From the NCBI GenBank assembly GCA_003024785.1, contig PUQB01000071.1:372001-436000 (forward strand): 64,000 nt of DNA. Direction: 5' to 3'. Below, piece after piece: positions 1-64,000 of the stretch. The number at the start of each line of letters is the position of its first letter. Position 1 is the first letter of the stretch. The notes under the pieces were generated by a model, which was given only the letters and a program-made list of their open reading frames with translations, had not been told where the DNA came from and did no database searches. The DNA is from Selaginella tamariscina (taxonomy: Eukaryota; Streptophyta; Lycopodiopsida; Selaginellales; Selaginellaceae). The position numbers and the translations under genes were made by a program.

Positions 1-1200
1 AAGAATCTATAACTAGAGGACATCGCATACAAATGATCCAGTCTCCACAATATACACATCAAAGTATACCTTAAAATCTTTCTGTTTTGGTCATTAATAA
101 AATTCATGTAAATTGTAATACACTAGAATAAATAAGTAGAGCATGCAAAATTGAAACTGTTTAAAATTGAAATTAACTAGTTATAATAATATCACAAAGT
201 GTATAATTTTGTAAAGATCAATTCAATATACAACTTCTCCTAACCTACACGTACTTTAACAATAAATAGTGATTCTCACTACGGGTAATATATCATAAGG
301 ATGCTACTAAAACAATTTAGAGTAAGTAGAAGTATTTATATTACTACATACAACACCACAGAATCCGAATTCCATGCACATACATGACAATTTAAAAACT
401 AATTTATTTATATATTATGAATGAACAAAACTACCAAGGGTGGGATTCATGTATCTTTGTTAACAAATACATAGCAACATAGAACAAATAAGAAGGGAAA
501 ATGTTTACATGTAATATGTACAGACAAAATATTTAAGTCCATAAATATCCGTAGCTTTATTAAGAACATACCTTTCAGCCAAGACTTTAGTACTATGTAG
601 GATAGGTAGGGTTATATTCCAGTCATATATATATTGAGGATACCCTCGCACAACCACGCGCATGCTCGTGTCCACGTGTAACATTACACATGCGTATGTG
701 CATTAAGTATATTCCTTGCACAAAATTGGTCATAATTTATTATGATGTAATTAAAAACATGGATATTGTTTCTAAATTTCTATATTCATTTTCAAATATA
801 AATCACATTACTAATAAAGCAATTAAAGTAAAAAGCATTAAAAATTTATGAACTTGCACTTTAAATTTGAAGTTAAGTATAAATCTTTAGCATTACTTAA
901 TAGATTCTCTTATTTTTATTTTTGCCTTGATTTCTTTATGTTAATCTCCCTCCAACAATATTATATTTGCTAATCATCAATATATTATATTCATTATCCA
1001 CTAAAGCATATTTTATCTACAATATATAAACATTTACGAAATAAACCTTGTAAAAAAGATGTTTTAAATACACAAATAAAGGGGTGTCCAATTTATTAAT
1101 AGGATTTCATAAATAAATTTGTTGTGATAAAACAAAAATAAAGAATATTAATACATTTAAATAACGATTTACAATATAAAATACTTTTGATATGTATATA
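1..1200. repeat. Direct repeat, copy 1 (cut by the window edge)
   Basis: AT-rich noncoding sequence that recurs at 2889-4070 in the same orientation and order. Both copies begin with aagaatctataactagagg, and both keep the same landmarks (cacaaccacgcg, ggataggtagggttatat, gtgtatgtgcattaagt). The copies differ by substitutions and many 1-5 base indels. Homology starts at base 1, so the repeat may extend left of the window. With the F-box relic it could be one unit of a tandem F-box array. It could also be an LTR, but its terminus is not visible. Confidence 0.85.
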
Positions 1201-1389
1201 CACATATGAACAATAAAATATAAAATATTTAAAACAAACTCATTTATTATCCTCTCCATTATATAAGTGTAGTCTTTAATTTTTGCATAGTATTAATTAC
1301 AAAGCACTTGCCTTATCGCTATATTAAAATGAAAATTAAAAGAAAAAAATAAACCGCCACACAAAACCATCCACACCAAATCAATAAAA

Positions 1390-2645
1390 AGTATAGAGTT
1401 ACAAGCTAAGGACTTCCAAAGCCAAATCCCACGAGATCATACCCATGTCCACATGCCCATCCGTTAGGCTTGTTCTTAAGAATCTTTAGGTTCCAAACAT
1501 CCTTCCTCATATCGTACAGAATCATACGCATTGCAACACGATTGTTCATGTGCCTCCCATCGAAAATCTAAAACACAAATGCAAATATATAATTTACCCA
1601 AATTTAACAAATGACATGAAGTTTACCTGTATGAAGTCCTCATGTTTACAACAGTTCACAAATGAAGTCCAGTTGGCCTTACTTGGCCCAAATGTTTTGA
1701 GCCACATATCTATCCGTCTCACTTCTAAAACATCCCTTGCTTGTGGATCGACCATATTCCAAGTACCGTTGCATTGTTCCTCTTGTAGTACCCAACCATA
1801 TAAACCATCCCTCCCCAATTCACCAGTGCAATCACCCGGGCATCCTTGGGTTCATGCAGCAAAACTTCCCACTCTCTACTCTTTTCTGCACTATAACATG
1901 CAAAATACCTCCATACAGCATACCTTGACCTCTTGGGCGTCACATACGTTTTACCATCTTTGCAACAACTGTCGCCCAACTCCCATCGTAGTAAAGGTGT
2001 TGTCCCATCCAAGTGCGCAATCTCATGGGATGCTTCGTCCAATCAATGCTCTAGAGTTAAACCAGAACTAAAGTGCTAAAGCCCCGTAGCTGTATGAATC
2101 GACTGCGACCATAACCTGGTAATGACCATTACCGACGTCTGAAATCGTGCCAAACTCATGACGCATGATAAACCTCCCTGTGGTAAAGGAGGCAGCTCCT
2201 TCCAATTGTTTGTGATGGGATTCCCCACTACAAATGGATGTGTCATGCTAAGGCACTTAAAAGGATCAACCTGACTCTGAGCAAGACCATACCTTCCTAC
2301 ACTCTAAGCAGCCAATTCGGAACCACTTGGCTAAAGAGCCACTGTATATAACTAACCGATTATTGCCATTCGAGCAACACGGATTGGGCCCCTGCGGGTA
2401 TTCTTCCAAGATCCGAGTTCCGCAGAGAGAGCCATGACACACACGCTTGTGTCATAATATGTGCTCCTAAAACTATCCGAGTCAATCGAATCCTTCCATG
2501 CCTTGCATACAGATCGAGCACACAACAAACTTGGAAAAGGAAGCTTGAACAAGATAACACATTGAATGTCAATTGGTAGATATGGAAGAGATGGTGAAGG
2601 TTGTGGAACACTCTTGCTCTCTTCTTAACCCTCCCACCCTCCATT
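1390..2645 (-). pseudogene. F-box/kelch-type protein, frameshifted relic
   Basis: Read on the minus strand, an ATG near 2645 opens a basic N-terminus, then an F-box (LPFPSLLCARSVCKAWK, about 2500-2550). Kelch/FBA-like segments follow in shifting frames: EPKDARVIALVNWGGMVYMVG near 1800-1860, then WSFVN-like and CCKHEDFIQVNF near 1640-1690, then YDMRKDVWNL and ACGHGYDLVGFGFG near 1400-1520. The order matches F-box/kelch substrate adaptors of SCF ubiquitin ligases, and the span (about 1.25 kb, no intron) fits a full-length gene of roughly 410 codons. At least four frame changes are needed, near 2608, 2355, 2050-2300 and 1790, so I call it a pseudogene. Assembly indels could contribute. It sits between two direct repeats. 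Confidence 0.7.
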
Positions 2646-2888
2646 GTTTCTTCAAATCTGCCATTGAATGAAACTATTAAGATAAAAAGAATCATATCTA
2701 ACATGAGGATTATACAATCTATGTGGAAGACTAAATACGAAAGTGTACAAATATCAAGACAAATGTGTATTCTAAAGCCAGAAGATATAACGATGGTCGT
2801 GAGACTGATTTGGATAGTACTTACAATGGTAGTGTTATATGTAAACTATGTGCTATAATACACAATTCTATAATAGAATTAAATTAAT

Positions 2889-4070
2889 AAGAATCTATAA
2901 CTAGAGGACATCGCATACAAATGATCCAGTCTCCACAAATACACATCAAAGTGTACCCCTAAAAATTTCTGTTTTGGTCATTAATAAAATTCATGTAAAT
3001 TGTAATACACTAGAATAAATAAGTAGAGCATGCAAAATTGAACTGCTTAAAATTCAAATTAACTAATTATATAATATCACAAAGTGTATAATTTGTAAAG
3101 ATCAATTCAATATATACAACTTCTCCTAACCTATACACATACTTTAACAACAAATATATTCTCATATATATCAAGGATGCTACTAAAACAATTTAGAGTA
3201 AGTAGAAGTATTTATTTATACATAGACAACACTACAAGAATCCGAATTCCATGCACATACATGACAATTTAAAATAATTTTAAGAAGGGAAAATATTTAT
3301 ATATTATGAATGAACAAAACTACCAAGGGTGGGATTCATGTATCTTTGTTAACAAATACATAGCAACATAGAACAAATAAGAAGGGAAAATGTTTATACA
3401 TGTAATATGTACAGACAAAAATATTTAAGAACTATAAATATCCATCTTTATTAAGAACATACCTCTCAGCCAAGACTTTAGTACTATGTAGGATAGGTAG
3501 GGTTATATTCAGTCATATATATATTGAGGATACCCACGCACAACCACGCGATGCTCGTGTCCACGTGTACATTACGGTGCGTATGTGCATTAAGTATATT
3601 CCTTTGCACAAAATTGGTCATAATTTATTATGATGTAATTAAAAAACATGGATATTGTTTTCTAAATTTCTATATTCATTTTCAAATATAAATCACATTA
3701 CTGATATAAGCAATTAAAGGTAAAAAGCATTAAAATTTATGAACTTGCACTTTAAATTTGAAGTTAAGTATAATATCTTTAGCATTGCTTAATAGATTTC
3801 TTATTTTTATTTTTGCCTTGATTTCTTTATGTTAATCTCCCTCCAACAATATTTATTTATAATCATCAATATATTATATTCATTATCCACTAAAGCATAT
3901 TTATCTACAATATATAAACATTTACAATAAACCTTGTAAAAAGATTATTTTAAATACACAAATAAAGGGGTGTCGAATTTATTAATAAATTTCATAAATA
4001 AATTTGTTGTATAAAAAAACAAAATAAAGAATATTAATACATTTAAATAAAATATTTTTGATATTATATA
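2889..4070. repeat. Direct repeat, copy 2
   Basis: Second copy of the sequence at 1-1200, clearly homologous from its first base to about 4055, where the two copies diverge. No F-box copy follows this one. The repeat therefore brackets the F-box relic at a period of about 2.89 kb. Confidence 0.85.
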
Positions 4071-4440
4071 TAATATAATGTCTAATATGTGTTTAATTTC
4101 TACATAGAAACACCCTCAAAAAAAATGCATAAAATGGTAAAATTGAATATTTAATAATTATTAACTATTAAAAATTTAATTAAACATAATTAATAAAATT
4201 TAAGAAGATTAAAAAAACAGATAAATATATTACATGTTTTCATAAAAAGAATATTCCATTAATGTTCTTGAAATTCTTTTTTATTTGATTTATATATTTT
4301 AATGAATATATTATAAGAACTTTCAACAAAAATTCTATCAGCATAAATGCCCATATTTATGGATATATTTATATTCCACAATGTGACAACGTATTTTCAT
4401 CTTCATTGTCCTTGATATTATCGTGGTTCTCATCTTACAG
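4071..4440. other. AT-rich spacer
   Basis: Strongly AT-rich sequence after the second direct repeat. I see no coding sequence, RNA gene or clear repeat. Confidence 0.6.
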
Positions 4441-5380
4441 CATTATTTGATATAGATTCTTGCGCAATCTTCACCAATTTCGGATTGCTGTCAAACAACA
4501 CTTTTTTATCTTCCGTATTTAGACTATAACACCAATTGTAATCCTCAATTCCTAAGGGTTAAATTGGTCATTATAAGAATGGTTAAGAAGTTGTCTCAAC
4601 AAAAGAAGTAAATTGAATGAATACTATTTCATCATGTTCCCAATCATGTCGTACTTTTGCATCCAATAGTCAAAGTCATCCCAATAATATTTGGTAAGGT
4701 GTGTTGGTTTGTCCAATTCATAATACAACTAAGAACACCTTGTACTTAATTCTTGCAATTTCCATGCAAAAGGATTTGATTATTCCAACAAGTCGTATTT
4801 TTCTTTGATCTACCATCCATACTAAAACTGGTGCATTCTCCAGTTGTTCCAATCTAGTTCCTTGCAAGCTTCCTCCTCAAAATGTTGACTCCTAAGCTAT
4901 CATCAATGGATATGTTCTGGATGATGTTTTTGCCAACATGCGCAGTTATCATTGGTACTTTCTCATCCCAATCTTTCTCATCTTTAAGAATTTTGGCCGT
5001 ATTTACCTCAACCCAGTTCCTATCTTGTTGAGTATGGCTCACATTTAACACATTAGCTATATGTGTTCATAAAAATGGAGCAAGTGTAAGTAACTCCCCT
5101 ATATTCAACAGCACCAGTTGTTACAATAAACAACCACAATACGATCTCCAAGTGGCACTACTGATGTGGACCCCACGAATTGCTTGCTTTGGTATAGAAT
5201 ATTTATTTTCTTCATACTGTATTTTCTAGATCTGATCTGCCACTTTTTGCACTATAGCATTTTCTTTTTCCCAATTTTTGTGTATTAGTTCTTCTTTCTT
5301 CTCTTCACCCGAACTTGTTTAGCACATGTCACTTCATATGTTTTTGTTGAACCGAAAAATCCTACCCACTGCACCAAGTT
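4440..5380 (-). pseudogene. Retrotransposon aspartic protease-like relic
   Basis: On the minus strand 5051-4854 reads open with the segment VPMITAHVGKNIIQN, then SIDDSLGVNILRRKLA. This resembles the retropepsin-like region of plant Ty3/gypsy polyproteins, where a D-x-G-S/T-G-V-N-I core is usual. Here the core is altered (DDSLGVN). Further homologous-looking segments in other frames follow down to about 4600 (KIRLVGIIK, PYQILLG-like, MQKYDMIGNMM), with stops and shifts. No reverse transcriptase is seen next to it. It ends against the putative LTR at 5387. The family assignment is an inference from motif resemblance. Confidence 0.5.
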
Positions 5381-5386
5381 AAGATT

Positions 5387-5949
5387 GCCTACAACAAACC
5401 CGTATTAAGGGTCTACCGAAATAAGATAGAGAAGAAATCAGACATTAGAGGGTCGGGAAAGGGTAAGGATGGCAAGGTGTGTAGCAGGCAGCATACTATG
5501 GATCCCGTCACAGTACTAGAAAGAAGATTAGCATACTACATAACAGAAATACGAGTAAGAGATAGACGTATTGAGAGAGAAAGGAAACTTATATTATGTC
5601 CACGCACGGCACATGGTACAAAATAACAGTATACTCGGGATGCCCTTCTAGGCCTAATCTGGTCTATTTTTACCCGTACTCTAGGTCTCGTACTAGTAGT
5701 TATCACAACTGCCTCTCAACCTTATCCATTCAGTTACTGTAACTCCTTATCCTTATCCAAACATGCCGTACTCCACTAGTATCGTATTGCGGTGATGATC
5801 CGTATTGCGGTATTGCATTAGTAACTTGTACTCTTATATATTCCTTCCCACTCCGGTTTTCCACAATATATATTGTTTTTGATATTTTCCCATTATATTG
5901 CCCATAAAATAACAAGAAATCAGAATCAATGTCTAACTATGTCCTAACA
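5387..5949 (-). repeat. Putative 3' LTR of the minus-strand gypsy element
   Basis: On the minus strand a polypurine tract (gtctggggga, plus 5950-5959) is followed directly by TGTTAGGACATAG, a TG start typical of an LTR. A matching CA end lies at 5387 (gtaggca). This gives a 563 bp LTR downstream of the integrase and ORF described below. No second copy is in the window, since the element is truncated on its upstream side, so the boundaries rest on the TG...CA ends and the tract alone. Confidence 0.45.
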
Positions 5950-5959
5950 TCCCCCAGAC

Positions 5960-6725
5960 TAGAAGTGTTGCATCGCCCAGATGCAACCTTACGATGTACC
6001 TACAGATGCACACAGAAGCAACGAAGTTCTTCAGCTTGAGGTTCTCCTCATGCAACTTACGTACTTCGTCTGCGTCATCTGATATTGGAGTAGCTACCGG
6101 ATTGAATCGCTCATCTTCTCATGGATATTACAGACTTGGTCAACTAATGTGTGTACAGTGTCCATGAGTACCTTGTTCTGATCGTACAGACAGTGTATGA
6201 TGTTCAACTGCTCCAAGAACTGCTTGTCGATCGTATTATAGTTGTTATGAAGCTGCTGATTGAAAGTAGCGTCTGCTCGTTGAAGTGCTACCTGTTGTGT
6301 AATAGAATCAACGACACTGCAAAGGTGTAAAAGCTGACCTTCGAGAGTCGTATCCTGTGGTGGGTCATGCGGTGGGAGTCTGGGTGAAGCAGTCTGGTCA
6401 CGAGTGCGCTTGAACTCCTTGATGTCCCATCTTTTGTATCGATGAATAGGGCTGCTGCTCTTTATTATGGATGTTGTTCTTGGTAGATTGGTTAGGTGTC
6501 AGTTCTGCTGAATATAGTTCTTGCCCTGACTATCGTACTGCTGACTCCCATACTTGCTGTGCTGGAGATACTACCTGTAGTGGTATGATATGAGAAGATG
6601 TACCTGTCATAGTTTGATGTTTAATTGATGGTGGTGACGGAACTACGGTAGGACCCGTACTATTGAATGGCATAGAATCCCCACACTCTATGTGTGTTGT
6701 TAAAATCCAGATTACGATCTGGTAG
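5960..6725 (-). other. Retroelement-derived region between ORF and LTR
   Basis: Moderate-GC sequence unlike the AT-rich surroundings. It lies between the acid-ended ORF (6819) and the polypurine tract (5950) of the minus-strand element. Short open stretches exist but none is recognisable. It is presumably the end of the extra ORF plus the 3' untranslated part of the element. Confidence 0.4.
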
Positions 6726-6799
6726 TACTATGTCTTCACACTCCGTGTGTGGTACAGAAGTTGATGCTGTGGGCCTGTTCCACATCCTCCACTGGTCTC

Positions 6800-7784
6800 C
6801 TTGAGGTAAAGGTCTCCTCTACAATACTCGATCGTCGTCATCCTCCTCGTCCACAAATTCGAGTATGACCTCGTGTTCCTTTGCGTGCGGCTCCTCTGGC
6901 TTCTTTGCTTGTGTATGTGGTCGTTTCTTTGGCTTAGTTGGTAGCGGAACATCCAAATTACAGACATCGAACACATTATGCAGATACTGATTGGTAAGAC
7001 CTAACCAAAAGCCCATCCTTGTTGTGAGTACCGGTGTACTTGTCGATGCTAAATCGCATACGTAATGTTGATAGTTGTCAGAATATGATGAAGCACCGGA
7101 AATATGGACGTCTCCTTGTCCTTGCTTTTGGGGTTGTGCAGAGTGTTCAGCTCGCATTGCAGCCCCACTGCAACTAGCTTCCCCAATCCGATTTTTGTCC
7201 CTGTTCAGATTGATGATATACATACCCGATTTCTTTATTGAATCCTGCCGGTGTTTTGCAGAAAGCGAACGCAGTTGTGATAGCCTTAATACGACTCTTA
7301 TGAGATTCGCACAGGATTGACGTTGGTGCCGCATTCGCCGTCTTCTGCTTTTGGCGAAACTTGTCCAAATTATCGGTGTAGTGATGGACGTATGTGTTGA
7401 CTTGTGGTATTAGATCATAGGAGATGTTTGGATCTGGGAATTCAAAAACATCTCGAATGAGCTTACTTGTGAACGCAAATGTGCCGCCCTGTAGTTGTAG
7501 AGCCTTGTATTGCAGCATGTATGCCTTGATCTCCTGGTCAATCAAGTGTTCACCTTGCTGATCCAATCGTTTGTGTACGAAAGTTTTGAAATATCACTCC
7601 AACTACATCCTCTGAATCCATTCGCGTATGTCCGAGATGAGTGTTGGTGCCGGATGGACAATACGATAAATGACCCGCGTAAGCGGAATTGAAACCGCTG
7701 GTTCTGATTGAGACGCCGTATTGACCCCTATTACTGAAGTACTCGTCGTATCCGTGTACTCATCCATTGATTCCATATGCACCT
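6800..7784 (-). pseudogene. Unidentified extra ORF downstream of gypsy integrase
   Basis: Minus-strand coding remnant starting at an ATG near 7775. It begins MESMDEYTDTTSTSVIG and runs in one frame to about 7174, broken by two closely spaced stops near 7590-7600. Both stops sit where Trp codons fit (TAG and TGA), as expected of G-to-A decay. After a frame change near 7190 it continues to 6819 and ends in an acidic tail (FVDEEDDDDRVL). No membrane segment, zinc knuckle or catalytic motif is visible. A pyrimidine-rich stretch ending in ...ttggcag sits just before the ATG, like a 3' splice site. The position after integrase and before the LTR is where plant gypsy elements of the Athila and Tat groups carry an extra or env-position ORF. 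Its function is unknown. Confidence 0.5.
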
Positions 7785-8149
7785 GCCAAAGAAAGGAAGA
7801 AAAAGATGAAAGACTTGAAGATGAGGAGGAAGGAACTAAAGAAGAATTCAGAAACCCTAATGTGCATTGTCGGCGGAGGAGTGTCCCTATCTTATACTCA
7901 GAGAATTTATGGTCTGTTAGTTTCTGTGTAGCTGTCCACGTGTCGATATTAGATTGGTTGGGTGTGTGAATTCCTTGATTTGGCAGGGAAATCTCAATCA
8001 TTGGATTTCGCATTCCTCGGATTTCCCGATTCCTTGGATTTTAATATTTGCTCATGTAGGTGATCTTGTTGATGTTTCGAGAAGATTCTGTTGACATCTA
8101 TTCTCCAGGTGGCCACATGCTTTTCCATGTCTTGCTCTGACTTACGGTT

Positions 8150-9035
8150 TTGATTATTCCGAGTCACTATTTAGTGCAGATGTTTCTGGGTTCGTCGTAT
8201 CGTACTGTTCGTATTCTAGGTCATTGTCGAGATCTTCCTTTGGTTTGTTAGAGGTATATTTCCATATGCAATTCGTATTTGTTGTAAGTAAAACCCGTGT
8301 TGTAACGTCCATCAAAGTGACGGTGTTGTTATCTCATATGTCAGTAATTATATATGGTCATACCATTTGGACTTGAATTTATGACCAATAGGTCAAGATT
8401 TCCTTAATAATGCCATACCATTTTCCGACTAGGAATATGGGTCATCATTGTACTCGTCGTAATCGATCGTGCCACGCCTTAATACGTGTTTGTATTACTT
8501 GTATATTAAAAACTGCTTGTTGTCATTTCTCATCGAGTTTTTTGAGTTATAGTAGTCGTTGTTTAACTTGCTCTGCTTCCCCAATGCCATATTCGAGTGA
8601 CATGCAATGATGGTACGATATACTCTATAGGCATAATAGCTTCTAATCCGTATGTAAGTTGAAATGGAGTAAACTTTGTTGCCACTTTATACATAGTACG
8701 GTATGCCCATAATGCGGATGGAAGTTTTTCATCCCAGTTCTTGCAATTGGTGTTTACTATCTTGGTTAATACGGTCTTCAGTATTTTGTTAGTAGCCTTT
8801 GCTTGTCCATTTCCTTGTGGATAATACGCAGTAGAGACGTAATGCTTTACTAAATATTCGTTTAGAGTACTTTGATGACGTTGTTGACAAAATGAGTTCC
8901 TTGGTCACTAATAAGTTCTATTGGAGCGCGAAATCATACTACGATATTCTCGTAGATAAACTTAGCTACACATGTGTGTGGCAATCCCGTAATGTGATAG
9001 CCTCTGCCCATTTAATAACATTATTTACTGTTATA
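8150..9035 (-). pseudogene. Ty3/gypsy integrase fragment, degenerate
   Basis: Minus-strand integrase core read in pieces. NNVIKWAEAITLRDC (about 9000) is followed by AKFIYENIV, then PIELISDQGTHFVNNVI (near 8900), then STAYYPQGNGQAKATNKIL (near 8800). WDEKLPSALWAYRTMYKV and TPFQLTYGLEAIMPIE follow (about 8640-8740), then a C-terminal part to about 8150 (NNTVTLMDVT). The catalytic Asp of ISDQG is kept. The following catalytic Glu is Lys (NGQAK), and the first catalytic Asp region is degenerate. There are several stops and frame changes. The fragment stops at about 9035, where AT-rich sequence begins, so reverse transcriptase and gag are missing. Dead element. Confidence 0.8.
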
Positions 9036-9650
9036 GTAAAACACACACACAAAATCATGAATTTCACTAAATATATGGTATTGCCTGTTTCACTGTTGTA
9101 TATATAAGCATGCCAATGCTGAACCTGCAAAACACACACACACACACCTATATACACACATTCTACACGCACTGATAAAAGTATACATGTACAACCTGAA
9201 AATTTATTAAAGAAAAATAATAAAACTTGCAAGTGTGCATCCTTCAATGAGAATTAATATATTTAGCATTTAAATATTTTAAAATTTGTACATAAATGTA
9301 TATACGTATATGATGCTTGCTGTTAATATTCTTGAATTAAACATATATATTTCATCCTTTATATACACATGTATGTAGCATATAAAGATCTACATATATA
9401 TTAAATTATACAAACCAAGACATTTAGATGTTAATTGGTGTTTGACATGTCGACAACTGTTGAGCCGTACATATGGAAAACACGATTATGAACTCTTAAT
9501 TAAATCCACCGGACAAGAGTTCCTCTAGGAAAGAGAGTCCTTTCTAATCAAAATCTTTAAGATGGAACTTGTTATTCACCTGATTTTCTTCTCTCTGGGC
9601 ACTGAGAAATTCGAAATCACCACTCTAAAATATATTACTTATAAGATCAT
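9036..9650. other. AT-rich spacer with AC microsatellite
   Basis: Noncoding sequence holding an (AC)n run near 9130-9148 and other alternating stretches. I see no gene. Confidence 0.6.
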
Positions 9651-9653
9651 CGA

Positions 9654-10170
9654 TAAGTGTATAGTTAGATGTGGAATACTCGATTGAATTGTCAATGTTA
9701 GGAGCAATACCAAACTGTTCTGTAATTACATAATCGATGGGCATACACTCAGATGTGGAACACTCGACTGAATTGTCAGGGCATACTATCAGATGTGGAA
9801 CACTCAACTGAATTGGCAGTGCCAAGAACAATAACAAGCTGCTTATCTACTTGTGTAAATAAATCATTCGGTGTGCATGCTATTAAATGTGCACACTCGA
9901 CTGAATTGCTAGGGCATGCTATCAGATGTGAACACTTAAGCGAATTGGCAGTGCCAAGAACAATAACAAGTTATTGGTCTACTTGTGCAAATAAATCATT
10001 TGGTGGGCATGTTATTAGATGTGCACACTCGACTGAATTGTTAGCGCCAGAATATCAAGCTGCTCATCTACTTGTGGTGTGCAAATAGATCATCGGTGGG
10101 TATGTACTCATTCAACTGAATTGTCGATGCCAAAAGCATGTTTATATACTTCTGCAAATAAATCGTTAGG
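9654..10170. repeat. Degenerate tandem repeats, ~132 bp higher-order unit
   Basis: A short module with the core agatgtggaacactcgactg plus aattg recurs at least eight times. The longer block 'ggcagtgccaagaacaataac...acttgtgcaaataaatcat' recurs at about 132 bp spacing (near 9815, 9947 and, more diverged, 10045). Each module ends in a gcat or tgcc link. It is not coding in a consistent frame. It may be a minisatellite or small satellite island. Confidence 0.8.
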
Positions 10171-10239
10171 GCTTGTCTTTTTCTTGGCTTTCTTGAGAGG
10201 CCTTGTGGAGCCTCCTTACTATGAGAGATTAGATTTCTG

Positions 10240-10518
10240 TTTTTGTCATTGTTTAAGTGCTTTCTTCTCTTGAACAGGCAGCCCCTCTTCTTTCTCCTTG
10301 ATCTTTTTGGGCTTCCTTTGAGAGACTGGATTGAAGCAATTATTGCACTTGGAGAAATAGAAATATGGTTGCCCACTGATGGGGCTTGTCTTCACGTTGT
10401 TCCAATAGGTAAATCTGATCCTCAGAGACAGACAGTCTACTCCATCTTTTGTCCTGAGGGCTCTGTATGGCCAATCACCTAGTTTATATCTGATTAAGAG
10501 AGATGGGTTTTGGATCAC
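10240..10518 (-). pseudogene. Possible GRF-zinc-finger-like fragment
   Basis: A minus-strand open segment of 90 codons contains VKTSPISGQPYFYFSKCNNC, followed by a Lys-rich tail. This faintly resembles the GRF zinc finger (TS...G-R/Q-x-F/Y...C...C) found in some nucleases, topoisomerases and plant transposon-associated proteins. The spacing is imperfect and no companion domain is visible. The local GC is higher than in the flanks. Treat it as a tentative coding relic. Confidence 0.25.
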
Positions 10519-10959
10519 CTGCTCCCTTGTGTATGGGTAGGCAAGATTTTGATGCTTAGATGATTAATTCGGATACAACTTATACATTTGGTGGAGATGC
10601 TTGGGCAGAAAGGTCGCACTTGTTAATAATAGTGAAATATGTTGTAATCCAAAAATGTTATAAAATATTTAATTATTAATTTATTTTATTATTAATATAA
10701 TTTAATTACTAATTTGTAGCATTTTTTAATTATGGTGTATTTTAGTGGTTAATAATCCACGATAAGCAAACTGAACAACCTAAGAAAATGACAAAAATAT
10801 ATAGAAAATTCCTTATTTTATCTGTTTTCTCTTGACCAGCTCTTTCGAAGCTCCACACCATTGATAAACAAGCAGAATGTGATGTATCGCAACGAGGGCA
10901 ATCTCGGTAAATCACAATAGAAGGTGCTGCTGATTCACACGTTAACGTCTGAACTCTCA

Positions 10960-11110
10960 TGAGAATATATATTAGGTTCCCACATTTCCACCTGTTTTAT
11001 TCGCTAATCTCTTCTTCAGCGGAGCTCTTTCACGGCCGCAGACTTCTAGATGGTCTTGTTAGATCAATCTGACGGTTCTTGCGACGTGGTTGGTTTCAGG
11101 TAGAGTCGTA
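10960..11110 (+). other. GC-richer island with possible orphan first exon
   Basis: Within AT-rich DNA, this 150 bp stretch has the look of a TATA region (atatatatta at 10964), a leader (tcttcagcggagctc) and an ATG at 11051. The ATG opens a 48-base reading frame ending at a good donor (tttcag|gtagag). I found no convincing following exon before the NOM1-like gene at 13239. It may be the start of an unrecognised gene, a noncoding transcript or chance. Confidence 0.2.
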
Positions 11111-13200
11111 TTTGATGTTACATATATATATGTAATACACATTTAATTACATTTCAGAAACTACGTTATATGGTTGTATAGATATACATATGCACATTCT
11201 CATACACTGTCAGTGTATTAATTAACAAAATAAGGGTGTGTGAGTCTCTATATGTTCTTATGTTAGCTCTCTTAGAAATTTATAAATGTTAAAAGTTAAA
11301 ATTCAAATTTCATAATTAAAAGTGTCCTCAAATTGTGTCGTGAAAAGCGTAGTAATTCTGATTAAAAAACTGTGTTATTTGGTAAAGTTACAAAACCATA
11401 TGCAAGATAAAGTCTTAATTAAGATCAATATTAATATATTTCTTTGTGACAATATTTATAAAGATTGGGAATTATTGGATTTCTTATCACTTATACCCTT
11501 CAAGAATATATTATTAACTTTTATAGGTTTATCTACGCATAAATTCTGGAGCTAAGGGAGCACTTTACCATTTGATCTACATCCCATTACACAAGATAGC
11601 CACTATATGTATACATGATTTTACATACATGAGTATATATATATCAGATCCATGTGTATATATGGAAGGTCTCGTTATGTAATATGTATACTTATTCCAC
11701 TCCATACATGTCTATGTGCTAATGCATACATGTATACATTTGACATGCACATGGTATATGCCTATGCATGTCTTCTATGATATGTACATATACAAACCCT
11801 CCATCTGACATGTGAATAGTTTATATACATGTAAGTGTAGATGGTGGTGTGTGTGCGTGCGCGTGCATGCGGAGATTTAGCTGTGGGTTTATGTATAAAC
11901 TATAAAAGAATCACAGAATTTTATATATAGCAAATGAACTTATATATATAGAGAGAGAAAGGCAACCCTGAAACTTCCACATAATACACACACACACACA
12001 TGTGCATGGACGTTTACGATGACCAGAAATTTGATATATGTGTGTGCGTGTGCGTGTGTAGATATATTGTGTGTGTGCATTATATATGAATATTAATTAC
12101 AAATTATGTATTTTATGTGTATATACAGACAACTTAACTTTATAAGTATCATTTGTACAAATGAGAGGTTAAAGTTTAATTACTCAGTTAAATAGATATT
12201 ACAGACATAAATATACATATATGTTGCATATTTACGTGTGTATGCATGTTACATGAATATTGTATATTTGTGTGTGTGTGTGTGTGTGTGTGTGTACACT
12301 ATATAATTAGAAATTATAATTAATAAATTTTCTTAATATTTCACCTGCATGTATGCAAATTTATTAACACTTTCAAATCTTTAACTTGTTTCTTTCAATG
12401 GTGTGTTATATGTGTCTTCTATTCTCGAGATTGTTTAAATTGAACCAACCATACGTGTGACATTAAAATTACTACGTGTGTTATGCGTGTGTAAGGTGCA
12501 ATGTTGCACCTTACATGTTCTTGTCACTAGTATTGAACATAAATAACAAAACCTAGTAATATCTGAAATGTATAAATGTAAGAGTTATATATTGTTTGCG
12601 TATATATATATATATATATATAGTATATAGTATATAAAAACATATATACGTATATATACTGCGTCTTACATGTTCTTGCCAATGAGTATTGACTGCTTAT
12701 GAAGAAACTGAACGTATTAACAAAACCTAGTGTAATATACACATATTACATAGTTTAGATAAATTTCCCATATGTATGAAATGTATAAATATATGAGTTA
12801 TATATGGTTGCATTGAATATATACATAGTTAAAGTTTGCAAACTTCGATATATAGAAACTGTGTTCAAATTTAGTATAATTACTACTTCATGGATACAGT
12901 ATGATACGTATGTGTTGAGGTACATAAGTCATTGTTTAAACATAAACATGCATACATACATGTAAATTACCTATATGTAATATGTACATAGGTATATATT
13001 TATATCATATGTGTGTATAAATAAACAGATTCCTATTGTTTTACATATTATATTTCAAAGATTAAATATAGACATTCTTATGTTTATATATATACTCATT
13101 TTCGACACCCAAATATAAACTATATTTTCACACACCGTAGATAAATCGCTTACGTGGCACTTAATATTGTGCTCATGGCATATGCATGGTCCGAAACTAA
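11111..13200. other. Microsatellite-rich intergenic region
   Basis: No gene is seen. It holds TG/GT tracts (11840-11870, 12030-12080, 12268-12294), a TA run (12600-12622), a perfect hairpin-forming palindrome at 12491-12514 and a diverged direct repeat of about 90 bp (12511-12600 and 12666-12810). Confidence 0.7.
12491..12514. repeat. Perfect 11-bp inverted repeat with 2-base loop
   Basis: Arms gtaaggtgcaa and ttgcaccttac are exact reverse complements separated by tg. There is no U-run typical of a bacterial terminator, and this is a eukaryotic context. It may be a foldback footprint or protein-binding palindrome. Confidence 0.8.
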
Positions 13201-13210
13201 GAGCTGTCTC

Positions 13211-13237
13211 CTAGGGTTTTGGGCCAATTTTAGGGTT
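13211..13237 (+). promoter_or_regulatory. Telo-box plus site II cluster upstream of the NOM1-like gene
   Basis: The bases ctagggttt (telo-box core, 13211-13219) are followed directly by tgggcc (site II, 13220-13225), and a second taggg lies at 13231. The first ATG is at 13239. In angiosperms this pair of motifs marks promoters or 5' regions of ribosomal-protein and ribosome-biogenesis genes, where TCP-type factors bind site II. Its presence matches the predicted nucleolar role of the gene. Closeness to the ATG suggests a short leader or a start a little further down. Confidence 0.65.
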
Positions 13238-13238
13238 C

Positions 13239-15785
13239 ATGAGGATGGAGCTCAAGAGGAAGCGGGGGCCGACGAAGGTAAGGCAGAGAAGAGCAAGAAG
13301 AAGACGAAATTTCAGGAGTATCTGGACATGGAAATGGGCAGCATTTCGCAGGCGCACAGGAGGACGCTGCGCTCGAGCGGCGCCTTACACAGAAGCTCGG
13401 ACTCAAAAAAGGCAGGCTGACTGACGTCGGAGATGGATTGACGGATTTGCTCGGTGATTTCGGTGAGTTTGATGCCGAGATTGCAGAGAACGGTGAAGAT
13501 TCATCTGCAGAAGGTATGGCATATATATGCTTATACTCTGTATTTAACATATATTATGTGTATATCAATGGCACACACACAAACACAGAAGTGCATAGTT
13601 TTTTACACACAACCCAAAGGTACAGTTTGCATGTGTACAAATGTGTGTACTTTCACGTATATCGAAGATACGAACATACACATGCGTACCTCTGTTTTCA
13701 ACATCTTTTTACTTTTGCATATTCAAAGACATGTATATGCACGCATATTAAATGCATATACAAAATGATTTGGTGCGCAAGTTGATCGATCTGCTGCATT
13801 ACAGTCACACACACACACACACACACACACTTCTTTCAATGTGGTGCAAAATATATCTGAACAGTTTTCTTTACGTTTATGTAGGATTTTACTTGCTCAT
13901 CGAGTCTTGAATTTTTTTTCTCTGCAGTTTTCCTCCTGTGTGCTTGCTTGCTTTGCGGTGCTTGCGTGTGTGCCCCTTGCTTCTGGCTAATTTTATGTTT
14001 TTTATGCAGAAAATGATGAAGATTTAGGTGCTTCTGATCAGAAGGCGTCATCTGGGGAAGGTCTTGAACTTTGTTTTTGTGATATTTCTTTCAAGTAGTT
14101 TTATATGATATATATGTACACACAACCGACCAGCACATCACAGAAAACATATACCCTTGCATATAGTGACTGTGCTATCTAACTATATTTCGTATATGCA
14201 TACACTAATTTATTTGGCTGGATATTTGTGGCTGATGCGTTCTTTATGCAGAAAATGATGAAGATACAGGTGATTCTGAGAATTCATCCGCAGAAGGTAT
14301 TTTTGTTGTTTACTTTGTGTGTCTATGTGTGTATAACATGTATGCATACCTCTATATAGTAGACAAAGTTGGTATAAATATAGACGTACCTACCTAAATT
14401 TTTGTGCTTGGATATTTCTCGGTCTGATGAAAGGATAATAGTTTATGGCAACAATACGATGGTATATTGGGACAACATGTGCATGTGGCTTAGTATCTAT
14501 CTAAATACAATGCACACATACATAGATACCCTAAAACATTTTTCTCATATACTAATGGACGTGTTTTCTAGTATGGTAGTCAATATCTCTTAGCATACCA
14601 TATGCATGCCCCGCACGTGCACGCACGCCCGCATATGGGTGTGTGTAGCTATAATCTATCTATATATGATCTTGGTTGTTTACGTACTTGTATACATTCT
14701 TCACTGGTGTTATGATAGTATCCCATGTGTGTCTGAAATATGCATGCATACATATGCATGGTATATATAAAAAGTGTGTATAAATTTTATTTTATTTTCT
14801 TAATAGGTGACTCTGAAAATGAAGAAGTTTCCGAGAATGAGAAACATTCAGAGGGATCTGAAGAAGCCTCAGAACATGATTCTGAGGAAGAGAGCATGGA
14901 GCAGGCAAAGATTGAACAGGAACGGGCCGTAAAATACATTCCTCCTCATCAACGGGCGGCCAAAGCTCCATCAGAAGAGGAAATTCGTCTGAGAAGACGA
15001 ATGAAAGGTGCGTGTGTGTGCGCGCTTGCACGTGTGTTACCCTAAGGCAATTAACAGTTTATGGAACAGATGATATAGTATATAGATTTGTTTACGTGTT
15101 TCATGTGTGTTTCATCCACATTGACACTTCTATGTATATAAGCTATAGAAAGTGACACACGCATGCCTCTCTCTCTCTCTCTATGTATGTATGTATTTAT
15201 ATGTATATATACGTACGTTCTTTTTCTGTTTCATGCAATATGAAATAGTGGGTCTACAATCATTTATTGATCATATTGCAATGTGTTTTTACTAGGACTG
15301 TTGAATCGACTATCCGAAGACAATGTAGAGACTATAACATCAGAGGTTGCAGGGACATTCGAGGTAATACAGAGGAGGGTGAGGGACACATGTTATATTT
15401 ATGTGTACATTATATATAAGGCTTTAATTTGTGTATATGAACAATCTAAAGTAGCTTCCTTTATAGACCCATAGCAGGAAGCTTGTTACGGATACTATCA
15501 CGAAGCACGTATTAGAGTCTTGTTGCAATGGTCCTCGTGGTAACGAGCAGTAAGTATTCGTTTTTTACCTTTTCTTTCTTCTGTTAGCTCATACTTGTAT
15601 ATGGAAAGATATGCAGCAGTTTTTGCAGGATTTATTGCGGGCCTCGCTTGTCTTGTAGGAATGGACATTGGTGCAATCTTCATGGTAGGCGTTGCTTCAC
15701 ATTTTGAGGTATAGAGACGTGGGTGTGTGCGTGTGTAATCTGCACAAAATTCTCTCCATCATATATTACACACTCTTTAATTTAT

Positions 15786-15822
<37 letters not shown>

Positions 15823-18597
15823 CTATGTTACTGCTTCTGACATAGTATGTTACTGTAATTATAGAATAATCTAATTTATTGTTCCTGTTTTCTTCTATGC
15901 AGGAACAAAATGAAAAGCAAGATGGTTTAGCAGCTCGAAACCTGACGTTACTCATTTCATCTTTGTACAACCTTAACTTAATCTCAAGGTGATCTCTCTC
16001 TCTCTCCACACACACACACACACATTCTAATGTGGGCTGAATTTACAGTGAACTAGTTTACGACTTTCTACAGCATCTATGCAAGCGGTTCAATGAGATA
16101 GACGTGGCTACCATACTCCACATCATCAAAAGTAAGTTGTATTTTACTTAATTTTACCAACACTAACTTATGATTATAAGCTAATATTATTGTATTTTGT
16201 TAAATTTAATCTTTAACTCTTCTATAAAGGCTGTGGAATGGGACTTAGAAGCATGGATCCATCTTCAATGAAAGACTTCATCATATGTGTTCATCAGCGC
16301 ACATCAGAGTTGAAAAAGTCTTTATCAGATGAAGGGAATGAAGGGTTAAACAAACGGGTAAGCTAGTTAGAATGTATGATTATCCTTTCATATAGTATAT
16401 TCAGTGTTGTATATAAATCGCTAACACTCCATGCGTTCGTTTGTTTGTGTGTGGGTGATGGCTGACAGTTTAGTGATTAATAGGTGGAATTTATGCTTGA
16501 GGCAATTTGTGAAGTTAAGAACAATAAGCGTAAAGATGAGCCTCAACGACATACAAGAATGAGAAAATGGCTTCAAAAGGTGATATATTGTTCATATACA
16601 CACACACACAACGCTGATATGTTTAACACACAAAATTGAGAGAAAAGGGTGACATTGTGACGTATTTGAATTTACACATTGTGACATGTCTCTGTGTGTC
16701 GCGCATTAAACGTGTATGAACGGATGGGCATACACACACATGTATATATGTATGGGCGTGTCCATAAATGTATATTTTCCTATCTTGCGTACACACGCAC
16801 ACACAAGAAGAGAGAGAGGGCGGGAAGGGAGGGACGGATTATTTCTATATCATACTAACTATAATGTATACAGTTGAGGGTTGAGGATGTACAAATACGA
16901 TCTGTGACATGGAAGAAACTGTTGGATCCAACAAAGAAAGGCCAGTGGTGGCTTGGAACAGTGTCAGAAGATGCTGGCGAATATGCTCCAAAGGTTGTGA
17001 AGAATTTGATAGACTCTGGGGCAGCAGATGCCGAAAAAATGCTCAAACTGGCAGCTGCACAGCGGATGAACACAGACGCTAGACGGGGAATATTTTCCAT
17101 TGTGATGAGCGGTGAAGATTACGTCGATGCGTTTGAGAAACTCCTCAGGCTCAACTTAACAGGAAAACAGGTAATTAGCACTAATCAAGTCCTAATATAG
17201 TATTTATTGTTATCAAATATTGTATGCGTGTGTAACGAGATTCATTACTAAAATAATTATATCAATTAAGCTTTGTTTTCTTTTATTATTTTATTAGGAC
17301 CGAGAGATTATGAGAGTTATCGTGGAGTGCTGCCTACAGGAGAAAGTGTTTAACAAGTACTATGCTCTGCTGGCCTCCAAATTCTGCCACCATGATAAAA
17401 ACCACAAATTCACACTACAGGTCTCTCCCACTCTCCCCATATACAGTACTACTGCATGTTGATCTTAGTTTAACTTTAACCATGCAAGTTGACTTGTGTT
17501 TTGTTGCTTCACATGCATTTAATAGATATCATGCGTTGTAATATTGCATTATACAATGGTGAGAGAATTTGAATACGGATTCCAATGGTTCAATGTGTAT
17601 GCGTGTGCGTGCGTGTGTGGCTGTGTGTGTGCACGTTGCTGTTTGACTAGTGCATTCTTGATTCTTAGTTAACTGGACTTTCTGTCTTCATGCTTAACAT
17701 ACTTGTTATCAATACTAAATGTACCTTTATTACTACGATTATAAGCATACAGTACAGATATATATACACACAATACAGATTCTTCTATTATACATTAGTG
17801 CCCTCATCGCTGTCTCTCTCTCTCTCTCTCTTCTCTCTCCTACACACACACACACACACACACACAATATGCATTTCTAACAGGGAATATTATTGTGGAC
17901 AGTACTGTATATGGGACCACTTCAAGGAGCTAGAGAATATGGCGATGAGGAGAAGCATGAACCTTGCACAGCTGCTTGCGTTTTTAATAGGGTCTTCTGC
18001 TTTATCATTGACCGTGTTGAAGGCCGTCGATTTTGGCGATCCAAGGTACATGACCGCAAAGGTGATTGTCCACTTTCGTAGCTTCTTCGAAACACTGCTC
18101 TCTGCAAACGACGAAGGTATATAATATATAAACAATTATACATACATACATTGATATTACATATATTAGGTCATACATAATACATTGTTTAGTATCAGTT
18201 TAACGTTACTACTATATACGACGTTTACTTGTAGTAATTTTCATCATTGTTTATCTGAGTGCATAATCAATTATGATATATCCTTATTCTCATACACTTC
18301 AGTTTATTTATTATAGTGAATACGAAAATATAGGTGTATATAATAATTTAGTATATATCAAATGGATTATATTTATATGTTTTTATTAATTATAAATGAT
18401 TTATTTATGCAGGGTTTATTATGAGTGCGTTCTCTAGGATCTCTGAGCTAACAGCATTGAGAAGTGGACTTTTGTTTTTCCTGAGGAGGTACGTGTCGCA
18501 GAAAATAAGTGCTACAGACTCTGCTCTACACAGGAATCTTAACCTGGCCAGAAAAGCATTGTCCTCTTATAATCAACCATTTAATCAGTATAATTAA
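13239..18597 (+). CDS. NOM1: Nucleolar MIF4G/MA3 domain protein (NOM1/SGD1-like), 15 exons
   Basis: Exons: 13239-13513, 14010-14060, 14252-14296, 14807-15007, 15296-15378, 15467-15549, 15609-15684, 15903-15988, 16049-16131, 16230-16357, 16484-16579, 16874-17170, 17298-17420, 17903-18116, 18413-18597. All 14 introns are GT-AG and the phases join correctly. Exon 1 is read in three successive frames: MRMELKRKRG, then KKKTKFQEYLDMEMGS, then AALERRLTQKL. That needs two single-base losses, probably near the G5 run at 13264 and near 13350. With them the product is about 675 aa. It has a basic N-terminus, acidic Glu/Asp/Ser linker (exons 2-4), the YIPPHQR motif, MIF4G (exons 5-10: LLNRLSEDNVE, GPRGNEQ, CGMGLRSMDP) and MA3 (exons 12-15: VECCLQEKVFNKYYALLASKFC, LQYCIWDHFKELE). 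Family members bind a DEAD-box helicase in the nucleolus and act in 18S pre-rRNA processing. Identification is strong; whether the frameshifts are real is open. Confidence 0.92.
14010..14296 (+). repeat. Duplicated acidic mini-exons 2 and 3 of the NOM1-like gene
   Basis: Exon 2 (51 bp) and exon 3 (45 bp) both start aaaatgatgaagat and encode ENDED-type acidic segments. Both are phase 1-1, so either can be skipped without a frame change. The ends of exons 1 and 3 (attcatctgcagaag and attcatccgcagaag) are also near-identical. The preceding intron ends (tttatgcag) match as well, which supports tandem duplication of an exon with its flanks. Confidence 0.8.
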
Positions 18598-18940
18598 GCT
18601 TAATTAAATGTGCGTGCGTGCGTGTGTGCGCGTGCGCGTGCGTGTAAAGTCAACTATATACGGATGCATTTTAGCAAGCTAATTTAATCTAAATTAAACT
18701 AGTTAAAATATGATGAGTTAGTTAAAGATGACAAATGACTATTATAAATTCTTGAAGATATTTGTTTAGATAATTTTTAATATTTTCATTGTATGTGATA
18801 GAGATTTATAAGTTTCACAAATGGATAAATATTAATCTCATTCGGCCAGATTAGATTGATGACGTGGCGGCAGAAGGAATATGCTTATCTAAGAGCGCAT
18901 TTAATATTAGGTATATTCGTGGCTTGTTTTGTTTTATCTT
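18598..18940. other. 3' end of NOM1-like gene and short intergenic spacer
   Basis: Directly after the TAA at 18595-18597 lies an alternating purine-pyrimidine run of GTGC/GCGT units (about 18610-18646). AT-rich sequence follows up to the leader of the next gene. Confidence 0.7.
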
Positions 18941-18949
18941 TTGCTGTAT

Positions 18950-19351
18950 AGCCTAGTGTTTCGCGAAAGGGCGAGGGTTTCTGCGCAGCGGACAAAGACG
19001 AGACCAACGAGCAGCGGCAAGATTGTGTCTCGTGCTCCTGCGTTTCATTCTTTTCTATTTCGCCATATATCTCCTGAAGATCGGCTCGGATTCAAGCACG
19101 AAATCTCTCAATCGGTGAGTCGGTTCATGTTCTTTCCTCAAGATCTTTTGATTTCTCATGAAATTTCTCTTACACGTTTTCGCGATGATTCTTGCGTTTT
19201 TTGAAGAGATTCGTGTTTCCGAAGAGTTTTCGGTGTTTTCTTGATAGGATTGTGCATAAGATTCTTGATTCTTTGTGAAAATTCTCATCTTTGTAGTGTA
19301 TTTCTTTGTTACCGAAGAGTTCTGACGGAAAAGCTCGGTGGGGATCCGAAG
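18950..19351 (+). promoter_or_regulatory. 5' leader of the small gene, with a probable leader intron
   Basis: Higher-GC leader from about 18950 ends at a good donor (caatcg|gtgagtcgg, 19113). A T-rich intron follows, ending at a probable acceptor (catctttgtag, about 19296). No long ORF starts in it. It lies head-to-tail, about 350 bp after the stop codon of the NOM1-like gene. Confidence 0.45.
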
Positions 19352-19699
19352 ATGAGTCTGGCGTGTTTAGCATGTCACGTCTTGGACAGCTCGCCGGAGA
19401 GGACGCTACGGAGCTACTCGGACAACGGCACAGGGTGCATTGGACTCGGATGCTGGACTCGGAAAGAACCGGCACAAACAAGCGCTCCGCCAACGGCGGA
19501 CTCGGATGCGCTCTCTCGGACTAGACAGCAACAAGTTGCGCCCGTTCCGACTCTGGTGAACAATCCGAATGCTGCAACGGAGGAGCCGGGCACTCCCAAG
19601 CTCACCCGATGCCACGCCGTGCGGCGCGATCTGTTCAGGGATTGGAATTTCGAGGAGATGAGCCGGCAGCTGTGTATGGATCTCAGCGGGACAGCCTGA
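19352..19699 (+). CDS. Small conserved plant protein of unknown function
   Basis: Codes for 115 aa starting MSLACLACHVLDSSPERTL. I chose this ATG over upstream in-frame codons because of the family-like MSLACL start and because the DNA upstream looks like leader/intron. The N-terminus is Cys-rich (CLACH, CIGLGCW), the middle is a low-complexity Pro/Ala/Thr linker, and the C-terminus has a conserved-looking block (TPKLTRCHAVRRDLFRDWNF). I recall plant proteins of this size with a similar Cys-rich start and an xVRRDxxRDWNF end and no assigned function. GC is far above the flanks. No membrane segment or known catalytic motif is visible. It follows the NOM1-like gene in the same orientation but probably has its own promoter. 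Confidence 0.75.
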   Translation: MSLACLACHVLDSSPERTLRSYSDNGTGCIGLGCWTRKEPAQTSAPPTADSDALSRTRQQQVAPVPTLVNNPNAATEEPGTPKLTRCHAVRRDLFRDWNFEEMSRQLCMDLSGTA

Positions 19700-20745
19700 A
19701 ATGTGCCACTTTGGTTCGTTGTATCATCATGGATTGCTGAAGGTTAGCATGTAAACTCGACCATGACTGTTTTCTTTTTCGTTTCCTTTGTGTTTATATA
19801 GATTAGTTAAGACTATATAGCTATTAAAGGAGCCCGTTTATAAGTTTTACCCACTTTTGCTTGTTTTCTCCACTGTTGTAAAGAAGAACTTTTGACTATA
19901 TTCTGTTTTAATATATAATAATATATAAAGTTAAGTTTGCCCCACTTCTCCAGTTGTATAGACTCTTACAAGTTGATAGTGTATCCCCGTCATATTCCCG
20001 TTTACTTACGGTAGCATTTGTGTATGTATGATCCTTTGACACATTCTTAGCTCCTTATATGCATGCCTACACACGTCATGTATAAATGCATGTGTCTAGT
20101 TTTGACTCTGTATTTATTATCGTTCTGATTCGTTTGTTAATAGATCTGACAAAGGTGTATGGAAGGTACTATCATTTCACATGCAATCAGATCACAACTG
20201 TACTATTTAAGTATTTCAAATCATATACTTAATATGTAATTTGTACTTAATCATTTGGAAGGTGGTATTCCTTTTCAAACAATGCATTTTATACATGTGT
20301 ATAGTATATATGTCATAATACTGTTCAGTGGTCATGTATAGAATGTGCTATATTGTAGTTTGTATGTAATCAGGTGACATAATAATACTAGTTGTTTAAT
20401 GAATATCATACATATAATATGTTGATATAGTATAGAATGTGATCAGATCAGATGTTGGGGATATAATAAATGGGGTGTAAAGTGTGTGCTGGATAAGCAC
20501 ATGGTGGGTGGAGCATATTTTGGCCTTATATGATCAGGCACTAATCTAGGTATCCAACCTTACATCTTGCCAGGCTGCCATGCTTTTATAGATTTCATTT
20601 GATTCCTGTACTGTGCGTGTGCTCTGTGTCCACGCTATGTGTGCGTGTGTATGTGTCTTTAACTTATGCAAGTAAACTATCTTTCGAAATACAGTAGTAA
20701 ACTTGACCTTGAGCTCTGATTTGTAAATACATGTGTACATAATGT
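19700..20745. other. 3' untranslated and intergenic sequence
   Basis: Sequence downstream of the small gene, AT-rich with scattered TG tracts. No coding sequence is recognised. Confidence 0.6.
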
Positions 20746-23700
20746 GTTATATATATGTGTGTTCATGTGAATTTAATATATAATTTTAATCAAATCATGA
20801 AGATCAAATATTTAACATTTTATAATTATAATTTTGGATTGATTTAATAATTTAAAATAGAATTTATGCCTGTATAAATAAAGGTGAAAATTAAATAAAA
20901 TCTAATTAAGATTTACAAGTTAGGATATTTTTGGTTGCAGTTTTATAAAACATAATTTGCATAATTTATGGAATTAATTATATCCACAACGGGTACATTT
21001 ATGAAAATATATGTTATGAGTTAGTAAGTTATATATTAAAATATTATTTGTGAAAAAATGAAATATAAAATAATGTGTGTATATACACGTATATAAATTA
21101 TTTAAAATTTAAATTACTTTGATTTAGACATACATAGTTATGTATGTACATAGCTCAAGCTTATAAAATTAATCATCAGTTAATGTATGAATATAGTTTC
21201 TCTCTAAATATAATGTTTTATATTTACAATGTAAATATTATTTTTTATTCCATCAAATATTCATATGTTCTTTTACACATGCATATATATATTATTCTAA
21301 TTATTTTTCTTTAATTTATTATAATTTTTGAATATGTAAGTAAAAATGATTTAATGTTAGTCATTAATTTAAAGTGTTAACTTTTCTTTTACATTACTAC
21401 CAATGAAATTCCTCAAACTTCTTGAATCAATACGATTGTTAAACATTATTTTTTTATTTTAATAATTATTTAAATAATTAATTTAAATAATTATAAATTT
21501 TTTAATCGATCTAAAAATATCCTCAATTATAATATGATTACAATAAAATTAAAATATATCTATCCACATTGAAAATATATCATATATAATTTAGATTTCC
21601 TTTAGAAGTTATAACAAATTCTTATGAAACTTTGATTCAATGTTTTGTTTTTTAATAAAAAAACTAACTTTCCATTGTTTATTAAAGATTCATTTCATTA
21701 ACATTAATAAATTAATAACTTTCCAAGATTTATTATTTTAACCAAAATTTGTTAAATTAAAATTTATAAATATTTAACAATAATTCAATAAGTTAAATAA
21801 TAATATGAAATTTTTAGTTATACATTGTTAGAGAAATAAATCCTTAAGTTTATTATTATATTAATTTAATACTATTTCATTCAGAATTTAATCTTATGAA
21901 ATAATTTAAATTATAAATTTCATAAGAGTTCAACCTAATTTTAATATAATAATATAATTATTATAAAGAAAATGTGTTCTCCCTTATGTTTTAATAAAAA
22001 GGTAATATTCTGAATAATTCTTATGAATATAAACAAAATTAAATAAAGTCATTGAAAACTCTAAATTTTCTACATAATTTATATTATTATTATAACATAT
22101 TTTGATTTTATATATTATTATTTTAAATATATAAATATTTAAAACACTCATAACCTAATTTCATTTTAATACACAATAGTTTAAATATATTATGCATTAA
22201 AGTATACACATTTATATGTAGCATTTTCATTTACATTATAAATAAACACATGGATATGTCAAATAAAATACACATCTAAATAACATTTTATAAATAAATA
22301 TTATTATAATATTCTTTTAAACCATTCAAGTATAACATTTTCAAATATTATAATTTACCTTAAGAATATTATTAGGATATTTTAAATATTTTATATTTCT
22401 TAAAATATACTTTATATTTTTCATTTTATACATAGAATGTTATTAAAATATTGTAAGTTTTAATGCTAAGCTTTCTTAAAATTTAAATAAATTTAAAATA
22501 ATGCAGTTTTTTACAATATATTATGAGATAAACAATTATAATGTCAAAAATTTCTTTAGCAACTCAAACAAAATATTATATATTTTATTATATAATTAAG
22601 ATATACATATGTAAATGAAACAAAATAATTACAATTTAATGTCCCAAAGATATTATTTTTAACTTTGTTTGAATATTTTAATAAAATGTTAACTATGAAG
22701 TATATTTTAAGGATATTATAATTAATTCGATAGTTTAGTTTATTTTATATTTTTTTCTCAGTTGAGATTTTAGTTAAAAAAATTAAATTATTTTAGTAAT
22801 ATAGTATGAATGTAAAATACGACAACATTTTTTAATTGAAATTTAAGGTTTTAAATAAAACTTAAGTTATTTTCTATGTCATATAATTTATTATTCATAA
22901 ATATTATTAAGATAAATTATTTTTTTCTAATTAATATTTATTAAACATAGTCTAAGTTTGACTAACATTTAATCCATTCACTTAGATTATATATTGTAAT
23001 ATATTATATTTAAGCTCTTATACCTTAAAAACAAAATATATTAAAATATTATAATTATTTATTCCTAAATGTATTAATAAATATTTAATATATGTTTTTC
23101 TTTCAAACCTTAAACACAAAATCAAAGATTTAATATGATCAAATTGTATACCCTTTTTTAAAATTAAATTGAAATATAAAAATTTGGTATGAGATCTTTT
23201 TATGAAACATCATTTAATGCAAGTTAAATATAATAGTTTTTACAAATATGTTAAATGCTTATTTATCAAAAAATAATTTACTTAAAATTAAAAAAAAAAA
23301 TTCAAACATGAATATGCATATATATATTACTAAGGTGAACATCTTTTATATATATATATATATTATATAGTTGTATGTTCATGTATGTGATGTATTTATA
23401 AGGAGATATAATATCTACATTTGATTTATAAATAGTCTCTTCAAGTTAATATAAATTAGTATTAATAATATACCATATTATACACATTGTTTGAGTAGTT
23501 TCACTAATATTAATAGTTAAATACTAGTTACACTTGTTACTAATGTATTTAGTATTAAATATTAGTGTAAATTATTTTTGCCTTATTATTAGTAAAATCT
23601 CTATAGTATTTAATTAAATAAATATATTATGGTGATTATAAATATGTTATTAAATGAATCAAATTCAATCGGAACATTGGTTAGTAATGGTTATAATTGA

Positions 23701-26700
23701 TTTAAAATGAATTAAAATAATAAATGCAATTTATTCCAGCTAATTTAATAATACTACATAATTATTTTAAAATAAAACATGTAATTTGTTTCCAAATGTT
23801 TATTCACACTTATATTTACATCTTAAGTACCTAAAAAAAATAATTAATTTTATACTAAGTTAAATAATTTCTTCAAATAAGAAAAGGTGAATCATATTAA
23901 CTCTTATGTATACATTCAACATTATATATTTTATATAAATTGTATATTTTATGAATTGCAATGTTTTAAAAAGGTTTTTCTTATTTAAAATAAATAAATT
24001 ACATTAACATTTACATTAATATAATAATATAACTTTAATAATTAAAGTTTTTTATAAAAGTATTCATTATAATATTATATTTGTTGCACATTAAATTATA
24101 ATTCGAACGATGAAATATAAACACACATAAGAAATATTAACATCCTAAACAATACATATGCCACATGTACACATCCTACTAATGAAGTTAAAAAGATTGC
24201 AAAAATAAGTAATTTTATAAGTTTTTTTTTTTAATTTATAATATATAATATAATAAGGTTTCTGTCCTTCACTTAAAATGAAATTCAAATTCTATATTGT
24301 TTTACTCATTGTGTAAAATTTGTAACTTAATATTTTTAATTCTGTTATATTGTGTTTTATAAAATTTAATTTGTTAAAATTTTTAATATACTAACGTAAT
24401 ATTTTCACATCGCATGTTGAAAGTGTTCTACAAAAAATTAATAAGTATTTGCTTGTTTAAAAAAAATTATATCTATATAACAATGTAATTATTTATTTAA
24501 TAGTATTATTTGGTTTTATAATGATATATATCTATGTCTAAGTTGGTAGAAATTTACATAGACCACACACACATATATATAATGCTTAATATATTTAAGT
24601 AATTAATATATGTTTATGTATATATAAATTTATTTATTGTTAAACAATCTTCTAATTAGAATTTTAATTTAAATCATAATATTACAAATGTAAAAGAAAT
24701 TCAAATTCCTTTCTTAATTCAAAAAGTTTAATAAACTTAATAATAAAATAAAATTAATTGATTAAATTAACACAAACAAATGTACACTTAGTGTTTTTGT
24801 TAAACAAATATGATAATGTTTTTAAGCAACTCTTTTTTAATTGAACAAAAATCTAATCTATGTAGAAACTTTTAATTATATTTATCTTTAAAACGCATAT
24901 ATATATAAGTAATGTTTATCTCTTGTAAGTGAACATTTCATACTTGTTATTTTTACATCTCTCTTGTAAAATTTAAATAAGACTAATTTTTTGCAAATAA
25001 TTAAATAAATTACATATAATTTATATTATATAATAATTTACATAATTTAATTGTATTTATTATTCAATAGTTTATAGCTTATTCTAAATTTATAACCAAA
25101 ACTAACAAATATATAGAAATAATAATTATATTTTAATAAGTTTTGTTAAATATATATATTAATTAAATTATCCTCATTCACAATCTTAAACTTAAAAGAA
25201 ATAATAATAATCGAGAGGTATAAACATAAGTTCATTTTAATTAAGTCCTTTGACATAGAAATTAAGAGTATTATAAATATGTATCAGTAATTTTCTTTAA
25301 AAATACTTAAGTATTGTTTGCCTTTTTGTTTTATAATTTTTTGTCCACTTTAATTATTTTTCATGTGCCTTTCAAAAATATTAACATTATTTTATGTAAT
25401 ATTTCTTAATTAAAACACTATAAAACATTAAAATATTAAAACATTTTTAACTTTCTACGTTGGAGTGAATAATTTATTAATACATATCAATATTATGTAA
25501 ATTTTCATTTTAATATACAAGATGATATGTAAATTATCATTTGTAAATTATGGTTGTATTGTTGTATATAGATAGTTTAAAGATATCATTAAATTATATT
25601 ATAAATATATAAATAATAGGTCATCTTATTATATTATATTTAAAAAAATCTTTCATTTTGAGATTGACTTACAATATCTTTTTTATTTTGCATTGAACAT
25701 GTGTTACATTTTGATTAATTAGTATCTATATAATAATAAACTATTATATATAACTACAATTATATTATAAATATTAAAATTTATATTATCTATAATATAT
25801 AAGATTTCTTATATATATGACCTAGAATATTATAACTTAAAAATAACTTGTTATAAACATTTAGATTTTGAATATTTTTTTGAATGTATATTTATAAATT
25901 TATAACTTAATAAAGATTTCTTTACATATATGACCCTAGAATTATATTATAACTTAATAATAAGTTAAAACTTTTTTAACAAATATATATTTTTTTAAAT
26001 ATACTTACAAAATTTATAACTTAACAATGATAATGTAAACTTTTTATTATGAACTTAGAATAATGTATAAGCCATTATCAATCCAGTATGTATATGTTAC
26101 TTTAATAAGAGGCTTATGATATTATTACTAAATATTAAAATATATTAACATTAGTAAATTTAATATATCATGTAGTAAATCCGTTACATCCATTTATAGT
26201 TAATATTTATTTTATTATTGAAAACATCAGTTATAATAATATTTAATTATTAATTTTAAAATTCTTTAAATTGATTCAAATATATTTTTATACGTTGTGA
26301 GTTTTAATGTTTTGAACAAAATGTAATAGATTAAAGAGAAGCAAAAAAAAAAATTAAAATCAATTTTATTATTCAAATATTTAATAATTTAAGATTATTC
26401 ATTAAAGAGGAAATTTAGTTATTAAATATATTATAATTTGTGAAAATGTAATAAAATACTATATATATGATATGAACAATATAAAGTTTAGATTGTCAAA
26501 TATGTGTATAGATAGAAAATTTTAACTTTCTAGTTAAGCAAATAAACTGAGAGAAAAAATATATTATTTATATTTAAAATTAAATAAAATATAAACTTTT
26601 TAAACATTAGAAACATATATAAATTGTTATATTACAACTAAATTATATTTTGTGTATATTGCATTATGCATTGTGTGTACTTGTGTGTGCAGATAAATGT

Positions 26701-28978
26701 ATACATTTGCAGATGAAAGAAAAAGAAACATAACATATTGAATATATGAATTAGTTAATTTATACAATTCTACTATATGTATTCTTTTACATATTTATAC
26801 GTTTTTATGTTGGTTTGTGTTCAAGGAAATTATTTAAATATGTTCAAGTTATAAAGATAAAAGACTTAGATATAACCTTGTTTATTCAAGTTATATTAAT
26901 TAATTAATGTGATGGTCAATGAATATTATATAAGTAATTATGTTTTAAACTAAAAAATGTGCTAATTACAACGCTGACGGATATTGATTTGGAGCAAAGA
27001 TAAACAAAATCTCTTTTACCAGCAGGACAGAAGAGCAAACATGTAGAGTTTAATTTAAATTTCACATAAATAATATGTATATTTTTAATATGCTAGATGT
27101 ATAAATTTCTTGTGTGTGTAGATATCTATCTGTATGCATATATAATGCTTATAGTAATGTGTAATAGGTGTATTTTGTTTTTGCAGATTATTGCTCCAAA
27201 GACAAATATAAAAGGGTTGGTGCAATTTATATTTTACCATTGGAACAAAGCGGAAAACTAATGTGAAAGATAAGCTATAGTTTACTATATAGATATATAT
27301 TATTGTAATATATTCTTTCTAATGTAATAATAATTAAGTTTCACTCAAATTATTTTGGGCTTACATATTTGACAACTGCAGGTTTGATGCCGTGGATATA
27401 CTGGTCCGTTATAAAATAAGTATAACTTAATAGAAAAAACTATATATATAATTATAAGAATAGAAAATTAATAATGAAAATCACTTGTAACACATATATT
27501 GTTCATAAATTTATTGTGTGTGTGTGTACATCTTTATGTATGTTTAAGTTTTATTTTTATTTAGAACTTCATAACAAGAGATACTTTTATTAAAGCATAA
27601 ATTGGTTTATAACATTAGAACTCTCAATAATCATTTCACTTTTGTATTTTTTTTATATTATAAGAATCTTAAATAGCTTTAATATAATCTATATGAGAGT
27701 TTATCAATCGTATATATAACATTTTCTCGATTATCCCATTTTATTAATTAATACATGCAAACTGTCACAAATACATATGACTATTTATGTATAGATTGTA
27801 AGGAAATGTCTGAGTGCATATGTGTATATTGTAATTAATTATTTAAATACATATAATATTTTAAAAAATTATTTGTATTATTTAAATTTCTTACAATTTA
27901 TTCCTTAGATATTAAAGTCAGTTATTTTATGTCTGAAATACATTGTACACACACGTATATTATGTTTCAAAAGTTACCATCAGTACTAGTAAAAATAATA
28001 ATGTATACATAATTATTTATGTACAATAATTATGATGGACTATAACATCTTTATAAACAATATATAGATATTAAAACATGAAACATATGTGAAATCTAAA
28101 TTATAAATAAAATGTAGAGCGTTGCAACTAATAAGATTACTTAAAACGAAAGTTATGTAAATTGTTGTACAAAATATTAGGTTTTAATTTAAATTTTTAT
28201 GAAAGGTATTTGTGTGAATTATTTAGGTTGACATGTGAAAATTTAATTAAAATAATATGAAAAGAAATTTTGATGAGTATATATCTAGTTTATAACAACT
28301 TTTTTCTCACGCACTGGAGTAAATTTAGTATATTAGAATAATCACATGTAAAATCTAAGCAGCACACTTATAATAAGCGGGCCAAACAATATTTAACTTT
28401 GTTAAAAATTAACAACAATGGTTAAACCATTGAACCACATTAACATCGACTAACTGTATCAAAATAATTATCGTTGTAACTAAAATAATTATCATTGTAA
28501 CGCATAAGCAAAATGATTAAGATAGGTTAAAGTTAATAACAAAAATTAATCATAGATGACACATCATTTCATAATTATTAATCACTAAAAGAATATTTTA
28601 TATTTTAAATTTGAATAAAAATATTCAAATTTAAATAAAAAATTAACTTAATCATATTTTCTCTTACTAAATTAATCATTATTGTGTGCGTTTCAACTGT
28701 GGTTAATTAAGTTTAACCATTAACATGAATCAACCAACTTAACTATTTTTTAGTGGTGCAGTATAAAAAGTATTACTTTCTAATGATGATTTATAAATTA
28801 AAGAATATTCTATTTTCACTTTCTATACACAATAGGTTTTATGTACGATTCTCCAATCTCTGGGCAGCTGCGTGAATAAATCTGCGGAGTCGATCCCTAC
28901 ATTGCATGTGATTGATTATTTTCCTATAATTTAGTATTATAAGTATACGTATATATAATAACATTGCAAATTCAAATA
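20746..28978. other. Gene-free AT-rich desert (~8 kb)
   Basis: Extremely AT-rich sequence; I recognised no gene, element or open frame longer than about 60 codons in it. A diverged tandem duplication of about 112 bp lies at 25801-26035. Small GC-richer islets at about 26970-27050, 27185-27245, 27380-27415 and 28840-28900 could be eroded exons but give no recognisable protein. Confidence 0.75.
25801..26035. repeat. Diverged tandem duplication, ~112 bp period
   Basis: The segment aagatttcttatatatatga, then ccta..attataactta, is repeated at about 25914 (aagatttctttacatatatg, then accctaga). Both are followed by T-rich runs and 'aatttataacttaa'. Confidence 0.65.
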
Positions 28979-30592
28979 TGTCATAATTACTCTTTATTTT
29001 GGATGTTAACTGTTGTTATTTACCGAATTATATTCAAACTATATTGAAATTAAGTTTTAAGTGTTATAAGAAACAAGCCAGCTTAATGCACTTGAATATA
29101 TAATGATGGTTTGACCAAGTGTCATTAGATATTTACAAATAAGGTTGGGCTAAGTTAGCACTTATATCTAAAAAATTCTTACCCTCATTTTTTGTGTTTT
29201 ATTTGGGTTATTAATTAGTTTTGGTGAATTTGACATGTTGAATATGTTTAGAAATACCCATAGGGTTGACAAGTTAGGGTTTAAGGGTTATGGATCATTA
29301 GCCAAATATATTTTAAAATTGAAATTTTGTACTAGCCCACTTTACAAGGAAAACATGGGGGTATATAAGTATTACATGTACTAAGGGTTTATGGGTTTTA
29401 TAACTGAGTTTATTACTTTGCTACCAGTACAAGCTCTAGCTTGTGTATTCATAGCACAAACTTCTGTTGTGCCGCCTCAACTTTCAGACAATAAGGTATT
29501 ATGGTAGTTTACCCTTAATGTTGACGAATGGAGGTCATGTTGGAATACACATTTCAATGGTTAAGGTTAGGGCTTGTCTTTAGCCTCCTCTTTCATATCA
29601 AGTTAGGTGTAACACTCACAAATAAATTAAGGCACATCCATATGTCTGTGGACATGGGATCTTAACTAACAGGTTTTTATCACCAAATTTTTTAGGGTTC
29701 ATATAGGAGTTCTAGAGTTGTCATTTATGAGCCATGTTTGTGACACTTGGTGTAACTCTTGAAATATAGAGGCTAATATGATAACCCACATCGTGAGAGA
29801 CACTGTCACATGAAGATGTGACACCAAACTAGATGACACACGATACAATGCTCAAGGTACACCCTTTGGAGTTGTGTCATGAGTTTGTCTTTAAGGGGTT
29901 AAATACTTCAGAAACATACATGCTTGTACTTGCAGCATGGTGCTAAGCCTTGGGCATTAACTCAAGGGAGGTTAAGTCTTGTAATTAAGTGTGCTTTTGA
30001 CACACTTGGCAAATGTTCTCCTTGAGATTTAAGAGTTGAATAACCTAAGCTCATTAGTAGAAGCCCTTTTGTGAGGCACTTACAAGGTCGTATATTTAGG
30101 GTTATCCCAAACTTAACCTTAGAAAGTTTACTTAGTAAAACACTCGTGTATGCTTATGGTGCACACTCTTATCCTCATTAAGTACTAACCCTAGGTCTAA
30201 GGTACTTAGCCACTTAAACCCTTAAGGGTTTGTCATGGGTCAGGGTACCCCTTGTTGCCCTAAAAAGGGTTGTATTACTAGGAAAGGGTGATTCCTCAAG
30301 GGATAAGTGGCAATGCCTTAGCTCTGTCATGAGGATATGTGCAAGACATGACTGCTTATGGAATTAGGGAATGAGCCTGTCTATGTCTTTTAGGGCATGA
30401 TCCTAAAGTCTACTCATGTTATCCGGTGGTCATTTTAGGGACTTAGGTAATACTCTAAGTTTCATGCCTATTTAGATTAAACTATTAAGGTTGTCTTAGA
30501 AATTAGCATTGTTCACATAAGATGTTAATGTCAAATAGCCACTTGTAATCACGTGTTGCCACGTGTTGGCTCTTCAAATAAAAACTTTGACA
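28979..30592. mobile_element. Solo LTR, family A, copy 1
   Basis: Begins TGTCATAATT and ends ...aaaactttgaca, so it has TG...CA termini and is 1614 bp long. It is flanked by aaata (28974-28978) and aaatc (30593-30597), a 5-bp target duplication with one mismatch. It is homologous along its length to 44861-45385 joined to 52067-53095, with shared blocks such as gcacttg...ggtatc/atatat, 'gtgacacttggtg' and 'ccacgtgttggc'. It has no internal domain and no ORF longer than about 60 codons, so it looks like a solo LTR left by recombination. The parent lineage (Copia or Gypsy) cannot be told from the LTR. Confidence 0.75.
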
Positions 30593-31807
30593 AAATCTAT
30601 CTACATTTGTCTTTACTTTCTTTATATTGTTTAAATAGGGCACCCATTAGTGCCAAATCTTTATTAAGGATTTACTTAATTAGGGTGCCACTTTCAACAA
30701 ATATGCTTTGATTAGTAAAGACATTTACCTCATTTTTATTTTGCACCACGACACCATGCAATACATTAGGCTAAATGTTGTCTCTTTTTATAATAGCCAC
30801 TTAAGCATTTAAATATTATTAATCTTATAATTTAAAAAGACATTACCCAATAAATATATTAATTAATGTATTTAAGATAAATTAAGGTTCACAAATGTGA
30901 AGAAATGTGTAATGCATGTGTGTGTATGTATGTGTCTATGGCATACAATATGGGGATTCAATGTGTTAAGTAATTTATGTAAGTGCAAAATCATACATTT
31001 TTTATTTTTTGTCTATATATTTGTGCTCAAATAAATTTACGTCAATTTTTTTAATATTAAAAAAATTTTAGTACTCAATTTATAAAATATATGACCAAAT
31101 AGATAACATATTAAAAATTATTTTAAATTTACACTTAGTATATTATTCAAATTAAATTCATTTTATTCGAATTTAACATTATATAAAAATATAAGTTAAG
31201 TTCCTTGCTTTCTTATTTTAACTTACAATTATAATTTTTTAATTCTTAAATTTATTTTTATATTTCTTACATTTTCACATTAATTTATGAATCAAAATTG
31301 CTTTTTGTTAATTTAAGCTTTCTCATTATTATAAAAATATGAAAAATAATATATAAATTTTAAATTAAATTATCCCTAGAAACCTTGACTATGGCTATAA
31401 ATATGAGCAACTTAATAATTAATTTAAGAAAAAATTATTAAAATGTTACATTTGAATAAGAATGATCTTAAAATATTATATTAAATACAAAATTTAAAAT
31501 AATGTTAGATATGTAGTTGCATCTCATATTTTATAAGTTGAGTATTGAAACATTTTTATATTAAAATTAAATTTGACCACAAATATAAATAAAAAACAAA
31601 ATGGTGTGTAAGCCCTAAACATATTGCATCATATCATGATGAGAGGTAAAAAGAGGTAAATGTCTTCGTTGGTAGCGTATATGAAGCATATTGCTGATGG
31701 GGCACCTAATTAGCTTTTCCACTAACGGGTGGTTAATTAGCTCAACAAATATAATTAAAGGAATTTTATTTTTTTTATTATGATTTAATGGTTATTTATT
31801 ATTTATG
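30593..31807. other. AT-rich spacer
   Basis: Intergenic sequence between the solo LTR and the chromovirus relic. I see no gene. There is a short TG tract at about 30917-30935. Confidence 0.6.
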
Positions 31808-31812
31808 GCACC

Positions 31813-32179
31813 TATCACAATCCACAGAATACAGGATATGTTTACAAGATACAACCTACAAGATACAAGATACAAGAATGGGATACATGATATGCTTATA
31901 GGATATACCTACAGGATATGCTTATAGAATATGCTTACTTACAAGATAAGGGACATTATTTTTAGCTCATGCCTAGATTAGCTTTGGAGTATCATTTTTA
32001 ACTTATGCCTAGATTAGCTCTTGGAGTTGTGAATATAAAAGCTCCAGCCTAATTGATGTACAATCAGTTACTATCAACACTAGTCATTCTATAATCATTT
32101 TTGTTTTGTTCCTTGCTCTTGCCTTGCTCTTGAGTCAAGCCTCCTTGTTCTTATTCTACTCTTGGGTCGTGGCTTGACA
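31813..32179 (+). repeat. 5' LTR of element 1
   Basis: Starts tatcacaatcc and ends ggcttgaca. The first part has degenerate repeats of the type acaggatatgcttata. A TATA box (tataaaa, 32034-32040) lies in the same relative place as in element 2. A pyrimidine-rich cttgctcttg repeat region precedes the end. Both LTRs start TA rather than the usual TG. Confidence 0.88.
32034..32040 (+). promoter_or_regulatory. TATA box in the 5' LTR of element 1
   Basis: tataaaa lies within the block ggagttgtgaatataaaagc, shared with element 2 (which has cataaaag at 45670-45677). It is the likely start region of the genomic RNA. Confidence 0.5.
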
Positions 32180-32209
32180 ATTTGATAGTAATTGATTATA
32201 TCCTTGCAG

Positions 32210-35200
32210 ATCCCGAAAGTATCGTTCAGCATGCACGAAGTTAAGGAAGATCACACAAGGATTCAGACCTTTCTGTCTATGCATCCGAATTTTAACAACT
32301 TTGCACGAACATTCTATGGGACGAGACTACATTGATCGAATACTTTTGTTTGGTTGAGGTGATGTGAAGGACCTTCTTCTTACGTTACCGGATGCCAAAC
32401 CTTCGCAGAGATCATGCAACATGCCGTTCGCTATGACAATTGTTTTGTTCGAGCATCGTCAGAAAAAATCCTATCAGTAGTTTCTGCAATATGTAGTTGT
32501 AGAACATGTTCCTATAACATCTTCTGGAGTAGTTCCTATGGAAGTCAGCAAATACAAGTGTGGCCCACTTCAACTGTTGAAAAGAACATCGTCACGGTGA
32601 GAACTTATGTTTGTATTGTGGTGAAGCAGCAGAATATCTTGTTAAAGCCAAGAAGTTCAAGACACGTGAAGTTGAAGTGAAGTTCAGTTGGAAAACTTTA
32701 ATGTCCACTTTGTCTAAGAGCCGTGAGTTGGACATAAGCGCAAACTTTATTGGTGTTGCTCACACCATTCCATCACTATACACATTCACCTCAATAATCG
32801 AGAGCTCAAGGAGTCTGCCCATTAGACACTGGTGCAAATGCATGCTTCATAAATGACATTTTGCAGCTACATGACATTTTGGTGATAAAGTTGAAGCGTG
32901 CAGTTCTTATAAAGGTTGCAAATGGTCATCTGATTGCTTTTGATGTAGTTACTCATGATACCACACCTCTCTCTTGCACCCATGGCACATTCAGTTGTTT
33001 AATTTTCTTCACCCAAGTTTTGGGCATGCCATGGTTTCATGGTTTGCAAATCCTTAGATCAACTAAAGGTCTAGGACGCTCACGTTTTCCTCTCCAACAA
33101 CCAGGATTAATCATGTACCTTCCTGCGTGCAGGATATGACCTTAGTTTGAGGCAGTATAAGCTATAGGATTGACCGTGCCTATTCCTGTTCAGTGTCAAA
33201 GGTTCCTCCTTAACAGGATCTATCTCCTGTCAGTTCATCAGCACTTTCGCAAGCTTCTCACTCTTGTGCATTCACGGATTTTTTGTACAAGGTTCTTCCA
33301 TTCTGTACTCATTCAACATCAGCACATGTTTTTCCCAATCTTGCCTCTTTCATTTTTGCTTATATTCCATCCCCAAGATCTTTCCTCTTTTTCATTCACA
33401 GCTCCCTTCTCCTCTCCGCGTTCTTACCATTATTATGCATGAAACTTGTCACTGACTACTCCTTTTCATTTTTTTGCTTTTTAAATAACTCCTACATCCT
33501 CTATGTATTTGACTCTTCTATTTTTCAATCTCTTTCTCCTTCTTCTATTTTTTCCCTGCATCCAAGTTATCACTCCTTTCAAAACGTTTTTGATAAGCAC
33601 AAGGCTACAATTCTTCCTATTCATAGGTCTTATGACTGTTCTATCAATCTTGCAAAGAGGAAGACTCCACCATTCAGACCAATTTATGCACTATCACTTA
33701 CAAAATTAGGTTCTTCGCCAGTACATCAAGGACAACTTGATATCCGGCTTCATTTGTCACTCAAAGTCCCCTGCAGGAGCACCTATCTTCTTTGTTAAGA
33801 AGAAAGATGAGATTTTGCATTTGGTTGTGGACTACAAAGGTTTAAATCAAGTCACCATTTAGAATTGGTACCCGTTGCCATTGATCCCGAAACTTCTTGA
33901 TCGACTATGAGGAGCAAAGGTGTTCACAAAGATCAATTTACGAGGGGCTTACAATCTTGTACAGATTCGTCAAGGCGATGAGTGAAAAACTGCCTTTTGT
34001 ACAAGGTATAGACATTCGAATACACGGTGATGCCTTTTGGACTTACAAATGCCCCAGCCATGTTTCAACACATGGTGAACGACATCTTTCGTGAATTCTT
34101 GGACCAGTTTGTGGTGATTTACCTCCAAGAACCAAGCGGCACATGACAAGCATGTACGACTAGTTTTACAAAAGCTTTGTGAGCATGGCATGTATGCAAA
34201 ATTGGAGAAATGTTTTTTCAATAGGGATACTGTGGAGTTCTTGGGCTACATCGTCTCTCTTGCCAGCGTCTCAATGGACATGCACAAAGTGAAGACTGTC
34301 ATGGAGTGGGAGAGACCTAAGTATGTATGAGATGTATAATGTTTCTTTGGCTTTGCAAATTTCTACAGGCGATTCATACAGGACTTCTCCAAGCGTGTAC
34401 TTCCACTCACGAAACTCACCAAGCGCATAGGGGATTTTTCTTGGTCCGACAAAGTGGAACATGCATTCACAACACTCAAGGACGCCTTCACAACAACTCC
34501 GATTTTAGCACATCCTAATCCTTCTCGTCCCTTCTTCTTTGAAGATGTTTCGGACTTTACAGTAGGTTTTATCCTATCACAAGTTGGAGAAGACAAGTTA
34601 CTCCATCCTGTAGCCTTTCATTTCGTAAGTTTCTTTCGACGGAGATTAATTACGAGATTCATGATAAGGAATTTAAGGCCATTGTGGATTCGTTCGAGGA
34701 GTGGCATCACTTTCTAGAAGGTGCTGCACATCCTGTACAAGTTCTTACGGATCATAAGAACCTTGAGTTTTTTCAAATGGCTCAAGTTCTCAATCGGCGA
34801 CAAGCTAGGTAGGTGGAATTCTTATTACATTTTGATTTTGTCATCATCTACATGCCTGATTTTCGGAGTGGCAAAGCAGATGTATTATCTAAACGCTCTT
34901 ACCTTGCACCAACCCCGGGTGATTCTACATATGACTATCAAAAGCAAGTGTTGTTGGGTCTTGATTGATTTCGGCTTGTGGGACTACAGGTTTATCAAGC
35001 TCCAGCAAATTCAACACTTCTATAGGGCATCTGTTTGCAATTAGCTACAGACGACTTGGCGAAGAATGTGTTCTCACACATTAGTCCTAACATTGCAAGC
35101 TCCTCTTCCTCCACTTCCCATACAGACTACAAGTTGTTTGCCATACAAGACGGACTCCTGTACCCGGGAGGGTCTCGTGTACATTCATGTTGGTGTTTAC

Positions 35201-36420
35201 AGAACTCGTGTGGTACATGATTGTCATGATACCTCGGTTACATGACATTTTGGTGTGGCCAAGACAATTGAGTTAGTGACTCGCAACTATTGGTGGCCTG
35301 GGTTGCAAGGTTTTGTGGAAAAGTTTGTACGGAGTTGTGACACCTGCAATACGTCAAAGATGCCTTGTTATGCACCCTCTGATCTCCTTCGTCCTCTTCT
35401 TGTTCCTTTGCTCCTTAGAGATCTATTTCTATGGATTTCCTCACAGATCTTCCTCCTCGTGGATTTGATGCAGTTTTGTGGTGGTTGACCGTTTCACCAA
35501 ATAGGCTCGTTTTCTACCCTGTAACAAGATAGCTACATGCCAAACAACTGCTGAGTTGGTGATCCATGAAGTGTTTCGACATCATGGTTTTCTAGAGAGC
35601 ATTATTTCTGATCAAAACCCATAATTCATATCCAGATTTTGGCAAGAGCTTCTCGGAGTCTACAAGTTAAAATGAATCTTTCTTCAGGATATCATCTATA
35701 AACTGATGGGCAGTTAGAATGCATGATTCAGACCTTGGAGCAGTATCTTCGCTGCTTCATTAGTTACCAATAGGACAACTGGTTGGACCTTCTTCTTATG
35801 GCGAAATTTGCTTATAAACAACTTTGTTCACGCATCTACATGCCATACACCTTTCTTCGCTCTTATAGTCTACCATCCACGTTTTGACTTTGCTCCTTAT
35901 GCTTCTCCTTCTTCCGCTCTTGCAGTATAGGATCATCTCTAGCATCTTCATCAGGTACATGATGATCTTCGAGTTCATCTTCAGCAGGCACATGAACGAT
36001 ACAAGCATTACGTTGATGCTCATCGTCAGCCGGCACTTGCATACAAGGTTTGTGATTTCATGTGGCTTCTTCGTCGGCATATCTGCACCAATAGGCCTTC
36101 TTTTAAGTTGGATTTTCAATGATTGGACCCTTACAAGATTGCAACTGAGGTCAATTCTGTAGCTTTTCGATTAGAACTACTATATACTGTGAAATTTCAT
36201 CTGTGTTTTATACCTCTTTGTTGGAACCGTATCATCCTTCTTTTCTTATTAGTCATGCTTCTTTTCCTCCCCCTCCTGTGATCATTAACGATGAACCTAA
36301 GTACAAAGTTGCAGCCATCCTTAATTCTCGTCTTCATCGCCGTCAACTTCAATACTTAGTGAATTGAAAAAGGTTATTTGCCTATCGATTGCATTTGGGA
36401 ACCTACATCCAATTTATTCC
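32210..36420 (+). pseudogene. gag-pol remnants of element 1
   Basis: Recognisable in order: gag 3' half; the protease site D-T-G-A (32825-32836), still intact here; RT pieces (about 33890-34300) in which the Y-L-D-D codons are lost in a deletion near 34120; RNase H pieces (about 34450-34740); the integrase zinc-binding segment (RNYWWPGLQGFVEKFVRSCDTC, about 35285-35350); the integrase core and C-terminus; and a chromodomain remnant (about 36295-36400). The frame is broken many times. Confidence 0.85.
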
Positions 36421-36510
36421 ATGCTTTTTCCAATGTTGCTACCTTTCATTAACATTATCCTACTAAATCAGGTCCTAGGACTTGTAAAACTCGTCCTTAG
36501 GGAGGAGTGC

Positions 36511-36885
36511 TATCACAACTCGATATATAATATAGGATATGCTTATAGGATATAGGATACAAAATATAGATATATACCTACATGATATATTTACAGAATA
36601 TGCTTATATGATATATCACAGAATAAGGAACATTATTTTTAGCTCATGCCTAGATTAGCTTTTGGAGTTGTGAGTATAAATGCTTTGACATAAGTGTTGT
36701 ACAATTAGTTATTATCAACACCAGTCATTTTATGATTATTCTTTTCATGTTCTTTACTCTTGCTTTGCTCTTGAATTAAGCCCCTTTATCCTGCTCTTGG
36801 GTTGTTCTTTTCATGTTCCTTGCTCTTGCTTTGCTCTTGAGTTAAGCCCATTGTTCTTATCCTGCTCTTGGGTTGTGGCTTGACA
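36511..36885 (+). repeat. 3' LTR of element 1
   Basis: Starts tatcacaactcg just after the purine-rich tract ggaggag (about 36500-36507) and ends ggcttgaca. It contains an internal duplication of about 60 bp (ttgctcttgctttgctcttg...), making it slightly longer than its partner at 31813-32179. Confidence 0.88.
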
Positions 36886-36890
36886 GCACC

Positions 36891-39800
36891 TACGTGGCAC
36901 TTAAATGGTTTTTTCAGTTGAAACCAAATAACTGGGCAATTTTGTTCAGTTGTATGGCTATAGAGCATAAATCAATAAAACATGTACCAAAATTACTTAA
37001 TTTAATTTAATATATTATTTTTTATTTCTAAATTTAAACATTAGAAAATCTAAGACTTATAAATAAAGAGCAGTTGAAGATTCATAAAAATGTTAATCAT
37101 TTACATATGAAAGATTTCATATATATATATAGAGAAGAGAGAGAGAGAGAGAGACATTTGATATACTTAATTGCAAAAGGAACAAAGGCATTAATGTGTG
37201 TAATATGCATGGTCTTTTGAAGGTCTCTCTTATATAACAACACATATAGGTCTCTTTCTCTCTCTATATATAATGTTGGTTGATTTAGATTGAGCATGTA
37301 TATAAATTAAAAATGATATAGTTTTATAAGAGATTGATAAAAACATACACAATGTTATATTTGAATTTAAATACATTTGTATACATGTATAACATTAGTT
37401 TATATATGTACATAAATCTATATATTTATGTAGAGAAAGAGAGTGTGAGAACTCCTTATAAGTATAATCAATAAACAATTAAAGTAAACAATTCTTATAT
37501 GTATATAAATATATATATATATAAAGAAAAAAAACTAGTAAATTATTACCATTAATTTCACATAAGAAAATAATAATGAATCATTAAAGAGTTAGAGCTT
37601 AACATATTTTTTTAATTAAAATATTGAGTAATTGCATTTTCATTACATATATATTATAACATATATATGTAGAAATCACCTTCACTCAATGGAAATGGAA
37701 ATTGTGCACTGTTAATTTATTTTTTAATTCAATTAACCATTATAGCAAAAAAGCATAATAATGATGTGGCACTTTTTATTTATTAAGGCCGAATAACCAC
37801 CCGGTGGTGATCAAAATGTTAATTCTAATATTCGTAAAAGTTAAACACATTTTAGGTCCAAGAAAATCAGTTGCTTATTTATTGTGGATTAATTTTTTTT
37901 ATTCAAATTAGATTTATAAAACATATCAAATGAAATTTTGTTAATTTTCATAATCTATAAAAGACTAAAAATTTGAGTTCTTATGTATTGCTAGAAGTTT
38001 TCAAACTATAGTGAATAATCATGTCATAAAACAGATACTCTAATATACTCATTTTATATAGGGTGTGTATTAGTATATAGGATAAAGTATACAAATACCA
38101 TATTAAATATTTAATATAAAACTCAGTTTCATTTTTAAAACTAATTATTCATAATTCTAGTTAAACGAGAACTTGAAGTTTTAAATTTGATATTTTCTCA
38201 AAGCGGTATTAAATGTACAGTCCCCGTGCTTTAAAATTTAAAATTTAATAGTTATAATTTTATGTGGCATAAATATAGTTATCTGGTATTTATTATCTTT
38301 AATCTAAATTTATACACACATATATATAGTACAAGATATAGTAATGAAAATGAATTATTATATATAGATATACACACAACGTGTATATGCGCGTGTTGTG
38401 CATATACGTGTCTAAAATTGAAACAATTAATATATATTCTCTCTACAGTATGTGTGTGTGTGTATGCGCAGAAAAGTATATACGTGTCTAAGATCAAGTG
38501 TACGTTGTATATTGTAAATGATGTGTATAAAACAGGCATACAAACGTATATGAGAAAGATTAGCAGTGACCAGTGTCTTCATAAAATTATAGTGCATCAT
38601 ATATTACACTTTATATTTGTATATAGAATTGTACATAATAAAAATTAGTGTAGGAGGTTATGATTACATAAAATGTATGTTTATAACAATTTGAGAATTA
38701 TAGAAAACTAAAGGGTCAGTTTGATAATTTATTAATATTTCTATTGTTTTATAGTGATTATCTTGTTCATGTGACAACAAATTTGGAAAATTTTATTCAT
38801 TATGGACATACAACGTTTATATATATAAAAATAGACACGCACACGCACACACATTTTAGATATAATGTACATACATGAATATCCACTTAGGATACTTGTC
38901 TATATTTTATCAAACAACAATGAAAGTGATTTGATAATTCATATAATATTATTATATATTATATTTGTCCTCTCTATATGTATAAACATAAATTTCTGTT
39001 TTAAGTATATAATAATAAGATCCTCATGCCAAGGGATAAAGAGATCAATCTTCCTTATTTATTTAATATTTATCGATAGAGAAGTGTGTAATACTTTAAA
39101 TATAATATCAAAACATTACATTTGATTGATTATAAATTTAATTTAGTATATCCATAATAAACTCTTTTTTTTTTTGTCTCTCGTCGTTATCACGAGCCCA
39201 CCAAACTATATAAATTATCATACAATGCTGGGTTGGTTAACCTGCCTATCTGACACCTGTTCCAAAGAATCAGGTATTATATATACTATATACCTTCAGA
39301 TTCCTGAAATAAATGCATTTGTCTTTCTTTTTTATATAATATAAATTTAATAAATTTATATGACTTAAGCATGTTATGTGGAGCTTAACTAGTTTGCCAC
39401 GTATTAACATGCCTATACAGCATAACACACCCAACAACAATGAAAACAGAAGAGTATAACACCTCACACAATAATATATTAATGAAAATGACATGTTATG
39501 TATATATACACCTGTACATAAGTATACCACTGTTGACAGAGCATAGTACTAGAATGTACTAGAAAAATATTGCACCTACCACAAGAAATGACTCGTATAT
39601 ATATGTGGTGTGTATGTGTCTATGTATAATGTGTACATATACAAGTATTGTTATGTATAGTGACCACAGTCTTAAATAAAATATATATACATTATATTAT
39701 ATACCAATTCCATTATCAATTGCTTATAAAAGTGCAATCCACTAAATATATGTGTTTACAAAAGTCATTTTTTGAAAATGTTAAACTTGTCGGCCTCTTT

Positions 39801-40599
39801 TTTCTCTTTTAAACATAAAAGTTTAAAAAAGGAAACACGCCTTCAAAGTACCAATATTTAATCAAAGTGGTATTTATTCTCTCTTTAAAACCTTAGATTT
39901 ATATAATTTTAATTGCCAGTTACAAAAATATTCTTTAACTTTTGTTTCTATCACTTTGTAAATAAACATAATACAGTAAATCCTATATATTTAAACAAAA
40001 TAAACATAAATATATACATAAAATAACAGGGAAAAAATAATGTTCAAATTTTATTTACTTTATAATTCCACAATTAACCCTGGTTGTGCTTTATTATATT
40101 AAAAGATTATTTAAATAATATACTATTTATATGTAAATGGGATATTCATTAAAATTAAATAATGTATCATTAATTTAATTTTAAGTAATAAATTCAATAG
40201 TTTACCTTTAAAGGCTGGATTCATTTATTTAAATATATATATTTAAAAGATAAGTTTTAAATTTATTTAAGTCATGGATTTATTTATAATTTAATTTAAA
40301 TTCTAAACTTTGAAAATTTAAATGTTATTTAGGACATTTTATACACACAACAAAAACATATTTTATTCTTCTTTATTTCATTATTATTATCTATACAATT
40401 TGATTTTTCACAATTACTTACGTCTTGAGAAATATATTATCTTACACACTAATTAATCCCTTCATACGCCATGTTGCATTAAGAAAACTCTGCTCCTTTA
40501 GTTTATCTCCGCAGCCAAACGATTTACTACTTAGTAGAAACCTTCAAAGATTTACCACACTTTTATGCAGATCCCTTGTCCACAAATAATCTAGCAACT
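36891..40599. other. AT-rich intergenic region
   Basis: Noncoding, with GA/CT runs (37125-37154), TA runs (37505-37521) and TG tracts (38450-38462). I see no gene. The open frames near 38262-38648 are low-complexity Tyr/Ile-rich translations of AT and TG repeats on both strands. Confidence 0.65.
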
Positions 40600-42119
40600 C
40601 TAGCGTTGTAGCATAAACACCACCTCATTAATTATCAATTGAACATAAGTTAACATATACAAAATACAAATCTTTATATATTTCTGTAGGTATATGTAAC
40701 GTATTTATTGAGTTAATACTATGCATATGTATAACTACGAATGAACATACAGACCACACATTCACTATATACAAACGTCTTAGAGATAGATATGTATTAT
40801 CATGTGACTTATCAAATCACTTTCATTATTGTTTGTAAAAGCTTACGTACACTATATCCAAAATATGTGTCTATATATTTATGTCATAAACTTTTGCTAG
40901 ACCATTTCATTTCATTATACATTAAACAAAATGGCTAGCTGATCTTAAACCCTAAATGGATAATTATATTAAACAAATGAGTAGATTTCTACTATGCTTA
41001 ACTTTTAATAAGCAAATAAACATACATTTCTACTATAGCTTAAACTTTAATGAGCAATAAAAACATACCTCGGGAACAGAGAGCTGCAACGGAATTTTGG
41101 ACGTCATAGTGATTGAAGAAACAGGACGAAAAGCATCCTCCTCCAATGCTTTATAAACCTTCCTCACCCGTATACGACCTGTGACAAACAAACAAAACAA
41201 ACACACATCAAAATCTCAACAACCAGAAAAATCTCGTAAACAGTAAACAATTAAATAAAACACAAAGGATTCTATAGAACACCAACCTGTGCTGGAAATC
41301 TAGATTCTCCACGGCACTTCTTGTCCTCCCATGCCGTTGGATCTATATTCGATCCCCCAAAGCTTGCTGCCTGTTTGTCATGATATATATATATATATAT
41401 ATCATATAATTACTGACCTCGAACACCCCGTGAAGTTGATGGGTAGTGTAATTATAAAGAAACAATGGCAGTCCCGGCTGAATTGCACGAACAGAGTCAC
41501 GGTATCTCTGAGGCAGTCCTGAAAAGCACCAAATCGCATCAGAAAAAAAAAAAAGTAAAGAAAAGCACTTTCCATCTAATAATGTGTACTACGAACACCA
41601 CTTACCAAAGAGCCTTTCAAGCAAAGTAAAACATATACACGTCACACATGCATACATAGTGTATGAGCACTTCGGACACACACATACACTGTATATGCAT
41701 GAGCGCTTACCAAAGAGCTGACGCTTTAAATCTTCCTGCATGGTATCATTATTACAAACGAAGATGTAACCACCAAGCGTTTCAGTACGGGGGAGCATCT
41801 CTGACGGAGGTAGAGTCTTAAACCGCTTGTCAAGCCCGGCATTTTGCGGGTTCTGTTGTCCTAAACTAGACTGCTTCTGCTCCAGAAACGACTGCTTTGC
41901 ATTCATATTACCACGTTTGTGGAGATCTGCAGCTACTTTCTTAACTTCGTTTGTATACCCGGTAAGCCGAGACGTTGGTTTCGGATCGAACTTTGGCTTT
42001 CCAAGGAACTGTGTCTGTTTGTATGTCTGTAGAGATTGGAGTGGGACTGTTGCTCCCCATTTCCAATCTACAGATTTGTGGTCCACTGGCTCGTCGGGCA
42101 AGTTCCAATATGAAGCCAT
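40600..42119 (-). CDS. DCD-domain protein (B2/NRP type)
   Basis: Coding exons on the minus strand are 42119-41711, 41518-41418, 41370-41283 and 41178-41069, all with GT-AG borders and matching phases. A further exon is needed because the last reads ...QLSVPE into a donor (gag|gtatgt). The best candidate is 40623-40600, which adds seven residues and a TAG; this is tentative. The product is about 243 aa. The N-terminus is polar (MASYWNLPDEPVDHKSVDW), then KRFKTLPPSEMLPRTE leads into the DCD domain: GGYIFVCNNDTMQEDLKRQL, RYRDSVRAIQPGLPLFLYNY, THQLHGVFE, AWEDKKCRGESRFPAQV and DAFRPV. DCD proteins are plant-specific and linked to stress, ER-stress and programmed cell death signalling. The N-terminal region is not Asn-rich as in Arabidopsis NRP, so it is closer to the B2 type. 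Confidence 0.9.
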
Positions 42120-42820
42120 TGTATATATCGAACTGAAAGCAAAGAAAATTGTATGAAAAAGCTTTAAAACTATTTTAGGAGATTCTAGTGATCACAAACA
42201 GGGAATAACTTACGTAAATTTGCTCCGAGATTGTCGGGAAGCCTTTTAAGTTGTTCTAAAGATCTAGAATAATGTAATGTCTTCCGAAAACTATAGTTAA
42301 CTAAACTCACATGAAAATCCCGAATAGGAAAACTATTAACTAACCTGTGTTGTATAGATTTGGGGGTTTGTAAGTAGGCCGAAAAGGGGGATTTTGGGGG
42401 AAAATACGGGATTCAATGTGAGTAAATACACTGATTATCTGATTTATGGGGAAAGTATGGAAGATTTCAAGGGACTTGAGAGGTGTTCTACTCCCGGAAG
42501 GGATTTATGGGATTCTGGAGCTCAAAATGCTTCTGAGAGATGAATTTTGGGCTGAAAAGCATGGATTTGAGCAAATTTTGAGCTCAAAATGGGATTATTA
42601 GGAGAAGTATGGGAATTTTGGGAGAAGTATGGGATTTTCTGGGGTTAGAACACGCTAGAAATGTGGATCTGAGATCTATAGAATGGTAGATTCAACGTAC
42701 CTTGTGGAGACTGCCCGGAAGCTTAGTACGAGCGCTTCTTCTTGATTCTTTAGACCCTAAGCGCCGCTCTAAGAGAAAGCGCGTTGGGAAAAGGACTGGC
42801 CGCGTCCATAGTCCAAATTG
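42120..42820 (-). promoter_or_regulatory. 5' leader and promoter side of the DCD gene
   Basis: Reading on the minus strand, an acceptor (tttgctttcag) lies just before the ATG. Candidate leader donors are at about 42214 (ttac|gtaagt) and about 42704 (caag|gtacg), so the leader is probably spliced. The GC-richer stretch 42705-42820 is the likely first leader exon. The leader introns contain repeated gggattttggg and 'agtatggga' motifs. Confidence 0.5.
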
Positions 42821-44682
42821 TGAAGTTTCCAATAATCTGTATTTTAACTATTTTTACTCTCTTTCTTTATTTAAAAGTTAATTTTTTGATATTTCTATTT
42901 TCCGCCATGGCTCATGTACGGAAGAAGCATCTGTGACTCATGTGCAATACAGCGCATCGATACGTCATATAATTAAAAAATGGAGTAAATTTAAGCTTTA
43001 AATACAAATATCCATTATATAAATTTCTATATTAAACATGAATTAAAGAGATTAGGATGGGATTTGACAAGGATGATATTGTGATTTGAAAACAAAATTA
43101 TATTTCATTTTTAAATAAGTACACTAGTTCTATAGCATATCACATAGATATTGATGTATAATAATATATTTAAAATATAGAATTGAAAACTATACATTAT
43201 ATAATTATAAATAAAAAAATTATAATCCTTTTTATGTGGACTCATTCCTCTGTAGCATAGCATGAAACAATATAAAGATGATATAAATCATTCATACTAA
43301 TTTACATTTTTCTTAAGACATTCACATTACAGCATCTTATTAATTTTTGGTTCTAAGTTTTATCATGTCCTTATGAATTATGTTGCTTTAATATGTTCTT
43401 CATATATATCATGTAGAGTTTTTTTATGCCAAGGTAAGTTTTAATATTAGAGTCGAATAAATATGTACGTTCAGCATTAAAGAACCACATAAAACTAGTC
43501 TTTCACTATTTAGTCATAAAGATTACAAATTGTCTCTAAACCCAACCCATTCACCTTTCAACTTTTATAAATGGTCATTGTGACCCCATCCTAAACATAT
43601 TAATTCTCATGCGTATCTATTGTGATGCTTATAAATAAACATCTTGATTAAGTTTCTAAAATGGGTTAAAATTTTTCAATTAAAGTTTTAGATTACTTCT
43701 TTTATCTTTATGAATTCATCGTATAAATGCATGTTATAACCATTTATCATTTACTATTAAATTTCAAAATTTAAAGTAAAGATTAAACATTATTTCCCTT
43801 TAGAATGGACAAGTACTATAGTTGGTAGTGAAATGGGAGGTTGAAGCATATGTGGTCATTATGAGAGATTTTAAGTCACGAACACCCTTTACACAAGCCA
43901 AATATGTAACTTTTAGTGGTGAATGTGGAAGTAATAGAATATGAGACAAATGTATACAACCACACGTTGAGGATGAGAATTCAATGTCATAGCATGGCTA
44001 ATTTTTATATAGCAATAAGGTTACTCATTCATAATGGCACCGATACATATTTAGAAATAAGAAGAATATCATGCAGAACATAATATGAGAAATTACAAAT
44101 GATTATCTTATCACATTTATGTTGAGTATTGAAATCATAAAAGAGTTTTGGCTCTTGAATTATTTTATTAAACTAATTTATAAATCAATGTACATGCGTT
44201 TAACCCTACTACAATATGCGAAGATAAACATGGAGAAGATGAGATCAATCATGTATTAAATTAATGTTATTAAATAAACCTTTTTCTAGTGTGCACTCGA
44301 AATTATAAAACCAAAGAGGATAACACCCCACAAGAGAAGAAGGCACAAATTAATAAAATTGTTAAAGTAAGAAGTTATGAAAGTGTTTATTAAATAGTAT
44401 ATTTTAATTTTCATGTAATTGCCTAAGAATGTAGCATATCATATGCACAATATAAATGAGTCAAAAAGGATCTTAGGTTTGTTGAATTAATGAAACTTTT
44501 TCGTAATGTAATTAAAATTAAGAAATAGACAATAATACAACTTTAAGAAAGCATACAAAGTATTCATGAAGAAGAGAGCGATACTTTTATTAAATGATAT
44601 AGATGTATAGACATTATATTTCATGGAACTTTATTTTATAAAAGTGGAGAGCTTGCATGAGATTTAATAAGAAGAAGATCTA
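42821..44682. other. AT-rich intergenic sequence, possibly the decayed LINE 5' part
   Basis: No gene is seen. The right half (about 43800-44680) may be an unrecognisable upstream part of the LINE whose reverse transcriptase begins at 44683, but I could not identify an endonuclease domain. Confidence 0.5.
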
Positions 44683-44860
44683 GACTTCATAAAGGAACAG
44701 ATTAAGCAAGTTATTCTCAAACTCCTAAGAGAAAAGTCAATATATGTATATGGCTTTACAACCAAACTTTTCAAGGCAGCAATAGCTCAATCTGTAACAA
44801 AGATAGTTATACCAATATTTAACAATATAATCCATACAAGATTCCCACAAGCATGGTTAG
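44683..44860 (+). pseudogene. LINE reverse transcriptase, 5' part
   Basis: One open frame with IKEQIKQVILKLL, then YVYGFTTKLFKAA, then IPIFNNIIHTRFPQAWL. This is the N-terminal RT region of non-LTR retrotransposons (the known pattern is ...DVYGF...LF...IFNNII..G.FP..W). It is interrupted after the AWL codons by the family A LTR. The rest of the RT resumes in the same frame at 53096. Confidence 0.8.
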
Positions 44861-45098
44861 TGTCATAGTTTTTATTATGATTCGACTCTTTATTTTGGAC
44901 GTTAACTGTTGTTATCTACTGTACTATATTGATGGACCCTACATATAGTAGGAAATAGCCCGCTTAGTGCACTTGGGTATCTGGTGATGGTCCGGCCAGG
45001 TATCATTAAGTATTTGCAGGAAACTCTAAGCGAAGCTAGAACTTACCTTCTAGAAATCCACCCCCAATTTTAATGTCTCGGCCCACTTACACATTCAG

Positions 45099-45134
45099 GA
45101 GGGGGAGGGGGAGGGGGAGGGGGAGGGGGGGGGG
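45099..45134 (+). repeat. (GGGGGA)n run
   Basis: At least four GGGGG-A units followed by a run of ten G. It lies in the family A LTR copy 2 and is not seen in copy 1. It has strong G-quadruplex potential. Confidence 0.85.
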
Positions 45135-45385
45135 CTCCATCACATAAATAAGGTAGAGTATGAGTAGAAGAGCTCTAGGTTCATGACTGAGTTTCGTTGC
45201 TCTTTTGCCGATACAAGCTCTAGCTTGTGTCGTTAAGGCACAACCCTTTATTGTGCCGTCCTAACTTCCAGATGATAGGGGTACGTCCCACCTTTGGGGT
45301 AGCACACCCTTAACGTTGGCGAATCCATGCCTAGAAGGTCTTGTCGGAATGGATACTTTAAGAGGCAGAGGTTGAGGCTTGTCTC

Positions 45386-46001
45386 TGTCACGACCCGATA
45401 CAGGATATAGGATTTCGAATACAGGTTTCCGAATATAGAATATAGGATATGGGATACAGGATATGCCTGCAGATATTCCTACAATATATACTTACAGGAT
45501 ATTCCTAAAGGATATGCCTACAGGATATTCCTACAGGATATACCACAGGATATGCCTAGAGGATAAGGGACATGTGGACTCGTTTTAGCCTTTGCATGCA
45601 TATAGCCACTTTTAGATGCATGCAACCACTTTTAGCACTCATGCCTAGATTAGCTCTTGGAGTTGTGAGCATAAAAGCTCCGACCTAATTGTTGTACAAT
45701 CTGTTACTATCAACACCAGTCATTCTACGATCATTCTTGTTCTTGTCTTATTCGTGACTTGCTTCTTGCCTCCTGTTCCTATCTTGCTCCTGGATCCTGT
45801 CTTGCACCTTCCTATCCTGCTCCTGTCTTGCTCCCGGATCTTTCCTGTTCATGTCTTGCTCCTGAGTTCCTACTTCTTGTCTTGCTCCCTGTCCTACTCT
45901 TGAGTCAAGCCTTCTTATTCTTGAAACCCTGCTCTCTTCCTGGTTCCTGGATCGTGGCTTAACAATTACTATCTCCCTAGTTCCTGGATCGTGGCTTGAC
46001 A
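45386..46001 (+). repeat. 5' LTR of element 2
   Basis: TG...CA ends. The first 180 bp is a run of degenerate acaggatatnccta units, many near-palindromic (aggatattcct). The TATA-like cataaaag is at 45670. The last third is pyrimidine-rich with repeated cttgctcctg/gatcctgt. The end is a duplicated ~38 bp unit (ttcctggatcgtggcttgac). No standard TGG-starting primer-binding site follows it; the next bases are gtttgatagtaac. Confidence 0.9.
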
Positions 46002-46092
46002 GTTTGATAGTAACTGCTTTCATACTCTCCGATTCCCAGTTACTTTTTTTTTCTCCTTCGTTTTCCTCTTTTTGTTTTTCCTTTCATAGATC

Positions 46093-46980
46093 ATGGCCGA
46101 TTTTGAGCACTTTCAACGCGAGCACCAAATGTTGTTTCATGAGCTGGCCACTTTGTGCCAAGTGGTCACAAATCTGCAAGGTTCCACCAATGCGGCACAT
46201 GCAGCTGCTGATGCATCCTCCAAGGCTGCTGCGCAGGCTCTCTCTCAAGCATCAGTGGTTTCCTCTCCATCGAACTTTTCTTCGGAGCCGAAGATCAGCA
46301 TGCCAGAAAAGTTCAGTGGCAATCGCGCGATTTCCAAGGTTTCCTAAATCAGATCCACTCTTGATCCGCATGCAACCAGCCGCTACTCGATTGATGCATA
46401 AAAGGTTGGCCTTTTGGCATCTTACTAATTGATCTCCACGAGCTTGGGTTGCCCCTTGCTGGAGCGTGGCAGCCCATTGATGGAAGACTTTGAAGGTTTC
46501 GTGGCTGCCTTTGAAGCCTACTTTGGAGATCCTGATAAGTATCGTTTGCATGCACGAAGTTACGAAAGCTCACCCAAGGATCCCGATCAACTTCTGTCTA
46601 TGCATCGAATTTCAGCAACTTTGCACGAACATTCTATGGGACGAGACTGCATTGATCGAACTTTCGTTTTGGGTTGAGGGATGACGTGAAGGACCTTCTC
46701 CTTACGTTACCAATTGCCCAAACATTAGAGAGATCATGCAACAAGCCGTTCGCTGTTGACAACGTTTGTTGAGCATCGTCAGGAAAGATCCCGTCAGCAA
46801 TTCCTGCAAACCAATCCTACAGCTGTGGTACATGTTTTGCAACACCTTCTGGAGTAGTTCCTATGGAGGTTGAGAAATCCAAGCGTGGCTCTCTTTCCGC
46901 TGTTGAGAAGCAATGTCGCTGCAGTGAGAACCTATGCTTGTATTGTGGTGAAGCAGGACACAAGGTGGTAGAATGTTCTA
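46093..46980 (+). pseudogene. gag remnant of element 2
   Basis: ATG at 46093 opens a capsid-like N-terminus (MADFEHFQREHQMLFHEL, then an Ala-rich coiled stretch) for 84 codons. Frames then change repeatedly. A CCHC zinc knuckle, CLYCGEAGHKVVEC (C-x2-C-x4-H-x4-C), is intact at 46935-46976. Gag packages the RNA and forms the particle. Confidence 0.85.
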
Positions 46981-47124
46981 TTAAAGCCAGGAAGTTCAAA
47001 CACGTGAAGTTGAAGCTGAAGTTCAGTCGAAAAACTTCAATGTTCACTTCATCTAGGAGCCCGAAGTTGGACGTAGGTGCAGGCTCCATTGGTGCTGCTC
47101 ATACCATTCATCACTAAGTTTCTT

Positions 47125-47515
47125 GTACACATTCATCTTAATAATCGAGAGCTCAAGGAGTTTGCCCTGTTAACATTGGTGCAAATGCATGCTTCATGGA
47201 TGACACTTTTGTAATTCAACATGGCATTCCGGTGGTGGAGTTGAAGCGTGCAGTTCCTGTAGAGGTGGCCGATGGTCGTCTGATTGCTTCTGGCGCAGTT
47301 ACCCATGCTACCAAACCTCTCTCTTGCAGTCATGACATTCAACTGTTCAATTTCCTTCAACTTGATAAGACTCGGTCGACTCCCATCATTTTGGGCATGC
47401 CATGGTTCGTTATTGCAAATCCGCAAATCAACTGGAGGTCTAGGACGCTCACGTTTTCCTCTCCAACAGCCAGGATCAATCTGTACCTTCCATCGTGCAG
47501 GATACATCCTTAGTA
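47125..47515 (+). pseudogene. Protease region of element 2, active site lost
   Basis: A retropepsin-type segment runs on from the zinc knuckle. The active-site codons at 47172-47183 read N-I-G-A instead of D-T-G-A, two changes of the G-to-A and C-to-T kind. Element 1 keeps D-T-G-A at the same place. The downstream frame is open from 47196 to 47513 (VVELKRAVPVEVADGRLIAS and IILGMPW). Confidence 0.8.
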
Positions 47516-47544
47516 TCTGACAGTACAAGCTACAGGATTGACCG

Positions 47545-47800
47545 TGCCTGTTCCTATATCAGTGTTGAAGACTCCTCCTCGACAAGATTCACCTCATGTC
47601 AATTCCTCAGCACATCCACATGCTCTCTCCACTCCTGTAAGTTTGAGATTCCTGTACAGGGTTTTCCAATCCTGTATCAATGTCGAAGGTTCCTCCTTAA
47701 CAGGATCCACCTCTTGTTGGTTCGTCAGCACACTCGCAGGCTTTCCTCACTCCTGTGCAACCATGGACTTCTGTACAGGATTCTTCCAATCCTTTACACT
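47545..47800 (+). repeat. Minisatellite-like duplication in the protease-RT linker
   Basis: A unit of about 118 bp (agtgttgaagactcctcct...cactcctgt, then aatgtcgaaggttcctcctt...cactcctgt) is present twice, with part of a third. Element 1 has one unit (about 33190-33300). It encodes a Ser/Pro/Thr-rich linker in element 2. Confidence 0.6.
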
Positions 47801-48109
47801 CGTCAACATCCACATAGGTTTTTCCCAATCCTGCCTCTTTTTGTTACTCTGCTTCTGTTCCACTCCTCAAGATCCTTCCTCTTTTTTAGTCACAGTTCCC
47901 TCCTTCTCCTCTCCAAGTTCTTACCACTACCATGCATGAACTTGCCACTGATCCTGCTCCTTTCCATCTTTTTGCCTTTCAAGTAACTCCTAGTCCTCTT
48001 CTATCTTTCTTGTATCTCATTTTCTTATTTTCAATTCTCCTTTCTCCTTCTCCTTCTCCTCCTTCTTCCCTACCATCCAAGTATCACTCCTTTCAGGAAC
48101 GTTTTTGAT

Positions 48110-49277
48110 AAGCACAAGGCTGCAGTTTCTTCCTGTTCACAAGTCCTACGACTGTTCCTATTGATCTTGCGGAAGGAAAAGACTCCACCATTCCAACCGA
48201 TCTATGCATTTTGTCACCCACAGAGTTGGAGGTTCTTTGTCAGTACATCGAGGACAACTTGGCATCCGGCTTCATTCGTCACTCAAAGTCCCCTGCAGGA
48301 GCACCTATTTCTTTGTCAAGAAGAAGGATGGGAGTTTACGTTTGGTTGTGGACTACAGGGGTTTGAATAAGTCACCATTCGGAATCGGTACCCGTTGCCA
48401 TTGATCCCGGAACTTCTCGATCGGCTGCGAGGAGCAAAGGTGTTCACGAAGATCGACTTACGAGGGGCCTACAACCTTGTACGGATTCGTCCAGGCGATG
48501 AGTGGAAGACTGCCTTTCGTACAAGGTATGGACACTTCGAGTACACGGTAATGCCTTTCGGACTTACCAATGCCCCAGTCGTGTTCCAACACATGGTGAA
48601 CGACATCTTTCGACTTCTTGGACCAGTTTGTGGTGATCTACCTCGATGACATTTTGATTTTCTCCAAGGACCAGGCGGCACATGACAAGCATGTACGATT
48701 GTTCTACAGCGGCTTCGCAAGCATGGCTTGTATGCGAAGTTGGAGAAGTGTTTTTTCGACAGGGATTCTGTAGAGTTTTTGGGCTACATCATCTTCCTGC
48801 TGGCGTTTCCATGGACATGCACAAGGTGAAGACCATCATGGAGTGGGAGAGGCCCAAGTGTACAAGACGTACAATATTTCCTTGGCTTTGCAAACTTCTA
48901 CAGGCAATTCATACAGAACTTCTCCAACGTGTACTTCCACTCACAGAACTCACCAAGCACACAGGGTTTTCTCTTTGTCCGACAAGGCGGAACATGCATT
49001 CATAGCACTCAAGGACGTCTTTACGACAGCTCCGATCCTAATACATCCTGATCCTTCCCGTCCCTTATTCATTGAAGCAGATGCTTCAGATTTTGCGGTA
49101 GGTTCTATCCTATTACAAGTTGGAGAAGACAAGTTACTCCATCCTGTAGCCTTTCACTCTTGTAAGTTCCTTTTAGCGGAGATCAATTATAAGATTCATG
49201 ACAAAGAACTTAAGGCCATTATAGATTCATTCGAGGAGTGGCAGCACTTCCTGGAAGGTGCTGCGCATCATGTATAA
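48110..49277 (+). pseudogene. Reverse transcriptase-RNase H of element 2
   Basis: RT segments: [17 protein letters not shown] (about 48440-48490), [15 protein letters not shown], then the catalytic Y-L-D-D codons intact at 48639-48650 but in a different frame. RNase H: PLFIEADASDFAVGSILLQ and INYKIHDKELKAI (49062-49230). At least three frame changes separate the blocks. The order and motifs are standard for Ty3/gypsy pol. Confidence 0.88.
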
Positions 49278-49559
49278 GTCCTTACGGATCACAAGAACCT
49301 GGAGTTTTTTAAACGGCTCGAGTTCTTAGTCAGCGATAGGCTAGGTGGGCGGAATTTTTATCACGTTTTGATTTTGTCATGTCTATAGGCCCGGTTTCCG
49401 GAATGGTAAGGCAGACACATTGTCTAGGCGCTCTTAACTTGCACCGACCTCGGGCAATCTTGCATATGATTGTCAAAGGCAAGTGTTATTGGGTCCTGAT
49501 TTTTCCAGCTTGCGGCACTATAGGTTCATTAGGCTCCAGCAAATTCAACACTTCTACAG

Positions 49560-50929
49560 GACATCTGTTTGCAGTTAGTTACAGACGACTTGGCAAGGAA
49601 TGTGTTCTCACACATTAGTCCTGACATCGCAAGCTCCTCTTCCTCCAGTTCTCGTACAGACTACAAGTTGTTTGCCATACAGGACGAACTCCTGTACCGG
49701 GAAGTCTCTTGTACGTTCCTGTTGGTGTTTGCAGGACTCATGTGGTACAGGATTGTCATGATACCCCGGCTACAGGACATTTTGGTGTGGCCAAGACAGT
49801 TAAGTTGGTGACTCGCAACTATTGGTGGCCTGGGTTGCGAGGTTTTGTGGACAAGTTTGTACGGAGTTGTGACACCTGCAATAGGTCGAAGATGCCTCGT
49901 CACGCCCTCTAGTCTTCTTCGTCCTCTTCCTATTCCTTCTGCTCCTTGGAGATCCATTTTTATGGATTTCCTCACAGATCTTTCCTTCTCATGGATTTGA
50001 TGCAGTTCTTGTGGTGGTTGACCGTTTCACCAAACAGGCTCATTTCCTATCATGTAACAAGACTGCTACAGGCCAGACAACTATTGAGTTGGTGATCGTG
50101 AAGTGTTCCGACACCATGGTCTTCCTGAGAGCATTGTTTGATCGAGGTCCACAATTCATGTCCAAGTTTTAGCGAGAGCTTCTTCGGAGTCTACAGGTTA
50201 AAGCGGATCTTTCATGATATCATATATAAACTGATGGGCAGTCAGAACGCACAATTCAGACCTTGAAACAGTATCTTCGTTGCTTCATCAGTTACCAACA
50301 GGACAACTAGTTGATCTTCTTCCAATGGCGGAGTTTGCCTACAACAACTCCGTTCATACATCTATAGGCCAAACACCTTTCTTTGCTCTTATAGGTTACC
50401 ATCCACGTTTTGACTTTGCTTCTCCTTCTTCCACTCCTGCAGTACTGGATCGCCTCCAGCATCTTCGTCAGGTACAAGAGGAATCTCCAGGTTCATCTTC
50501 AGCAGGCACAGAACGGTACAAGTATCATGCTGATGCATGTCATCATCAGCCGGCACCTGCATACAAGATTGGTGATCTCATGTGGCTTCTTCGTCGACAT
50601 ATTCGCACCAACAAGCTTCTTCTAAGTTGGATTTTCAACGATTGGGCCCTTACAAGATTGCGGTGGAGGTCAATCCTGTAGCTTTATTCGAGTTACCATC
50701 TACGGTGAAACTTCATCATGTGTTTCACACTTCTTTGTTGGAGCCGTATCATCCTTCTTCTTTTCCTGGTCGTGCTTCTTCTCCTCCCCCTCCTGTGGTC
50801 ATCAACGATGAACCTGAGTACAAAGTTGCAGCCATCCTTGATTCTCGTCTTCATCGCCGCCAACTTCAATACTTGGTGGATTGGAAAGGTTATTTGCCTA
50901 CTAATCGCACTTGGGAACCTATGTCATAA
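49560..50929 (+). pseudogene. Integrase and chromodomain of element 2
   Basis: The zinc-binding domain is intact (H-x6-H ... C-x2-C: CHDTPATGHFG ... SCDTCNRSK, 49755-49890). The core holds VVVDRFTKQAHF near 50010 and a degenerate second Asp region near 50140. The C-terminal part (AEFAYNNSVHTSIGQTPFFA, LHHVFHTSLLEPYHPS) is open. The chromodomain (EYKVAAILDSRLHRRQLQYL, then VDWKGY...TWEP; 50811-50920) is well kept. Chromodomains of such elements are thought to steer insertion to marked chromatin. The frame then runs into the inserted family A fragment. Confidence 0.88.
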
Positions 50930-51322
50930 TTTTTACTATGACTCGACCTTTTACTTTGGGGTTTGACTGTTGTTACCTACTGGATTATGTGACTACCCTA
51001 GATGTAGAAGAAACAAGCCCGCATAGTGCACTTGGGTATCTAGTGATGGTCCGGCCAGGTGTTGTTAGGTATTTGCAAGAAACTCTAAGCGAAGCTAGCA
51101 CTTCAATTTAGAGAACCCTCCCCTGTTTTGACGTTCCAGGTTAGGGTTCTTCGCAAAATATAGCTTATCAAAATAAGGGTTAGGGACACCTCTAGGGTTG
51201 ACCTAACCCCACGTCCTAAACCTAACCCCTAAGCCATCCTTGATTCTCGTCTTCATCGCCGCCAACTTTAATACTTGGTGGATTGGAAAGGTTATTTGCC
51301 TACCGATCGCACTTGGGAACCT
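50831..51322 (+). repeat. 90-bp chromodomain duplication flanking the LTR fragment
   Basis: 50831-50920 and 51233-51322 are nearly identical (gccatccttgattctcgtct ... acttgggaacct) and lie on either side of the family A fragment. Element 1 has this stretch once, running straight into catccaatttattcc. The second copy here rejoins that sequence (gcatccaacttactcc). Confidence 0.88.
50922..51232. mobile_element. Family A LTR fragment inside element 2
   Basis: Starts with the family A LTR terminus TGTCATAATTTT and follows copy 2 (ggtatct-gtgatggtccggccaggt, gaaactctaagcgaagcta) for about 310 bp before breaking off. Element 1 has no such sequence at this point. Confidence 0.85.
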
Positions 51323-51429
51323 GCATCCAACTTACTCCATGCTTCTTCCAAAGTTACTGCTTTTCATTGGCATTATCCTGCTAAACTAGGTCCCAAGACT
51401 CGTGGAACTCGTCCTTAGGGAGGAAGTGT

Positions 51430-52066
51430 TGTCACGACCCGATACAGGATACAGAATTTCGGATACAGGTTTTCGGATACAAGATACAGGATATGCCTGC
51501 AGGATATTTCTACAAGATATACCTACAGGATATTCTTAGAGAATATGCCTACATGATATTCCTATAAGATATACCACATGATATGCCTAGAGGATAAGGG
51601 ACATGTGGACTCGTTTTAGCCTCTGCATGCATATAGCCACTTTTAGATGCATGCAACCACTTTTAGCACTCATGCCTAGATTAGCTCTTGGAGTTATGAG
51701 CATAAAAGCTCCGACCTAATTGTTATACAATCAGTTATCAACACCAGTCATTTTACGATCATTCTTGTTCTTGTTCTTGTCTTGTTCGTGACTTGCTTCT
51801 TGCCTCCTGTTTCTGTCTTGCTCCTGGATCTTGTCATGCGCCTTCATGTCTTGCTCATGTCTTGTTCCCAGATCCTATCCTGTTCCTGTCTTGTTCCTGG
51901 ATCCTATCCTGCGCCTTATCTTGCTCTTGAGTTCTTACTTCCTGTTCTTCTCCCTGTCCTGCTTCTGAGTCAAGCCTTCTTGTTCTTGGAACCCTGCTCT
52001 CTTCCTAGTTCCTGGATCGTGGCTTGACAGTTGCTCTCTTCCTGGTTCCTAGATCGTGGCTTGACA
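51430..52066 (+). repeat. 3' LTR of element 2
   Basis: TGTCACGACC start directly after the purine tract, same layout as the 5' LTR, and the same duplicated end unit (gatcgtggcttgaca twice). The two LTRs differ by scattered substitutions and by length changes in the cttgctcctg repeats, so the insertion is not very recent. Confidence 0.9.
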
Positions 52067-53095
52067 GTATCTTGCCTCCTCCTCCACGTCAAGCTAGGTG
52101 TAGCACTCATGTTTAAGCAAGGCACATTCGTGTCCTTGTCCAACCGTGGGCGTGGGATCTTTTTGACAAGTTCACATTTCTCGGTTCCTGAGGGTTCACT
52201 AAGAGGTTCTAGAGTGGGCATTTAAGAGCCACGTTGTGGCACTTGGTGCAACTCTTGAATCTAAGGGCTATGGCATGATAGCCCACATCGTGGAAGGCAG
52301 TGTCACATAGAGATGAAACACTGGACTAGACGTCACATGATACAACGCCCAAGGCATGCCCTTTAGGTCGTGTCATGGGTTTGTCGCCAAAGGATTGGAT
52401 ACTCTAGTAAACTTACATGCTTGTGTTTGCATTAGGGTGCTAATTTGCTCAAGGGAGGTTGGGTCTCGTAACTATGTTTGCTTTGGCACACCTGGCTAGG
52501 GGGTGTTTTCCTTAGGATCTAAGGGTTGAACAACCTAAGCTCATTAACAGAAGCCCTATTGTGAGACACTCATAAGGTCATGTACTTAGGGTTATCCAAA
52601 CCTAGCATTAGGGAGTTTGCTTAGCAGAACATTCGTGTTCGCTTATGGCGCATACTCATGTCCTCACTAAGTACTAGTCCTAAGTCTATGGTATGACTTG
52701 GCCATTCAAACCCTTAGGGGTTAGTCATGGTTCAAGGTACCCCTACTCGCCCTAAAGGGGTTGTTTTCTCGAATGAGGGTGATTCCTCAAGGGATAAGTG
52801 ACTGTCACGAGGGCATGTGTGAGACACATCTTTTTTCTAGGGTTAGGGCATGAGCATGTCTAGGTCTATTGGGATAGGATCTAAAGTCTACTCGGAATAT
52901 CCTTTAGGGTTGGGGATGGTCATTTTAGGGGGCTTAGGGTATTACTCTAAGTCTTTTGTTTAACTAGGCATCTGAGTCAGACTCTTAGGGTCATCTTGGA
53001 AGACTTAACATTACTCACATACGGAATTGATGTCGAAAGGCCACTTAATAGCCACATGTTGCCACGTGTTAGCCCTCCGGGTTAAAACTCTAACA

Positions 53096-54130
53096 GTTAG
53101 TAAGCATTGTTGTGTCCATATACAAGTTGGGAAACCCTCTAATGTCATTCAACTATCATACCATCATGGTAAGTTCAATCTTTTCAAAATTGTTTGTGTT
53201 AATGATTTAGAAGAAGTTGACAAAATGGATAAAGAAAGCATGAGTTCAAATAGAAGGACAAATAAGTTTTAAACTACATTTGTCATGCATAAATCGCTAA
53301 TAACATTTAGAACTTTTGTCCAACAAGTTCAAATGAAGATGAGTTGAATGTCTAAGCCACTTTCAATTGGGGCCATTAATCACATGTGATATTAAGGTGA
53401 GACATAAATGAACACTCTCACCAACTCTCTTCCATCTATACATCAATGTCTTAGAGGAGTAATTAAGAGACAAAACTTTTCATATGTAAAGTTAGTTGAG
53501 ATGTACTTATATCTTTTATTATATGCATATGATTTTTATTCTTTGACTTATCAAATGAGATGATGCAACAACAATTGCAGTTGTGAAGTTTTAGGACGAA
53601 GCATGACTAATAATGAACATGACCACGACCCAAATATTAGTCTTCGACACTTCTTAATTAGGGCAAGGGCAATGCTTAGAGACAGGAGATCAAAGTGATA
53701 CATGAATATAAGTACATGGTGAAAAGGAGAAATTAGTAGAAGGAAAGAGTGATGAATATGATTCCGGTAGCTCTCTATACATATTAAATCATGTAGAGTG
53801 AGGTAAAGAGGAATGATGTATAAGCGTGGGATGTGAAACACATATACTACCTGATCAAAATGAGTATATTATTGTTATATGAATATGAGATGTGGGCCTC
53901 AGTCCTTTGCAAATAACATGGAATAAGATAGAATGTCAGAATTGACAACACTCGAAATAATATTTAAGGCAATGCAGTACAACATTATGGTTCTAGAGAC
54001 ATATTTATGTTAATGAAATTGATGGGATGGAAGCACACAATATAATATCTCATTAACATGAAAAAGACCTGATAATTAAATTGGCTAAAGCCATAGTTAA
54101 AGACTTATAGAGTTTGACTAGAGAGAGCAA
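53096..54130 (+). pseudogene. LINE reverse transcriptase, 3' part
   Basis: Continues the RT of 44683-44860: SIVVSIYKLGNPLMSFNYHT, IMVSSIFSKLF, then TLSPTLFHLYINVLEE (53408-53455), then LLLYAYDF (about 53513), where LINEs have YADD. The second Asp pair is thus altered to A-Y-D. Weak 3' segments of LINE type follow (EMWASVLCK, TTLEIIFKAMQY, about 53885-53985). Several stops are present. Non-functional. Confidence 0.8.
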
Positions 54131-54914
54131 TTATGGAGAACAGTGAAAAGAGTTATGCAATGTCCTCTTAATCTTATTCAATGAAGTACTTATGTTGGTA
54201 TGCAAATTAAGTGTAATATTAGCACTACTATGTTATCATTCACTTATGTTGCTACTAATTTATTTTTCTTTCTTCTTTTACATGATACTTATTTCTATAC
54301 GGAGTACAATATTCAAAATATATAAAGTTGACCCTTTAATTTTTTATATAATTACAAGGAGGTTTGTGCATGTTATTAAGGTGATTATGATTAATAATAA
54401 GATCAATTTGGGGATTTTTAAGAATACTTAGATAATTTAAAATTTATATTAAATCAGAGGATTAATTTAATAATTTTCCCTATAAATAAATTTTTGATAT
54501 CTGACAAATCTAAATTATGTATACCACTTGATAATATTATAATATTTAAGTTCTATTATATTCTTAATAAACACTAATTTATATATATATATTAGATAAT
54601 ATACAATGCCAACTTAAAATTTTATTTTGATTTAATTTTATAGATTTACAAACAAATAATATAGTACATATGAATATAGTTATAAATTTTTAACGTGGTT
54701 ATATTTGCTATATAAGATATCCAGTGTGTGTGTGTGCGCGCGCGCGTGCAAGCATGTTCGAGCATTATTATATGATCATCTATATAACATGTGCGCGATC
54801 GTAGCCATGCAAATGGATCGTGGTGACAAAACAGCCTAAGAACTCGTGGTGTGATATATACCAAACGCATTTATATAAAAAAATATATGAAATTTAAACA
54901 TTATGTTGATACTG
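54131..54914. other. AT-rich spacer with TG/GC run
   Basis: No gene. It contains gtgtgtgtgtgcgcgcgcgc at about 54725-54746, an alternating purine-pyrimidine tract. Confidence 0.6.
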
Positions 54915-56055
54915 TTCAGGAACGGATACACGCTATCACACGCATGTACGATGTCATAAATTTGTATGTATAAATATAATGTGATACTGGTAGTTAAGAT
55001 GGGCTTATCCATCCTGACTTGAGCGTTTTCCTGTAGTATATAGAGGTTTTTACACCTGTTCATGTATATATATGTATACTCGTATGTACACATGGATATA
55101 TATGTGTGTGTGTGTACATGTTGCATGCATGTATGATGTCCAATCTGAACATCATAACGTGGGTGTTTGTGTCACACTCTCTCTCTCACACACACACACA
55201 CACACATTTTGCGTGTGAGTCACTCATATAATTTTCTCATGGTAAAACCATATCCATGTAAGTATAAAGATATAGACATGCAAATGTACATGAATTCAGT
55301 GGAAAAAAATACTTATTGAAATATATATTGATTATTTATATTTATAATTGTATATATAAAATATTGATTCATTATATAATAAATATTAATATATGTATAA
55401 TATTAGTCACGTTCAATACGAAAGTTGAATTTGACTATTAATTCAGCAACTGGATGCATACATAATCTTGTAAAGATATATTTTATAAATATAAGGTCAT
55501 GTTTTATTTTAAAATATAAATATTCTAGAGATAATATGAATGTAAATTGAAATTTTAAAATATTAAAAAATAAGGTATAGCCATTAAAATGTTGTGATGT
55601 GGTTGGTTATCTTTATCATAAATTTAATTATTTTTTCAATAAATTTTAAAAACTCACTTTTATTTTATTTATCATATATATATGAAATATATACACATAC
55701 ACGATTAGAATTAATCCTAAGTCAAATTGTATCAAAACTATTAATTCATTTGATCGTTAGCTGAGCAGTTTAAGGTGAGGTTAAATTAATAAATCTTGAT
55801 AAAATCTGCTATGACGTTAGTTTGGTTAGAAAGTTCAAATTTTAGGTAAAATTTATATTAAAATAATAATTATTATTATTATTGTCATTTGCAAATCTGT
55901 GCACAAAATAATAATTTTTCAAGGCGATTGTGCCATCTGCACTTTGACAATGGTTATTAAATAATTTTATATTTTTTTTAAAGTTGAAATTCAAATTGGA
56001 CGTGTTCAAGTTAACAACAATTGTATGCCCATAGAATCTATTTGAACATGTGTAT
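54915..56055. repeat. Kinase-upstream duplication, unit A
   Basis: Co-linear with 57050-58445. Shared blocks include gatgggcttatccatcctga (55001 and 57112), 'ataaggtcatgttttatttta' (55490 and 57822) and 'tgccatctgcactttgaca' plus 'ggacgtgttcaag' and 'tagaatctatttgaa' (55931-56048 and 58326-58441). The offset grows from about 2.1 to 2.4 kb through indels. Homology stops at 'tagaatctatttgaa'. Confidence 0.8.
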
Positions 56056-57049
56056 ATACGTCTTTAGTGGACAGGGATGGTGATTCATAAACTACCAGTG
56101 TCGTTATGTGATTTACTATGTTACTTGTCAAGGGAGAAACTTCAATTATAAAAGTGTTGATACTCTAATTTAAAAATCGGATTTATTATATAAGTAATAT
56201 TTATTATTTATAAAATTGGTTATTATCAAATTATTAAATTTTCATTGCCAACGTTTATTATCCACCTACATGATACATAAAATATTTCAAAGAATAGTAT
56301 ATAAAATATTCTTCTAAGTGGGATATTTAATATAATCCTTCAATATATTTATTTCATTTGCTAATAAAAATTAATTTTATATAACAACCTCAAATGATAC
56401 TCTCAAATGTTAGGTGGTTTCCCTATACAACATGCCTTATACGGAGGTTATTCATATGAGGCATGTTGTATCATAGATATCCGTATCCGGATATCCTTCG
56501 TATATATAAAGGTATAGGTTATCATAGATACCAATGCCGGGAAAGCACTTAAATTACAATAAAACAATACTAATCTCGTTCTTTAACAACCTAATTTAAC
56601 CTTTAATTTTCCTTTTCTTCTTTTTAACTCCTCCAGCTGTTTCGAGCATTAGATCTGCCAAGTTGTTCTGGAGAGGCCTGTTGTGAGCAGTGTTTGTTCA
56701 ATAGTTAACTGCTGTGTGTATCAAGGAGATACACATAGTCACCATGGACTGACTGTTGCATGGCCAGGTCATCTTGTTGCCCTGATTTTCTATGACTTGT
56801 AAACACTCCTCTATATAATATGTGTTAGCAAATATCACACGCGCGCACGCACACATGTGCAAACACACACTATTTACGTGCTGGAACAGGACAAGACCTT
56901 ATGAATGAGTAAGTGTGTGTATGGGTTTGAGCATAATTATACGATCGTATACATACAGTAACGCTATATATAAATGTACATAGTATAAGTAATCTCTCTA
57001 ATTTATATAATAAAAATATATAATACGATACTTAGAAATTAGGTTTTAT
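56056..57049. other. Spacer between the duplicated units
   Basis: AT-rich, with a GC-richer block at 56640-56800 (gttgttctggagaggcctg, ccatggactgactgttg) that gives no recognisable protein. A short palindromic ggatatcc...ggatatcc arrangement lies near 56475-56500. Confidence 0.5.
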
Positions 57050-58445
57050 ATGTTCAGGCACGCATGTACGTGTGATGTATGTATAAATATAATGTGATAA
57101 TGGTAGTTAAGATGGGCTTATCCATCCTGACTCAAGCATATTTCTGTAGTATACGAACGTTGTAACTAAAATGAATGATATATGAAAATGGAAATATAAA
57201 TAAAATTTTTATTTAATATTTATGTATTATTTTTTATTATTTTAAATATACATTATAAAAATATTTTTTCTTTAAACATATATTATTCTAAACATTATTT
57301 ATTTATATTAAAAAATATTAATTAAATAATTTAAATTATTAATTAATACAAAAATGGGACTGTAGACATTCCCATTTTAGTTAAAACATTCATGTATATA
57401 TGTTCTACTTACATAACGACATGGTATCCATGAATGCAAACATGTACATACTAGTGTACATATATGTTAAAACCTCTAGTAATGTAGGTGTTTGTCTCAA
57501 ACACAAACACCCACATCGTGTGTGTGAGAGAGGGATTAGGAAATTATTACAATTATATTATAATTTTGTCATATCCACATAAGTATAAAGATTTAGCCAT
57601 GAAAATGTACAGGAATTCATATTTATTGATTATTTATATTTATAATTGCATATAAATATTGATTCTTTATATAATAATTATTCATATATGTATAAGTTTA
57701 ATATGCAATAGTTAATATTGCTCATGTAAAGTTGAAGTTGACTATTAATTAGTAACTGTAAAACAGCATAGACAATAGTGTTTATATTTAATTCAATTTA
57801 TAAAGATTTATTTTATAAATATAAGGTCATGTTTTATTTTAAGTTTGGTAATTATTATTTTTAATAAATTAAAAAAGGTTCATAATTAATTTAGTTTGAA
57901 CTTTGTATATAAAGAGAGATGAAAGAGAACATTAAGATACAAACTATTTCTACAGTAGATAAAGTTAAAATTTTAAAATTTTGAATTATATATATATATA
58001 TATATATGATATATACAACACAAATTGTATTAATTCATTTGACTTGGTGGCTGAGCAATTTAACTTGAGTACTTCATTGACAAGGTTAAATTATTATAGA
58101 AATCTTGATAAAATCTGTTAGAAAGTTCAAATTTTAGTTAAAATTTAATATTATAATAGTAATATTTAATTTTATTATTATTATTGTCATCGACAAGTCT
58201 GTGCAACAAAATGCTAATTTTTCAAGGCATTGTTTTAATTTATTATTATATTTTCATGCAATATACGTTTGACTATTAATAAGATATGCGCTTTTCTTTT
58301 TTTCTAGATATGTATTGTCTAGGTGTTGCCATCTGCACTTTTGACAATGGTTTTTAAATAATTTTTTAAAGTTGAAATACAAAATGGACGTGTTCAAGCT
58401 AACGACAGTGTTTACGAATATGCCGGTAGAATCTATTTGAAAAGA
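57050..58445. repeat. Kinase-upstream duplication, unit B
   Basis: Second unit of the diverged tandem duplication, ending immediately before the kinase leader. It therefore includes what should be the kinase promoter. It contains a TA run at 57988-58008. Confidence 0.8.
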
Positions 58446-58541
58446 TTCGAACCCGAGAACGGCTGCGAGAATATTCTCCGGGTAAACGTACGCGTCGGTT
58501 TGTTTTAAAAGAGACGAAAAAAGAAAGAAGAAAAAGAAGCC

Positions 58542-59719
58542 ATGGCTATGGCGGAAAGAACGAAATGCGCTCAAGATTTCAACAATTCCACACAGCAAGG
58601 TCGCGAATTTGGTCAAGAAATCAGTAATTTCCAGCAATTCGGACAGGAAATGGAGACGCTGAGCACAAGCGGCAGCTACCCCAATCTGCTGGAGAAGTAC
58701 GAGATCCAGGACAGAATTGGAGATGGCGGACAAGGCGAGGTCTACAGGGTCCGCCGGCATGTAGACGGAGCAGTATTCGCTTGCAAGACGGTGCAGATCC
58801 GTGATGCCCGGGAGCTGCAGCTGGTGCAGCAGGAGGTCCGTACAATGCAGCGGGTGCGGGGATTCCAGGGTGCCGTACAACTCGAGGAGGTAATCCTAGA
58901 TCAGTTAGATAGAGAGGCTTGTTTCTGGCATCTCGTGCTTGAGCTGTGTGCATGCAGTTTGCATGATAGGATCCAGATCGAGCAGGGGCTCTCCGAGAGG
59001 GAAGCCGCTCTCCTCGTCACCTCGCTTTGTAAATCTCTACAGCACTTGCACAGCCTTGGCATCGTCCATCGCGACTTGAAGCCTCCCAACATACTGCTGA
59101 CCAGCTCCTCGCCCCCTTACGAACCCAAAATCGCAGATTTTGGCCTGTCCGTTGCGTTCTCCATGTCGGGTATCCAGTTGATGAAGGGGTCTGTGGGAAC
59201 TCCGAAGTACCTCGCACCGGAGGTTCTGAGGATTCATTCTACGACAAGAGGGTGGATATATGGGGGCTGGGCCTCATCCTGTACGAGGCCTTGAGTGGCA
59301 AGACTGCTTTTCAGGGGCTCGATTCTGATTTCGTTCTTGAGAGGTTGACATGGGTCGACATGCCTGCAGATATGCTGGATTGGTCGGGTGTGTCTCTGGA
59401 AGCAAAGGAACTCGTACTTGGTATGCTTTGTTTGGACCCAGACAGGCGATTAAGTACAGAGGAGATATTGAACCATCCCTGGCTTGTGAGGAATTGCGAG
59501 TGTGGAGATGGTTTCATTCCGAGGACTCCTTCCAGAGTTGTCAAGCTCAGGCGGCTCAATGGTAGGTGGGTATCCGAGAAAGAAATCGTGGAGAGGAAGC
59601 ACGAAGATAGGAAAAGGAAACACGAACATGACCAGGCTCAAGCGAGGGGTAACAAGCTTAGGCTTAAGTGTGTTAACGGGTTGTGGCAGGTTGTAAAGCC
59701 TTGTCCAGTTGCAGTTTGA
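58542..59719 (+). CDS. Intronless Ser/Thr protein kinase with a basic C-terminal tail, one frameshift
   Basis: ATG in strong context (gccATGGct). Residues 1-50 are Gln-rich. The kinase domain has the Gly loop G60-D-G-G-Q-G65, Lys82, Glu98, HRDLKPPN (176-183; the usual Glu before Asn is Pro), DFG (199-201) and APE (225-227). Then the frame is lost: near 59229-59231 one base is missing, and the next frame continues SFYDKRVDIWGLGLILYEAL to HPWL. After the domain comes a tail of about 65 residues with two related motifs (LNGRWV and VNGLWQV) around a charged KHEDRKRKHEHDQ stretch. The full product would be about 392 aa. The domain resembles the plant CDPK-related/PEPKR2-like group but has no EF hands. 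It is GC-rich against AT-rich flanks and has no intron, so a retrocopy origin is possible. Confidence 0.85.
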
Positions 59720-60180
59720 TACATCTACAATGGACACATGCAGAACAAACCAAGAGAACACTAACAGGAGCAACACAAGGATGGGACTACGCCCAATGAA
59801 CACGTGAAGGTCGGAGGTAACTTTTCTTTTGTATAACCCGCAGGAAACGTGGACTTTGGGGTTGTACCGTGTATGTACTTGTACAGGCTCGAGGAAAGGC
59901 TCCTGGAGGTTTGCTAAGTAAGCAACTCCTAATGTGCATTTCCTTTGGTGCATTTTGTAGATGAATTTAACTCCTTAAATGTGCATTCTTTCTCTATACA
60001 GTTTTTAGCAATTTTTACTCTATATGGTAGGTGCTTGTCTAACTTTACTTTGTTTTCCACGTAACAAGGGATCAGGAGGATAATGTGAGCAGTGTATTGA
60101 GGTAAAATACTTACGTGTGAAGCTTATCTTTGTGCAGGTTCTGGAGGCTACACATGAAGCTCCACGTAAGTCATATATCG
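59720..60180 (+). other. Probable 3' untranslated region of the kinase gene
   Basis: Moderate-GC sequence continuing the transcription unit after the TGA; no further domain is recognised. A donor-like ccac|gtaagt occurs at about 60163. Confidence 0.4.
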
Positions 60181-62137
60181 TAAATATATTATTTAATATT
60201 TCTTAATTAATTAGAACGACGCTTAGAGACTTAATCAAAGCTTGATCGATCATAATTCTCAAACTCGAGAGCTTATATTTAATTTAGTTTATTAAATTAA
60301 ATTAAAATAGTTTAGTCTACAATATTGCTTTATTATTATGTAAAAGAATGTTATATTTGATATAATGTATTTTGTTTGTGCATATAATGTAATTTTTTGA
60401 TTATCTAGTTTAATGATATAAGATTACACGATCTTTACCGTTGAGGAGATGCAAAAAGGAACTTTGTAAGTTACTGCACAGAGAATGTGTTAGAATTTTT
60501 CATGTATTAATTAATTACACCCAATCCAATATTATTTTTAAATATATATTTACATTTTTATATACTTAGAATATTCTTAAGTCTAATAAGGACCTTTCAT
60601 GTGACGTAAGAATCTTTTGTAGCTGATGTTAAGACAGGTAAACTTATTCTATAAAGAAATATTGGTTGTCACAGTATTATTATGATTATAATTATAATTT
60701 TAAAACTTGATTAATTGACTCTTTTTGAAAGTATAATTTGAAATTTATAAGTCATATATTATTATGATTATAAATATAATTTCAAATAATGGTTTTAAAC
60801 ATAATTAAATTATTTATTTAAATTTCTTTAGTTCATGAGTTGATTTAAAACATTTATGTTAATTATGAAATTTGAAAAAAAAGGGTAAATATTTGAAATT
60901 TGAAGGATAATGAAAAATAAGAATAAATTATGAATAACTATACTATCATTAATTATCATATTTTGTTGTGTGTGTGTGTGTGTGTATTATAAATCAAAGA
61001 AAAGATGTTTTAACACATTCTATAGCATTATTTGGTTGAAGGTTTATAAAATGCGGCATTTATTTGCATTGTACCATTTTAAGTGTGTGTTTTAACTCGC
61101 GTATCTGCACGCATATGTGTGTGTATAGCATATATGACTTGACGCATTATAAGGTAAAAACGTAACTTAAAATATATATATATATATATATATATGATGG
61201 TTGCCTCCTTTCATAGCATCTTTGTACTTTACATTTTTTTCTTCTTTGTTTTTTGTTGGTAAACTTTTAGAGTTCTAAAACTTAAAAATCCTGCGTTGTG
61301 TCATTTTAGACGTGTATATACATTCGTATATACACGCACGCATGCATGCATACACATATCAATGTGTGTGTTTTAACTCTGCACGCATGTATGTATGGTA
61401 TAGCAATGCCGCCTAAATGGACTATCCTCTTGACTTATTAAATGACAATGTGCTAATAATATTCCATGCATATGTAAGATCTATTATATTTAAACTAGTA
61501 TATAATTAATTATAACACACTTACGTAAATGTAATGTAACTGATTATTTATATTGTATTTATTTTTTTATTATTATTCATTTTTCTATTTATATAAAGCT
61601 ATTGCATGCTTGAACCATGATAAGCATAACTCATTCGATGGTAAACTCTGGGAAGACCTATGTATGGTAAACTCAAATGTGAAACCTCTAATAAAATGCA
61701 AAACTACAAAGGTAAACTGTGTCTTAATTGTCTAGCACGATGTGAAACCTCGAACCAGTGAAACTCCAAAGATAAATCTAAGTTTGCCTCAAAGTACTGG
61801 ACTTAATTGGCTTAGTGAAGAAGAACAAATTATTCTACCTATACAATTCGCAGTTAGAATAATTTAATTATCATATTTATTCTTACCTACATATAAATAC
61901 ACAATACTATAAAGAATCATATTTTAAATTTTTATTGTAAATAATATTATTATTTAGATTATATATAGCTTATAGATAATATTGATATTATACAACTGCA
62001 AGTATATTAAAATTTACATCTAATTGATTATCCAGTGTTATATTACGTTTTTTCTACTTTTTACATAAACAAAGAGTTCCAACTCTTCATGTAAACAATG
62101 TAATATACAGTATATTGTATGTAATATTACAATGTAA

Positions 62138-62219
<82 letters not shown>

Positions 62220-64000
62220 TCTATATTGTTAAAATATTTACATATTACAGCAAATTATAGAATATATTATAAAATTTAGATTTTAAAAGTATTAATTTAT
62301 CATTTTATTGACAAACAAAGAATCTTACTAGAAAACCGAATGTACAAATTCAGGTGAATTTATTCATTACAATTTTCATACTTTTCTTAACAAGAATATT
62401 ACCTCTTTAATAAGTATGTCATATAATACCAATATATTGACATATCAGTTTTATTTATTATTTATTTAAACTTCATATATAGTTGGATACATATCCTTAA
62501 AATTTTATATTTACATATGTATCTTTGACACTTCAATTTAAAAACTTCATGCATATATTTTTAAATAATTAATAAAATTATATCATTAATTTTGATTGGG
62601 TCACCTGCATAATACCCCTAATTAGCCACTAATATAGTGGCTCTACAAAGTGAATACACTTCGGTAGTATTTTTAAAAGTGGCGGAGTTAAGGTTAAATT
62701 AACTTATGCATTCTAGCCTTTTTATTATATTTAACTTCAAAATGTAACAAAACTAAACATATACATTAATTAAAATATAATAGAATTATTTTTAAAAAAT
62801 TCATTTCTTAGCATTTGCTACTATGATATTATTTAACCTTATAAACTTTATGTTTATTTCATTCTAAATATTTTAATTAAGTATTATTAAAATTCAACAA
62901 TTATTAAGAGTATATATATATATAGAAATATCAATTTGTACGGGTACAACGAGGTACATATGAAAGTATAAAAAGTAAACGGGATTCTGCCACGTAGAAG
63001 ATCTAACGGATAGTTCTAACTTATGCAGCACCGATTTTCCATTCAAAAACATAAACCAGCGTGTCTATGCGTGTGTGTAGGGGAGAAACCTTAAAATACA
63101 ACATAACTGGAGGATAGAGTGGGTGTAAGTTATTAAATAAAAATAAAAATATATTTTTTATTTTTAATATTATATATATATATATTGTAAAACGAGTACA
63201 GAAGACGTGGAGGGAGTTTGTACTTGCAAGAACAACAAATACGATATACTTTAACGATTATATATATTATCTATTTAATTTACTACGTTAATTAAGTTTA
63301 TATACTGCTTAAATTTTTTATTTCTTTTGTGTGTGTAAAATATACACGTATTTTCGACATTATTCCGGCACGTGTACGGCTAAGATTGACCATGGTTAAG
63401 ATTGTATTATAGTTGACGGAATCCTAATAAAGATGATGGTAATGTAATTTTATTCTGTAAATATACAGACAATTACATATGATGTACAATCAAGTAGTTT
63501 TTGACTGTAGTATAATTTCTAATTTATTCATATACACATAAATAGTTATTTAATATATTATAAGAATATAAAAAAGAAAGTATTGAATTCAATTAACTCT
63601 CTCTCTATGTATAAGAGTAAAGGTAAACATTTACACCCATGAAAATTTCATATTTAACCACCCTCTCAAACATTAATTTGAAACTTCAGGAGAAGACACT
63701 TCTTTAAAATATATAACATTTTATAATTAATTCATAATTAATAATATTTAACTTATATATATATATATTTATATCTATATCTATATATATATATATATAA
63801 AATTATAATTTTCTATAGATTAATAATTCTAGAGTATCCCTTTAACGATTTAAATTTTAGGATTTTAACATTTTTTATGAGAAATATTTTTTAAATCGCA
63901 TTATTTAAATTTCGAACTACTTAATGGTTATGTATGTTTAATTTAATTTACCATCAAATTAAATAATTAAATTAAGAGATTTATTATTAGTTTGGAAAAA
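60181..64000. other. AT-rich intergenic region to the window end
   Basis: No recognisable gene. It contains a (GT)n at about 60966-60987, TA runs at 61175-61195 and 62141-62213, alternating tracts near 61310-61350, and GC-richer patches at about 61590-61850 and 62940-63090 with no recognisable product. Confidence 0.6.
62141..62213. repeat. Long (AT)n microsatellite
   Basis: About 70 bp of alternating A and T with one short interruption (taatataatt, 62171-62180). Confidence 0.95.

Follow-up and report, generated by a model that had tools for sequence, protein, structure and literature searches.

The window analysed here, a 64,000-nucleotide stretch of Selaginella tamariscina DNA, contains a four-layer nest of transposable elements in which a LINE is interrupted by a unit of a repeat that we call family A, this unit is split by a chromovirus, and the chromovirus holds a truncated family A fragment. 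An earlier note on this DNA had described such a nest, and all four layers and both 5-bp target duplications are indeed present; the nest is accurate as described and of an ordinary kind. Of the nest itself and of its first three steps we are nearly certain, as the order from LINE to family A to chromovirus follows from the nesting, from the two 5-bp duplications, and from contiguity with a second family A copy and with LINE proteins. The whole account, including the capture and solo-LTR steps proposed below, we consider slightly better than an even bet.

The outermost layer is a decayed LINE reverse transcriptase (RT) frame containing stops, which lies on either side of a perfect target duplication:

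44650 to 44860, plus strand: LINE RT, left part, ending in the first GTTAG copy (LINE RT profile positions 88-155)
44856 to 44860, plus strand: target duplication GTTAG, left copy (5/5 match to the right copy)
53096 to 53100, plus strand: target duplication GTTAG, right copy (5/5 match to the left copy)
53101 to 53657, plus strand: LINE RT, right part (LINE RT profile positions 158-235 and 295-392)

LINE RT relatives were fetched with a plant-type query, which gave 1097 proteins at E <=1e-5; the best 120 were used for tblastn, and the 55 of these with at least 330 residues made up the LINE RT profile. Against the window, the 120 proteins matched the right flank alone with a best E of 4.7e-10, at 53100-53300, and the left flank alone with a best E of 0.010, among 184 rows obtained with a very permissive cut-off of E 1000. 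Outside 44000-54500 the best match in the window had an E of 0.086. In the best left-flank rows (P0078, P0027 and P0021), the match runs up to the very residue from which that protein then matches the right flank. When the flanks were joined into the empty site, the best E became 6.1e-15, and 75 of the 197 rows crossed the junction without a gap there.

The profile gave the same picture. Read across the 44860/53101 junction, the LINE frame scored 83.0 bits as one domain, while the left part alone, which stops at the junction, reached 12.9 bits and the right part alone 47.4 bits (positions 158-235, starting at the junction) and 23.8 bits. Joining the halves thus added 22.7 bits, with profile position 155 on the left and 158 on the right in the same frame; 100 single-base shuffles, each read in three frames (300 shuffled frames in all), gave at most 2.9 bits. 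From the joined score, the gap-free junction and the shuffle control, it follows that both LINE halves are one element. The left half is weak by itself, both in tblastn and in the profile, as it might be if two different elements abutted by chance. Such an arrangement is nevertheless barely credible: the halves adjoin in frame over the empty site with the gain in score given above, the perfect GTTAG duplication counts against the abutting of two different LINEs, and no alignment was seen that assigns the two halves to separate LINE families.

Some details of the original description need amending. The frame had been said to stop at 44860 and resume at 53096; it does resume in frame, but at 53101, 53096 being the first base of the second GTTAG copy. 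Excision of 44861-53095 together with one GTTAG had been expected to yield a full-length, gap-free alignment to LINE RTs; the product has no gap at the junction, but profile positions 236-293 (58 positions) are missing from this RT. Nor does the profile support the end at 54130 that had been given for the nest. RT similarity is recognisable from 44650 to 53657, and past profile position 392 the best score is 1.4 bits; the outer ends of the LINE were not located.

The identity of this layer rests on the fetched RT proteins, because searches of Pfam, PDB and the protein database with the decayed frame did not recover an RT. Pfam returned no families for the two LINE pieces and, for the read-through, no RT and one unrelated match (E 0.17); the PDB search with the read-through likewise returned no RT and one unrelated chain (E 0.34), and among 78 candidates in the protein database none had E <=10. 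Where the best 120 of the 1097 relatives carry an organism name, it is in many cases that of the fern Adiantum nelumboides; the top five proteins against the joined site have no such name. Together with the element types, these relatives point to a plant origin of the DNA.

The second layer, inserted between the two GTTAG copies, is a family A unit that is itself in two parts, and an uninterrupted copy lies elsewhere in the window:

44861 to 45385, plus strand: family A, left part, with GTCTC as its last 5 bases (aligned to copy 1, 28979-29580)
52072 to 53095, plus strand: family A, right part (aligned to copy 1, 29581-30592)
28979 to 30592, plus strand: family A copy 1 (flanks AAATA and AAATC, 4/5 alike)

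With a slash marking the boundary between LINE and family A, the left junction reads ...CATGGTTAG/TGTCATAG and the right junction ...CTAACA/GTTAG, bearing out the perfect gttag duplication that had been reported (44856-44860 and 53096-53100, 5/5). Copy 1 has a single GTCTT, at 29576-29580, and then continues without loss across the break of the split copy; 52072-53095 thus carries on the family A sequence after 45385, as had been proposed. A G-rich stretch of the split copy, at about 45085-45135, aligns poorly to copy 1.

The designation of family A as an LTR is likely correct. Each of the two longer copies stands as a single unit, has TGT...ACA termini and is flanked by a 5-bp duplication; these features are usual for LTRs and give the picture of a solo LTR. 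Self-comparison of the window revealed two single units and one fragment of family A and no LTR pair, and the units are most likely solo LTRs left by recombination between two LTRs. It is rather improbable that family A is instead a non-autonomous element, complete in itself and bounded by short terminal inverted repeats. That both longer copies are single units would suit such an element, as would their ends, whose inner 18 bases match in inverted orientation at 11/18 and 10/18 positions in the two copies, a weak match that is at least equalled in 0.19% and 1.2% of random placements inside the respective copy. The TGT...ACA termini and the length of the duplications, in contrast, are those usual for LTRs, and the chromovirus LTR in the same window likewise ends TGTCA...TGACA.

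The third layer splits the family A unit, and a second copy of the splitting element is found elsewhere in the window:

45381 to 45385, plus strand: chromovirus target duplication, left copy GTCTC (last 5 bases of the family A left part)
45386 to 52066, plus strand: chromovirus copy 2 (two LTRs; domain matches in separate stop-free pieces)
45386 to 46001, plus strand: 5' LTR of copy 2 (by sequence comparison)
48371 to 48646, plus strand: chromovirus RT piece (PF00078, E 3.2e-15; Ty3 RT in PDB, E 7.9e-20)
51430 to 52066, plus strand: 3' LTR of copy 2 (by sequence comparison)
52067 to 52071, plus strand: chromovirus target duplication, right copy GTATC (4/5 alike to the left GTCTC)
31813 to 36885, plus strand: chromovirus copy 1 (GCACC on both sides, 5/5)

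The inner junctions read ...GTCTC/TGTCACG on the left and TTGACA/GTATC on the right. In copy 2, eight of the 10 stop-free pieces match Pfam at E <=0.05, and six exceed the curated cut-off, namely protease, RT, RNase H, integrase zinc-binding domain and, in two pieces on either side of the family A fragment, the chromodomain. A further RT piece and the piece with the integrase core match under the cut-off, and Pfam gave no match for the piece after the integrase core or for a zinc-knuckle-like piece. RT and RNase H precede the integrase, and the chromodomain lies at the integrase C-terminus. With its two LTRs, its 5-bp duplication and its matches to RT, RNase H, integrase zinc-binding domain and chromodomain, the element at 45386-52066 is a chromovirus, that is, a Ty3/gypsy element with a chromodomain, and the claim that it splits family A with a gtctc/gtatc duplication holds. 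A distant search of a plasmid collection with 46100-50900 gave no match.

The LTRs of copy 2 differ at 55 of 599 aligned sites, 43 of the differences being transitions (K2P 0.0996); we used this count in place of the BLAST identity of 83%, which counts gaps. The LTR pair of copy 1 is more diverged (54/300 aligned sites, K2P 0.212). Dating by LTR divergence, as the earlier note had suggested, is thus feasible for the chromovirus, but not for family A, because no family A LTR pair was seen.

The fourth layer lies within the chromodomain of copy 2, between two copies of a 92-bp sequence:

50830 to 50921, plus strand: 92-bp duplication, first copy (in the chromodomain)
50922 to 51231, plus strand: family A fragment with exact 5' end and truncated 3' end (aligned to copy 1 and to the split copy from 44861)
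51232 to 51323, plus strand: 92-bp duplication, second copy (by sequence comparison)

The presence of a family A fragment inside the chromovirus had been recognised before; the 92-bp duplication around it had gone unmentioned. The fragment (310 bp) begins at the first base of family A, follows family A for about 300 bp, less clearly in the last third, and disrupts the chromodomain frame. It differs from the split family A at 40 of 210 sites and from family A copy 1 at 80 of 278, and is therefore unlikely to derive from either longer copy. An extra A between duplication and fragment, which would have made the duplication 91 bp, was considered and dropped: chromovirus copy 1 has an A there, which gives 92 bp. 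Copy 1 carries no family A fragment, and the 92-bp stretch occurs in it once.

Because the fragment sits in a 92-bp duplication, while family A insertions here have 5-bp ones, it is no normal insertion as it stands. Plant tandem duplications reportedly arise from repair of adjacent breaks, an explanation said to come from Vaughn and Bennetzen in 2014 and from Schiml et al. in 2016. Like those, the 92-bp duplication is far longer than integrase-made ones and is attributed to staggered-break repair; unlike those, it has foreign DNA, starting exactly at a transposon end, between its two copies. The reading that we prefer is that the free end of an element was captured where the strands had broken in a staggered fashion. 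The alternative is a history in which family A inserted normally and later broke internally, the broken end being joined to the sister chromatid at a point 92 bp upstream, with loss of most of family A. This two-event history is doubtful without being far-fetched. A normal insertion would give just such an exact 5' end, and nothing has changed on the left side, where base 50921 is an A as in chromovirus copy 1; against this, it requires two events, and no 5-bp duplication is left at the fragment.

Returning to the capture that we favour, its timing relative to the chromovirus can be gauged from divergence. The two 92-bp copies differ at 4 of 92 sites, all transitions (K2P 0.0455), which by point estimate makes the duplication roughly half as old as the LTRs (K2P 0.0996); the difference from the LTR rate of 55/599 is not significant (p 0.067, binomial; p 0.082, Fisher one-sided). 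It is likely, but not demonstrated, because p is only 0.067-0.082, that the fragment entered after the chromovirus had landed. The order of events had been said to be directly readable, and for LINE, family A and chromovirus it is; the last place of the fragment is not, since nesting shows only that the fragment entered that chromovirus copy, and its dating is weak. A fragment already present in the chromovirus before it transposed here, with the last two steps reversed, would be compatible with the divergence test (Fisher p 0.082). We nonetheless think this improbable, given the younger point estimate for the duplication, the broken chromodomain frame and a copy 1 without the fragment.

Two short segments near the 5' end of the chromovirus bear on its replication:

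45703 to 45713, plus strand: GTTACTATCAA, putative transcript-start self-primer, in the 5' LTR, with an ATAAAA motif starting 32 nt before it (45671)
46004 to 46014, plus strand: TTGATAGTAAC, putative self-priming site, 2 nt after the 5' LTR (reverse complement of 45703-45713)

The complementarity is exact over 11 nt in copy 2 and extends over 10 nt at the same place in copy 1. The match is found in two of the four LTRs, both of them 5' LTRs, and neither 3' LTR retains it; among 2000 shuffled 24-mers, complementarity of at least 11 nt arose in four, the longest being 14 nt. Judged from these sequences, the chromovirus is probably self-primed, its transcript start pairing with a site 2 nt past the 5' LTR. 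The chromodomain, aligned to HP1 (1kna), conserves the aromatic cage Y, W, Y, and copy 2 has a thymine-rich leader. According to PMC6317226, most plant Tcn1-clade elements, which that study found in no plants other than mosses and club-mosses, are predicted to be self-priming, and 95% have the aromatic cage; the cage occurs in Chlamyvir and Galadriel elements too and is therefore not specific to the Tcn1 clade. In its predicted self-priming, its aromatic-cage chromodomain and its thymine-rich leader before gag, the present element resembles plant Tcn1-clade chromoviruses as PMC6317226, PMC2864245 and PMC3350952 describe them. SM-Tcn1 of Selaginella, according to PMC2864245, has a thymine-rich leader and showed no priming site of either kind, in contrast to the putative self-priming site here. 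On the strength of priming site, cage and leader, copy 2 is probably a Tcn1-like candidate.

Rfam and tRNA scans of the whole window found nothing. The window also contains a kinase ORF, which had 1285 protein matches at E <=0.001, from many kinds of organism among the 120 listed, whose identities of 32-53% make none of them a close match.

The history that we propose starts with the insertion of a family A element into a LINE copy, demonstrably making the 5-bp GTTAG target duplication. Family A would then most likely have been reduced to a single unit, a solo LTR, through LTR-LTR recombination. Into this unit the chromovirus inserted with its own 5-bp duplication, as contiguity with copy 1 shows; the start of its transcript probably paired with the site 2 nt after the 5' LTR and so primed its own reverse transcription. 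Last, a staggered break in the chromodomain may have trapped a DNA copy of family A by its free 5' end, and fill-in of the staggered ends would have yielded the 92-bp duplication. Among the weak points of the account are the inner duplication, GTCTC/GTATC, with only 4/5 positions alike, and the left LINE part, which is weak alone.

Nesting of LTR retrotransposons is common in plant genomes, and LTRs are not commonly targeted, as stated in PMC6911290. Like the nested elements treated there, those described here lie inside older ones and are readable by their ends and target duplications (PMC6911290). They depart from that pattern in that the outermost layer is a LINE, the innermost piece is no normal insertion, and the chromovirus sits in a probable LTR, whereas LTRs are not common targets (PMC6911290).

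In conclusion, the nest is a clean worked example of how an order of events can be drawn from nested elements, with each junction checked, and nothing in it alters existing knowledge. Transposon specialists may find some minor use in two features, the probable self-priming of the chromovirus and the truncated fragment with one exact end that lies in a 92-bp duplication. We suggest, tentatively, that the 310-bp piece may record how a staggered break of 92 bp caught the DNA end of an LTR element, since it has one exact and one broken end and lacks a duplication of integrase size. If true, decayed nests would hold a usable record of failed integrations repaired by the host.

The chromovirus (45386-52066), which lies inside the split family A copy, a probable solo LTR, has a 3' LTR that ends in a doubled 37-bp unit (51995-52068), and a diverged form of this doubling is found in its 5' LTR. 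Within the left part of family A, 6.2 copies of a GGAGGG repeat occupy 45098-45134.

To the right of the nest, self-comparison of the window revealed repeated sequence in three collinear blocks of 65-86% identity (54939-56046 and 57059-58441). Beyond these, at 58509-59719 on the plus strand, lie protein-kinase-like frames in two overlapping pieces. Their relatives in the protein search carry the PF00069 kinase domain, and no close relative appeared among the 120 matches listed of 1285 (E up to 0.001; identities 32-53%).

Among the best 120 of 1097 proteins (E up to 1e-5) retrieved with a plant-type LINE reverse transcriptase query was a partial reverse transcriptase, 65% identical to the query, filed under an Enterobacter cloacae complex name; it looks like a eukaryotic contaminant within a bacterial record.

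Elsewhere, positions 22001-26000 are strongly AT-rich (GC 0.156-0.161). At the left edge, the same self-comparison revealed direct repeats of 91.7% identity, spaced about 1.7 kb apart (1-1164 and 2889-4050), which could represent the LTR pair of a further element truncated at the window edge.
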